The notes under the pieces were generated by a model. That model was given only the letters and a program-made list of their open reading frames with translations, was not told where the DNA came from and did not search any database. Of a DNA stretch of 64,000 nt, positions 1 through 64,000 are shown in pieces. The first letter of the stretch is position 1. Each line of letters starts with the position of its first letter. The stretch is from Zymoseptoria tritici IPO323 (taxonomy: Eukaryota > Ascomycota > Dothideomycetes > Mycosphaerellales > Mycosphaerellaceae): positions 3,596,001-3,660,000 of the forward strand of contig NC_018217.1 in assembly GCF_000219625.1 (NCBI RefSeq). The letters run 5' to 3'. Made by a program: the position numbers and the translations under genes.

Positions 1-430
1 AACAGCGTTCGCGGTCCGGAGGGTCTTACTTTGCACTAGGGTACCGGCGAGTAGGACACGTCGGGTTAAAAGGTTAAGAAGCGGGACAGGTCGGCCGCTA
101 CTTATATAGAGAAGGCCGTAAGTGTACCGTTCTAGCGCATTTTAGACTATACTAACGCTAGGATGTAGAAGCAGGCTGCTACCGGGACCCCGAGGTCCAA
201 GAGAAGCCGCCTAATTAATCTAAAGGGCGCTATTACGGTCCAGTCGTTAACAGAAAAGCTTAATAAGTACAAGACTGCCTTGCATCGTAATAGCAAGGCC
301 CTAGAGAGGTTTAATACGTACGCTAGGGGTACAGGAAAGACTAACAGGGAGGCGTTAAAGGCTTTAGTGCGCACTACGGCCGCTTAGGAGCGTAGAGAGG
401 ACGCTTCGGACGAGGATAGCGATAATTAAG
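1..430 (+). pseudogene. Unidentified transposon coding remnant
   Basis: Read on the plus strand, about positions 100 to 428 give a mostly open frame interrupted only by TAG/TAA, the pattern left by RIP. The visible product is basic and then acidic: a Lys/Arg-rich stretch, a helical segment with KLNKYKTAL, a segment EALKALVRTTAA, and an acidic tail EDASDEDSDN before a TAA near 427. I do not recognise the family. It could be the C-terminus of another DNA transposon protein. The remnant runs off the left edge of the window. Confidence 0.35.
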
Positions 431-649
431 CCGGTTTAGTCTAGTTAGCTCTAGTAGTATGTAGGGTATAATAGATAACGCTATTACGCAGAGTAATAGG
501 GCCCTTTTGAGTTATAATAGCGCAGAATAGCTTAAAGTGGGCTAGAATAGTCTAGAATGGAAAACCTTAACGCCTAAATAAAATCCCTAGAATTATTAAA
601 AATGTTAAAGTCCTATATTATAAAGGAAAAAAGGATTAAAAAATTGACT

Positions 650-3600
650 AAGGGGGTTAGCGTTTTTTCTGGAATTTACCGCGCGCAGTTGGTCCTTTCT
701 AGCCTATTCTGCGCCGGTAGGCCCGCATTGCTGCCGGGCTAATATTAACTACTACTTCCCAGGAGTTCTCGGACTAGTCGTAATCTTTCTACTTAATAAG
801 GTACTCCCGATTGTTTAGTTCGTCTATACGTTCGGCCAGAATAGCCTCGACTTCGTATTCGTCGTCCTCTCCTACGTCGTATCGCATTATCCTATCCTGT
901 TTGCGACTAAACTAGTCCGGGATAGATAGTTCTAGCAGAGAAATATAGAAGGTTAGGTAGATCTTTAGTAAGTCTAGTAGATCGAGCGTATATGCGACGC
1001 GGTTAATAACCGCTTTTACCTTATAAGGTCTAATGTATTTGTAATCGAGTTTCGCCGAAGGTCTTAATAACCTAATGTTGCGTGTATTAAGGTAGACTTC
1101 GTCTCCGACGTTAAAGGAGATGTCCTTCCTATGCTCGTTCGCCTACTTAGCTATTTGCTTCTTTGTTTTAGCTAGTCTAACCCGCAGTTTCTTCTAGTTA
1201 GAGATAACGCGGTCCGCAAGTTGTGCGGCGAACGGGGCTTCTCGTCCATTCTAGCGTAGTCTGGGCTAGTAGCACTGCCGAGGGTCCTGTGTCGTATACG
1301 CCTAGAATAGCGTAACCCCTATTGCGGAGTGTACGCTATTATTGTACGAGAATTCCGTAGTAGAGAGTAGGGAGGCCTAGTTGTCCTGTTTATAGTTGCA
1401 GTATATGCGAAGATACTACTCTAGCGTCTAGTTTTAGCGCTCTGTTTGCCCGTCTATTTAAGGGTGGAACGCTATGCTTAGTTTTCGGCGTATGCTAAGG
1501 TAGAAATAGAACGTGCTCTAGAATTTTAAGGTTAGGATAGGCCCTCGATCCGACGTAATCGTAGCTAGTGCGCTATAAAGTCGTACGACTTCCCTTATAA
1601 ATACCTCTACGAGCTCTGCTACGGTAATCGTCTTCTTATATAGCGCATAATAGACTATTTTAGTGCATCTGTTTACGATTACTAGGATTAAGTCGTAAGC
1701 CTAGCCTAGAAGTATGCTAGGTAGTAGGTCCGTTATAAAGTCTAGCGTTACATCCTCCTATAGTATAAGCGATAGTAGCTCTACGTGCAGCAATCCGTAA
1801 GGTTTGTGCCGTCGTAGCTTTAACCTACTGTACGCTTAATATGTCCGTATATAGTCCTTAACGTATTTCCTTATTTTAGGCTAGTAGAAACTCCTTTGTA
1901 GAAGTTCGAGCGTTCGAGAGAAGCCGAAGTGCCCTACTATAGGGTCGTCGTAGCATTCCTAAAGCAGTTAGAGTCTTATGCTTCCTTTAGGTACGTAGGC
2001 CTTGCCGTCTATATATGCGACTCTATCCTCGTTAGTCTATCGATCTGCCTAGAAAGTAGATTCCGCTTAGTCCTTCTCCTCGTTAATCCTGTTAAAGGTC
2101 GGATCTTTTAAGAGGGCGCGTTTTAGGCGCGTTTTTAGGTCTAGGGCGTCCTTTACTGCCCCCGCGTACCTTACTAGTCTATTATGGTCTAGATGCGGTT
2201 AGAATGCTGTCTAGAGGAGCCGCAAGCTTATAGACGACTCTTTGTCTATAGCCTACCGTCTAGAGTAGTCCTTGTCCGTTAGGTCGGGCCTTCTACTTAG
2301 TGCATCCGCCGCCCTATTAGCCTTGCCGGGTCTATAAATAGTCCTAAAGTCGATCTGCGACAACTACTTAGCCTATCTAACCTGCCGCCTAGACAAGGTC
2401 TTAGTCGTTATAAGAGTTTGTAGGTTTGCATAATCCGTTAGTAGTTCGACCTAGTATCGAGCTCCCTCTAGGTATTGTCTAAAGTGCTTAAAGGAGTCTA
2501 CGACTACTAATAGCTTAGCGTCTTCCGTAACGTAGTTCCGTTCTGCCGCGATTATCTTTCGTAAGAAGTATAATATAGGGAACTACTACGTTTTGCTATA
2601 GTCTTCGTATAGTTAGCTTAGGATGCCCGAGATTGCCTCGCCTAAGGCGTCGGTTTCTACCCTATAGGGCAGTTCTAGGTTAAAATAGCGTAGGATAGGA
2701 GCTTCCGAGAACCTCTTCCGCAATTCGTTAAAGGAAAGTATAGCTTGCTTATCGAGCTCTAAGTATGCTCGTTCCTTCTTACGTTAGTTTACTACCTTTT
2801 TCCCCTCTATGTAGCAGTTAAGTGCCGCAGCAAGGCGTAAGAAACCCTTAATAAAGCGCCTATAGTAGTTCGCGAAGCCGATAAAGACCCTAATATTATA
2901 TATTAACTAGGGAAGTAGCTACTCCTAGACCGATCTAACCCGTTCTAGGTCGATCTCTAGCCTATTACGTATAATAACGTACCTGAGGTAGTCGACGCGG
3001 TCCTTATAGAAATCGTACTTAGGTAAGTTAGCGTACAACTTATGTTTCCGGAGGCGCTCTAGCACCTCCCGGACGTAGCCCTCGTACTCCCCTACCGTTT
3101 TAGAGTATATAAGGATGTCGTCGAGGTAAACGACGTAGGACACGTCGATTAGCCCTACTAACACGCTATTAATAAAGTTTTAGAACACCGCGGGGGCATT
3201 GTAGAGCCCGAAGGGCATTACGGTGTATTCGAAATGGCCGTATCTAGTCCGGAAGGCTGTCTTCTACTCGTCGCCTTCCTAGATACGGACACGGTAGTAC
3301 GCGTAGCGGAGGTCTATCTTCGTAAAGTACCTAGCGCTAGCTAGCTAGTCTATTAACTTAGAGATTAGGGGAAGACCCCCCCTGTTCTTTACCGTAACCG
3401 CATTTAGGCCGCGGTAGTCGACATAGAGGCGGAGTGTATTGTCCTTTTTCCTCGCGAAGAGGATTAGCGCGCCCGCCGAGGATGTCGAGCGGCGAATAAA
3501 GCTACTCTTTAGATATTTAGGGAGCTACTTGCGCATTGCATCTATCTCTACCTCCGACAGAGCGTACATAGGGCTAAATAGGACCTTTGCTCCCTTAACT

Positions 3601-5404
3601 AGGTCGATCCTAAGATCGTACGGTCTATGCGGTGCTAACTCGCTAGCTAACTCCTCCGAAAAGACGTCGGAGAAGTTAGAGTACGCCGTTAGGACGCTAT
3701 TCTAGTCTAGTTCGAGTCTATTCTCGACCTCTTAGATCGACATAACGTAAAGAGCTGCCTCGACTTTACCGAGATACTCCTGGTAGAACCTGTCCGGGGA
3801 TACTACTACTATTGCTTAACGCTTACGAGGTTTCTACCTCTAGAAGACCTTCTTTAGAGCGAAGTTAATACCCGGGTTGTACTTCTCGAGCTAGGGCATG
3901 CCGAGTACGACTTCGAAACCGTAGATGCGTCCTACCTTAAACGTATCTACGCACTCCTACGCCTTGCTAGAAGTGTCTATAGCCTTATAGGAGTTTCTTG
4001 TTTCTCTAAAGACCTATAGGCTCTAGCTATTTAGAGTTAGGTACTTTGTCTAGGTAGATAGCTCGGAAACCGTCTACCCTATTTCCTTTGCTAGCATAGA
4101 ATCGTAGAAGTTGTCCTAGGCGCCGCTATTAATTAGGCCCCAGACCTTTCTAGACTCCCCTAGGCCGTTTAGCGTTAACTCGACGCTAATTAGGCGCCCT
4201 TGCTAGGCGCGGCGCTTTCCTAGCTTAGCCGAGCGCCGCTAATCCTTATTATAGAGGACTTAGCCTACCTAAGCAACAGCGTCTACTTAGGGGGCGTCTC
4301 TTTCCCCGAATCCTTCTATAGGTGCTAGTTAGTGCAGTCGCGGCGGATATGCCCGACCTATTAGCATCCGTAGTACGTAGCCTTAGAGGGGGCCTTCGGG
4401 TTCTGTTCGCTATCGCTAGTCCTTACCTTCTTACCGTCCGGGGTAGTAGAGCTATCGCTAGGGCGCTTCTTCGCCTACTTAGCGGACCTTTTAGCAGCCT
4501 GCCTCTTACAAGCCTCTTGTTTAGAGCCCTCGTTAGCACGGTAGGCCTTTTTAGCCCTTTCCTCGGCGTCTACTAGGTTTAGTAGGGTAGTAGGGTAGTT
4601 CGAGAGGCGGTTGCGAAGGGTCTATAGAAGGGCGCTATAGAACCTAAGGATCTTCTTGCTATCGTCCCTTTTATTAAGCTCCTTCTAGAGTATCTTTAGC
4701 TCCTCGAGGAGTTCTTCCGGCATGCGGTTACCTAGGGTAACCTTTTTTAGCTTCTCGTAGGCCTTTTCGCGCTGTTCGGTCTCTATACCTATCGAGTTAA
4801 GTATAACCTCCTTTATTATAGACTAGGTTAGCTTAGACTAGTTGTTAAGGCCGTCGACGTAGCGTTCCTAGTAGTCTTACTAGAGCTTTCCTATATAGTC
4901 GGCAGTAAAGTCGACCTTACAGTCTTCGCGTTCGGCGAATCCTTTATATCGTCTAAAGGCTCTTTCGAGGGCTTAGACCTAGTCGTCGTAGCTCGTATGC
5001 GACTTGCCCTCGAAGACTAGTAGCTCCTTCGACTTAGGGAGGTTATCCCTTATCTTAGTATACTAGTTAGGTTCGGAGAAAAGATAGCGGAGGGTAGCCG
5101 TCCTTAGGTTCCTTTCTAGCGTAGGATAGTCTAGTTCGGTACGGAGTTCCTTAATCTTCTACTAAAGGGTTAAGAACTCGAAGGTAGCGCGGGCGACTTC
5201 GTTATCGTACTCCCGGGTAGCCTTTTCTTCCGCGGTCTCTTCCGATCTAGGCTAGTTAAGAAGGTTAACGTCCTACAGCTAACTAGTAGGCGTAGCCGAT
5301 AGCTCTATAGAGGAAGCGCTCGCCTATTGTCGGGCGGAGGTATTAGGAAGGGAATCGTCCTAACGACGGGTAACCTTTAGAGCTATGTCGGTAGTTTTCG
5401 GCAT
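650..5404 (-). mobile_element. Ty3/gypsy chromovirus relic, RIP-degraded
   Basis: The minus strand reads as a gag-pol polyprotein broken by many TAG/TAA codons. A gag start ATG lies at 5404 (MPKTTD). A CCHC knuckle (Cx2Cx4Hx4C, first Cys now Tyr, then GHIRRDC) sits around 4330-4375. The reverse transcriptase shows [12 protein letters not shown] near 3420-3390 and the catalytic YLDDILIYS near 3130-3110, followed by RNase H. At the 3' end, about 890-690, a chromodomain reads YEVEAILAERID...NNREYLIK...DYD...SENSWE, with W codons turned into TAG. A chromodomain after integrase defines chromoviruses, which use it to target heterochromatin. No matching LTR pair was found, so the ends are approximate. 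The element cannot code for anything functional now. Confidence 0.85.
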
Positions 5405-5840
5405 AGTTGTACGGTTGTTTTTAATTAAATCGAATATTAGAAGCACCTTAAGAGGGAGTGTAGGCTTGCACTAAAAACAAATAGTTATAGAATGTAACGA
5501 GTCGATTCGATAAGGAAGGGAATAGACGAGAGCGTCCCCCGAGGCTATGTACCCGCCCTTCGTATTACTAAATGCGTCCCTCCGCCTAGACTAGGCACCG
5601 GTCGTAGTCTAACGTCCGCTCGGGGGCTATCGTGCGCCCGTAAGGTTCGTTCCTCTATAGGATGTCCTAGTCTAGGCCAGATAAGATAGTACCGGTAATC
5701 TGTAGTGCTAGGATAGTCCAGGTTGGGACAGGTAGGAGACGTCATCGTGAGGGTGTCCTTATAGCAAGCTCTAGAACTTCGTCCTTAGCCTACCTATACA
5801 CTATAGCTCTTATAGCGGCGTTAACATCGCTAAAACTACT
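5405..5840. other. Spacer between chromovirus and hAT relics
   Basis: This interval should hold the 5' leader and perhaps the 5' LTR of the minus-strand chromovirus, but no repeat pair was recognised. Short open frames here are not convincing. I see no gene. Confidence 0.4.
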
Positions 5841-7475
5841 ATTGCAATTATATGCCAATTCTCTATTCCTTACTACCGGATCGGCTACTTCTGTAGTAAC
5901 AATGTAAGTAACAACGACACGTGCATAGCTGCTCTTATAGGTAAATTCGGCTATAGCTTCGACCCTATTAAAAGGAGACTGCGCTGCGTTAGCTACATCT
6001 TTAACCTCGTTGCGAAGGCTTGTATAGTCGGCTACAAGGACGACGACTCTTTAGAAGTAGAGCTTAATTAGGACGGTAAGAAGGCATTCGAGATGCTACT
6101 AACATAGCGTAAGAAGGGCTCTGTTAGCAAGCTCTACAACATTATTATATACGTCCTTATCTCGCCGTAGCGTAAGGAGATCCTCGCTTATTTATAGCTG
6201 CCCTCCGACGTAGATAACTACACCGTTGTAAAGATAATATATAAGCTTATTCGCGATAACGACACACGCTAGAACAGCTTGTATGCTATAATCGAGCGTG
6301 CAATTAAGCTACGTGATCCCCTTAATGCATTCGTGCTCTAGATCGTAACTAAGTAGTACGCATATAAGGCTAGTAAACGCATACTAAATATCGACACTTC
6401 TACTAACTCCTTCGTAGACATCCTACAACTACAAGCATAGCCACAAGCCGGTTAATAAACGCCTTTAGAAGCGCTAGCGACTAACGATCCTTAATAACCG
6501 CCTTACGTACGAGGATTAGTAGGTGTTAATGTAATATATAAAGATCTTAAAGCCGCTCGCTTAGGCTACACTACGCCTTTAAGGAAAGGTCGGTTAATAT
6601 AGTTAGATCTAGCTAGTGTTGCTAACGCTTAAGAAGCTGCTTAGTTACTTCGAGGACATAAAGCGGCTATATAGCGTCGATAACGCTAAGGCGGTAATAG
6701 AGCAGTATCCTTATGCACCTAAGCTAGACTAAGAGTTCCACTTCCGCTAGAACGTCAACCTCGCGTAGAAGAAGCTAGATGCTTACTACACCCTTACAGA
6801 TATAACACCTATCTACGTCGTAGCAGTCGTACTTTATCTACGCTATAACATAGGCTAGCTTATAAAGAAGTAGAGTGCGAAGAAGGACTAGATCGCTAAC
6901 GCGAAGGTAGAATTAAAGGCGTTGTGGACTTACTACTCGTAGTAGCTAAACAGATTTAATAGCAACAACGCACACAATAGCAGCGATATTACACCCTCTT
7001 AGTTAGCCTCGCAACTACAACGCATACGCGGTCTACGCTATTACCGAGTGCTCGATAAAGACGAGCCGGACGACTTCGACATAGGCAACAGTAGTAATAA
7101 GGCGCGTACAAAGTAGAAACGACCGGTAGCAACAGTAGATAAGCAATAGTCGCTTTACACCGCTATAGAGTCTAACTACTATGTCGGCGACGTGTATGCG
7201 TAGTAGTAGAATAAGCGCTTTAAATAGCCTTAATTAACAGCTATAGCACTAGACGTGCTTACTACGCCGCCTATAAGTAACGAGCCAGAGCGGCTGTTTA
7301 GCAAGACTAGCCTTATAGTTATAAGCTACCGCAACCGCCTTAAAGAAGATACTATATCGACAACCGCCTTACTATATAGCTAGACTCGTAAGGGCGTAAT
7401 ATTATAGTAAGACTTTAAGCCGGAGGTGATACTGCTAGACGACGACAGCGACGGCGACGGCGACATAGCCGAATA
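5840..7475 (+). mobile_element. hAT-family transposase relic, RIP-degraded
   Basis: The plus strand encodes a hAT transposase interrupted by many TAG/TAA stops. Near 5875-6025 the frame reads IGYFCSNNVSNNDTCIAAL and then RRLRCVSYIFNLVAKA, matching the conserved fungal hAT block of the type gyf-DNasNNdt followed by RRLRCigHiiNLva. Near 7255-7400 it reads TTPPISNEPERLFS and SYRNRLKEDTIS, the C-terminal hAT dimerisation region. An acidic run of Asp, Ser and Gly codons ends the frame at about 7475. Neither terminal inverted repeats nor an 8-bp target duplication was located, so the limits are those of the coding remnant. Confidence 0.8.
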
Positions 7476-7480
7476 AACGC

Positions 7481-7653
7481 TTACAACACCCTTATTAAGA
7501 GCCTTATAAGACCCTTACTAAGAGCCTTATAAGACCCTTACTAAGAGCCTTACAACAACACCCTTACTAAGAGCCCTACAACAACACCCTTACTAAGAGC
7601 CTTACTAACAACACCCTTACTAAGAGCCGTACTAAGAGCCGCACTAACAACAC
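7481..7653. repeat. Imperfect tandem repeat, core CCCTTACTAAGAGCC
   Basis: About eight copies of a unit of roughly 19-27 bases built around CCCTTACTAAGAGCC, some separated by TTACAACAA and some by TTATAAGA. It follows the hAT coding remnant directly and lies in the element's presumed 3' non-coding part. Confidence 0.8.
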
Positions 7654-8170
7654 CTCTACTGCCCTTACTACTATAAACATTACCGGCTAAGTTATAAAAA
7701 CTAAAGGAGTTTCTAGCCTTCTTATTAGCCGACCGTTTAACAGCAGATTCGTCGTTTCTGGCTCCTGTGCGAGTCGTTTGCGCGAGTAAGAGATGTGCGG
7801 CGGCGTGCTCGAATCTACCGCCGAGCGGAGGTGTCGGAATCTATGTTGTATACAGCTATACCCTTTAATCTAGCTATATCCTTTAATCCATTAATCTACT
7901 ACTAATCCACCAATCTATCTACTAACACCATTAATCTATTAATCCCCTTAATCTATCGCTATAGCCAAGATTAATTAATTGTAACCCCTGCAATGCTAAG
8001 TAACAGCGAGGATTAATTAATGGATTGACCAACTCGATAGATTGGTCAATCGGCCGATTGATTGTTCACCACTCTGTAATGCCGGAGATGCTCATTAGAC
8101 AGATTACCATTGCTACCGACACGAGTTATTGAACATGTTCTGCTATCTTAACTGTACGCTATCAAGCGTT
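7654..8170. other. Non-coding stretch with clustered TTAATCYA motifs
   Basis: No gene is visible. Between about 7,860 and 7,960 the motif TTAATC(C/T) recurs many times. From about 7,970 to 8,070 the inverse form (GATTAATTAA, TGGATTGA, AGATTGG, CGATTGATTG) recurs. Subterminal motif clusters of this kind are typical of hAT ends, so this may be the right end of the hAT element (inference). Confidence 0.4.
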
Positions 8171-8296
8171 TCCTGCCAGCATACCTGCACGACTATCGAG
8201 CTTGTCCTGCCAGCGTACCTTCACGGTCTTCTACTATGTCCTGCCAGCATACATACACGACTGTTGGCCATGTCCTGCCAACGTACATTTATAAGC
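8171..8296. repeat. 34-bp minisatellite, about 3.7 copies
   Basis: The word TCCTGCCA begins at 8171, 8205, 8239 and 8273, an exact 34-base spacing. Units share TCCTGCCAGCRTAC plus a variable half. The period is not a multiple of three and I see no gene around it. It lies just right of the RIP-affected zone and is not RIPped itself. Confidence 0.85.
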
Positions 8297-8917
8297 ACCG
8301 ACGGGAATGGCAGACGTCCCTACAGACTTGTATAGAGTAGCAGGGAGCTGCCTTTTGGCGGGCGTGCCAGGTGGAGAGTCGGAGTCCGGGTCGCGCTCTG
8401 GGCATTTGTCTTGGCCGAGTGTTCCAATGACCATAGCCCGGGGCTTCATCTTCTCCCAGTGTGTCATGGTATGACGATTACCATTAGCTGCGTTGGGCAG
8501 GATCTGGTCGTCACGGGTGCCAAAGATGCCTATCGAGCCATTCCTCGACAGGTGCAGCGCTCCTCACCAGCGGTGGCGACATCGTGGCGCGGTTTTCACG
8601 CTGTATGTGTTTGCTTGTTGGCGTATTGATGATGTGAGTAAGAGGGTGAACGAAGCGAGGACTGTCCAGGGCCGGGTTGGCCGACTTGCCTGTGGTCAGG
8701 CAATCCACCACAAGGTAAGTATTGAAGACGTCTACTCCGATGCGTTCGGGTGCTGTAGAGACCACAGAGGGTAAGAATATACGCCAGCTATCGCTGCATC
8801 ATTGTGCGGTTATTGAGAATACCTTCGAATAAGGAATCATCCGGACCAGAAAGGTGGTATATGACGATGGCCGCTTGTCTCGCCCACCGTGACCGACAAG
8901 CTCAACACGACCATCTC
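8297..8917. other. Unassigned sequence downstream of the M3 gene
   Basis: This un-RIPped stretch follows the stop of the M3 gene on the minus strand and should contain its 3' UTR. The minus strand has two frames (8,511-8,765 and 8,234-8,467) with some protein-like text but no family I recognise and no supportable start. They could be exons of a neighbouring gene or a decayed one. Confidence 0.3.
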
Positions 8918-9800
8918 TCAAGACCCCTTGCCCTTGATCCCCAACTGACGATAGTACCCGTCAGTGTTCGGCTCCCTCTCCAGGAACGCCGGCAACAGCT
9001 TTTTGATGTCCTTCGTCCCAGACGGCTGCAGCACAGTCTGGCGATATCTCCATCCGGTCGCGCTGTTGAACGGATCGTCGTAAAAGGCCGTGTAGAAGAC
9101 ATCTGCCGCGTAGGCCGTACACCATTGGTAAGAGTAGTAGAGGCCCGCGTAGTATGCACTGACGAATTGGCTGATTTGGCCTATTAGGTTGCCCCACGCG
9201 TTGCCCTTCGAGAGAAGGATGTCCAAGTTAGCAGGCGTCTTCGATGTTCGTGGGAGAGGACAACTCCGAGACGTGCTCTGTGCCTTGCATATCAAATTAT
9301 GCTTACCTGGCCGAGGTCGGAGTTATCTGGAAAGCCAGACACTCTACGGAAAATTTCATTGTATCTGAAAGGGAGGGGGGAAGGGTTAGCACTGTTCTCC
9401 GACAAGTTTGAGCGCTCGTTCGCGCTACTCACACTGCGGCGTCATCGGTTGATTGAACTTCCTCGAGACTGGTCGACCCATACAACTTCCGGTCGACGCG
9501 CGAAAAGGCGATCTGGTCCAATGCGTCGATTCCCTGGTTCAAGGCGGAGGATTTGACGACTTTGGCAATCAGATCGTCAGGCATCGTGACCGGGGGGAGA
9601 GGAGCGTCGGGCGCCTCGCCTTGCTCTTTCCTCCATGCTTCGGCAGCTTGTGGTGAGAATGACGACCAGTGTGTACTACCAGAGGGTGACATGGTCAATA
9701 CGGATAGCATAACGAAGAGCCGATGCGAATTCTACCTTATACTCTTCAGCGCTTCTGGGATAAGGGCGAAATTTTCCATGAACATGGCCGGAAATTCGAG
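8918..9800 (-). pseudogene. M3 peptidase 3' segment, C-terminal domain
   Basis: Four exons (9800-9736, 9675-9433, 9364-9307, 9205-8918) encode LEFPAMFMENFALIPEALK, AAEAWRKEQGEAPDA, YNEIFRRVSG and the conserved C-terminus with YYSYQWCTAYAADVFYTAF, GWRYRQTVLQPSG and the final QLGI. Introns are 9735-9676, 9432-9365 and 9306-9206. The stop TGA ends at 8918. No lesion is visible. Confidence 0.87.
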
Positions 9801-9890
9801 CTATAGTGAAGAATATAAGGTCAGCGAAATGTCGTAGACATCTGGAACGGACAAAGGCCTGGCCCCCAAAACACTCTCGAACCGCACAGG
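9801..9890 (-). repeat. Introner-like intron D, 3' part
   Basis: This is the remainder of the intron split by retrotransposon copy 1. It contains GTTCGAGAGTGTTTTGGGGG, the ATGTCTACGACAT block and the acceptor TAG at 9803-9801. Positions 9887-9890 (CAGG) are the left target duplication of copy 1. Confidence 0.72.
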
Positions 9891-10064
9891 TGTTCAAAAA
9901 CACCAAACACCTCGCTCAGGTTTACTTGAACCCTTAAAGCCTCAGGCACCGTTTCACTTGAAGGCTCGTTATTATTATATGACTCGCTCGTTTCAGTTAG
10001 TCTATATAGCTTAAGGGCCTCCGCCCTTATAAATAAGTATTATTCTTTTTCCGCTTTTTGATCA
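9891..10064 (+). repeat. 5' LTR of copy 1 (174 bp)
   Basis: It begins TGTTCAAAAACACC and ends TTTTGATCA (TG...CA). It contains GTCTATATAGC and CTTATAAAT, TATA-like, around a short hairpin AAGGGC/GCCCTT. The 5' neighbour CAGG is the target duplication. Confidence 0.93.
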
Positions 10065-10581
10065 TCTAGTAGCTAAGAGCACTTAAGGCGGCTCCTTAGC
10101 CGTCTTACTAGCTAGCTCTGCTACTTAAGGGTTAGAGCTGGCCGGATACTCGATTTATTGCCTATTTAATTAAACTAGCTTGAAACGACTCTAGTTTAAG
10201 ACCTCCTTGGACCTATAGACTATACCGGACTTTCTACTTAGACTATACACCTAACTAGAAGCACCGGGTTTTCTATAGCTAGGGGTCCTATACATGGCGA
10301 TTTACTTAGCGGTGCTATATGTGCTGGATTGCTAACTTCTACTTAAACGTTAACGCAAAACTCGTTTTGCCTTAAGTTTAAGACTTAAAGCATAGAATTA
10401 CCGCACTTAAAACTAGTTACCTAAACACTTAAAGCGCGCTATATTTGAACACGACAATAGCTAGAGCTGCCTAGCCGCTTAAGGAACTATAAGGAGGAAG
10501 TTATAACCCTTTAAGTTACCGGAAGCAACAACAACAGCAACTTAATTTAGTTCGATTAACAACCTATCCTACTAAGACAAG

Positions 10582-12051
10582 ATGTCCGTTACTAGCTAAG
10601 CCGAAGGAACTACAGAGCTTCCTTCCTCCTACGACTTAAACCTAACAGTCGCTAAAGGAGAAAGGCTTAAGGAAGATAGGCAAGGCTATCTAAGCCTAAT
10701 CGACGAACTTAATCGCATTAAGGAACGAGGTAGCGATACAGGGGCGGCACTATCTACTACTGCTCGTCTCTTCCCTAAAGGAGATCCTTAGACGGATCCC
10801 CTAGCTCTACTTAGAGCTAATGTTACCTTCCGAACTCCTACTTAACTAAGCCGACCTGCTGCTAATGTAGGCTTAGGCCCTACTTATTTCAGCGAGCATG
10901 TGGCCGCCTTAAGGGAAATGGAGGAACATATTAATCGACTTAAAGCGGACGCTGTCCGACTTTAGGCCGAGAACGCCCGCTTGTCCTAGGAGCCTGTTCG
11001 AGCAGGATCTGCCAACAGGCCTATCCGGGGACCAAGCGAGCTAGGAGCCGTACGGTTTAAGCTATCCCTATATCGAGGAGATAACCCTAGACACGGCTTA
11101 AGTAACGATAAGGGACTAAGTCGTCCCTATCGCCACACGTCTGGAACACTAGGCAGGGATACAACTCCCCTTAATTCCTTAGATACTTTTATTAAGGCTT
11201 CCGTCCGGGCACTAGAACTATACTAGGGAGATACTCGAAACAACGCTGCTAATATCTGGGTCAGGTCTATAGAGCGTTACTTAAGGTCTTAGATTGCCCT
11301 AAGATAGAGGGGTATCCGCCTATCCGAAGCTAACCTTATCGAATTAGTAGGTGGCTAGATGTAGCGTAACGCCCTTGCCTAGTAGGAGGAACAGGAAGAG
11401 ACTTGTAGGCTTGAAATTATCGAGGGAACCTATACCCTTAACTTAATGCTCGGCAACCTCGTCTCCTATTTCTAAGATTATTATTACTAAGAGAAGCTCT
11501 GGAGACAATACCGAGCTCTTAAGCAAACAGGAGGTGTTATTACCTTCTATTACAAAATCCTCTCTGTAGCTCGCATGCTTAAGCTAAGGCCTAATAACTT
11601 CTCTAATGCTACTATCTTCTTTAATAGGCTTAAGCTGTCGATCCGAGCGGAGCTTATTCGACATAAGCTTACCCCTTAAAAGGCTGGACTGCAGGAGATT
11701 ATAGACTAGGCTTAAGCTATTAATGTAGCCAACTAGGAGGTCGTAGATTCTTAAAGGGGCCCGAGAATGGATGCCCCTGCCTTTAAGGAAAACCGCAATG
11801 CTCTTGCTCGAAAAGCCTTTAAGCCGAGAAAGGTAAACAAGACTACGGTAGAGTATGTTGCCGCTACCCTTAAACATATAACTACCGATAATAACTCCAA
11901 ACCTTAAGAGTATTCCTTAAAGTGCTATAACTGCGGAGTCGCCGGACACACCTAGTATTGCTATTAGAAGAAGCTTAAGCTAGACTTGCAGAAGAAGTAG
12001 GACGACTACAACAGACGCAAGGGGGGCTTAAGCAAGCCGACAAAAAAATAG
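10582..12051 (+). pseudogene. Copy 1 gag, 489 codons plus stop
   Basis: The frame from ATG 10582 (MSVTS) stays in register to TAG 12049-12051, broken by TAG/TAA. A CCHC knuckle, CYNCGVAGHT.YC, begins at 11923 in the same frame. The last bases before the stop are seven A residues at 12042-12048, arranged A_AAA_AAA in the gag frame, a textbook -1 slippery site. Capsid and nucleocapsid roles are inferred from position and the knuckle. Confidence 0.82.
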
Positions 12052-12961
12052 ACAGCGACTTAGATGCTAAGGATTCTAAGTCGTCTGTTGCGTCGCCCTT
12101 ATTGCTTAGGACCCCTCCTAATGCTTAACTTAACTACCTTAACGCTATAGGACCAAACCTTTTAGTTACCCCTAGACGCTTAGGTTTAAGTAAGCATTCT
12201 GTTAAGGCTAAGTTCCTGTTCGACACTAGGGCTACGCGTGTATACATCTTACGAACGATCGCGGACTAGTTTCCGGAGGCTTAAGTGGCTATAGATTCCC
12301 AGACCGTGGTTCTGCCTAACGGCACAGCAATAGAGACAACCCTTAGGGTTAAGCTGCCTTACTAGCTGCGTAACTTCAAGGGGGAAATCACTGCCTAAGT
12401 GCTTAATCTCGCTAATCACGAGGTAATCCTTGGCCTTGAATAGTTTAGGCAGTACTGCCCGACTATTAATTTCTTTACGAACAAGGTGTACTTATACGAC
12501 AACGGTGTTAAGTATGCTATACTATGCTCTAGATACGCTCCTAACTTAAGGAGCGTTCCGGTAGATGAGGACCTCTATTCCCTTAAGGAACTAGAGGACT
12601 TACTTAACGTTAATCCCGACATGCCCTTATATCTCTTAAATATAGATAAATACTAGGAGCGGCAGCAGGAGAGGGAACGCGATCCTAAGGACGACCCTAT
12701 GTCTATTAAGGAAGACGACGTTCCTCCTCCCTTAAGTAAGGAACCCAGCTTAAGCCGCATTATCCTAGACAACAGGGATCTGTTTAGATCTTCCTTGCCT
12801 AACAAGCTACTAAAGGACCGGTTTATTGTGCATTTAATCGACACCGGGGACTACAAGCCGATTAATTAATAGCCTTACTAGCTGTCTTATGCCTAATCGC
12901 TTAAACAGGAGTCTTAAATCGAGGAACTCTGGAAGCGTAGGTTAATTAACAAATCCTAATC

Positions 12962-13928
12962 CATCGACATCCGCACTTCCATTGCACACCCAATATTGAC
13001 CCGATCATCACCAAACACGCACCATTCGAAAGCCCTTATCAAGGCCGTTCCAACGAACCCGCATTTACCCCGCTGCCCCCAAAACCTGCGCCGCTACTGG
13101 AGTTCAAAGATTCACCTTGTTGCCCCCTTTGGGGTGCAAATTTTCAAGGACACTGGACCCTGAACTCCGGGATTTGGCCCCCACCTCCGAAACCTTATTC
13201 CGACCTCACCTCCCCCACACTCGAAACATTCCCTGTTTAGGGCATTGCACAAGGAAGGTTCACAACCTGTACCACAACACTTCAACACACCACAACACAA
13301 CCAATACGCCGCCGATTCGGACGCCGTGTAGCCCGTTTGAAAGCCCTCGACGAGAGCTTTTATTCTAGCTATCAAACGCCTGATTTGGTCGAATTTTGAA
13401 AGAGCCAAAGGCCAAACAAGAGCAGTGTTCCCAGGATACACAAACACAAACATACACATACACTCAGTTCTCTCTACACTAGAGTTACCTGTTGTCCTAC
13501 GCCGCCGAGAGAGGAAGCTAAAGGAGCAGAGTGGTTTAGTAAGGACGAATTTGCACCTCTAGGGATTAGAGTAGTGGTACTAGCTGTATAGCTAGATACT
13601 CTGTATAGAGTATAGGCCTACCTTTCCCTAGAGACAAAGGTTGTCCCGAACCTGCTACGGCTACCCGCAGAACGCCTCTAAAGCCTGCTATAAAGACGCA
13701 CGTTGCTGCAGGCCAGAGTACTTCCTAGAAGCAGAGGTATATTTATATATCTCTTCTCTCCTCTTTGAAGTATACCTTCTCCTATACTACTTTGTATAGT
13801 AGGGAGAAGAGTGCCCTAGTGTCGCAAGTAGGCTAGGACCCGAACGCGATTGGAAATAGAGACGAACAAGCAGCCCTCTCGGCGTAAGACTGCTGAGCCT
13901 CTTTTCAAACAACAACAACAACAAGACA
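12962..13928 (+). other. LINE 5' UTR
   Basis: A 967-base leader before ORF1. It probably holds the internal promoter that LINEs need. Short frames on either strand here look accidental. (AAC)n repeats precede the ORF1 ATG. Confidence 0.6.
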
Positions 13929-14461
13929 ATGTCTACCGAGACGGAAATGACAGACGCAGGCTCAGCCCCTCAGACTCCAAAAGCTACGGCTAGAGGGGAC
14001 GAGGAAGTTACGTTTGAGTCTCTCAAAACCCTGCCGTTGCCGGAGGAACTACTAAAAAGAACCGGCTTTCCTTTCCTACCTAGGAAAAGGCAAAACCCCT
14101 TTGATTTCAGTAGCTCCCCAACTCGCAGCCCTTCTCTCGGAAAGAAACAAACACTCTCTTACACGCCCGCGAACGAGAAGATCCTACAAGCCCGACAGCT
14201 ACTAGTCGAAGCGGCGGGGGATCTAGTCGGGTTTCCAGGAGAACAAACCCGGGTTCTCGACCTTCTCGAAGTCTTTCGGCACTTTACCGAGCGTACAGAC
14301 TTTAGGACAACGTCCCAAATCCTCGCAAAGCAAGTCTCGAACCTAGAAATGACAACAAAGAAACTAGCAGCACAGGCGAAGAAGCCTACTTTCGCAGACG
14401 TTGTTAAGGGAGACAGCGGATCCGCTACCTCTACCTCTACCTCCTCGACAACAAAGACAAC

Positions 14462-14497
<36 letters not shown>

Positions 14498-15104
14498 GTG
14501 GACGACCGTCTCCCGGAGGGCTAGCAAGCCGAAAGAACAAGCAGAACCGATGCCTCTTATCCTTGTACCAAAGGATAAAGAGAAGGAACTCGACCAGATC
14601 GCAACCCGAGACAAAATCAACGACGCTCTTAAAGGCGAAGACCAAGAGCTAGCTGTCCTTGCGATAAAGAAATCATTTCGGGGTAACATTGTCCTAAACT
14701 TTGCAACAGAGAAAGCCCGCCAACGAACGATCGATAGCCTTACTAAGGTTACCGATATCGTAGGCGAGGCACGGGTAATAGAGGACTCTCTCTGGCACAA
14801 GGTCGTAGTCCACGGCGTCTCGACCGCGAACTTCAACACGCCAACGGGCCTACAGGACATTCAACGAGAAATTAAGACCTTTAATAGAGGTCTTAAACTC
14901 GCAGGCACCCCGATTTGGCTAACAAACGAAGAGAGAAGAAGGACTCTTACTGGGGCGACAGTTCTAGTAGGTTTTGCTACCGAGGAGGAGGCAAAAAGGG
15001 CTATTCAAAACCGTCTATACGTAGGCGCGGACAGCCTAAGAGTCGAGAAGGCGAAGGATCGTATACAACAGAAAGGGAGGCCCCTAGAACGTTCTACATG
15101 TTAG
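13929..15104 (+). CDS. LINE ORF1 protein (391 aa)
   Basis: An intact gag-like ORF from ATG 13929. The N-terminus is acidic and Thr/Pro-rich. A glutamine run is encoded by (CAA)n at about 14,462-14,497, followed by a WTTVSRRA segment. The C-terminal half (roughly residues 205-380, including VVVHGVSTANFNT and VLVGFATEEEAKRAIQ) resembles the RRM-like nucleic-acid-binding folds of LINE ORF1 proteins, which is inference. No CCHC knuckle is visible in this frame. Its stop TAG overlaps the ORF2 start in ATGTTAG, suggesting stop-and-restart translation of ORF2. Confidence 0.85.
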
Positions 15105-18100
15105 AACACTCTCTACGGATTTTCCACGTTAATCTTAACCGATCTATCGAGGCTACAGAGTCTACCTTAGACGTCGCGGTTAAGCAGAAAGCCGACCTTC
15201 TACTAGTCCAGGAACCGTGGACTATAGAAGACCCGATAACAGGCTACAAAGAGACGAGATCTATCGCACACCGGGAATACAACCAGCTATTCCCAACGAC
15301 TACGGATTCGACGATCCGGCCAAGAACAATGCTATATATTAGCACAAGACTCAACGTCAATATCTCTCCTATTTTATTAGACGACAGCGACATACTTTCC
15401 TTTGTTATTTCAGACAAGAAGGGCAACAAGATCCAGATAGTTAATCTCTACAACGAGAAAGACCTTCGGGATACCGAGAACCCGCAAAACCGACGAACAA
15501 CAGAGAGAACCCTCTACTCTCTACGCAACACGTTCCTTCCAAACACTCTACTAGTAGGAGACTTTAACCTTAGACACCCGTCCTGGGATCCGAGGGGAAA
15601 GGATACTACTAGCGCCCGCGAATTTATAGAGTGGATAGAAGACCAGGGCTTTACTCTACGTAATACGATAGGTGTCGGGACCTTCTATAGGCCGCACCTA
15701 GACGCAGAGTCGGTCCTAGACCTTACGTTCACAAGAGGATCCTTATCTACGAAAGAAATCGACTGGAGAACGATTCCGACAGGCTCAGACCATAAGGCTA
15801 TATCTATAGACCTTATTGGCGCGCAAGATCGAGCCCAACAGAAGAAAGTAGTTCTAGATATAGCTTCCGCGGATTGGGAACTGTTTACAGATCTCCTAAT
15901 AAGCAAGGCGACGTCTATTGACTATACGAACTCCCTCGACGACATCGCAGACTCCTTTACCTCGTGTATTACCGAATCGATGCGGGGAGCAATCCCAGAG
16001 AAAGTAGTACACGCCTGCGCAAAACCTTGGTGGAATAGAGAGCTACGCACGCTACGCCGTACAATGTCTAGAACATACAGACAGACCTTTACCGACGGAC
16101 GTACGCCGACGCTTGACGAGAAAGAGGCGTACACGAAAGCGAGAAACGAGTACTTCCAAGCTATTAAAACAGCTAAGAAGAACCACTGGAACGCTTTCCT
16201 CGAAAAAGAAGACTCGAAATCTATCTTTAAAGCTATGTCCTATACTAGGAATAGCAGCCGAAGACAGATACCTACGATAAACAACGAAGATTCTTTCGAG
16301 GGGAAATGTAAGGCCTTCTCCGAAGCCTTATTTCCGCGCCCTCCTGCCGAGGAACCTCTGCCTAGCCGTTGGGAAGCGTATACAGCCGGGGATTGGGGCT
16401 GGACTACGCTAACCGAAGAGGAACTCGCTGCCGCCTGTAGTACGAAGATAGTAAAAGGAAAAACGCCGGGCCCAGACGGTATTACGCAAGCTATTATTAG
16501 TAAAGCGTACGGCGCCATTCCTATTACCTTTCTACGTATATACAGTAGGCTACTCGACGAAGGACACCACCCCCGATGCTGGAAAGTTGCGACAGGCGCA
16601 GTTCTAGCAAAGCCGGGAAAACCAGACTATTCGGTCCCTAAGGCCTACCGAGTTATCTCTCTCCTAAACTGTCTCGGCAAGATTAGTGAGAGAATACTTG
16701 CAAAACGCCTAGGGATTATCGCAGAGACGAAGCCCCTTCTACACGACTCGCAGTTAGGAGGGCGAAAGAAGAAATCGGCTATCGATACGGTGCTTCTCTT
16801 AACGAACGAAATCGAGGAGAATCGAAGAAAGAAAAAGAAGACTTCGGTTATCTTCCTCGACGTAAGAGGAGCATACGACCACGTTGCAAAGAACCGACTG
16901 TTAAGAATAATGATCCAGTTAAGGCTTCCGCACAGCCTTATACGTTGGGTTCAGTCGTTTATGAGCAATAGACGCCTACGAATAGCATTCGACGGACAGA
17001 TACAGGAATTCCAGGACGTAGAGATCGGCGTTCCGCAAGGCAGCCCGATGTCTCCTATCCTCTTTCTTATCTATACGCGCGACATATTCTTCTCGCTACA
17101 AGGAGTCACTCCTAGTTCCTACGTCGACGACATTAGACTATCTACCTCGTCTACGTCCCTTAAGAAGAACTCTAAGGTACTAGAACGTGAGGCAAGAAGG
17201 CTAATAGACCTAGGAAAGAAGAACTCGATTGCTTTCGACCTAGCAAAGACAGACCTAGTACACTTCTCGAAAGGGAAAGGGTCCGATTGCCCGGTAATTC
17301 TTCCAAACGGCGATATTGTTCGCCCAGCAAAAAAGGCAATAAGGTGGCTCGGGATTTGGCTAGACGCCGGTCTTACCTTTAAGGAGCACATTGTAATAAG
17401 ATCGGCTCAAGCACAAGCGGCATTCTATCGATTAGAAAGACTAGCAAATACCGAACGCGGTCTGTCTTCTATATCGTTAAGAAAGATCTACCTAGCCTGC
17501 GTTACTACAATAGCAGACTACGGGGCCCCGGTTTGGTGGCGGTCGAAAAAGAGCATAAAACCTCTAGTATCTCTACAAAGTAAAGCTTGTAGGAAGATCC
17601 TAGGCGTTTTCCGTACCGCCCCAAACGTCCCGTCCGAAGTAGAGTCAAATCTCTTCCCCCCGGATCTACGCCTAGAGAGACAGTCAATTTTATACTCTCT
17701 ACGCGCAGCAAAGCTACCCGAAAACCACCCCGTAAGACTCGCTATCCAAAGCGCGCCTTCGGATACGCGAGAAGTCCAACACGAGGACTCGAGAGAGATA
17801 CTTCCGCAAAAACGACAGAGAACACAGATACAACTACTCTGTTATCGACTCCGACAATACAAGCATTTCGTAGAACACGAGAGGGCTAACTACGCAAAAG
17901 ACGATCTCTTTAGCGTCTGGAAAACCCGATACGAAATAGCAAGACAACGGGAGATCAACAAGGTACCTAGGAATACAAATAGCTACCTTAGTCGATTTCC
18001 ATGGAGCTCGCCAGGAAAACATAGAATAGGAGGAAGACGTGCTTTAACTAGTGCCTTCTATACTATCCTATTAGGACACGGATACCTAAAGTCCTATCTC

Positions 18101-18343
18101 TATCGCTTTGGACACGCAACGACGCCAGACTGCCCTTGCGGACGACGAGAAACAGCAGAACACCTCGTATGTAGCTGCCCTATCTACGACGTATTTAGGC
18201 CACTACCGCTACGACAAGCACAATCTCTGCTAGAAATAGTAGAAGATAAGGAACTCCGGAAACACCTTACTACCTTTCTCTCGGATACAAAGATTGCTTC
18301 TAGGTCCTGGCACCTAGCAAGAGGCGAAGACGAGATCGTCTAG
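15098..18343 (+). CDS. LINE ORF2: endonuclease and reverse transcriptase (1,081 aa)
   Basis: The ATG at 15098 overlaps the ORF1 stop by seven bases. The frame is open upstream to 14,915, but that part lies within ORF1. An apurinic-type endonuclease fills the N-terminus (LLLVQEPW; VGDFNLRHPSWD near residue 155; GSDHKAI near 230). The reverse transcriptase follows: PGPDGI near 457, FLDVRGAYDHV, GVPQGSPMSPILF near 644 and catalytic YVDD near 674. A C-terminal zinc knuckle CPCGRRETAEHLVCSC lies near 1,011. I see no RNase H domain, although many Tad/I-type elements have one. The ORF is complete and could be active. It would nick DNA and prime reverse transcription from its own 3' end. Confidence 0.93.
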   Translation: MLEHSLRIFHVNLNRSIEATESTLDVAVKQKADLLLVQEPWTIEDPITGYKETRSIAHREYNQLFPTTTDSTIRPRTMLYISTRLNVNISPILLDDSDILSFVISDKKGNKIQIVNLYNEKDLRDTENPQNRRTTERTLYSLRNTFLPNTLLVGDFNLRHPSWDPRGKDTTSAREFIEWIEDQGFTLRNTIGVGTFYRPHLDAESVLDLTFTRGSLSTKEIDWRTIPTGSDHKAISIDLIGAQDRAQQKKVVLDIASADWELFTDLLISKATSIDYTNSLDDIADSFTSCITESMRGAIPEKVVHACAKPWWNRELRTLRRTMSRTYRQTFTDGRTPTLDEKEAYTKARNEYFQAIKTAKKNHWNAFLEKEDSKSIFKAMSYTRNSSRRQIPTINNEDSFEGKCKAFSEALFPRPPAEEPLPSRWEAYTAGDWGWTTLTEEELAAACSTKIVKGKTPGPDGITQAIISKAYGAIPITFLRIYSRLLDEGHHPRCWKVATGAVLAKPGKPDYSVPKAYRVISLLNCLGKISERILAKRLGIIAETKPLLHDSQLGGRKKKSAIDTVLLLTNEIEENRRKKKKTSVIFLDVRGAYDHVAKNRLLRIMIQLRLPHSLIRWVQSFMSNRRLRIAFDGQIQEFQDVEIGVPQGSPMSPILFLIYTRDIFFSLQGVTPSSYVDDIRLSTSSTSLKKNSKVLEREARRLIDLGKKNSIAFDLAKTDLVHFSKGKGSDCPVILPNGDIVRPAKKAIRWLGIWLDAGLTFKEHIVIRSAQAQAAFYRLERLANTERGLSSISLRKIYLACVTTIADYGAPVWWRSKKSIKPLVSLQSKACRKILGVFRTAPNVPSEVESNLFPPDLRLERQSILYSLRAAKLPENHPVRLAIQSAPSDTREVQHEDSREILPQKRQRTQIQLLCYRLRQYKHFVEHERANYAKDDLFSVWKTRYEIARQREINKVPRNTNSYLSRFPWSSPGKHRIGGRRALTSAFYTILLGHGYLKSYLYRFGHATTPDCPCGRRETAEHLVCSCPIYDVFRPLPLRQAQSLLEIVEDKELRKHLTTFLSDTKIASRSWHLARGEDEIV

Positions 18344-18556
18344 CCTACACTCCTTTTACTTTTCCTTATTTGTCTTTCTTTAAAGTCCTTCGATACTAGC
18401 TTGCTACTATCCTAGGCACGGGTCTTTCCCTAAGGTCAAGAGATACGAGAGAACAACGATTGTACATAGATAGACTGCTGTCGCGAGACAGCCGTCCTAC
18501 ATAGTCATAGACTCATACAGGACGTAAATGGAACAAACAAACAAACAAACAAAAAC
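18344..18556 (+). other. LINE 3' UTR with two hairpins and ACAA tail
   Basis: Hairpin A is GCTGTC-gcga-GACAGC at 18477-18492. Hairpin B at 18494-18523 pairs GTCCT with AGGAC and, inside, AGTC with GACT. The tail is (ACAA)n-like and merges with the target duplication at 18557. The same two hairpins recur in the element at 36,969-37,767. Confidence 0.75.
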
Positions 18557-21500
18557 AACAAATCCTAATCGGCTTAGGGAAGCCCTATGTTACTTGTACC
18601 TAAGCTAGGAGGGAAATGGCGAATGTGCGTTAATTTTAGGGCTCTAAACAACGCTACCGTTAAGGATCGATTCCCCCTGCCTCGGATTTCCGACTACTTA
18701 GATGCATTTTATAGTTTAAGGTACTTTACTAAGATTAACTTAACCTCCGGGTTCTAGCAATTAAAAGTAAAGGAAGAGGACTAGCACAAGACAGCATTTA
18801 ACACTCGCTAGGGCAAATACTACTTTAAGGTAATGCCTTTTAGCTTGTGTAATGCACCGGCAAGCTTCTAGAGCTTAATAAACGAAGCCCTAAGAAAGCA
18901 CTTTTACAAGACGTATGTAGTTTACTTAGACGACATCGTAATCTTCTCCGAGACTTTAGAGGAGCACGAAGTCTACTTAAAGGAAGTCCTAAATATCCTG
19001 CGATTACAAGAGCTGTATTGCTCCCCTAAGAAATGCTATATTAGGGTTAAGGAATTCGACTTCTGTAGGCACCGAGTAAGCTATAATTAAGTCAGGCCTA
19101 TAGAAGACAAGATCTCTATTGTTAGAGACTAGCTACAGCCGACTAACGCTTAAGAAGTGCGGCAGTTTATTAGGCTAGCTTCCTTCTACCGCAAGTACGT
19201 TAGAGACTTTGCTAGGCACGCTGCTCTACTGTTAGACCTCCTTAAGGAAGATAACTTGCTGCTGCGTGCTAAGAAGAAGCGCCCTATTAAGTAGACTGCC
19301 TAGTACACTATCGCTTTTGCGAAGCTTAAGGAAGCCCTATGCAGCGAGCTAGTGCTAATTATGCTAGATACTAAGAAGCCCTTTATTATTAAAACGGATG
19401 CAAGTAAGTGGGCGCTTAGTGCAGTCCTACATTAAGCTAACTCTAATAGGAAATTGCATCTAGTTACTTTCGAGGGCCGCAAGCTGCAAGGGGCAGAACT
19501 AAACTATCTAGTGCACGAGAAGGAGCTCCTTGCTATTAAGGAAGCCCTTCGAAAATAGAACTACTATATCGACAATAGGACCAAGACTTAAGTAATTACG
19601 GATTACTACAGCCTGCAGTACCTAAAAACCTCGAAGACTCTAACTAAGCGGCTTGCACGCTAGATTAAGGAGTTTCAAGCTTACAACATCGACATCCGCT
19701 ACCGCAAGGGGAGTAAGGCTATAGTCCCTAATGCCCTCTCCCGCCGGCCGGACTTGATGGAAGGTACCCTAGCCAACATAGCCGGGGAGGGTTCTGCATG
19801 GCCTAGGGATTAATTACTTAAACCCGCGGACTTCTTAACTGCTTTGCCTTACTCCTTTAAGGAGAACGCTACAAGGGGGACGATTATACGAGGATTCTCC
19901 GAGCGTAAGGTAGTTAATAGAGTGATCTATTTCAAAACTATAGGGGAGATGCCCGAGAACAAGAAGCTAAGCCGCTTAATTAAAAAGAAGGTGTCAGATC
20001 TTGTCCTTAAGGACGACCTCCTGTATTATCGCGAGGCTAATAGAAGCCTTATACCCTACGTAGATCCGGAATTCCGGTAGGACTTCCTTAAGCGCTGCCA
20101 CAATAACTACGGGCACTTCGCACTGCCCGGCGTCTGCAGCATTCTTCGAGCGAGGGGCTAGTAGTAGTTACTTAAACAGGATGTTTATAACTACGCTTCC
20201 ACTTGCCCTTAGTGTCAAGCTACGAAGAAGAAGTCCCGGAGTCCCCTACAGGAACCGCGATTCTACCAAGCTAATTCTAAGCTTAAGCTATTTGAGCGCT
20301 GGGCGATTAATGTTGTCGGTCTAATGCCTGTTACACTTAATAGTAACAAGTACATTATTATAGCCGTAGATTATGCTACTAGTTAGCCGGTTGTAAGGGC
20401 CACCTCGAATTAAGAAACCGAGACGGTCGCTCGTTTTGTTTAAGAAGAGATCTATGCGAACTTTGGACCCCTAAGGGAAGTCCTTAGTAACAATAGATCT
20501 AACTTTATAAGTAAGGTGTTTAATATCCTCATAGATACCCTTTAAGCCAACTATAGGCTAACGACGCCCTACTATCCTCGTACGAACGGGAAGGTTAAGG
20601 CCTTAAACAGTGTTCTCGGCCGGATCCTCTCTAAGATGTGCTATAGTAAAAGCGTGCACGCTTGGGACTTGTACCTTCCTAAGGCGCTATATTCAAGCCG
20701 AATCCGGGCCCAGTCCGGTTGTAGATATAGCCCCTTCTTCCTCTTGTTCGGCTAGCAACCCCGAATACTTAAGGATTATCCGTACCTACGTCCGATGTAG
20801 CTTAAGCCCGAGGATCCTAAATCTAGGCATTAAGTAATGTAGAACGCTAGGACGATTACCGCAGAAAAGCTGCTTACGAAAGCAGTAAGAGCCGGCGCTA
20901 TTAGTAGATATACCTTTAAGGAAACTAATAGCAAGTTTATTAAGGGAGACTTTGTTCTTGTCTTAAATAAGACTAAGACGAAGCTCTAGCCGACCTTCGT
21001 AGGTTCCTTTAAGGTAATTAAGCGAAGCTAGCTTAGTACGTATACCTTAGAGTCCTACGACGGGTCTGTAGTTAAGCATTAAGTGCATAGTAATTGCCTG
21101 ATCTGCGCTAACTACACTAGTTTTAGGGACTGGCAGAAGCGCTGTAGACAGGAGATTTTACTTAAGGCCGCTGGCTAGGAGTTTAAGGACTCCTTGCGTA
21201 AGGATCTTGCACTTAATCTATGCTTAAGTTTCTCTACTCTAGCGACTATCCCTAAGCAGAAGTAGGACAAGTTGTCTTTACAGCAGCTTAAACAGTTAGG
21301 AGCCCTTCGATTCCTTTTAGGGGAGGGTAAACCTTTAGATTCTTTAAAAACTAACGATTAGCTAAAGTTTTAACATAAGCTTAAACTCGCTGCTAATAAG
21401 ATCCGAAGGAAGCATAGAGATGTTTTACGCGCGAATCGAGACAATACTAAGGAGGTAGAGAAACTTAAGGCTACTCTCGAAAAGAAACGTCTTAGGGAGC

Positions 21501-22050
21501 TAAAGAAGTTAGTACCCTTAAGTTAGCCGGTTATACATCCGGTAAATGCAGCAGCAACATTAAGGGAAGACGCTTAAGTTAACCCTATTGCAGCAACTGT
21601 TCCTATCCCTACGGAGCCTGTTATAGAAGAAACGGAAGAGGAATTACTTGTAATCCCTTCCGAGCTCTAGGAGACTCTACTTAAACCCTAAGGGGAGTCG
21701 GGTAATAACGAGGACACTATTATAGTTGTGCCCCGTTAACGACTACCCTAGAACACAAGGAAAGCTCCTCGTAATCCTACGGTGCAGCTACGAAGGAAGC
21801 TAACCTTTAAGTCTAAACGAAAGGTTAATGCGAGGGCCTAAGTTTAATAGATCCCCCGGAGGGTTTTTATTTTATGTTTTCTGTACTTAAGGCCATTCCT
21901 TAAAGTGCTATTATACATTTATTTCGCGCTGGCTTTCTAGCGTCGTATCGCATTGCATCGTATGCAGAAAAAAGAAAAACAAGAAAAACAACGCTTTTAG
22001 TGCTCCTACTTAAGCCTACGAATTTTCTACCGATCCTACTTAGACCCGAA

Positions 22051-24351
22051 TTAACCCTTCTTAGCCTGCTCCCTCTTAGCATCTTCTTCCTTCTTAGTAA
22101 TAAGCTGCGTCTTAAGGGCTAACATTACCGCCTGCAAGTGCAGCATCTAAGGAGTAATGCCTTAATTAGCCCTAAGACGCACTTAAGCCCGCGAGAGAGC
22201 TATCTAGACGACTTAATATACGGAGTAGCGCTTATTAAAGCGGTTACGGTAGAGCTGCTTAATGTGCTCCGTATACACGCGCGTGCGTTAGCTTCCTTAA
22301 GGAACTGTTGGGCCCTCTACGCTGTATGCTTAACGCCTATTATTAGCCCGAGGAGCCGTGCTAAAGAACAGGTTCCCCTAGGTAGCGAAACCGCTTAAGG
22401 GGAGCACTAGCTCGTGTATAAGGCGGCCGGAGAAGGTTAGAATTAGGTCGTAATTATTAGTTAAGCTAGTCCGTGCTAGTATTAAGGTCTGATCGATAGC
22501 GTATAAGAGCCTCTCTCCTTCGTGCATTAGATCTACGAAATCCTCCGCCGCATTATAGAACGGTAGGCTTGGAGATTGACGAGCTGGAGCTAGTGCGTTT
22601 TGAACAGGAGCAGGCATGTTGCTCGGCCGAGGAGGCGGGCCCCGACGAGTACTTAAACCAGGGGGCCCTAGCGCTAGAGTGCCTTGACGATCGCCTGTCG
22701 GGAAGAGGGCGGGGCCAGGCCTAGAGGAACCTTATTGCCCTATGCGGAAGAGTGGAGGTGCGTTAGCCGGACGGGTCGTACGCCTAGCTTAAGGGTTGTC
22801 GCGGCGATACATGTTATCTATAGTTATAGGCATTCCTTGTGCGTAGTTCTTAGGAAGCTAGAAGGACAAAGGCCTAGTACCCGGAGATCTACCGAACCCC
22901 CTTAAAGGATCTAAGTAAGGACGCTCTAGCCGCGAAGGAGTAGTGTCTATCTCCTCACGAGCAGACAAAGGACCCCTTAAGTTAGGGGAACGAGCTGCTA
23001 CAGCTATTAAGTTAATGTCCTCTATGTCGGCGATATTCGTCTAACTAGTAAGGAATAGGTTAAGCAGCTATATAACTCTACCGGATCCAGAATTAAAAGG
23101 TCTAGGGCTAGAAGGCGGCGGGCTTAAGGGCACTTAGATAGGCTCTTCTAGGAGCGGAATTAAGACTTCCTCCTTAAAGTCTACCTACTCGTCCTCCGCA
23201 TCGTTATTACCTTCCTTAGCCTTCGGGTTCCTCTTCTTAGTCCTAGTCTTTCCCTAGAGTTTAGAATCCCTAGCCGAACAGCGATTGTAGTAGTTAGTAT
23301 AGCTGTAGTTAGTATAGTAGCTAAAGCAGCCTCTACTACTGCGGCATAACTTAAAGGGACCGGCCTTGCGCTTGCCGGACTCGCAGCTACAGTTGCCTTC
23401 TTAAGGGCTGCTACCGAGAGCTTAAGTAAAAAGAGAGACTAGACGCTATTGCTTGCAGGCCCTAATAAGGTAACCGTCCGATTTACGCTAGTCTAAGCTG
23501 CGCAGATCGCCTAGCTTAAACGCTTAAAGTCCATCGATTAAGGCATTAAGTTAGGAAATCGTAAAGGCAGCTAGAAATTGCCGGAGGTACTTAATAGGCG
23601 CATTCGACACTATGATTAGATAATACATCACTTCCCTTATCTATACGTCCGTAACCGCGATGCGATTAGAGGCTAGGCTAGGAGTAAGGAGAGCTTTAAG
23701 TCGAGCGCCGACAGAGGCGTATATAGCAGTACTATTAATATTTCCTTAAGGGTCGAAGCGATCTAGCTTAGGGTACAAGCTACGAAGATCCGGAGAGCGG
23801 TTAAGGACGTTACGAGGCATCGTAGGGTCCTAACCTTATGCAGCAGTGCGACTCCTTAAGCTACGGCCCTAGTTCGCTAGTTAAGGGTTGCGCTAAGGGA
23901 TTTCGTAATTGTTGCTTATAGGAGCGCGTGTGCCTAGTAGCTTAGACCTAAGGCTTAAGGCAGACATATTAAGCCTATCGCGATAAGCATCGTATGCCGA
24001 CTTGTAACTAGTAGCTTGCTTATACCCAAATTTAGTATACTCTATGCGGTTACGCCGAGACATAACATTAGGCTGGACGTAGAGTTTCCTTAAAGCGAAC
24101 TTGTCTATTAATTCTTAGGTAGCAGCAGCTCGTAACGGCTGCTTCTTGCTGCTTAATACCGAGCCGAATGCTTAAGTTAACATTCTTATATCTAAGTATC
24201 CGCGCTTAACTGTCTTAATAGCACTTTAAACAGCCTTCGCAGGAGGGAACTTAGGGGGTAGTTTGCGAGGAGATCGGCGGAGCTACTTGTCGACCTTGTC
24301 GTCCTTGCTCTTATTGTCTTTCTTGCGCTTGTCTTCGTCACCCTTCGCTAT
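22051..24351 (-). pseudogene. Copy 1 antisense ORF, 767 codons, Cys-rich domain
   Basis: The minus strand between pol and the 3' LTR reads in one register for 2,301 bases. Its stops are all TAG or TAA, with no TGA seen. The likely start is ATA at 24351-24349 in GCT-ATA-GCG, an ATG-GCG damaged by RIP (inference). A TATATA lies about 55 bases upstream at 24406-24411. The N-terminus is Lys/Asp-rich. Codons near 321-358 (23391-23278) encode NCSCESGKRKAGPFKLCRSS and then GCF, a cysteine-rich segment that recalls DUF3716 (C..C..G.GPF..C...G.CANC...CS.R). A Pro/Ser-rich linker and a helical C-terminus follow. The end is uncertain and may be as far as about 21,937. AATAAA follows near there. Function unknown. 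Confidence 0.72.
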
Positions 24352-24755
24352 AGCGACTATTGCTTAAGGTGTGTTGTAATGTTATAAGGTGTAGTAATCG
24401 TAGACTATATAAAGGTCTAAGGAAAAGGGAAGGAAAGGGTTGCGGAAGTTAATAAAAGAGAGAGGGTTTGAAAAGAAGAACGCAGTCGCTTTTATACCCT
24501 TAGAGGGGCGACCTGCTAGTGAATTCGACTATATGCCAGCAGTTACTAGCTTAAGGCTTGTAATAGTACGAGAATTAGATTATTCACCTGCTAGAATTAG
24601 CTAGACGATTGCACTTAAGCCCTTACCTTCCGAGCAATTACGGACCTCCTAGATCGAGATTACGCATACCTACTTAAGAGCATTAGCATATAACCTAAGC
24701 CTTTAATTAAGGTTGTTACGAACGCTTAAGGTTACGCATTTACTAAAGGGGAGGA

Positions 24756-24929
24756 TATTCAAAAACACTAAACACCTCGCTTAGGTTTACTTGAACCCTT
24801 AAAGCCTTAGGCACCGTTTTACTTAAAGGCTCGTTATTATCATATAACTCGCTCGTTTCAGTTAGTCTATATAGCTTAAGGGCCTCCGCCCTCATAAATG
24901 AGTATCATTCTTTTTCCGCTTTTTGATCA
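24756..24929 (+). repeat. 3' LTR of copy 1 (174 bp)
   Basis: It begins TATTCAAAAACACT, with the canonical TG changed to TA, and ends TTTTGATCA. All differences from the 5' LTR that I saw are transitions, consistent with RIP. CAGG follows at 24930. Confidence 0.93.
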
Positions 24930-24956
24930 CAGGCCTTCCGCACACCAGTTCCTTAC
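24930..24956 (-). repeat. Introner-like intron D, 5' part, broken by copy 1
   Basis: The donor GTAAGGAACTGG lies at 24956 and the intron resumes at 9886 beyond copy 1, ending in CACTATAG at 9801. Joined with one copy of the CAGG duplication it is 113 nt and aligns with introns A and C (AAGGCCTGTGCGG, ATGTCTACGACAT, CGCTGACCTTAT). Confidence 0.75.
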
Positions 24957-25033
24957 AAAGTCAGCCGGCACCCCATTTGTGCCATGATTCCACGCGTAAG
25001 TCGTGATTGACGTTAAATCATGCGTACCGTGAC

Positions 25034-25150
25034 CTGGAAAGCAAAGTGTATAAGATCAGCGCATGTCGTAGACATGTTAGGGTGGAAGAGGGCGCCGGCG
25101 CCCAAGACAATCTCGGACCGCGGAGGCCTTCCACACTTCGGTTGTCTTAC
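25034..25150 (-). repeat. Introner-like intron C of the M3 gene (117 nt)
   Basis: It begins GTAAGACAACC and ends CTTTCCAG. It shares GTGGAAGGCCT, CGAGATTGTCTTGGG, ATGTCTACGACAT and CGCTGATCTTATACACTTTGC with the other two look-alike introns. It interrupts the Gly codon of the zinc motif HELGH in phase 1. Confidence 0.75.
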
Positions 25151-25414
25151 CCAACTCGTGCATCACACTCTTGATGTCGTAGTACCCGATGAGACTTGGT
25201 TTGATGCTCTCGTCCGGGCTCTTCTGAAAATTCAAGACCACCTGAATCGAATTAGCAGAGGCGCAAACATGGTTTGGATGTCGGGTCCGGAGCTGGTCAG
25301 ATATGCTGATGGCAATCTCAAGAAGCCTCCTTCCTTTCAGTCTTACGCACTCGAATTGACGGAGCATACAATTCCCCGTTGTCAGAAAACCCCGGAATGA
25401 ACAAGTTCTCAAAC

Positions 25415-25535
25415 CTAGCAAGCAAAGCGTATATGATCAGCGAATATCGTGGACAATTTGGAATGGGCAAAGACCTGGCCTTGTTCGAGAGAGCTTTCGG
25501 CTCTCGCGCAGGCCTTCTGCACTTCAGTTCCTTAC
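25415..25535 (-). repeat. Introner-like intron A of the M3 gene (121 nt)
   Basis: This intron begins GTAAGGAACTG and ends TTGCTAG. It aligns by eye along its length with the introns at 25034-25150 and 24956..9801. Shared blocks are AGTGYRGAAGGCCT near the 5' end, a GC-rich middle with GGCC, and a CGCTGAT..TATAC.CTTTGC block before the acceptor. It is twice the length of the ordinary introns in this window. Confidence 0.75.
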
Positions 25536-26320
25536 CCTGTTTCACTAGTTTTGCCCTCACGGACGAAGAGGTCGAAGTATAAATATCCGCGAAATGTCCT
25601 GTTGGCAGCCGGGTTCGCATCGCGGTACGCTTGGTTGTCCCAGACTGCATACATCATCACATCGGGGTGCCAGACCAAGTCGCTACCCTTGCCTGTTGGG
25701 GAGAGCTCATCGGCTTCCGGGCTCGCAGTGTCGATGTGATCGAACCGAAGGCCGTAGATTTCGCCGTAGATATCCAGTACGGCAGGGACTGTCACATTGA
25801 CAGGGAAGTAATCTTTCGTGGCGGTGTAGTCTATATCGTACGTCGTGTTGAGTTGCAATTCGTTGTAGTAGCTCCTGCGATCGCGTTAGCTCAATACGAT
25901 CAGACCACCACGTCCTGCCGGCACTCACTGGTCCCACCGATATGCGATGCTTCGGTCGCCTATGGGACTCTCCAGCCGCTCATCCTTCTGCTTCAGCGCG
26001 TTGAGAATCGCAAGATTGCTTTGGCCCAGAGGATAGATATTGGTCTGGAGATCTGTAAGGAAGTCGTCCACAGCCTTTGTCGTCCCGGCCATGGTGCCCT
26101 CGATGCTGAAGACATATTAGACGAGATTCCTCGCCAAAGGGTGGGGGAGATGACTTACGCATATTCATCCCACGACGAAAGATTGTTAAGCTGGGCAAGT
26201 TCAAATCTCAGCTTTGTCGACTCCTTGACCAATTGAACGTTGTCCGACCCTGTCTGTGCGTATGCCAGGTACACCCCATATCTTGTGGTGTCGTTCACAC
26301 ATTTGTTGAGAACTTGTATC

Positions 26321-26494
26321 TGTTCAAAAACACCAAACACCTCGCTCAGGTTTACTTGAACCCTTGAAGCCTCAGGCACCGTTTCACTTGAAGGCTCGTT
26401 ATTATTATATAACTCGCTCGTTTTAGTTAGTCTATATAGCTTGAGGGCCTCCGCCCTTATAAATGAGTATTATTCTTTTTCCGCTTTTTAATTA
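26321..26494 (+). repeat. 5' LTR of copy 2 (174 bp)
   Basis: It begins TGTTCAAAAACACC and ends TTTTAATTA, the latter a RIPped form of TTTTGATCA. It is preceded by TATC. Confidence 0.92.
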
Positions 26495-27011
26495 TCTAGT
26501 AGCTAAGAGCACTTAAGGCGGCTCCTTAGCCGTCTTACCGGCTAGCTCTGCCACTTAAGGGTCAGAGCTGGCCGGATGCTCGATTTATTGCCCATTTAAT
26601 TAAACCAGCTTAAAACGACTCTAGTTTAAGACCTCCTTAGACCTATGGACTATACCGGACTTTCTACTTGGACTGTATACCTAACTAGAAGTACCGGGTT
26701 TTCTATAGCTAGGGGTCCTATATATAGCGATTCACTTAGCGGTGCTATATGTGCTAGATTGCCAACTTCTACTTAAACGTTAACGCAAAACTCGTTTTGC
26801 CTTAAGTTTAAGACTTAAAGCATAGAATTACCGCACTTAAAACTAGTTACCTAAACACTTAAAGCGCGCTATGTTTGAACACGACAATAGCCAGAGCTGC
26901 CTAGCCGCTTAAGGAACTACAAGGAGGAAGTTATAACCCTTTAAGTTACCGGAAGCAATAACAACAGCAACTTAATTTAGTTCGATTAACAACCTATCCT
27001 ACTAAGACAAG

Positions 27012-28491
27012 ATGTCCGTTACTAGCTAAGCCGAAGGAACTACAGAGCTTCCTTCCTCCTACGACTTAAACCTAACAGTCGCTAAAGGAGAAAGGCTTAA
27101 GGAAGATAGGCAAGGCTATCTAAGCCTAATCGACGAACTTAATCGCATTAAGGAACAAGGTAGCGATGTAGGGGCGGCACTATCTACCACTGCTCGTCTC
27201 TTCCCTAAAGGAGATCCTTAGACGGATCCCCTAGCTCTACTTAGAGCTAATGTTACCTTCCGAACTCCTACTTAACTAAGCCGACCTGCTGCTAATGTAG
27301 GCTTAGGCCCTACTCGTTTTAGCGAGTATGTGGCCGCCTTAAGGGAAATAGAGGAACATATCAATCGACTTAAAGCGGACGCTATCCGACTTTAGGCCGA
27401 GAACGCCCGCTTGTCCTAGGAGCCTGTTCGAGCAGGATCTGCTAATAGGCCTATCCGGGGACTAAGCAAGCCAGGAGCTGTACGGTTTAAGCTATCCCTA
27501 TATCGAGGAGATAACCCTGGACACAGCTTAAGTGACGATAAGGGACTAAGTCGTCCCTATCGCCACACGTCTGGAACACTAGGCAGGGATACAACTCCCC
27601 TTAATTCCTTAGATACTTCTATTAAGGCTTCCGTCCGGGCACTAGAACTATACTAGGGAGACACTCGAAACAACGCTGCTAATATCTAGGTCAGGTCTAT
27701 AGAGCGTTACTTAAGGTCTCAGATTGCCCTAAGATAGAGGGGTATCCGCCTATCCGAAGCTAACCTTATCGAATTAGTAGGTAGCTAGATGTAGCGTAAC
27801 GCCCTTGCCTAGTAGGAGGAACAGGAAGAGACTTGTAGGCTTGAAATTATCGAGGGAACCTATACCCTTAACTTAATACTCAGCAACCTCGTCTCCTATT
27901 TCTAAGATTATTATTACTAAGAGAAGCTCTAGAGACAATACCGAGCTCTTAAGTAAACAGGAGGTATTATTACCTTCTATTACAAAATCCTCTCTGTAGC
28001 TCGCATGCTTAAGCTAAGGCCTAATAACTTCTCTAATGCTACTATCTTCTTTAATAGGCTTAAGCTGTCGATCCGAGCGGAGCTTATTCGACATAAGCTT
28101 ACCCCTTAAAAGGCTAGACTGCAGGAGATTATAAACCAGGCTTAAGCTATTAATGCAGCTAACTAGGAGGTCGTAGATTCTTAAAGGGGCCCGAGAATAG
28201 ATGCCCCTACCTTTAAGGAAAACCGTAATGCTCTTGCTCGAAAAGCCTTTAAGCCGAGAAAGGTAAACAAGACTACGGTAGAGTATGTTGCCGCTGCCCT
28301 TAAATACATAACTACCGACAACAACTCCAAACCTTAAGAGTATTCCTTAAAGTGCTATAACTGCGGAGTCGCCGGACACACCTAGTATCGCTATTAGAAG
28401 AAGCTTAAGCTAGACTTGTAGAAGAAGCAGGACGACTATAATAGACGCAAGGGGGGCTTAAGCAAGCCGACAAAAAAATAGACAGCGACTT
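27012..28491 (+). pseudogene. Copy 2 gag
   Basis: The ATG at 27012 opens a frame equivalent to copy 1 gag, with TAG/TAA stops and the same CCHC knuckle. The A7 slip site is at 28482-28488 and the gag stop TAG at 28489-28491. The slip site is identical in both copies. Confidence 0.82.
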
Positions 28492-31400
28492 AGATGCTAA
28501 GGATTCTAAGTCGTCTGTTGCGTCGCCCTTATTGCTTAGGACCCCTCCTAATGCTTAACTTAACTACCTTAACGCTATAGGACCAAACCTTTTAGTTACC
28601 CCTAGACGCTTAGGTTTAAGTAAGCATTCTGTTAAGGCTAAGTTCCTGTTCGACACTAGGGCTACGCGTGTATACATCTTACGAACGATCGCGGACTAGT
28701 TTCCGGAGGCTTAAGTGGCTATAGATTCCCAGACCGTGGTTCTGCCTAACGGCACAGCAATAGAGACAACCCTTAGGGTTAAGCTGCCTTACTAGCTGCG
28801 TAACTTCAAGGGGGAAATCACTGCCTAAGTGCTTAATCTCGCTAATCACGAGGTAATCCTTGGCCTTGAATAGTTTAGGCAGTACTGCCCGACTATTAAT
28901 TTCTTTACGAACAAGGTGTACTTATACGACAACGGTGTTAAGTATGCTATACTATGCTCTAGATACGCTCCTAACTTAAGGAGCGTTCCGGTAGATGAGG
29001 ACCTCTATTCCCTTAAGGAACTAGAGGACTTACTTAACGTTAATCCCGACATGCCCTTATATCTCTTAAATATAGATAAATACTAGGAGCGGCAGCAGGA
29101 GAGGGAACGCGATCCTAAGGACGACCCTATGTCTATTAAGGAAGACGACGTTCCTCCTCCCTTAAGTAAGGAACCCAGCTTAAGCCGCATTATCCTAGAC
29201 AACAGGGATCTGTTTAGATCTTCCTTGCCTAACAAGCTACTAAAGGACCGGTTTATTGTGCATTTAATCGACACCGGGGACTACAAGCCGATTAATTAAT
29301 AGCCTTACTAGCTGTCTTATGCCTAATCGCTTAAACAGGAGTCTTAAATCGAGGAACTCTGGAAGCGTAGGTTAATTAACAAATCCTAATCGGCTTAGGG
29401 AAGCCCTATGTTACTTGTACCTAAGCTAGGAGGGAAATGGCGAATGTGCGTTAATTTTAGGGCTCTAAACAACGCTACCGTTAAGGATCGATTCCCCCTG
29501 CCTCGGATTTCCGACTACTTAGATGCATTTTATAGTTTAAGGTACTTTACTAAGATTAACTTAACCTCCGGGTTCTAGCAATTAAAAGTAAAGGAAGAGG
29601 ACTAGCACAAGACAGCATTTAACACTCGCTAGGGCAAATACTACTTTAAGGTAATGCCTTTTAGCTTGTGTAATGCACCGGCAAGCTTCTAGAGCTTAAT
29701 AAACGAAGCCCTAAGAAAGCACTTTTACAAGACGTATGTAGTTTACTTAGACGACATCGTAATCTTCTCCGAGACTTTAGAGGAGCACGAAGTCTACTTA
29801 AAGGAAGTCCTAAATATCCTGCGATTACAAGAGCTGTATTGCTCCCCTAAGAAATGCTATATTAGGGTTAAGGAATTCGACTTCTGTAGGCACCGAGTAA
29901 GCTATAATTAAGTTAGGCCTATAGAAGACAAGATCTCTATTGTTAGAGACTAGCTACAGCCGACTAACGCTTAAGAAGTGCGGCAGTTTATTAGGCTAGC
30001 TTCCTTCTACCGCAAGTACGTTAGAGACTTTGCTAGGCACGCTGCTCTACTGTTAGACCTCCTTAAGGAAGATAACTTGCTGCTGCGTGCTAAGAAGAAG
30101 CGCCCTATTAAGTAGACTGCCTAGTACACTATCGCTTTTGCGAAGCTTAAGGAAGCCCTATGCAGCGAGCTAGTGCTAATTATGCTAGATACTAAGAAGC
30201 CCTTTATTATTAAAACGGATGCAAGTAAGTGGGCGCTTAGTGCAGTCCTGCATTAAGCTAACTCTAATAGGAAATTGCATCTAGTTACTTTCGAGGGCCG
30301 CAAGCTGCAAGGGGCAGAACTAAACTATCTAGTGCACGAGAAGGAGCTCCTTGCTATTAAGGAAGCCCTTCGAAAATAGAACTACTATATCGACAATAGG
30401 ACCAAGACTTAAGTAATTACGGATTACTATAGCCTGCAGTACCTAAAAACCTCGAAGACTCTAACTAAGCGGCTTGCACGCTAGATTAAGGAGTTTCAAG
30501 CTTACAACATCGACATCCGCTACCGCAAGGGGAGTAAGGCTATAGTCCCTAATGCCCTCTCCCGCCGGCCGGACTTGATGGAAGGTACCCTAGCCAACAT
30601 AGCCGGGGAGGGTTCTGCATGGCCTAGGGATTAATTACTTAAACCCGCGGACTTCTTAACTGCTTTGCCTTACTCCTTTAAGGAGAACGCTACAAGGGGG
30701 ACGATTATACGAGGATTCTCCGAGCGTAAGGTAGTTAATAGAGTGATCTATTTCAAAACTATAGGGGAGATGCCCGAGAACAAGAAGCTAAGCCGCTTAA
30801 TTAAAAAGAAGGTGTCAGATCTTGTCCTTAAGGACGACCTCCTGTATTATCGCGAGGCTAATAGAAGCCTTATACCCTACGTAGATCCGGAATTCCGGTA
30901 GGACTTCCTTAAGCGCTGCCACAATAACTACGGGCACTTCGCACTGCCCGGCGTCTGCAGCATTCTTCGAGCGAGGGGCTAGTAGTAGTTACTTAAACAG
31001 GATGTTTATAACTACGCTTCCACTTGCCCTTAGTGTCAAGCTACGAAGAAGAAGTCCCGGAGTCCCCTACAGGAACCGCGATTCTACCAAGCTAATTCTA
31101 AGCTTAAGCTATTTGAGCGCTGGGCGATTAATGTTGTCGGTCTAATGCCTGTTACACTTAATAGTAACAAGTACATTATTATAGCCGTAGATTATGCTAC
31201 TAGTTAGCCGGTTGTAAGGGCCACCTCGAATTAAGAAACCGAGACGGTCGCTCGTTTTGTTTAAGAAGAGATCTATGCGAACTTTGGACCCCTAAGGGAA
31301 GTCCTTAGTAACAATAGATCTAACTTTATAAGTAAGGTGTTTAATATCCTCATAGATACCCTTTAAGCCAACTATAGGCTAACGACGCCCTACTATCCTC

Positions 31401-32662
31401 GTACGAACGGGAAGGTTAAGGCCTTAAACAGTGTTCTCGGCCGGATCCTCTCTAAGATGTGCTATAGTAAAAGCGTGCACGCTTGGGACTTGTACCTTCC
31501 TAAGGCGCTATATTCAAGCCGAATCCGGGCCCAGTCCGGTTGTAGATATAGCCCCTTCTTCCTCTTGTTCGGCTAGCAACCCCGAATACTTAAGGATTAT
31601 CCGTACCTACGTCCGATGTAGCTTAAGCCCGAGGATCCTAAATCTAGGCATTAAGTAATGTAGAACGCTAGGACGATTACCGCAGAAAAGCTGCTTACGA
31701 AAGCAGTAAGAGCCGGCGCTATTAGTAGATATACCTTTAAGGAAACTAATAGCAAGTTTATTAAGGGAGACTTTGTTCTTGTCTTAAATAAGACTAAGAC
31801 GAAGCTCTAGCCGACCTTCGTAGGTTCCTTTAAGGTAATTAAGCGAAGCTAGCTTAGTACGTATACCTTAGAGTCCTACGACGGGTCTGTAGTTAAGCAT
31901 TAAGTGCATAGTAATTGCCTGATCTGCGCTAACTACACTAGTTTTAGGGACTGGCAGAAGCGCTGTAGACAGGAGATTTTACTTAAGGCCGCTGGCTAGG
32001 AGTTTAAGGACTCCTTGCGTAAGGATCTTGCACTTAATCTATGCTTAAGTTTCTCTACTCTAGCGACTATCCCTAAGCAGAAGTAGGACAAGTTGTCTTT
32101 ACAGCAGCTTAAACAGTTAGGAGCCCTTCGATTCCTTTTAGGGGAGGGTAAACCTTTAGATTCTTTAAAAACTAACGATTAGCTAAAGTTTTAACATAAG
32201 CTTAAACTCGCTGCTAATAAGATCCGAAGGAAGCATAGAGATGTTTTACGCGCGAATCGAGACAATACTAAGGAGGTAGAGAAACTTAAGGCTACTCTCG
32301 AAAAGAAACGTCTTAGGGAGCTAAAGAAGTTAGTACCCTTAAGTTAGCCGGTTATACATCCGGTAAATGCAGCAGCAACATTAAGGGAAGACGCTTAAGT
32401 TAACCCTATTGCAGCAACTGTTCCTATCCCTACGGAGCCTGTTATAGAAGAAACGGAAGAGGAATTACTTGTAATCCCTTCCGAGCTCTAGGAGACTCTA
32501 CTTAAACCCTAAGGGGAGTCGGGTAATAACGAGGACACTATTATAGTTGTGCCCCGTTAACGACTACCCTAGAACACAAGGAAAGCTCCTCGTAATCCTA
32601 CGGTGCAGCTACGAAGGAAGCTAACCTTTAAGTCTAAACGAAAGGTTAATGCGAGGGCCTAA
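28482..32662 (+). pseudogene. Copy 2 pol polyprotein
   Basis: Protease, reverse transcriptase (YLDDIVIFSE at 29,744), RNase H and integrase in one register, ending at TAA 32660-32662. It is uninterrupted by the LINE. I saw only three differences from copy 1 pol, all transitions, so it shares nearly all of copy 1's RIP stops. Confidence 0.86.
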
Positions 32663-32871
32663 GTTTAATAGATCCCCCGGAGGGTTTTTATTTTATGTTT
32701 TCTGTACTTAAGGCCATTCCTTAAAGTGCTATTATACATTTATTTCGCGCTGGCTTTCTAGCGTCGTATCGCATTGCATCGTATGCAGAAAAAAGAAAAA
32801 CAAGAAAAACAACGCTTTTAGTGCTCCTACTTAAGCCTACGAATTTTCTACCGATCCTACTTAGACCCGAA

Positions 32872-35172
32872 TTAACCCTTCTTAGCCTGCTCCCTCTTAG
32901 TATCTTCTTCCTTCTTAGTAATAAGCTGCGTCTTAAGGGCTAACATTACCGCCTGCAAGTGCAGCATCTAAGGAGTAATGCCTTAATTAGCCCTAAGACG
33001 CACTTAAGCCTGCGAGAGAGCTATCTAAACGACTTAATACACGGAGTAGCGCTTATTAAAGCGGTTGCGGTAGAGCTGCTTAATGTGCTCCGTGTACACG
33101 CGCGTGCGTTAGCTTCCTTAAGGAACTGTTGGGCCCTCTGCGCTATATGCTTAACGCCTATTGTTAGCCCGAGGAGCTGTGCTAAAGAACAGGTTCCCCT
33201 AGGTGGCGAAACCGCTTAAGGGGAGCACTAGCTCGTGTATAAGGCGGCCGGAGAAGGTTGGAATTAGGTCGTAATTATTAGTTAAGCCGGTCCGTGCTAG
33301 TATTAAGGTCTGATCGATAGCGTATAAGAGCCTCTCTCCTTCGTGCATTAGATCTACGAAATCCTCCGCCGTATTATAGAACGGTAGGCTTGGAGATTAA
33401 CGAGCTGGAGCTAGTGCGTTTTGAACGGGAGCAGGCATGTTGCTCGGCCGAGGAGGCGGGCCCCGACGAGTACTTAAACTAGGGGGCCCTAGCGCTAGAG
33501 TGCCTTAACGATCGCCTGTCGGGAAGAGGGCAGGGCTAGGCCTAGAGGAACCTTGTTGCCCTATACGGAAGAGTAGAGGTGCGTTAGCCGGACGGGTCGT
33601 ACGCCCAGCTTAAGGGTTGTCGCGGCGATATATGTTATCTATGGTTATAGGCATTCCTTGTGCGTAGTTCTTAGGAAGCTAGAAGGACAAAGGCCTAGCA
33701 CCCGGAGATCTACCGAACCCCCTTAAAGGATCTAAGTAAGGACGCTCTAGCCGCGAAGGAGTAGTGTCTATCTCCTCACGAGCAGACAAAAGACCCCTTA
33801 AGTCAGGGGAACGAGCTGCTACAGCTATTAAGTTAATGTCCTCTATGTCGGCGATATTCGTCTAACTAGTAAGGAATAGGTTAAGCAGCTACGTAACTCT
33901 ACCGGATCCAGAATCGAAAGGTCTAGGGCTAGAAGGCGGCGGGCTTAAGGGCACTTAGATAGGCTCTTCTAGGAGCGGAATTAAGACTTCCTCCTTAAAG
34001 TCTACCTACTTGTCCTCCGCATCGTTATTACCTTCCTTAGCCTTCGGGTTCCTCTTCTTAGTCCTAGTCTTTCCCTAGAGTTTAGAATCCCTAGCCGAAC
34101 AGCGATCGTAGTAGTTAGTGTAGCTATAGTTAGCACAGCAGCCAAAGCAGCCTCCACTACTGCGGCATAACTTAAAGGGACCGGCCTTGCGCTTACCGGA
34201 CTCGTAGCTATAGTTGCCTTCTTAAGGGCTGCTACCGAGAGCTTAAGTAAAAAGAGAGACCAGACGCTATTGCTTATAGGCCCTAATAAGATGACCGTCC
34301 GATTTACGCTAGTCTAAGCTGCGCAGATTGCCTAGCTTGAACGCTTAAAGTCTATCGATTAAGGTATTAAGTTAGGAAATCGTAAAGGCAGCTAGAAATT
34401 GCCGGAGGTACTTAATAGGCGTATTCGACACTATAATTAGACAATACATCACTTCCCTTATCTATGCGTCCGTAACCGCGATGCGATTAGAGGCTAGGCT
34501 AGGAGTAAGGAGAGCTTTAAGTTAAGCGCCGACAGAGGTGTACATAGCAGTGCTATTAATGTTTCCTTAAGGGTCGAAGCGATCTAGCTTAGGGTACAAG
34601 CTACGAAGATCCGGAGAGCGGTTAAGGACGTTATGAGGCATCGTAGGGTCCTAACCTTATGCAGTAGTGCGACTCCTTAAGCTACAGCCCTAGTTCGCTA
34701 GTTAAGGGTTGCGCTAAGGGATTTCGTAATTGTTGCTTGTAGGAGCGCGTGTGCCTAGTAGCTTAGACCTAAGGCTTAAGGCAGATATGTTAAGCCTATC
34801 GCGATAAGCATCGTATGCCGACTTGTAACCGGTAGCTTGCTTATACCCGAATTTGGTGTACTCTATGCGGTTACGCCGAGACATAATATTAGGCTAGACG
34901 TAGAGTTTCCTTAAAGCAAACTTGTCTATTAATTCTTAGGTAGCAGCAGCTCGTAACGGCTGCTTCTTGCTGCTTAATACCGAGCCGAATGCTTAAGTTA
35001 ACATCCTTATATCTAAGTATCCGCGCTTAACTGTCTTAATAGCACTTTAAACAGCCTTCGTAGGAGGGAACTTAGGGGGTAGTTTGCGAGGAGATCGGCG
35101 GAGCTACTTGTCGACCTTGTCGTCCTTGCTCTTGTCGTCTTTCTTACGCTTGTCTTCGTTACCCTTCGCTAT
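32872..35172 (-). pseudogene. Copy 2 antisense ORF, 767 codons
   Basis: It has exactly the same length and register as in copy 1, with the start codon again ATA at 35172. The cysteine-rich domain lies at 34212-34099. Here the first cysteine pair has become tyrosine but GGCFGCCAN is retained, whereas copy 1 keeps the first pair and has lost the later ones. Together they show an ancestral domain rich in Cys. TAG/TAA stops only. Confidence 0.72.
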
Positions 35173-35576
35173 AGCGACTGTTGCTTAAGGTGTGTTATAA
35201 TGTTGTAAGGTATAGTAATCGTAGACTATATAAAGGTCTAAGGAAAAGGGAAGGAAAGGGTTGCGGAAGTTAATAAAAGAGAGAGGGTTTAAAAAGAAGA
35301 ACGCAGTCGCTTTTGTACCCTTAGAAGGGCGACCTGCTAGTGAATTCGACTACATACTAGCAGTTACCAGCTTAAGGCTTGTAATAGTACGAGAATTAGA
35401 TTATTCACCTACTAGAATTAGCTAGACGATTGCACTTAAGCCCTTACCTTCCGAGCAATTACGGACCTCCTAGATCGAGATCACGTATACCCACTTAAGA
35501 GCATTAGTATATAACCTAAGCCTTTAATTAAGGTTGTTACGAACGCTTAAGGTTACGCATTTACTAAAGGGGAGGA

Positions 35577-35750
35577 TGTTCAAAAACACTAAACACCTCG
35601 CTCAGGTTTACTTGAACCCTTAAAGCCTCAGGCACCGTTTTACTTGAAGGCTCGTTATTATTATATAACTCGCTCGTTTCAGTTAGTCTATATAGCTTAA
35701 GGGCCTCCGCCCTCATAAATAAGTATCATTCTTTTTCCGCTTTTTGATCA
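35577..35750 (+). repeat. 3' LTR of copy 2 (174 bp)
   Basis: It begins TGTTCAAAAACACT and ends TTTTGATCA. It is preceded by the purine tract AAAGGGGAGGA and followed by TATC. Confidence 0.92.
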
Positions 35751-36521
35751 TATCCCTGCAGTTGAGAACATGTCGATTTTGAGCTTTCCGGCGTTCTCGC
35801 CTGTAGCATTGGGGAAACTCTGAATAACGTCGGGATCGACGCCCTCGATTTCTTCGGCCGTAAAGTACACGTAGAGCGAACTGTTCAGATTCCTATTGAA
35901 TTCGGAGTCGATAGCATCGAGTCGCAACTGTTTGGTTTGGAACTAATCGCGCTGGGTGCCGGCAGGAATGTTTAATCCACTGCTGGCGAATGCATTCCAG
36001 AATGAAACCAGCATGAGTTGGTTCTCTTCGCTCAGGGCTGATTTGTCGTCCAAGTTGGCCTGGTAGATATGGTCGACTAAAAGGAAATAATCGGCGTTCG
36101 TAAATGTCTTCGTCGTCTCACTCGTGGCGTTGGCGTCGATGTCGCTCGCGATACCCCCGATGTCCGAGGCATCATCATAGACGTAGAAAGGTTGCAATTG
36201 TGCATTTCGGACGCTGTCAAACTGAAGATATGGCAGAATCGTGTTCTCAAAGGTGGCATTGGTGATATCCACACACTTCAAAATGTCCTGGATGAGGTCC
36301 TGTTCAGCTGCGACAGTTGCAGCCACCACCTGCTTGACATATTCGACCGTATCGTTGAAGGCGTAAGGAGCTTGTGCAGGTCTCTCAAAGGTAGCCTGTC
36401 GGCTGTGAAGATGGGGCAGGGCGGAAGCGTGTCCAAGGTGCAACATCGCAGAGATGAGGAAGAACATCATGGCCATGGGTGATGACCATCGAATTCGTGG
36501 CCCAGCATGATATTCGGCCAT
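35751..36521 (-). pseudogene. M3 peptidase 5' segment, N-terminal 257 codons
   Basis: This segment carries the signal-peptide-like start, the RPAQAPYAFNDT segment typical of the M3 N-terminus, and TFENTILPYLQ. Translation starting at 36521 is open except for TAG at 35945-35943, where the family has a Gln or similar before FQTKQLRLDAI. The segment stops at the copy 2 insertion, with the target duplication GATA (minus strand) at 35754-35751. Confidence 0.85.
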
Positions 36522-36954
36522 GGTCGTGGCAGAGGAAAGCAAAGTCTTTCTGAACAAGGTCAATCGTGGGGTAACACAGAGCTCATGCGCAAGAGGACGA
36601 CAGACCACTTATAAGTGGCAAGACTGGAGGTGTTCTGAGTTTCGACCATCCTGTGCTTTCCTAGTCCGCCTTAGATCCTAGCCAGAGCATCACTCTCAAT
36701 GTGGCATTGTCCAGCTTACGTGCAAGGTATGTGCGCAAGGTAGCTTTGGTTTCCATCGTGCAAGCGCGAGCTTTGTCGGAGCTGACGGCCGCCCATATCT
36801 TCCTCGAAGCATCGAAGCGGAGTGGTCATCACAGCAAGCGCATGGTCGGAGATCGCCGGGAAGTTGCTTTCGAATCGTCAAAAGTCTTGATCAGCCATCT
36901 GTCGTTAATTCGCATAGTTCGATATCGCATGAGGAGAATTGTGAACTTGTGAGA
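36522..36954. other. Upstream region of the M3 gene
   Basis: 433 un-RIPped bases between the M3 start and the next transposon. They probably hold the M3 promoter and 5' UTR. No other gene is seen. Confidence 0.45.
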
Positions 36955-36968
36955 TGCACACAGCAATA

Positions 36969-37767
36969 TTGTTTGTTTGTTTGTTTGTTTGTTCCATTTA
37001 CGTCCTTTCGGAGTCCAAGACTATGTAGGACGGCCTTGCCCTAAGGGCAAGGCAGTAGATCTATTTACAATTAAATTCTTCGGTATTCTTTAACCTTAGG
37101 GGAAACCCCGTGCCTAAGGCAATGCTAAAGGACTTTAAACAAATGCGAGACAAAGGAAATCAAACGAGTGTTGCTACGGCCCAAGGCTGCAGAATTTTCG
37201 CGCCAAGCTTTTTGCAGAATTTTCAGCGGATCCTTCCGCTTCGCACCTCGCACGCTGCGAATTCGAAATGCAGTGCAAAAGCAGTGCAAAATGCCGTGCA
37301 AAAGCACTGCAAAAGCAGCTGTCTAACTCGCTGCCTTCTCTTGTCCTTAATATACCTTTGTAGTATCGTAGTAGCAGTTCTATCTACGACAACGCAGGTT
37401 AATCGCAGAGTTGTGGATTCCACCGAGTTCCAGCTCTTTGAAGTGCATGTATGCTTCCTTCGAGGGCGACGAAGTCTCTAGAGAAGGGACATGCGATTTC
37501 GATTCGGATTTTGAGGAGGTGCGCGTATAGGGCAGAGTGGACTACTTCTTCTCGTTCGTAACGTAGAGGGCTATTCGTTCGAATCGTGCTGTTGTTCTGT
37601 TGTAGCTTGTGTTTCGAGGGGAGGTGTACCTCTAGGTCGTATTGTTTTTTTAAGGGAAGAGGGATCGACGGCCTCTCTAATCCTCCGGAGGAAACTTAGC
37701 TCTACGACGACATCGTCGTCGTAGGTTCGTAGCCGGCACCACGTACAGGTGTTCCTCGTCGCCGGCC
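36969..37767 (-). mobile_element. 799-bp retroposon with Tad-like LINE tail
   Basis: The 14 bases TGCACACAGCAATA occur at 36955-36968 and 37768-37781, a target duplication. On the minus strand the element ends with a 3' UTR closely matching that of the LINE at 18,344-18,556: CCTAAGGCACGGGG-like text, hairpin A, hairpin B, AGGACGTAAATGGAACAAAC and an ACAA tail. Upstream of about 37,165 I could not match it to LINE ORF2. It is either a truncated relative from another subfamily or a non-autonomous, SINE-like passenger of LINEs. It lies upstream of the M3 gene. Confidence 0.82.
37269..37318. repeat. Short tandem repeat GCAGTGCAAAA
   Basis: About four to five imperfect copies of an 11-12 base unit (GCAGTGCAAAA, GCCGTGCAAAA, GCACTGCAAAA) inside the 799-bp retroposon. 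Confidence 0.75.
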
Positions 37768-37786
37768 TGCACACAGCAATAGAATA

Positions 37787-39980
37787 CAGGCCCAAGCTGT
37801 GCACGGTCTACGCTGTGCACGCTCTACCGAGAGTTTGGCTTTATTTCTTACACTACTTCTATAGCTAATAACCTTATAACTAGTAGTTATAATAAGGTGT
37901 TTAATAGCTTAAATTTATCGCATTAATTATTCTATTAGCTCTAAGCAGCTTGTAACTTCTGTCTTAATATTATGCGTGTTAGTAGCTAAGAGGATTTAGC
38001 TACTTATGCACCCCTCCTCTATAGTAAGGGTACCTTTAACACTATAATTAATACCGGTTTATCTACTACTACCTTCCTTCTGCAGCGCTTAGCTAGCGAG
38101 GCTATACGAGCAGAGGCTCTAAGGTCGGTATTTAGCTATAAATTAGCTTTCTTCGTCTCTAGTAATAAAGCCTTCTTAGCCTTCTTCTGTAGCGCTTTAG
38201 CCTACCTGTCTACCTTAGCTTGTATCCGCTATTTAGCTCTTAGTTGCTTATCTACCTTCTTCTTAATTGTATTAGCCTCCTTCTGCTACTTCTTAGTAAC
38301 CTTCTTAGCCTCCTTAGTAGCTATTAGCTCCTTGCTAGCTTATAGTTTAGCCGGTAAATAGAACTATATAGCTTAATCCTAAGGGATTAAGAGTAATAGC
38401 TTGCTACGTTATCGTTTCTTCTACTTATTCTTAAAGGAGTCTCGTAAGCTAGTGCACTCGCTCTTAAGTAGCTAATTCTACGTCTACGTATAGATAAAGG
38501 TGTTAATAAGCTTCTAAATCGCCCTACGTTCTTTCTTATTCTTAGGCTTCTTTAATACGCTCCTTATAAGGGCACGAGTCTTATGCTAGTTATTAGAGAT
38601 AATAGAGGTGTCTGTGCCGGCTATAGTCGGTCTACTAGTACTTAGCCGTAAGTCGAAGTTGTTCGCGGTGCCTAGCCGAGAGCTATCGCTAAAGTAAACG
38701 TGTTTAGTCTTCTTAATTGCCGGCTCCTTAAGCTTCTTTAGAACGACCGCTAGATCGAGTAGATATAGTCTAGTCTTACGGAAGCTAGAAGCGATGTTAG
38801 CTAGTATAAACGCCTTCTTATAGGCTAGCTAAAAGAGCCGGAAGAAGTTACGCTTAGTTACTACTAACAGCCCTTTAGTCTATTAAATAAAGCGTAATAA
38901 CTTAGAGCTATAGAGGTTAGCTAATAGGCTAAAGAGACTAATATCGAGAGGTTATAAGCGGTATGTTAAATAAGGTAGATAGACCGCTACGAAGATGCGA
39001 TAGTCTATATAGTACTATAAGAATACTATGTTTACGTGTAAGCTATAGCTGTTAATAATTAATAATCTATAGCCTCTCTTGCTAGCCTTGTCTCTTATAA
39101 ACGGCTCGAATACCTTTTATAGCTAGTAAAGTCTAAGGTTATAGTTAGTCTAGCTATTCGGTAAGGAAGCAAAGAACGCATAATAGTTATCTAGCTCGAA
39201 GTCCTGTAGCTATAAAGACTAAATGTTACTAGTTACGGCCTTATAAATTAATGCCGGAGGTAGATAGGTGCTATTAGCGCAGATTATAGCTATAAAAGTA
39301 ATCTATTTACGACTGCCGTCTTATATATTACTAATAAGCCGCTCTAAGAGGTAGTACTTCTTCGTAAAGATCCGGCGTGTCTTTTAAAGTATACTAATAA
39401 GGAAGCCCTTCTCGTCTATGTTATAGGTGTTATAAGGCTTAATATTATACTACTCTATCTTCCTCGTAAGTAGGTCGTAATACGCCTTAAATTGCCTTAT
39501 AAAGTCTACCTTCTTCCTATATTTATCTAGTAGTTTAAGGTACCTCGAATTAATATCCTTCCTATACCTTTTAACGAACCGTAGTACCTATTTACGATCT
39601 AGAAAGACCTTTATAATGTCGTAAACGAAGGTAAGAACTATTGCCGGTGTCGGTAGAATGCCTCTGCGGGTAAGGGTATCGATATAGGCTATAAGAGTGC
39701 GCTCTTGCTAGTATAATAATATTAAGTTATTCTTATCGCGTCGGGCGCGTAAATTAGTTAGCTTACGCTATCGTCTCGATAAAGTGCTACGGTGCACCTT
39801 ATGCTTCGTCGCAATTTTCTAAATATTCTTTACCTTCGCGTCTATTAGCTCCTTTAATACATCGTCTATCGGTGCTATAGTTGTAGTGCATTAATTCGTA
39901 GAAGTTTGGTTAAAATTATCGTTTTTAACGTTCTCGAAATTCGAGCGTGCACAGCGTGGCCCGTGCATAGCTTGGGCCTG
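37787..39980 (-). mobile_element. Fot1/pogo DNA transposon relic, RIP-degraded
   Basis: Terminal inverted repeats of about 37 bases (starting CAGGCCCAAGCT) lie at 37787-37823 and 39944-39980, flanked by TA at 37785-37786 and 39981-39982, the Tc1/mariner/pogo duplication. The minus strand encodes a transposase broken by TAG/TAA: an HTH start (ATKHKVHRSTLSRR), YNIDEKGFLI (a Fot1-type hallmark), YRLLIINSYSLHVN and YLTYRL.PLDISLFS from the DDE_1 domain. It ends with a Lys-rich tail. Each inverted repeat contains GCTRTGCACG twice. The element is inactive. Confidence 0.88.
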
Positions 39981-39982
39981 TA

Positions 39983-41160
39983 GTCTAACGCTTACTCCAG
40001 GAAATTATACGAGACCTTCCCTGCAGCTCCGGCCCGGTTCGATAAAGTCAAACCAAACGGCATTGCTCCTCACGATGCCGTACATCGATCGAAGTTGGGT
40101 GTCGGCATTCACATCTGCCGACTGCTGGTGACCTGGGTGTGTGAGTGTTCTACCTTGCTCATCAAGCGGGGTGTGCGACGATTTCCTGGCACAGCCACTT
40201 CGCGTGGAGCGTGCACTACAGTTCAGACCTGGAACCCTGCATATCACAGTTACCTCGATCCTGCAAAGGTTTGGAGGCGTGGGTGTGAAATCTGTCTCTT
40301 GCTTCGCTGCCAGGACTGTGGGTGAAGTATGGCTTTCTCCTTGCAACTCACTCATGGTACTCAAGCTCTTCACCGAGCAATCCATCGTCCCGGCCGCGAA
40401 GATCAGCTCCAGCATCTCTAAAAGGAGGTATCATAGCACGCGGCGGCTCTCGTCTTGCTAGGGGAAGAGGCATAGGTGCATCGGCGATACGATCAGCGGG
40501 CTCGCGAGGTGTTTGCCGCTGCTGCTGCTTGGAGCCGGTCTTCGACGTCGCGGTGTCGCTGGAGCTCGTGTGGTCCTGATGGCAGAACCAGTGTTGGAAG
40601 CAACCCAGTTGTGGCATCAATGAGGCCGACCCGCGCAAGGTCATGTCAGCCTGGTCTCGAGTGGAATCAACAATAGCTCGTCAAGTCGCCTTGAGGCCAA
40701 ACACGCAGAGAAGAGGTGTCGTCCGGACGGCTTTCAAGAAGGCTCATCAATGTGGTCATCAAGCCCATCAAATTGATTGGTCCTCCAAACGACCTGCAGC
40801 CTCCACATGATCATTCGACGATCCTGCTCCTTTACTCCTCTTCTCTGCATCGACAGCCAATCGCAATCCGCAATGTAAGAACGGTGATCCTCCAGGCGCT
40901 GCATCAAGCCACCATGGCCTCAGCCGCCTGGGATAGACCTCAGCTGCTTTTCCTGGAGAATTGCTGCGGCCGTTCTGTCTCTGGAGGGGAGCAGGCCTCG
41001 GTGAGGCCGCATTCTTACTGAGTAGGTCTTCAGACATTTGTTCCTTTGTTCTCGATGTTCTCGACTATCGGCTGCAGCGACCTCCTGCCTCCTGATCAAA
41101 GCCATCGAAACTTACAAGAATACTCGGAACGCTTGAGACTGCTGGACCATCTTGACCGCA
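39983..41160. other. Intergenic, transposon edge to DUF2235 gene
   Basis: This un-RIPped stretch has overlapping frames on both strands, including minus 40,348-40,644, Gln- and Pro-rich, ending GLLGEELEYHE. No family is recognised and no start can be defended. The last part should be the promoter of the DUF2235 gene. Confidence 0.4.
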
Positions 41161-42957
41161 ATGGACGACAGGCGGACGTCCACGGCTGAGCAATATGCAA
41201 GGCACCAACCTCGCCTGCCCAAGAAGCTGATAGTCTGCTGTGATGGTATCGCTGAACTATCATCAACACTCTCATATTCGCGCTGACAATAGCAAGGAAC
41301 ATGGCTTAATCGCGACAATGGTTGGCAAGCAGGGAGTTGGGGTTCGCCCGGTAAACTCCAAAACCCCTCCAACGTAACCCGCATCGCCCGCGCCATGACT
41401 GCCGAAGACTCGGCCAAACATCCTCAGATCGTCTTCTATCAAGCCGGAATCGGCACTGGACTCGGCCTATACGATCAACTCCTCGGAGGAGGAACTGGCA
41501 TGGGCTTGTCCGAGAACATCCGTGAAGCCTACGCGTTCCTAGGAACCAACTACTCCACCGAAGACGGTCTCAGCAAGCCCGACTCGATCTTCCTACTCGG
41601 CTTCTCCCGCGGCGCCTTCACAGCTCGCAGCCTAGGCGGCTTCATCGCTGCGGTTGGGATCCTCACCAAGAAAGCCATGCCTTTCTTCTACGAGTGCTTT
41701 GCGGATTGGGAACATGCCGGGGACGACGACTATGCCCCTCGCTTCATCGACGCCTACTGCGCTGCGTTTCCCGCCGAAGCAGAGACTGTCAAAGCCAATC
41801 AACCCGCCGACCGCCTCTCCCATATTCGAGCGGAACGTGGGATTGACAAGTACATGTTCGCTTACCGCAAACACCTCCTCTCCCTCGGTCTCACGCAAGA
41901 AGTCCAGATCAAATGCATCGGCGTCTGGGATACTGTCGGTGCGCTTGGTGTACCTGTGAATCCGTTTCTGCAACGTTTGGGTCTCCCGTCGTTTATCAGA
42001 GAGTACGCATGGTACGACACGCGGCTGTCTGACGTGGTAGAGAATGCGTTCCAGGCTCTCGCGCTGGACGAACATCGTGCGCCGTACTCACCTGCTGTGT
42101 GGGAGTTGGACGAAGGAAGCACGACGAATTTGAAACAAGTCTGGTTTCCCGGCGCGCATAGCAATGTGGGCGGAAGCTTTGAAGACTACGGCGTAGCGAA
42201 TCTGACTTTGAGCTGGATGATGGACCAAATGAGCGGCGCCACACGAGATGCAACGAAACCTTTCGAGTCGTTGGACTGGATCATGTTTGACAAGGAGTAT
42301 GTGCAGCGGTGTCTTGATTGGACGGCACGGTGGTACGACGAGCAGCCGGAGAGGAAAGTCTACAAAGGCTGGGCGATGGGCAAAGTCTACAATAGCAACA
42401 CGTTTCCAAAGTCGCTCGCCGGTGCTGCGACGCGGACACCGGGACTGTATCGAGAAACGGACTATGCGACTGGAAAGTACACGGAGGAGTATTTGCGGAA
42501 GACGAATGAGTATATCCATGCTTCTGTGCGGATGAGGATGGAGCAAGGTGGCAGGGAAGTGGAGCCGAAGTCGAAGATCGGAGTGTTCTTTCGCAAGATT
42601 TGGAGAACGATTGCGTTCCAGAAGCAGCTCAATGCGTATCGACCGCAGCGGAAGGGTGGTGTATTCCATGGTGCTGGACCGTTGCATGGCTGGCGTCTTG
42701 AAGCGGGAGATAAGACGCAGCATGACCAGGGTGCAGGGACTGATGAGAGTAGACGTGCGTGTTGGAAGTACGAGGGAAAATTGCAGCCCCCTGGAAGGCT
42801 TTTGAGGGAGGACGTCTTTGCGGAGAAGGGCTTCGAGGAGATGTACTTGAGGCACGGTGGGAAATCCGAGGGAGAGGGGAAGATCACATTTCTCGAGAGC
42901 CCATCGTCGGCGGGAAAGAGGATTTCAGGAAGCAGTGGTAATGCGAAGACATTTTGA
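41161..42957 (+). CDS. DUF2235 family alpha/beta-hydrolase-like protein
   Basis: Two exons, 41161-41245 and 41297-42957, joined by a 51-nt intron (GTATCG...CAAG) in phase 1; 581 aa. The join rebuilds the family's N-terminal LIVCCDGTW. Further hallmarks: FYQAGIGTG; the nucleophile motif GFSRGAFTARSLGGF near residue 130; VWDTVGALG; WFPGAHSNVGGSFEDYGVA. DUF2235 is related to the catalytic domain of Tle1 phospholipase effectors; the fungal proteins are largely uncharacterised, so a lipase or esterase role is inference. The C-terminal 150 residues are basic and low in conservation signals. I see no signal peptide. It converges on the FAD monooxygenase, leaving 140 bases between the stops. An uninterrupted frame also begins at ATG 41395, but that would lose the DGTW motif. 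Confidence 0.88.
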
Positions 42958-43097
42958 GAAGCGATGTTGCATTGGCGGATTTGCGGTACTGCATTTGAGC
43001 AAGAGATACCAGTCATTTTCGAGAGATATCGGGCATTTTGGACAACAGACCGGAGAGCAAAGCGAGCGTTTCCTTCCATCCAGCTATAATCTCCTAT

Positions 43098-44318
43098 TCA
43101 GCCTGCAAAAGGATGCTTCCCATATTGGCTCCTCTCGCCCATCTCCATGCCACTTCTCTGCACCCTCTTCGCGAATTCCAGAACCGACGCATCGTACTCT
43201 TCCCTCCCAGTCTCGCCCTTCAACCACCTTCCCATCTCCAAAGCATCATGCGCCGCCTGACTCGTCGAAGCCGCCGTATGAGGTCTGAAGCCAGCCAGAG
43301 CATCACCCACCAACAACACCTTCCCGCCCAAGAACTTATTCTGATCGCTAACATTATCCGTAATAGCCTGCACAAACGGATGCGCCGTCTTGCTCACCGC
43401 TTCAGCAAATTGCGGCGGCAGGATCTTCGCAGCATAGATCTTCTGCTTCTCCCATACAGCCGGCTTGATCGTGTCGACGGGAAGAGTGATGGCGTGGCGT
43501 TTGCCGTGGATGTCCGTCATCAGTTCTTCAAGTTCGGGGCTGCCTTCTTTGTAGTTGTTGTACCAAACCCAGTTGAACAGTCTACTTCCAGGCTCGGTCG
43601 TGCCTTCATGTGGGATGAGATAGCCAAGGACTTGAATGCCTTGAGTGTGATAGAAGGTGAACTTCTCGGTGAAGGTCTCGCGAGCGGAAGGGGACAGTTC
43701 TGTCTCTGGTACGGTTCCTCTCCAGCCGACGTAGCCGACGTACTTTCTCTGTACATCTGGTTTGAGAAGTCGACGGACAGTTGAGGATCCACCGTCCGCT
43801 CCGATGAGGAGGTTTGCAGTGGCGGTCTGCTCGCCTTTGTCTTTGTGAGTCCAGGTCACTTTGACGCCGTCCGGGACGTCTTGGATGTCTGTTACGGTGC
43901 AGCCATTCTCGTAGGTCGCTTGCGGTCGATCGTCTGACTCCAGACCTTTGACATACGGACTTTCCAGTCCTTCCACTCGCCATCGTAGGAGATGATACAG
44001 TAGATCCCAGGAGGTCATCCGCTGCTGCCGCTTGTCGACACTTTCGGCAATGACGTCGCCGGTATGTTTCAAATACTGTCGCTGCGTGCTGGTGATCGCG
44101 ATTTCTCTGCCCGGTCGTACATATTCATTGAAGAAGGCTTGGGTTTCATTCCCGGCTACGACTCCCGCCCCTTGATTGTGGAGAAGGGCTGTGGGAGAAC
44201 GTTCGAGGATGAGGACTTTGGGTGGCGAGGGGAGGGAAAGCAAGGTCAGAGCATGCATCAGTCCGGCGAGTGAGCCGCCGACGATGATGACATTCTTGTA
44301 TTGTTGAGATGTTGACAT
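43098..44318 (-). CDS. FAD-dependent aromatic-type monooxygenase (406 aa)
   Basis: Single exon from ATG 44318 (MSTSQQYKNVIIVGG). The N-terminal Rossmann motif VIIVGGSLAGL with an acidic strand end (LILERS) binds the ADP part of FAD. NLLIGADGGSSTVRRLL is the mid-protein DG motif. GKVLLVGDALAGFRPHTAASTSQAAHDA is the GD motif contacting the ribityl chain. The RPHTAA variant is typical of the 2,6-dihydroxypyridine-hydroxylase-like branch of the PHBH fold, so hydroxylation of an N-heterocycle or phenol using NAD(P)H is plausible but not proven. The frame is open upstream to 44,543, but the start chosen fits the family. No membrane segment. The gene lies alone between unrelated genes, not in an evident catabolic cluster. 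Confidence 0.88.
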   Translation of the reverse strand: MSTSQQYKNVIIVGGSLAGLMHALTLLSLPSPPKVLILERSPTALLHNQGAGVVAGNETQAFFNEYVRPGREIAITSTQRQYLKHTGDVIAESVDKRQQRMTSWDLLYHLLRWRVEGLESPYVKGLESDDRPQATYENGCTVTDIQDVPDGVKVTWTHKDKGEQTATANLLIGADGGSSTVRRLLKPDVQRKYVGYVGWRGTVPETELSPSARETFTEKFTFYHTQGIQVLGYLIPHEGTTEPGSRLFNWVWYNNYKEGSPELEELMTDIHGKRHAITLPVDTIKPAVWEKQKIYAAKILPPQFAEAVSKTAHPFVQAITDNVSDQNKFLGGKVLLVGDALAGFRPHTAASTSQAAHDALEMGRWLKGETGREEYDASVLEFAKRVQRSGMEMGERSQYGKHPFAG

Positions 44319-44598
44319 TGCGAAGTTGTGTAACGAAGTCGTGGTATGAGGGATCACGAGGTCAACCGGTGAAGTCAAAGATGAGGTGAGGTCACTGAGG
44401 TGTCGATCAGTAGAAGCTCGAGCAAGCTCCATGCTTTTGAGGCAGCCGTCTATGATCGCAAGTACATCGACGCAACTCTCTAATTTGTACATACGAAAGT
44501 AAGAGATGAACAAGATCCTTCGATCAATGCCAGACCCGCCCACAATTTGCCCTCATCCGTCGTCCATCGTAACATCATCATGCATCTGGAGCCCATCC

Positions 44599-45348
44599 TC
44601 AAGCACCCGCGAGGAGATGCAGAACCCTCGCAACCTTCCACGAATACTGCCGTAACTCATTTCGCGTGCTCATGAGAGCAGCCTTGACCCTGACGCTTTC
44701 GCTTTGCCACGATAGCTCACTCGCGAGGAATTTAACAAGCCATTCTTCAAGCGTCCGGAGATTGCCTAGCAGGCTGTCAATCCCACTCTTTCGTCGTTGG
44801 CAATCGGATGCACCACAAAGTTCCAGATATCGAAGCAGGTTATCGAGTGTTGACAGGCCGGCACAAAAGTGTCTCCGAACAAAGTCGAAGAGCTGGATGC
44901 CCTCGAGGTCGCTTGGGCTTGGAGTTCTTGTTGGACGCCATTGAGGTGCTGAGGGACTGATCGTGGTTGTATATTTGGTAGGAAGCGGAGATGGAGGCGT
45001 GGTGATCAGGCTCAGGACTGGTCTTGGAGGTCTTGGTTGTGGGCATGGTGATATTGTCTGCTCGACATACCAGTCTGGCCGCGACAAGCGAGCAGACATT
45101 TCGACTGCGTTCATGGCGTTCTTGTTGTTGTCCCTTCGGAGAATCGCCTGAAGAAGCGTGGAAGGAACAGGAACAATGCAGAGATTGAGATTGGGAACAT
45201 GGGGATGCAAAGCGAAAGTAAGAACTTACCTACTTAGGTGTATATCACTCTCAACCACACACTCTCCTATCGACGAGATCGCGGCGCCGCCGGCCTCTAT
45301 ATCGACGATATTGCAGGTGACTCGCACGTCTCTGCCGTCTGCAGACAT
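44599..45348 (-). CDS. Small hypothetical protein, two exons (217 aa)
   Basis: My model joins 45348-45230 and 45133-44599 across an intron with donor GTAAGT. The acceptor CGAAG is weak, but it is the only one nearby that keeps the frame; a better-looking CTTCAG 14 bases earlier (intron end at 45148) does not. Exon 1 reads MSADGRDVRVTCNIVDIEAGGAAISSIG. Exon 2 has a Pro/Ser/Thr-rich stretch, then a predicted helical C-terminus containing LLRYLELCGASDC and TLEEWLVKFLASELSW. I recognise no family, and no signal peptide or membrane segment is visible. It could be a coiled-coil or regulator fragment; the splice model is the weak point. Confidence 0.45.
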
Positions 45349-46172
45349 ATGGTGTCCCGCGTACGAGGCCTAGCACTGTGACTGGCAATCGGCGAGTAGG
45401 TTTCAGACATGCCGGCGGCCTCATTTCAATGATCTCGGGCGAGAGCTTCGTGAGAGGAGAGCAGCGATCGATCGGCATATTAGCAGAAGTCTGGAATACT
45501 AGGTCGAGAGGTTGTGGTTGATTTGGGGGTGGCTCCCGGTGTCAATAACAGACGTGGTACCATGTTGTCGCAGTGTCCGCGAATCGGGCCGGAGTTCCGA
45601 CGTCGAGTCAAGGCGAAAGGTCGCTGAGACATCGCACAGTCGGGGCGAATGGCGCACGGGATGAAACGTGGGCGTGTTGCAAGAAATCGGAGAAGAGAGC
45701 AATAGAAGCCGACGATATAGTTTGGGCTTAGTCATCGTTCTGTCGGCCAATCTTTCTTCCGCTGTCGTCGTCAACCTGCATCTTTAGAACCAACACCACT
45801 GCAAGCTTCTGCAGAGGCAAAGGCTCTCTGCCGGTCATCATCAGACGCAGACATGAGCTACTGCAGAATGCTTGAGCCGACGGGTGCCGGCAGAAGCCAC
45901 TTTATCGGTAGAGTAGGAAGCATGAACGACTCTTGAGGTCAGTTGAACAGTAGGTCAGAAGGACGACTTTCATTCATCCCACAGCATTGCTTGAGCCATT
46001 GAGCCACTGAACAGAGCAGACGGAGACCCGAGACAAGCACCCGCAGGGCGGTACATGCACAACATGCCGTGTGACGCAGAACATCTTCACACCGGCAGCA
46101 ACCTGATTGACATTGAGAAGCTGTGCGACCTATCATATGCACGACCTCATGCAGTGACTGACCATTGAGCAG
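45349..46172. other. Intergenic, probably holding methyltransferase exon 1
   Basis: 824 bases without a defensible gene. The methyltransferase at 46,173 lacks an in-frame ATG upstream of its conserved start, so a short first exon and an intron should lie here. A branch-point-like CTGAC at 46,157-46,161 precedes the acceptor GAGCAG. The donor was not identified. Confidence 0.4.
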
Positions 46173-47250
46173 GCGACGAGACCTTGATTCTCAGAACGAC
46201 AATGCATACGATTGGACTTACGAAAATGGCCGCCGGTATGCTTCGACTGAACTGGGCCACTACTACATGCCCAATGACGAACCAGAAATCCAACGACTCA
46301 ACGAGCAGCATTGGATCTTGACGCAGGTCAAGGGGGGAAAGCTGCATCACGCTCCTCTACCAAAGAGAGATGGCCTAAAGATACTCGACGTGGGCTGTGG
46401 GAGTGGGATATGGTGTCTTCAGATCGCCGAAGACTACCCCAAAGCGATGGTATTCGGGATGGATGTCAGCCCAGTCCAGCCTCAGAAGAAGCCGGCGAAT
46501 GTGGAGTGGTTCACAAATGATATGGAGAAGGAGTGGCCTTTTCCGGATGAGTACTTTGATTTCATACATCTCAGTCTAGTCCATGGATGCGTGGGAGACT
46601 GGGACGAGATGCTGGCGAAGATGGTGCGGCATCTTGCACCGGGAGGATTTCTCGAACACCAAGAGTTCTCTCTCTGCCGCCAGTACCTCATGGACGAAGA
46701 CGACAAGCCGCTCCCGATGTCTGACGACATCAGTGAGCTTCCACCTTTCTTCCAATGGAACCGATACATGGACCAAGCGGCTCAGAAACGTGGTCGACCG
46801 CTCCAGCTCGGTCCACACCTACACACCTTTCAAGAACACGCCGGTCTACTCGATGTCCACGAAATCGTCTTCCCTCACAAATGGGGTACATGGCCGAATG
46901 ATCCGACGGAGCGAGCGCTCGGTGCGAGGACAATGCTGTCGGCTATGTCTGGTATGGAAGGATTCACCACGATCCTGTTCACCAAGGTTCTTGGTTGGTC
47001 GTTGGAGGATACGCAGGCTTTCATTCTGAAGGTTAAGCGGGATATGAGGGACGACAGTCTGAGAAAGGTCATGGATCTGCACGTTGTATATGGCAGGAAG
47101 GCTGGCTATCCAAATGATGCTTCGCGGAATGCCTCTCACAGCACTGGCAAGTCGCAGTATGTACAGGTCGGCATGGGCATACTGCTGGGTGCTGCTATTG
47201 CTTCGGTGGCTTCACTCTGGTTCATGCGAAGGCGCAAATCACTCATTTGA
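46173..47250 (+). CDS. LaeA-like SAM-dependent methyltransferase, 5' exon missing
   Basis: The frame from about 46173 encodes DNAYDWTYENGRRYAS...GHYYMPNDEPE, the usual start of fungal LaeA/UMTA-type methyltransferases. The SAM-binding motif I LDVGCGSGIWCLQIA, FGMDVSPVQP and YFDFIHLSLVHGCVGDWDEML with APGGFLEHQEF follow. A single hydrophobic helix, VGMGILLGAAIASVASLWFM, followed by RRRK ends the protein, so it may be tail-anchored, which is unusual for the family. An in-frame TGA at 46159 and the lack of an ATG before the conserved block mean the true start is in an unseen upstream exon. AG acceptors at 46172 or about 46191 are possible. Such proteins range from the global regulator LaeA to small-molecule methyltransferases. 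The substrate cannot be told. Confidence 0.85.
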
Positions 47251-47483
47251 TACTACGGCACCGAACGCGACACTTTCTTCGGACAAGACGACAGCATGCG
47301 TGGTCTATCCGTCTTGCAGCAAGCCTCGGTCGAAATTACGTTGCTATAGTAACCCTCTATTGACACGCGCTTCACCGCGAAACGTTGACCGAACACGATC
47401 ACCGTTTCGGGACTCATGCCGACGAACGTCTTCAACGTCTGTCAAACGTCTCCGATATACCCTCTATCGCTGCCGGAGCGCCA

Positions 47484-49334
47484 ATGGCGCGACCAAGCAG
47501 GGTCAAATCGCCGAAACACGCCCAATTCGAGGTCTACACCGATGAAAACGACGCGACCACGTCCTCCCTGCACGACCGAAACGTTTCTAATCATGGCGAT
47601 ATTGAAGACGACGTGGGCGAAGAGAATGGAGCTGCAGTTGACAAGATGTTGCTGTACGACGGTATTGATGATATAATGGAGCCAGATGTGGAATATGACG
47701 ACGAAGATGGCAGCATCCTGGATGACATCGAAGCCTCGCTGCTGGAGTTGTCCGCGAACACACTAGGCGAGCAAACCGATACTTCCGCCGATGCAGACGA
47801 TGAATACCGACGAGAATCAGCCATGACTACAGCTTCGATCTCCTCCATGCCCGACTCTACAGTCTTCGACACCGACAACGGCGCCACACAGAAGTTCCCG
47901 TACACTCCTCAGTCTGTGCGACCGACATTTCGACACGACTCTCTACGACGAATACAAACCCCGACATCCTCCTCCCGCGTTCCAGGAAAGCGGCAATCCG
48001 TCCTTCATCTCCGCTCGTCAAGAACAGGGACCCCGCGCTCCGCCCGGAAAACACGGCAGCAAGAGTTGGAAGAAAAGAAGCACGAGTTTCCACTTGTGCT
48101 TTTACATCTCACGCTCCTGCCCATCTCCCTCCGCTGGAGTGAGGCGAGTCTGCAACGTCTCCTCCCTCCGACGACATTGCGGGACCTGCACCTCCTCCGC
48201 TCAAAAGTCTCGGACACGATTCTCCAACGTGGGATTCTGGTTCCGCACCCGAGAGGGGAGTATGAACTACTGGAAGAGAGACTATTGGAAGCGTTGGAAT
48301 TGCAACAAGAGAGGATTACAAAATGCGGACATTATGTAGGAGTTGGACGGTCATCGGTCGGCTCTTCGTCAGAAGAGGAGGGCGATGGGGAAGGCAGTAT
48401 CCACAGCACGGCAGACTCAGGTGTTGACATCAGTCCTCCGGGCTTGGAAGCAGAAGCATGCAGCACTTGCCAGCGTCAAGTGAAGACTACCGGTCTGGCA
48501 ACCTCGTTCAACGACAGCAAATGGTCCATCAAAATCTACGCCGCCAACGGCCTCATGCGCTCATCCGCGTGGGCGGCGGCTTGGGAGGAGATGGAGCGTG
48601 TGGACGTCGAGATCCTCCCGTGGATAAGCGAGGAAGTTCGCAAAGCGTTGGATGCGGCTGCGGAGAAAGAGGCGGAAGAAGATGAAGAGGAAAGGATGAG
48701 GACACTAGTCGAAGAGCAAGTCCGACTTGCGCACGAGAGAGAGCTCGGAAAGCGAGCAGAGGAGCAAAACAGACCGCGACCATCTCAGCCACAAGAACGA
48801 CCAGCGACGTTTGAGGAGCAAGCCCTCCAACAGTTCAGTCGACGCAGCCTGCCTTTGACGATGATTCCGGACCCGCTTCCACTAGTCTACAAACCCGCCG
48901 ATGTACCCCTCTCCATCCTCCTGAGGAATTACATCTACCTCCTCGCGCAAGATAAACGGAATATCGCCATTTTCGTCCTCGCGATCTTTGCGGCGTGGGT
49001 GAGCCTGGGCTCTGTACTTCGATCAAGTCCAGGACCCGGCGGACAAGTCTTGACTGTGCTGAACGAGAGCGGTGCTGCTTCGATGGCGTCTGGTCTCGAG
49101 TCGTGCGGCCTTCCGGAGGTCTTCTCAAGCGCCACGGAGATGCTTCCTTCTGTCACGCCAGTCGTGGACAACGTCCTGAAGCCAGTGGAAGCTGTGCTAA
49201 GCGCAGAAGATGGCTATTCGGCGCCTGTAGACGGGTCCACCGAGCAGGATAGTTCTGAGGATATCTGCCGGAATCCGATGTCAACGACTGAGCTTTTCGC
49301 ACGCAGAGAAGAGAAGTCTCCGCTAACAGCTTGA
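47484..49334 (+). CDS. Conserved fungal single-pass membrane protein, unknown function (616 aa)
   Basis: Single exon. The ATG at 47484 in GCGCCAATGGCG is preferred; codons upstream are open but lack an ATG. The N-terminal 200 residues are acidic and Ser/Thr-rich (DDVGEENG, VEYDDEDGSILDD). A helical centre reads LVLLHLTLLPISLRWSE, LRSKVSDTILQRGILVPHPRGEYELLEERLLEALEL and a CGHYVG. A CSTCQRQ segment and a charged coiled coil (AAEKEAEEDEEERMRTLVEEQ) follow. One hydrophobic segment, IAIFVLAIFAAWVSLGSVL, lies near the C-terminus. I recall similar fungal proteins, sometimes labelled as pathway-specific nitrogen regulators, but that label is weakly founded. It converges with GPI13, 147 bases apart. 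Confidence 0.82.
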   Translation: MARPSRVKSPKHAQFEVYTDENDATTSSLHDRNVSNHGDIEDDVGEENGAAVDKMLLYDGIDDIMEPDVEYDDEDGSILDDIEASLLELSANTLGEQTDTSADADDEYRRESAMTTASISSMPDSTVFDTDNGATQKFPYTPQSVRPTFRHDSLRRIQTPTSSSRVPGKRQSVLHLRSSRTGTPRSARKTRQQELEEKKHEFPLVLLHLTLLPISLRWSEASLQRLLPPTTLRDLHLLRSKVSDTILQRGILVPHPRGEYELLEERLLEALELQQERITKCGHYVGVGRSSVGSSSEEEGDGEGSIHSTADSGVDISPPGLEAEACSTCQRQVKTTGLATSFNDSKWSIKIYAANGLMRSSAWAAAWEEMERVDVEILPWISEEVRKALDAAAEKEAEEDEEERMRTLVEEQVRLAHERELGKRAEEQNRPRPSQPQERPATFEEQALQQFSRRSLPLTMIPDPLPLVYKPADVPLSILLRNYIYLLAQDKRNIAIFVLAIFAAWVSLGSVLRSSPGPGGQVLTVLNESGAASMASGLESCGLPEVFSSATEMLPSVTPVVDNVLKPVEAVLSAEDGYSAPVDGSTEQDSSEDICRNPMSTTELFARREEKSPLTA

Positions 49335-49481
49335 CGGAAAGAATCGCGGGACGGCGTGGGAATGAAGGAACGAGGGATGATTGTATGTAGCGTTCGGTAA
49401 TTAAATCAACAAAGATACCCCTGACACGCATACAATGTCCAATTCCAACTTTCCTCGTCCCAAATCTCTGTACACCACCCA

Positions 49482-52400
49482 TCACCCCTCCGCCCACCCA
49501 AAAATCCCACCCACGCTCCCCATCCCCCACCGACACCCTCCCACCGCAGCCACCGCCCCCAGCACCTCCACCAGCAACAACACCACCACCCCCACCAACA
49601 TCCTCGGCATAAACACCCGATAAAGCATCAAATGCCTCCTCAACCACCCCGCCTCCACCACCGTCGCCAGCGCAATCCCCGCGAAAAACAACACATACGT
49701 CGCCATCGCGCCCGCCACTCGACCCAACAATCCAGGGAACTTCGGCGGGACTTTCCACAACACCACCGCCGGGACCGCGAGGGTACACAGAGTGAAACTC
49801 GCGAAAGTATTCCCCACCACGAGGAGCGGACTCCAGGGGTATGTAATCGTCTTGAGGGGGACGAAGGCGCTTTCCCATTGGATTGTAACGAGAGCGGCTT
49901 GATGGCCTGTTTTGAAGAAGTGGAAACTGCCGAGTAAAGCGAGCACGATGGGTCCGATGGGGGAGCGGCGGAGGTCGTTGGCGTCGATGACTTCGAGGAG
50001 GTTGAGGATTGAAATCATGAGGAGGGCGAGCACGCCTTGGCCCATGGGTTTGGAGAGCAGGAGGAGGGCGAGGAGCCAGAGGAAGGGGAGGAGGAGGTAG
50101 CGCGTGCCGTGGGTGTTGGCGTAGCCGAGGATGATGAGTTTTGGACGAGGAGCGACGGGGCCGCGGGAGGAGATGGTCGTCAAGACGGGTGCGTCCGCGT
50201 CGGAGGTGATGGGTTTGGAGGTGGATTTGAGGGAGGGGGTTGTCGGAGAAGGAGTGTCGGCGGCTTCTTGCCGGACGACGAGCATGGGGCTTGCCCAGAT
50301 GTAGGTACCGTAGCCGGCGGCGAAAGCTAGAGCGAGGACGATCTGGGCGATGACGACGCGGACGGACTTGAGAGTGGACTTGGAGTAGAGGTCTGGGAAC
50401 CAATCTCCGTCGTCGGCGGCATCGATCGTCCAGAATGTGGCGACGAGGAGTAAGCCGAGGCGCATGGCGATGCCGATCCAGATGACTGCTGAGCCGTGGT
50501 AGTTTTGTGTGCGAACGTAGAAGTGTTTGATAGCGGATGGGAGCAGAGTGGCGACTGCGAAGGGGATGGCGAGTTGCCATTTCGCGGAGGTTGAGGATGT
50601 CGAGCTGGCGTAGTACGTTGAGATGCAGTAGGGCATTTGCTCTTCGCGGCAGAGGCGGGACAAGCTGGCCAGACGGGTGCAGAAGAGGAAGGAAAGGGAG
50701 TTGGTCGCGCCCAGGAAGCGGTCGTTGTAGTCCGCTTGTCCAAGAGAGGATGCCAGCATGCAAATCCCAAAGGTAGAGAGGAGGAATAGCAGTTGCTCGT
50801 CTTCCCAGATCGTGAAGGAGTTGGAAGCAAATCCAATGCAAAGGAGGAGGGTGCTGAGAGTGCATAGCCATCCCCAGAAAGTCGTCGGCACAGGCCACTT
50901 GAGGATCTCTCTCGCAGGATAGAAGCCGAGGAGAGTCGCAAGGATGCCTCCTATCGCAGCGCCGAAAGCCGTGTATTGCGTGAAGGAGAATTCGGGGATC
51001 GATCCGACGCCTGCGCCGATGAGTCCTCCCACGGTCGTACCCATCAATCCCCATCCAAGCAAGGCAGGTGTCAACGCTGCTCGATCGCCGTTCACGCCCT
51101 GCGCATACATCGCAATGACAGCGAACGTGCCCACCAATGCCACAATCCCCATAATCATGCTCGCAATGTCAAACCTCGCCCACAGACTCTTGCAGATCCG
51201 CAGATTCTCCGCCTGATACGCGCGAAAAGCCTCGTATGCACTTCTCTGCGTTCCCTTTCCAGACCCAACATCCTTCCACACCTCTCCCGCCTTCGCCCAC
51301 AACGCCTCTGTCGAACTCGTCGCATCCTCATCCAGTCCTCTCGCCTTCGCATACTCCCCTTGATACCGATGAATCTGCGCAGCCGTAAGCCTACCCACTT
51401 CCGCCAACTTGCCATAATCCGGCTGCGTGACTCCTCCATCCCCATGAAATGCCTCGGAAATGGGATGTCCCAAATTGTTAAACGGAATCGGAATACCCAA
51501 CAACAACGCCAACGTCGGCACGAGATCGATCTGCGCCACAGGCCTCTCCTTCGCCGTCTGAGGAGGCATGACATCCTCTTGGCTCTCTCGTCCAAAGATT
51601 CCCTTGTTCGAGTACATCCACAACGCAGCTTCCACCTCATCGTCCGACTCCCCTCCATGATCACCCTTGACATCCATACCATGATCGCCCAGCACCACCA
51701 GCACAGTATCGTCGTCCAATTTCTCCACTATCCTGCGTAGTATACCATCCATCTGTCGTAATTTGTCTCCCATCGCGGGGTGGTCAGGTCCATATCGATG
51801 TCCTGCGTGATCCACGCCTAGATAATGTCCAATCACCACATCCCACTCTTTTTGACGTCCTGGTTCCAGCAATGGGAAGAGGTGCTCGTTGACTCCCTCG
51901 TCGACAGTGTGCAAGTCCCAGACGTTGAAGGAATCGTAGGCTCGTGTAAGGTTTGGTTCGAAAAGGCCGGGAAAAAGGGAGTGCCACGTATCGTCGCCGA
52001 GGTGGACCACCTTCTTGCCTGCTAGATATAGCTGTTCAACCAGATTGTCCTCGTCAATGGCCGTGCCTGCAAAGTTCGAACCAGCATCAATGAAGGTTGG
52101 TAGTGTCCCTGTCGTCAATCCCTTCAATCGTTGCAACGTTGTCGTAGGAGGATCCGCAATGAATGGTCGAAGGAAAGCCTTCTCCGGATGCTCGAGAGCG
52201 GTGGAATGCAAGAACGGCAACGCATTGTGGAAGTGTTGGTGCGGCGAGGAGGTCGAATTCGCGTGCGGGATGGTGAAGTCGTAGCGAAGAGCGTCAATCA
52301 CGATGATGACGGCTTTGGGGAAAGATTGCGGATGCCAGCAGCCGGTGTCGGGGATCGTGGCGAGGTCGGTGGGAGGAACGGCGCATTCGGAGCGGTTGGG

Positions 52401-52640
52401 GAGGACGAGGCGCGAGAGGAGGAAGCCGGAGCAGAAGAGGTAGATGGCGAGGGCGTGGAAGATGCTGGGATTGAGGTGTTAGTTGTGAGGGAGGAGGAGG
52501 ACTGTTTACCCGTACAAGATGAGGAAGAAGAAGGCGACGACGAGTAAATGCCGTGCTTTGAACTGGACTTCTCGTTGGTGGTTGATCTCCTTTTCTGAGA
52601 GAGCATTCGTCTCGTCTGTGGTCCCCTCTTTGGTCTCCAT
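49482..52640 (-). CDS. GPI13: GPI ethanolamine phosphate transferase 3 (GPI13/PIG-O)
   Basis: Exons 52640-52510 and 52464-49482 with a 45-nt intron whose join reads LILYG-IFHALAIYLF; 1,037 aa. This ER membrane enzyme adds ethanolamine phosphate to the third mannose of GPI anchors, the link used to attach proteins. A first transmembrane helix spans the exon join. The lumenal alkaline-phosphatase-like domain shows VIIVIDALRYDF, PTTTLQRLKGLTTGTLPTFIDAG, IGHYLGVDHAGHRYGP and VVLGDHGMDVKGDHGG, with the metal-binding Asp and His residues in place. The C-terminal half has many membrane helices. Length fits the family. Start ATG 52640 gives METKEGTTDE. A long minus-strand frame at 49,153-51,054 is a shadow. 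Confidence 0.95.
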
Positions 52641-53404
52641 TTTGTGTATGTCCCTCTCTATATTCCCAAGCGCGAATGCAATATGCTGGATTTATGATAT
52701 ACAAGCCATGAACAAGAAGAAAATGCGATCAAGAAAGAAAGAAAGAAAGGAGAGGAGGAAGGAGTCAATGGTAGATCATGAGAAGATAGTAGAGATGTGG
52801 CTCGAGGACTTTGATGAAGTTCAAGATTCGCGACTCCACCACGAAGCTCTGCCGTCCCTGGCGATCACCAAGGCGTTGTTCAACCCAGAGAAGTGCCGCA
52901 ACGAAGACGTCAACGATCAGAGTGTATACAGCACACAAGAGATTGGTATTCCATGTCCTGCTGACATTCATAATGCGACGGACGTGCATCATAACAATAC
53001 CTCACACCACGATTGAGATGCACTCCAGCGAACAAGTTCACGAACTGCCATTGAACAACGAGCATAATATACACACTAGAGTACCAATCTGACCAGAGAT
53101 CCACACACAAAACGAACACATCATCCTTCCCGTCATCTTCAAATCAAAAAGCCTGCGCTCTTCCAACTCGCAAAGAAGAGAAAAAGCTGAGGAAAAAACC
53201 CGCGATTCGACCGTAACAGGTCCAGTCATAATCTTCATAAAAACAGCAGATTCCGTGATCTCGTCCCCGTTCTGTAGTCGGGTGTTAGGGAAAAAGAGAC
53301 AGTATGAAAATTCCTCCTCCTCCTCTGCTTGCATCGACCACCATTTTGTGTCCGGCAATCAGTCGCAGCACTTCATTCCTCCTCAACAGTCCACACATCT
53401 CATT
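52641..53404. other. Intergenic, GPI13 promoter region
   Basis: 764 bases between the GPI13 start and the stop of the next minus-strand gene. They contain an A/G-rich run (about 52,730-52,770). No gene is supportable. Confidence 0.45.
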
Positions 53405-54019
53405 CTACTCCCTCACCGGCGCATTCCTCGCCTTCTCCACCAACCCTCCCACCCTCTCCAAGTCCACACTCTGCCACCTCTCCCCATCATTCATCCTCCC
53501 CACAAACCCCGTGCCCTCATCCCCACCCTCCAACCCTCCCACCCCACCCATCTCCCCCACCTTGACGACAACCACACACCCACTCTTCCTCTGCCCCGTC
53601 GCCTCATCAATCTCCTCCGGAAACGTAATCCTGATCTCCGGAATCGGACTCACAGGCGGGCTGGGAGAGCGCATGAACAGCGCCTTTTCCGTGTAGACGT
53701 CGTCTTTGCTCGCGCGGGTGAGGACTCGGCGGTGTTGACGGGAAGAGGAGGAGGTGGTGGAGAGGGAGGAGAGACGTTTTTCGATGTCGTGGGTGGAGAG
53801 GTCGTCTTCTTCGTCGGCGTAGGGAAGGGCGGAGTTTTGGTGTAAGCGAGCGCGGCGTCGGCGTTGGTACCAGAAGCCTGCTGTTATGATTATCGCGGTG
53901 AGGGCGAAGACGAGGACGGCGACGGTTAGGGCTATGGTGAGGGTGTTGGGTGTTCCGTTGTTGGAGGGTTTTGTTGGGTCGCTTGGGGTGGTGGAGTCGC
54001 GGCGGAGGAGGGACGCCAT
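53405..54019 (-). CDS. Small single-pass membrane protein, unknown (204 aa)
   Basis: Single exon from ATG 54019 (MASLLRRDSTTPSD). A short Ser/Thr/Pro/Asn-rich N-terminus, then one membrane helix TLTIALTVAVLVFALTAIIITAGF followed by the basic stop-transfer WYQRRRRAR: a type III or Nout orientation is likely. The cytosolic part carries DIEKRLSSLSTTSSSSR, a Pro-rich SPSPPVSPIPEIRITFPEE, a VVVVKVGEMGGVGGL segment and an amphipathic C-terminus. The PEIRITFPEE...VVVVKVGE pattern is one I associate with a widespread but uncharacterised fungal protein. The function is unknown. Confidence 0.78.
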   Translation of the reverse strand: MASLLRRDSTTPSDPTKPSNNGTPNTLTIALTVAVLVFALTAIIITAGFWYQRRRRARLHQNSALPYADEEDDLSTHDIEKRLSSLSTTSSSSRQHRRVLTRASKDDVYTEKALFMRSPSPPVSPIPEIRITFPEEIDEATGQRKSGCVVVVKVGEMGGVGGLEGGDEGTGFVGRMNDGERWQSVDLERVGGLVEKARNAPVRE

Positions 54020-55523
54020 GGTGGGCGATTATATTGATGAGAGTAGTCGGTGGAATGTCTCAGATCTCTGTGGCATGTCAGTCTCTGTATACCATGTTCG
54101 TAGTGCGACATTATCATCGTCGCCGTCCGTTGAAATCCAACGTCCGCTCTGCCACGAGAGGCTGGGCTGGGAAGGAGGGGTTTTGTGACGACGACGAGGT
54201 CTGCCGAACCAGAATATTGCGCGCGCGCGAGAAAAACGAACGTACCTTCCAGCGTAGTCGTCCAGATCCGGATTCCTCTCTTCGTATGGCGCAGCGCTTA
54301 TTCTCAATTACAGTATCCTTCCTTTCCTTCCTTTGTCTTCCTAGCAGTAGTCTCGTCGGAGTATTATCAAAAAGAACGTGACACGGCTCAGGCTAAAAGA
54401 GTGAAGCCCGAAGATCCGCGTGTATAAGGAAGGTGTGGTTGAAAAAAGAGAGTGTGAAAGAGCGACCTTGCTCTCGACGAGGTCACAAAGAGAAGGAGTC
54501 GTCGTCGCCCTCGCCGTGGAAGTGTTTCCCTTTCGCGTGCCTTCCTCCACCATCCACTATTGCCAATCTCGGTTGTCTCGGCAGGCGGGCCGCGATGGAG
54601 CTGCGGGTGCTGATCGATGCAGGTACGGGAAACCTTAATCGGGATGGATTTGTGGCTCGATCGATTGAACGAATGTCGGGTTTGTACAGGGCGATAGAAC
54701 GAAGGAGTGGTGTTGCTCGTTGAGGTGGAAGGGCTGTGTTGGTACTCCCCACGGAATGGAGCGGCGTACGCAAGCACAAGATGAACAGGATTGCTCCGAT
54801 GATTGATCCCGAGACGCGATCAACGTCATGTTGCCATTTTTCGACTCTGAAACTCCGCGAACTTACCCTGTGTATCACTCTACACTCTTTCACGGCTGCC
54901 GAGCGACGTAGGAGGCTGAGCCGCGACGAGTAACGATCGTCGTTGTATCTTTCTCGCTGTCCTGAAGTCAGCGGTCGGGAGCAAGTCCGAAGGACGTACT
55001 CGGGGTGTGTATTCATTGAACGTGGGGTGAAAGACAGGGTTCGTGAGTCTGGAAGCGTCGATGAGAAGGAAAAGGTACAAGGATGCGAACGAGGATGTTC
55101 ACAGTCCGCGCAGTACACGGACAACCTCATTCGCACGATACTGAAAACTTCAATAGACGTGCAAGTCTTGGAACCGAAGCTCTGGAATTCACAGTCGATC
55201 GACATGACTCGGAGTCTTAGAACGACACTGACAGTTGATCGACGTGACTCGAAAGGCTCATGCATCTCATTCATGCTCTCTGCTACACTGCAGGATGCCG
55301 AAAGCTGAATTACAGCAGCTCCGAGAGACCTAGACTCCGATCCCTTCGCCGAGGGATGGCATATACAGTGTATGCCTCCCATCCCATCCATACGCCGTGT
55401 AGTCTACCTCAGACCACGATGCTGCTCCATAAATCAGAAAGCCCCACAAACGCCATCGATCCAACCTCGCCCGCTTTTCGCTTTAGTCGTAGTAATGTCC
55501 ACTCTCTCCATCCGCCCTCCTCT
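54020..55523. other. Intergenic, about 1.5 kb
   Basis: Several overlapping frames on both strands, the longest on the minus strand at 54,483-55,391, have Ser/Arg-rich, family-less translations and look accidental. A pyrimidine-rich run lies near 54,305-54,340. The region should contain the promoter of the small membrane protein and the 3' end of the large gene to the right. Confidence 0.4.
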
Positions 55524-58500
55524 CTACTTCGGCTGCCAATGCTGAAACTTCGCCTTTCCCACGCCATCACTCTGCGCCCTCTTCCGACTCCTCCCACCTC
55601 CACCACCATTCCCACTCCCACTCCTCCCTCTCGACCTCCCACCTCCACCGTTGCCACCACCACTGGGTCCTCCGCTTCCACCTCGATTCCCACCACCCGC
55701 AGATCCTCCACTCACTCTCCTCTCCATTCGTCCCTGCTGCGCGAAAGCTGGAAGTCCTCCTCCTCCACTCCCTGGTGGTGCTCCGCCGAATAGCCTCGGA
55801 TCGAGATTTGCGGGTTGAGCGGGTGCGATGGCTTGGCCGCCGAATTGGGGTCCTTGTACTCCTCCATATGAAGGCGTGCCTCGAGGATCGCGGGACGGGT
55901 TGAGCGGTGTTCCTGGGAAGCCGGGAGGAGGTGGTGGCGGTCCATGACGAGGCCACTCGGCTGCAGCTGTGCCTGGAGGAGGAGGTTGCACGTCACTTGG
56001 TGGTAGGCCGTAGAGTGGAGATTGAGGGTTTGGTGGCCAGTTCGGGTGGTGTTGGCCTGGCGGGCGATTGCCTGGTGGCGGGCCAGGAAAGGAGTTTCGA
56101 TGTTCGTAGTAAGGGTTGAAGCCGTGAAGGAATGGGTAGCCAGGCGGTGGAGGGCCAGGAGGAGGACCGAAAGAGGGATGCCAGGGAGGTGGATGAGGGC
56201 CGTACGAAGGAGGGGGCATGGAATAGTATTCGCCGGGGAAGTGAGCATACGTCGTAGTAGCAGGAGCGGGTGCCGGAGGAGGAGGAGTGGCTTCCACATT
56301 CGTGTTGAGGCGGAACCGATGGATTGAAGGTTTCTTGCTGTCCGTGACCTCGCTGCCTTGACCCTGACTGGATCTTCGTCCGCCTTGACTGAGAGCTTCT
56401 TTCCAGCTCTTGCGAGAATTGCCGTTGCGTTGAGATTTGTTCGTTTTCATGGAGAACTGGCCCATGGAGCTCTTTTGCTGGCTTCTGTGGAAATTTGCGG
56501 ATTCCCCAGCAGCTCCCGCAGTGGTGGTCGTACTAGTCGTGTTGGCATCAGGTGTAAAGTCCCGAGATGTGGATTGTGACTTGATCGAGGAGGCGCGCGA
56601 GCGAGCTTTGGCTGCGGTATCTGCGATGACCTCCCTGAGTGCCTCATTGGTAGTGTCCTTGGTTGGCTCCAGCGCGGCCTTCTCCTGTGGTTTTCGAGGT
56701 TCTGCAGCGCCAGGACTGCTGGGCGGCTCGGGTTGCTTCGACTTACTCTTATGCAGTAGAACATCCGACGGCGAGCCCTCTTTCTTTTCCTCTTCCTGCT
56801 TCTGGGCCGATAGGTTTGGTGTGGCTGGCCCAGATGGCAGACTCGTTTGAGCTGGGCGCTCAGGCTCCTTCTGTCCAACACGCTCAATTCTCAGAGGCCC
56901 ACTGTGAGACCATTCATGGATGGATCCTGTCGAGGGATTCCTCGAGTGCTTCGTCTGGCTCCCAGGACGCTGATAGTTCGTCCAGCCGATGGTGTCCGGT
57001 CTGTCGAACGGCAGCGGGTTTGTCTGATTCAGGATGCGATCGAAAGAATTGCCTCGCGAGTGCTGTGGCGGCATCGAACGGCGCGTAGACTCCTGATTGA
57101 TGGCGTTCAGCAGTGGCGGGAGCGCTCCAGCCCTGGTGGCATTCGGACTTAGCGACGGCACTGGCTGTTCCCTATGCGCAGACTCGGGAAGGCTGGCTTT
57201 CCTCGAGGGCATCGAAGGACTCGTGAACGGGTTGTATGGTTCGGGGGTTGCTGGAACAAATGCTGGTCTCGGTTGAATCTCATCCAGTATGCGCTCCAAC
57301 GCGACAGCTGGTCGAATCGGCGGCGGAGGCGGCATTTGCATTCCCATCGCAGGATGACCACCCAAGAAAGCAGGAGGTGCTCTAAGTCTCGGCGGTTCCA
57401 CTGCTCGAATAGAAGGCCGCGAAGCCAGACCTCCCAGCATTTGCAGTCCTGTCGCATCCTCATTTCGAATGACAGGAATCTTTGGTCTGTTGGCAATCTC
57501 CTCGACCTGGGTCGCAGCCGCGGCAAGGGTGCTCGTGGTGATGATGCCGTCCGAGCGCGCGTCGGCTGCATCGCGCACGGTAGACTCCATGACCGTGAAG
57601 CTGCCGAAGACTTCTTTCTTGTCCGCCTCAGAAAGTCCGCGCAACAGGTCAGTCATCCTGACCCGAGCGTGGAGCTCATCGCTGGCCTGCTCAGTAGCCA
57701 TGGCCTTGCGGCTTCGTGAGTCGTAGGCAGCATCGATAGTTCGTATCCGATCAAAGCGGTGGGTAGTGGCTTTGGGCTTCGGAATGACATCGTCGTCTTC
57801 GTCCTGAGTGTCGTAGGCGGTATCTTCACCCGTCATCTGCGCTTGTCGTGCAATGGTGAGACTCTTGTGCTCCAAGCGGTCAAACTCAAGATCGCGCAAG
57901 TCCTCAATTAAGAGTTTGCACCTCTCCTCGCGGACCGTCTGCTCTGCTTCCAACGTTCTTTGTAAATGCAGCCGATTCCATTTCGCCTGAGCCATGATTT
58001 GATTCTTGCGTTTTTGAAACGTCTGATCGAGTAGCTCCTGAATACCATAGTACTCGTCCGTACCAGTAAACTCCGGGACCTGCTCGTGAAGATCCGGCTT
58101 GGCTTGCAGGTCTTCAACAGTCTTCAAGGCAATCTCAGCGAGCACAGGCTTTAAAGTACGAGTGATGGCTCGAAATGCTGCCTTCAGTTGCAGCTGTCGT
58201 CGCATAGCCGCTTCGATGCTTGGCTGTGGGTGGTCGGCTCGTCGTCGGCCATTAATTCGTTTTCGAGCTTGGCCGTTGTATGTGGCTGCATGCTCGTCGC
58301 CGTCTTCCAGATCGCCCACATCTTCGGCATCGTCCACATCGTCAGCTTCCGCTATATCATCGGCGTCATCGACATCGTCTTGCTCGTCTGCATCCGCCTC
58401 AGGTTCAATGCCGGTCATGACGACATCCTTGGTGGGTGAGATGTCTACAGGCTCGTACTCTTCAGAGGCAGGAGATACAGCCTCAGAGACTGCTGGAGTG

Positions 58501-59117
58501 AATTCCGTCGAGTGTGTAAAGCTCGGAAGACCAGCCACTCGTTGCGTGTCCGAAGGTGAGCTCTGTTGCGAAAAGTGGCGGTCGGAGACATCTTCCGGCT
58601 GAATAAGTTCATCCAACTTGTCGTCGCGTGAGGAGGTTCGAGGCTGTACTGGAGGAGTGTGCATCTCTTGAGATGCATTCCTCGTTTCCGAAGGCGTGGG
58701 CGATGATCGTTTTCGTTTCCTCGACGGTGAGGTAGACTGCACATTTGGTCCGTCCATTTTTGCCTCACTACTTCTCCGTCGTTTACCTGCCGACGAACCT
58801 GATCCGAAAGTAAACTTGACATCCGCAGCACCATTCGTGGAGTTTACAGAAATCCGCCTTGACTTTGCAGAAGTTTGGCTGCCAAGGCTGAGCGCCGTCG
58901 TTGGACGGCCATCGTCGAGCGAACCTCTTGGACTGTCGTCTTCGTCGTCTTCAACAGAGCCATTGATGGAAGTGCCGGATTCAACAGGACCAGTGCGCTT
59001 CTTTGCGTGCCGAGTCGTCATGTGGAGAGGTTCCGAGGGCACAAAGCGACCGGTTTTGCCGGGATCGCTGCGACGGGCTGCTTTGCCAGGAGGGAGAACG
59101 AGTGTTTTGGAACTCAT
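55524..59117 (-). CDS. Large low-complexity, probably nuclear protein, unknown (1,197 aa)
   Basis: Single exon from ATG 59117 (MSSKTLVLPPGKAARRSDPGK). The frame is open for another 104 codons upstream, but these look like 5' UTR. Layout: a Ser/Lys/Arg-rich N-terminus with nuclear-localisation-like KRRRSSE and RKRKRSS; an acidic Asp run (DEQDDVDDADDIAEADDVDDAED); a helical, probably coiled-coil core (about residues 290-440) with RRQLQLKAAFRAITRTLKP, EYYGIQELLDQTFQKRKNQI and LIEDLRDLEFDRLEHKSLTI; a Pro/Ser-rich middle; a Pro-Pro-Gly-rich tract; and an RGG/GGGG-rich tail ending KFQHWQPK. Arginine-glycine tails often bind RNA. No family is recognised. A chromatin or RNA-linked role is only a guess. 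A strong splice donor (CAG|GTACGT) at 59,515 suggests a 5' UTR intron. Confidence 0.8.
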   Translation of the reverse strand: MSSKTLVLPPGKAARRSDPGKTGRFVPSEPLHMTTRHAKKRTGPVESGTSINGSVEDDEDDSPRGSLDDGRPTTALSLGSQTSAKSRRISVNSTNGAADVKFTFGSGSSAGKRRRSSEAKMDGPNVQSTSPSRKRKRSSPTPSETRNASQEMHTPPVQPRTSSRDDKLDELIQPEDVSDRHFSQQSSPSDTQRVAGLPSFTHSTEFTPAVSEAVSPASEEYEPVDISPTKDVVMTGIEPEADADEQDDVDDADDIAEADDVDDAEDVGDLEDGDEHAATYNGQARKRINGRRRADHPQPSIEAAMRRQLQLKAAFRAITRTLKPVLAEIALKTVEDLQAKPDLHEQVPEFTGTDEYYGIQELLDQTFQKRKNQIMAQAKWNRLHLQRTLEAEQTVREERCKLLIEDLRDLEFDRLEHKSLTIARQAQMTGEDTAYDTQDEDDDVIPKPKATTHRFDRIRTIDAAYDSRSRKAMATEQASDELHARVRMTDLLRGLSEADKKEVFGSFTVMESTVRDAADARSDGIITTSTLAAAATQVEEIANRPKIPVIRNEDATGLQMLGGLASRPSIRAVEPPRLRAPPAFLGGHPAMGMQMPPPPPIRPAVALERILDEIQPRPAFVPATPEPYNPFTSPSMPSRKASLPESAHREQPVPSLSPNATRAGALPPLLNAINQESTRRSMPPQHSRGNSFDRILNQTNPLPFDRPDTIGWTNYQRPGSQTKHSRNPSTGSIHEWSHSGPLRIERVGQKEPERPAQTSLPSGPATPNLSAQKQEEEKKEGSPSDVLLHKSKSKQPEPPSSPGAAEPRKPQEKAALEPTKDTTNEALREVIADTAAKARSRASSIKSQSTSRDFTPDANTTSTTTTAGAAGESANFHRSQQKSSMGQFSMKTNKSQRNGNSRKSWKEALSQGGRRSSQGQGSEVTDSKKPSIHRFRLNTNVEATPPPPAPAPATTTYAHFPGEYYSMPPPSYGPHPPPWHPSFGPPPGPPPPGYPFLHGFNPYYEHRNSFPGPPPGNRPPGQHHPNWPPNPQSPLYGLPPSDVQPPPPGTAAAEWPRHGPPPPPPGFPGTPLNPSRDPRGTPSYGGVQGPQFGGQAIAPAQPANLDPRLFGGAPPGSGGGGLPAFAQQGRMERRVSGGSAGGGNRGGSGGPSGGGNGGGGRSRGRSGSGNGGGGGRSRKRAQSDGVGKAKFQHWQPK

Positions 59118-60367
59118 CACTGGCAGATCTGGAGAAGTGTCAGTGAATTGTTCGTTGATGTCATTCTGATTGATTGTGAAGATGGCAGTGTCGGAGGAAC
59201 GTTGGGTGACGAGAAAGCTGGGTGAAAACCAGGCGTCTTGTGTTGGACACACCACATGTCGCAACACCGGCGTTGATGAATGGTCAATGCGAGCAATTGC
59301 TGCGGGTGGATGGGAGTCGTTGGTGAATGGATGCAGGATTGACTGGCAATGACTGTAGCAATTGGACTGTTCCTCGGCGCCTTGCTGATCGATACTGTCA
59401 TGCCGGGAGTGCGGCGAATAGACCAGCAAGGCTGCGGAGGGATCGGGTGCAAGAGCGACAGTAAAAATGCCTGTCCATTATGACAGAACAAAGCGATAAC
59501 TCAAAACAACGTACCTGGAAGTGCCCACCAGTTGCTGGCGGGTTGTGGTGATCTGAACAGTCTTGCGCACGTTGGCGGAAGATGTAACAGTGGTCGTTGA
59601 CGAAACCTCAGGCCCCGTGAATGATGGCGAGCTCGTTCCTTGGTCGCAGGAGGAGGTTCAATGAGAAAGAATCAGCCATCAGCCGTGTTGAAGAACAGAG
59701 TTGTTGACAATGAGAAGTGCAGTCGAAGTGGTGTTCAGACCATCGTCTTGCGACGATATTCCGATATACAGTTCGACCTTTCGGAAGGTGAACCAGTTGA
59801 TCTGTCTTGAGTTCTTTGCCGGTCCGTGTACTTACGGAATTGGACCAATGATCGAGAAAGAGTGGGGCTACCACCCGATGCGGTTAGTCGAAGCCAACCA
59901 CTTCTCTCGAATTGGGCCTGAGGCGACAATGAGAGTTGTTGTAGATCGATGTGATTAACGAAGTTGTTATAATGATGGCAATCCAAGCGCAGAAGAGCCG
60001 TGTGTCAGTAGTCGCGGGCGTTGTTCTTCTGTCTTGTTAGACATCAGCAAGGCCGAATTCACGCTAGAGATGCAGTCCACGACTTGCAAGTGATGTAACG
60101 GATGTCATTGAACAAAACACATGTGAACTTGATGTCCATTTTTTCATTACATTCTGCGTAACGAGCTGATCTACCCTAGTAGAGCAAACACTCGTATTGC
60201 TGCGATTTTCCGCAACAAGATGCTATTCTCCTGCTTGAGGACATGAGTATCTCTGCAACGAACGCTCCATGTAACAAACGCTTCATGATCGTTGGTCTCG
60301 GAAATCCGCTTGATGATCAAATGTCCGTGACCATTTCACCTCGCTCGCTCCCCAATGCAACAGTTGC
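59118..60367. other. 5' UTR and promoter of the large gene; RAD23 3' side
   Basis: 59,118-59,520 is probably 5' UTR of the large gene, with a likely intron starting at 59,513. From 59,600 to 60,367 I see only short frames without family resemblance. Confidence 0.45.
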
Positions 60368-61715
60368 TTACTGGGCACCTGGCTCATCGGGCTCATCGGG
60401 CTGGTCGAAGAGAAAGTTGGCGGCAAGCTCCTCGTTCTTGTCGCAGGCGAAGTAGGCTTGGATGACATCTTGACGCTCGAAGCCGAGGCGGCAAAGCTGT
60501 TGTAATGTTAGTGCTGATACGTCTCGAAGTGTGATTGCGAATACTCACACGCTCAATGGCATCACGCTCCTCCTCCGTCACTGCTATTGAGCCACCTGGT
60601 GGTGCAGCAAGGTCGTCGTCTCCATCCTCAGCGAGCAACTGCATGAACTGCTCCGGGTTCTGGGTGATGATCTGCGCCAACTGAGGGCTACCTGCGGCAA
60701 CTTGCTGAAGGATCGGCTCGAGCATTCCAGGCTGCTGCTGAACAACTTGACGAAGTTGCTGGAACTGTGGGTTGTTGCGGAGGAAATCAAGGTTGGCCGC
60801 GGCTCCGCCAGCACCGGCACCTGCGCCTGCAGCTCCAAGAGCAGCTCCCAATCCTCCCGCAGCCGCAGCGCCTCCACTGCCACGTCCAGCTCCTGCGCCG
60901 CCTCTTCCAGCAGCCGCAGCCTGCTCGAAGAGATTCACCGGCTCATCGCCACCTGAACGAGCAGCGGTACCTGTCGTAGCGGGTGTGGCTGGCGTTTGTG
61001 CTTGTGCCTGAGCTGCAGGGCGTGGGGCCTGACGTTCCTCCTGTTGCGCACTCGCGGGAATGCCGTTCAGCAGGTATTCGACGGCGCGGTCTGGGTTGAA
61101 AAAGGCGGCGCGCATAGCGAGATCGATCTGATCGCGTGGGAAGCCCATTGACTCCATGTTGGCGATTGCGGCGGAGCGCTGCTCACCTAGAGCCAGCGCG
61201 GAGGGATCGTTCCATGAGGTGCCTTCACTGCCGGCGGCCGAGGCTGGGGCAGGAGATGGAGTTGCGGGCGGTTGAGAGGTGTTCGATGGGGCGGACTGCG
61301 CGGGCGCTGCTGGGACGGCTGGAGTGGAGACCGACTTTGGTGCAGGTGTAGCTGGCTCGGCGGGTTTCGTGGGAGGAGCTTTCGGCTGTGAGAATGGTGT
61401 TAGAGTGCGCGCTCATTGCCGGGACGTATCCTGCGCTCACCTTGGAGGTCATGCAGACGATGAAACCCTTCTCCTCAATCTTATACGACTCGATAGTGTT
61501 GTCATCCTGCAAAATCTTGCCGGAGTAGATAAGCTTCTGCGTTGATGTCTCCCATCCCTTCTCGGATTCGATCTTCGATTTCAAGGTCCCAATCGTCTCG
61601 GAGGGCTCTGCATCGATGGTGAATTTCTGCTTCTGATTAGAATGTTCCGCTGATACCACTGACAGCCGCTCGAGTGCCTTACAGCCTGCTTGAGGTCCTT
61701 GAACGTAAGACGCAT
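60368..61715 (-). CDS. RAD23: UV excision repair protein Rad23
   Basis: Four exons, 61715-61683, 61626-61441, 61385-60549 and 60496-60368; introns of 56, 55 and 52 nt; 394 aa. The N-terminal ubiquitin-like domain ([48 protein letters not shown]) binds the proteasome. UBA1 near residue 150 ([30 protein letters not shown]), the XPC/Rad4-binding domain ([27 protein letters not shown]) and UBA2 ([30 protein letters not shown]) follow, in the family's order and length. It shuttles ubiquitylated proteins to the proteasome and stabilises Rad4 in nucleotide excision repair. An alternative acceptor six bases upstream at intron 1 would add Lys-Gln. I chose the site giving the usual family spacing. It is divergent from the MTQ1-like gene. 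Confidence 0.95.
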
Positions 61716-62103
61716 GATGGGTAGTTCGCGCAGTGCGCAGAGCTTCCTGTCGGATAGCTTGGTCGTAGATGAGTGCGGTGGAGAGCGTGGCGGCAAACTG
61801 AAGACTCAGTCGTTGACGACGTTCGATGAGGATTGAAGGAAGAAGGCCGGGGTCGGTGAGAGTTTTGTAGAAGACGCCAAAGCTTTGTGCAAGGCGACCG
61901 TGATGAATCGAAATGTGGCGGGTGTTGTAGCAAGGTGAAGAGGCGGCAGAGTGACGAAGTCTGGACTGGAAGGAACGAACCGCTTGGACCCTCTCGTCTT
62001 CACAAGATGGCAGCCCCGCCACGAGAAAGAGCCTGAGGCAGACATATCCGACTTTACTTCGATTTGGTGAATGAATGGCAGCAGTCTACACTCCTTCACG
62101 TGA
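61716..62103. promoter_or_regulatory. Shared divergent promoter of RAD23 and MTQ1-like gene
   Basis: 388 bases separate the two start codons, which point away from each other. Both promoters and both 5' UTRs must fit here. No TATA box or specific operator was recognised. Confidence 0.55.
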
Positions 62104-63290
62104 ATGCCTCGTATACATCCATCAGTGTTCGCAAAGGCTCGTGCAATCAACAAGTCGCTAGTCCCATTGATCCCAGTCTGCCGAGATTTGGGCTCAGCTC
62201 GCAATGAGCTCCGATGGTTGAAGGAGCACGCTGTGAGCGTGTCAAAGCAGTTGGGCCATGGAGAGCATGAAACGATAGTTGACGGGTACTTGAGAAGGCG
62301 TGCCAGAGGAGAGCCTTTACAGTACATACTGGGGACAGAGTTTTTCGGTAATCTAGAAATCAGATGCCGACCAGGAGTTCTCATTCCGAGGTATGTGTAA
62401 CCCTAACCATCCCGTCGACTGAGCCTGACGTTTCTATTGTTCACAGACAAGAGACAGCAGCATCAATTTCTCACCTAGCAAACCTCCTGGCATCTGACCA
62501 GACTCTCACCAACGAATCCAACTCCACCCTGCGCGTTCTCGACCTCTGCACAGGAACCGGCTGCATTCCCCTCCTCTTCCATCACGAACTCTACACCTCC
62601 AACGCCTCAACATCCACAACCCTCGAGCTGGTTGGCGTCGACATCTCCACCAGCGCTCTCTCTGTCGCTCGCGAGAATCTCATCCATCAAATCGCACACG
62701 CAGCTCGTGCACAGCCAACTGCTCACTCCAAGCGAACGAGGTCTCTGAATCAGATCGGATTCGTACAAGCTGATATCCTTGCTTCCTCTCCATCAACCGA
62801 GTCATCAGGTCCACTTCCGTTGAACGAAGCGCTCGGTAGATTATACAGTGGGGAGACGGAACCTCCGACTTTCGATATTCTGATCTCAAATCCGCCGTAC
62901 ATCTCCCCTTCAGCATATCTGCGGACTACCACTCGTTCTGTGCGGAACTTCGAACCAAAGTTAGCTCTCGTCCCGCCCAGTCCTACTCCTTCCTCCTCTG
63001 GCGATGATGAGACCATCGGAGACGCCTTCTACCCACATCTATGGCGCCTTGCAGAGCAGGTCAAGGCGAAAGTCTGTCTGTTCGAGGTGAGCGACCTGCA
63101 GCAAGCGAAACGGGTTGCAGCGATGGCAGTGGAACATGGTAAATGGGATGTGGTGGAGATCTGGAGGGATGAGCCTGGCGCGAGGAGCGAGGCGGTGGAG
63201 GAGCTGCATGTTGGAGGTCGGAGTGTTGGGGTTAGAGGCGCCGGGAATGGTAGATCGGTATTTGCTAGAAGGGGTATCAAAGCAGAGTAG
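62104..63290 (+). CDS. MTQ1: HemK/PrmC-type release-factor glutamine methyltransferase, MTQ1-like
   Basis: Exons 62104-62390 and 62447-63290 around a 56-nt intron (GTATGT...TTCACAG); 376 aa. The join rebuilds GVLIPR-QETAASI, the PrmC signature with IPR.ET. The helical N-terminal domain (about residues 1-95, with ARGEPLQYILGTEFFG) binds the release factor. SAM motif I is LDLCTGTGCIPLLF, then LVGVDISTSALSVA, and the catalytic NPPY is in DILISNPPYISPSAY. The enzyme methylates the Gln of the GGQ motif in class I release factors. Presence of the N-terminal domain favours mitochondrial Mtq1 over the short cytosolic Mtq2, but no clear targeting peptide was judged. Serine/Thr-rich inserts lie between motifs. 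Confidence 0.9.
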
Positions 63291-63718
63291 TCTGGTCATG
63301 ATCAGGAGACAATGCGAATGATGGAAGTCGCCATGTCTATTCCACCAACTATTCTCCATTCACTGTTCGCGGACGTGTTGTCTTACGATATCAGCCCGTC
63401 CCATTGGTTTGATGTAAGTCACGGTGCAAGCACTGCTCCAGGACCATGGCGGCGAATGGGCATAAGCCGAGAAATGCACTTGTTGAACCACGCAACGCGA
63501 CGCTGCCGCTAATAGGCATGAACTACTTGCAACTTCACACAAGACGACATTCCACATTTGACAAAGGAAACGCTTTCAAGATCTACGCTTACACGCTCCT
63601 TTTCACTATCTCAACTGCCTCGTCCTCTCACTCCCGCAGCGCTTGTATGCTGTACAATGTGAAAACGCTTAGTCGAGCTTGATTCCTTCTCTCCCTCAAT
63701 GCATCATCCGATAACCAT
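63291..63718. other. Convergent 3' intergenic region
   Basis: 428 bases between the MTQ1-like stop and the ATP synthase beta stop. They should hold both 3' UTRs and polyadenylation sites. No gene is seen. Confidence 0.5.

Positions 63719-64000
<282 letters not shown>

What the first reader, a model, noticed from the sequence alone, without database searches (positions are those of the whole stretch)
22051..24351. Convergent 767-codon antisense gene inside an LTR retrotransposon family, with a DUF3716-like cysteine-rich domain
Seen: in both copies (22051-24351 and 32872-35172) the minus strand between pol and the 3' LTR reads in one register for exactly 2,301 bases. Stops are only TAG/TAA, which RIP makes from TGG, CAG and CAA; I saw no TGA and no indel between copies. 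The start codon is ATA followed by GCG in both copies, as expected from a RIPped ATG-G. A TATATA lies about 55 bases upstream, and AATAAA follows the far end. A Cys-rich segment near codons 321-358 retains different cysteines in each copy. Known: extra antisense ORFs between pol and the 3' LTR are described for some plant retrotransposons. I do not recall a fungal gypsy family carrying a long convergent gene of this kind. Inference: a captured or ancient accessory gene of the element, possibly DNA- or RNA-binding.
Basis: partly seen in the sequence, partly recalled or inferred. Interest (0 to 1): 0.82.

Follow-up and report, generated by a model that had tools for sequence, protein, structure and literature searches.

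The report
Backwards gene in fungal retrotransposon family
A family of jumping elements in a fungus (most likely the wheat pathogen Zymoseptoria tritici) carries an extra gene that runs backwards at its far end; the gene is broken by mutation in the copies examined, its sequence changes the way a protein kept by selection does, it likely made a nucleic-acid-binding helper of the element, and a similar backwards gene is already described in Botrytis.

Summary
Both window copies have one minus-strand register of 767 codons between pol and the 3' LTR, without TGA and without indels. Thirty genomic copies confirm a protein-coding gene: fewest stops of six frames in all 30, no TGA in 28, length divisible by three in 28. 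Transversions between subfamilies gather at third codon positions; their non-synonymous/synonymous ratio is 0.21-0.28 here for three pairs, 0.44-1.85 in five control frames of two of them. A cysteine-rich segment (codons 318-365) is among the more constrained parts. 36 of 37 pol pieces have the gene downstream. All near-full-length copies carry RIP-type stops.

DUF3716 stays below Pfam's cut-off and fails a profile comparison.

New: in one subfamily the gene's third positions are about four times more diverged than the flanking spacers, suggesting exchange between element lineages. Function is inferred: a nuclear nucleic-acid-binding accessory protein.

The parts
22051..24351 (-). Antisense accessory gene (aORF), copy A: 767 codons including the final stop, broken by 34 internal stops
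32872..35172 (-). Antisense accessory gene, copy B: same length, no indel against copy A, 37 internal stops
23257..23400 (-). Cysteine-rich segment of copy A (codons 318-365), weakly DUF3716-like; seven Cys/Tyr columns among copies
34078..34221 (-). Cysteine-rich segment of copy B
9891..10064 (+). 5' LTR of copy A, begins TG; preceded by CAGG (4-base target-site duplication)
24756..24929 (+). 3' LTR of copy A, ends CA, followed by CAGG
26321..26494 (+). 5' LTR of copy B (begins TGTTC), preceded by TATC
35577..35750 (+). 3' LTR of copy B, TG...CA, followed by TATC (4-base target-site duplication)
29417..29884 (+). Reverse transcriptase domain of pol, copy B (RVT_1, E=5.5e-25), read in pieces with X at stops
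30188..30505 (+). RNase H domain of pol, copy B (RT_RNaseH, E=5.5e-27)
30881..31051 (+). Integrase zinc-binding domain, copy B (Integrase_H2C2, E=1.6e-7): RT, RNase H, integrase order of Ty3/Gypsy elements
24352..24755 (.). Spacer between the start of the antisense gene and the 3' LTR; where its promoter would lie (inferred)
21851..22050 (.). Spacer between the approximate end of pol and the stop of the antisense gene
12962..18556 (+). LINE inserted in copy A, with open ORFs at 13929-15104 and 14915-18343 (the second with endonuclease and RT); not part of the antisense gene

Best explanation
The minus-strand frame at 22051-24351 (and 32872-35172) is a protein-coding antisense accessory gene of a Ty3/Gypsy-type LTR retrotransposon, broken by RIP-type mutations in the copies examined, and its product was likely a basic, probably zinc-binding nuclear protein that would bind the element's own RNA or DNA and regulate or assist its transposition. 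Shown: position between pol and the 3' LTR, antisense frame, conservation of length and frame, third-position bias of transversions, low non-synonymous change in the cysteine-rich segment, near-universal presence beside pol. Inferred: transcription from a promoter in the 0.4-kb spacer or in the 3' LTR, nuclear location (basic N-terminus and C-terminal part), metal binding by the cysteines, and action on the element's nucleic acid. Also inferred: the gene moves between element lineages as a module, by template switching or recombination, because its silent sites are much more diverged than the element around it.
For: Coding: 28 of 30 copies have a length divisible by three, and alignment gaps of 3-24 bases are all multiples of three (the exceptions are a 1-base gap in L015 and the cut end of L008). 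The frame has the fewest stops of the six in all 30 copies. TGA is absent from it in 28 of 30; of the two others, one TGA is terminal (L024) and one is in the frameshifted copy (L015). Five copies keep ATG at the start: L003, L009, L018, L019, L020. Transversions, which RIP does not make, fall 33/30/86, 21/12/44 and 36/28/73 on codon positions 1/2/3 between the three subfamilies (p=2e-9, 2e-5, 3e-6). The non-synonymous/synonymous transversion ratio is 0.22, 0.21 and 0.28 for these pairs, against 0.44-1.85 in the five other frames of the first two. Cysteine-rich segment (codons 301-370): 0/1/13 transversions at positions 1/2/3 between L019 and L029. Cys/Tyr columns cluster at codons 321-358. 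Linkage: 36 of 37 pol pieces have the gene downstream on the same strand within 15 kb. Basic protein: computed pI 9.9 overall, 10.1 for residues 1-45, 10.8 for 660-770, stops left out. Module: third-position transversions L001-L029 84 of 757 against 18 of 605 in the two spacers (p=5e-9) and 15 of 652 pol third positions (p=2e-11). Analogues named in PMC7264820 and PMC11963269: nuclear Grande GENE23, Retand TRP28 domain with predicted DNA binding (passages).
Against: No transcription data were available. The TATATA upstream is a RIP product and the AATAAA downstream is missing in 7 of 30 copies, so no promoter and no sure poly(A) signal is identified. No domain passes a curated cut-off. The profile-profile comparison of the cysteine-rich segment with 11 DUF3716 segments of the same genome failed (0.2% probability). 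No homologue turned up in two protein searches or among solved structures (best E=1.9). One small comparison ran against constraint in the cysteine-rich segment: L018-L028, 0.5 synonymous and 3.5 non-synonymous, ratio 1.13. In L019-L028 that segment (0.23) is no more constrained than codons 1-300 (0.17). The sense frame whose third positions fall on the antisense third positions also shows a ratio below 1 (0.44-0.49), and one other control is 0.88. The part after codon 370 is less constrained (third-position test p=0.09 for L019-L028), and residues 390-660 are acidic (pI 5.5). The excess divergence could partly reflect constraint on spacers and LTR rather than exchange.
Confidence: 0.5

Rival explanations
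1. The antisense transcript, not the protein, matters: convergent transcription makes double-stranded RNA that silences or tunes the element, and the open frame is incidental.
For: PMC7264820 raises this for plant antisense ORFs (passages read). The gene converges on pol with a spacer of about 200 bases.
Against: An RNA-only role does not predict indels in multiples of three, missing TGA, or a non-synonymous/synonymous transversion ratio of 0.21-0.28.
Confidence: 0.1
2. A recently captured host gene carried as a passenger, without a role for the element.
For: Retrotransposons do capture genes (discussed in PMC7264820, passages). DUF3716 genes exist in the host.
Against: All 43 protein-level matches in the genome lie at places also found by DNA as copies. 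The gene sits beside 36 of 37 pol pieces and stays constrained between subfamilies whose third positions differ by about 6-11% in transversions alone. It has no similarity at E<=1 to the 16 DUF3716 candidate loci of the genome.
Confidence: 0.12
3. The gene is an orthologue of brtn of Boty, that is, one ancient antisense gene of fungal Ty3 elements (compatible with the best explanation).
For: Same place and orientation as brtn (PMC7264820, passages; PMC8365987, passages).
Against: No homologue of any kind scored, although the database holds fungal proteins.
Confidence: 0.25
4. A sense-strand env-like gene whose complement looks open, or chance after RIP.
For: One sense frame is second best in transversion ratio (0.44-0.49), as expected where its third positions coincide with the antisense third positions.
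Against: The antisense frame has the fewest stops in all 30 copies; in L019 the three sense frames have 5-13 TGA against none. The synonymous share of transversions is 54-55% in the antisense frame against 7-35% in the others (L019 against L028 and L029; 45% in the third pair, L028-L029).
Confidence: 0.02

Closest known systems
brtn, antisense gene of Boty-like Ty3/Gypsy elements, Botrytis cinerea (Zhao et al. 2011; known here only through citing papers PMC8365987, PMC7264820, PMC4227169, PMC5987419)
   Same: Filamentous ascomycete, Ty3/Gypsy element, extra gene between pol and the 3' LTR, antisense to gag-pol
   Different: Host class differs (Botrytis against Zymoseptoria; classes recalled). 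Boty gag-pol has a chromodomain (PMC4227169 passage); none was found at E<=1 in the pol pieces scanned here, up to 32272. Sequence relation untested
Retand (TRP28 domain), Grande gene23, RIRE2, PvRetro13 antisense ORFs of plant Gypsy elements (PMC11963269, PMC7264820; passages)
   Same: Antisense ORF between pol and the 3' LTR, kept in most copies, likely DNA-binding or nuclear product in the cases studied
   Different: Plant elements. The Pfam matches of this protein and of five cysteine-rich segments at E<=10 were to DUF3716 and ADAMTS_CR_3 only, all below cut-off, so no TRP28; TRP28 is described as present only in flowering plants
DUF3716 (PF12511) proteins
   Same: Cysteine spacing and a GPF..C-like block in some copies; best copy E=0.0023
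   Different: 4 of 29 copies match at E<=1, best 18.3 bits against a cut-off of 22; profile comparison negative; no blastp similarity at E<=1
Antisense genes of deltaretroviruses (HBZ of HTLV-1), named in PMC11963269
   Same: Antisense gene of a reverse-transcribing element, nuclear product (as cited there)
   Different: No sequence relation claimed or tested

Membership tests
Ty3/Gypsy LTR retrotransposon (the element) | RT, RNase H, integrase in that order | tested here: met
   RVT_1 5.5e-25, RT_RNaseH 5.5e-27, Integrase_H2C2 1.6e-7 in that order; the integrase catalytic core itself gave no match
Ty3/Gypsy LTR retrotransposon (the element) | Two LTRs with TG...CA ends and short target-site duplications | tested here: met
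   174-base LTRs, TG...CA in the 3' LTR of copy B and RIP-altered ends elsewhere; CAGG and TATC flank copies A and B
Ty3/Gypsy LTR retrotransposon (the element) | Recognisable gag | tested here: inconclusive
   No Pfam match in 26772-28121 at E<=1; not pursued further
Antisense accessory ORF between pol and 3' LTR (aORF-3R, as in Boty, Retand, Grande) | Antisense, between pol and the 3' LTR | tested here: met
Antisense accessory ORF between pol and 3' LTR (aORF-3R, as in Boty, Retand, Grande) | Present in most copies of the family | tested here: met
   36 of 37 pol pieces (some are parts of one split copy); the exception is interrupted by a LINE
Antisense accessory ORF between pol and 3' LTR (aORF-3R, as in Boty, Retand, Grande) | Protein-coding constraint | tested here: met
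Antisense accessory ORF between pol and 3' LTR (aORF-3R, as in Boty, Retand, Grande) | Antisense transcription | not testable with these tools
   No RNA data; TATATA is a RIP product, AATAAA in 23 of 30 copies
brtn orthologue | Sequence similarity to BRTN | not testable with these tools
   The paper is not held, so no sequence was at hand; indirect searches found no homologue
DUF3716 (PF12511) | Score at or above the curated cut-off of 22 bits | tested here: not met
   Best 18.3 bits, E=0.0023, L018, of five copies; 4 of 29 copies at E<=1, best E again 0.0023
DUF3716 (PF12511) | Profile similarity to DUF3716 segments of the same genome | tested here: not met
   hhalign probability 0.2%; the 29 rows are RIPped, so the test is weak

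The most novel reading that the evidence does not exclude
The antisense gene is an exchangeable counter-defence module. It encodes a DUF3716-like zinc protein, of a kind that at least one other transposon-like repeat family in the same genome also carries (two DUF3716 genes beside DUF6589). It swaps between retrotransposon lineages and acts in the nucleus against silencing or RIP, so that transposons in RIP-active fungi recurrently recruit one chromatin-binding domain.
Probability: 0.12. Interest if true: 0.85.

Novelty: new member of a known kind. Interest (0 to 1): 0.5.

Why it matters
Antisense genes between pol and the 3' LTR are known in plants and in Boty of Botrytis, but their role is open (PMC7264820, PMC11963269). 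This is a fungal case with codon-level evidence of selection from about 30 copies and three subfamilies. It also suggests that the gene has a history of its own, separate from the element around it. If other fungal Ty3 families carry related genes, these would form a natural comparative set for asking what such proteins do. It further shows how RIP can manufacture an apparent TATA box, a trap for annotation.

Tried and rejected
Pfam on the read-through protein (stops as X): only a sub-threshold ADAMTS_CR_3 match, judged a generic cysteine effect. Solved structures: one match at E=1.9, taken as chance. Protein database: 7996 and 2354 candidates, none at E<=0.01 and E<=0.1. As a control, an intact host DUF3716 ORF found two Zymoseptoria proteins, so fungi are held. 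Structure prediction: not available. Idea that L028 carries the gene on another pol: rejected; L028 is cut at telomere-like CCCTAA repeats next to an RT-bearing repeat with 49 matching rows. Idea that C7:803980 is an element without the gene: not supported; a LINE interrupts it at the end of pol (L053), and the far side was not examined. DUF3716 membership: not established. TATATA as a promoter: rejected. AATAAA: a first look at 5 copies suggested a RIP product, but the count over 30 copies (23 with it, less mutated ones among them) does not bear that out, so it is left open. Rows dropped before counting: L027, L032, L033, L034, L035 and L036 (interrupted or fragmentary) were not among the 30 copies, and L031 there is partial; L008, L015 and L031 were left out of the 27 used; L008 and L015 out of the 28; L031 out of the 29. 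In one search, 39 of the 45 rows were used (six small pieces of split copies left out); six of these 39 had no pol piece upstream, and three genes were matched by two pol pieces each.

Full report
What was checked. The minus strand of 22051-24351 and 32872-35172 reads in one register for 2,301 bases, without TGA and without an indel between the copies, starting ATA-GCG. Copy A is a 9891-24929 insertion with 174-base LTRs and a CAGG duplication, split by a LINE at 12962-18556. Copy B spans 26321-35750 with a TATC duplication. Pol has RT, RNase H and integrase zinc-binding domains in Ty3/Gypsy order.

Genome and host. The window lies in a 39.69-Mb genome of 21 contigs. An intact ORF of that genome is 95% identical to a protein of Zymoseptoria tritici ST99CH_3D7 and 48% to one of Z. 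brevis; the size and contig number match the Z. tritici reference as I recall it. The gene gives 45 matching rows at DNA level and 43 at protein level, all of the latter at places also found by DNA. All near-full-length rows hold 19 or more internal stops; the only row without stops is a 30-residue fragment.

Coding evidence. I extracted 30 copies, one of them (L031) partial. 28 have lengths divisible by three. Every gap in the alignment is a multiple of three except one base in L015 and the cut end of L008. The antisense frame has the fewest stops of the six in all 30, and no TGA in 28; the two exceptions are a terminal TGA (L024) and the frameshifted L015. Five copies begin with ATG. In L019, the copy with fewest stops in this frame, the frame has 20 stops and no TGA, the other five frames 27-49 stops with 5-13 TGA. 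RIP makes only transitions, so I used transversions for the selection tests. Between subfamilies they fall 21/12/44 (L019-L028), 33/30/86 (L019-L029) and 36/28/73 (L028-L029) on codon positions 1/2/3. Within the main family (24 copies), columns with a transversion polymorphism fall 15/14/43; those shared by at least two copies fall 12/13/23. The transversion ratio of non-synonymous to synonymous change is 0.21-0.28 for the three subfamily pairs, against 0.44-1.85 in the five control frames of two of them; the lowest controls (0.44, 0.49) are the sense frame whose third positions fall on the antisense third positions.

Domains of constraint. Codons 301-370 show 0/1/13 transversions between L019 and L029 and 1/0/6 between L019 and L028. 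Ratios there are 0.11-0.23 in the three subfamily pairs; L018-L028 goes the other way on four events (1.13). The stretch after codon 370 is looser (0.24-0.35 between subfamilies) and holds every gap of the alignment apart from the missing start of L031. Seven columns between codons 321 and 358 read only Cys or Tyr across 28 copies (which looked at the first 433 codons), as RIP of Cys codons would give; codons 244 and 299 do so too.

DUF3716. One copy reaches E=0.0023 (18.3 bits, cut-off 22) and one 0.052, of five scanned. Of 29 copies, 4 match at E<=1 and 4 match an unrelated cysteine-rich family. Profile comparison with 11 DUF3716 segments of the same genome gave 0.2%, and blastp against the 16 DUF3716 candidate loci gave nothing at E<=1. 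The resemblance is a lead only.

Signals. The TATATA at -60 occurs in 15 of 29 copies and is missing from the less mutated L003, L009, L018 and L019; it is best read as a RIP product. AATAAA lies within 260 bases downstream in 23 of 30 copies, at differing places, including the less mutated L003, L009 and L020 but not L018, L019, L012, L015, L024, L028 or L030. It stays open whether it is a signal.

Linkage and history. 36 of 37 pol pieces have the gene downstream on the same strand within 15 kb; some pieces are parts of one split copy, and six of 39 gene rows have no pol piece upstream. The exception is interrupted by an oppositely oriented LINE at the end of pol. Against copy A, the L029-type copies (L029, L030, L031) differ by 1.2-1.4% transversions in the end of pol, 3.5-4.1% in the first spacer, 5.2-5.5% in the gene, 2.5-2.7% in the second spacer and 1.8-2.3% in the LTR, where present. 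Third positions of the gene (84 of 757) exceed the spacers (18 of 605, p=5e-9) and pol third positions (15 of 652, p=2e-11); first and second positions do not exceed the spacers (p=0.2). A second group (L020, L021, L022, L024, L026) has 30-34 transversions in the gene, concentrated after column 1240, with 0.1-0.5% in pol and the second spacer, 0.5-2.0% in the first spacer and 0.6-1.7% in the LTR. Of 30 differences between L020 and L019, 19 match L028 or L029, so retained ancestral states are possible too. I read this as exchange of the gene between lineages, with constraint on the spacers as the alternative.

Literature. What I saw: search listings and passages. PMC7264820 and PMC11963269 (passages) describe antisense ORFs between pol and the 3' LTR in plants; the former also names Boty. 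PMC8365987 (passages) cites Zhao et al. [quoted passage not shown] that paper itself was not held and is known here only through citing papers. PMC4227169 and PMC5987419 (passages) mention brtn. PMC3248453 and PMC5445492, surveys of fungal LTR elements, do not use the word antisense. Four papers on Zymoseptoria transposons do not use the word antisense in the main text (PMC4522978, PMC4502367, PMC9970103, PMC8445621). DUF3716 occurs in no paper of the library. Within these searches I found no earlier description of this gene in Zymoseptoria.

Verdict. A real antisense accessory gene, a new member of a known kind, with a conserved cysteine-rich segment and a likely history of exchange between element lineages. 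Coding status is close to certain; the proposed function is inference by analogy, cysteine pattern and basic charge.

Noticed in passing
L040-L049 (G000 C8, C2, C5, C6, C13, C3), for example G000:C2:1982330-1988262: A RIPped repeat family with two DUF3716 genes in tandem about 2.8 kb apart and the end of a DUF6589 frame upstream; 17 near-full matches to the first DUF3716 part. A second kind of repeat in the same genome carrying DUF3716.
   Followed up: partly
window 22051-24351 and its genomic copies: RIP context: where at least one copy keeps CA, the fraction changed to TA is 0.78-0.91 after C or T but 0.17-0.36 after A or G, so mutation prefers pyrimidine-CA.
   Followed up: partly
window 12013-22079 (copy A, LINE excluded) against 28443-32900 (copy B): The two neighbouring copies are almost identical here (3 differences) but differ by about 3.7% on either side: looks like a gene-conversion tract.
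   Followed up: partly
window 12962-18556: LINE with open ORFs (the longer with endonuclease and RT) inside copy A, yet poor in CpA/TpG (ratio 0.67), bounded by a direct repeat AACAAATCCTAATC.
   Followed up: partly
L028 6200-10000: This copy is cut at telomere-like CCCTAA repeats next to an RT-bearing repeat with 49 matching rows; PMC4522978 describes Penelope-like subtelomeric elements ending in telomeric repeats (passages).
   Followed up: yes
L037, L039 (G000:C7 about 1.71 Mb): Two neighbouring DUF3716 matches in frames without stops, about 6 kb apart; the L037 ORF is 95% identical to a Z. tritici protein.
   Followed up: partly
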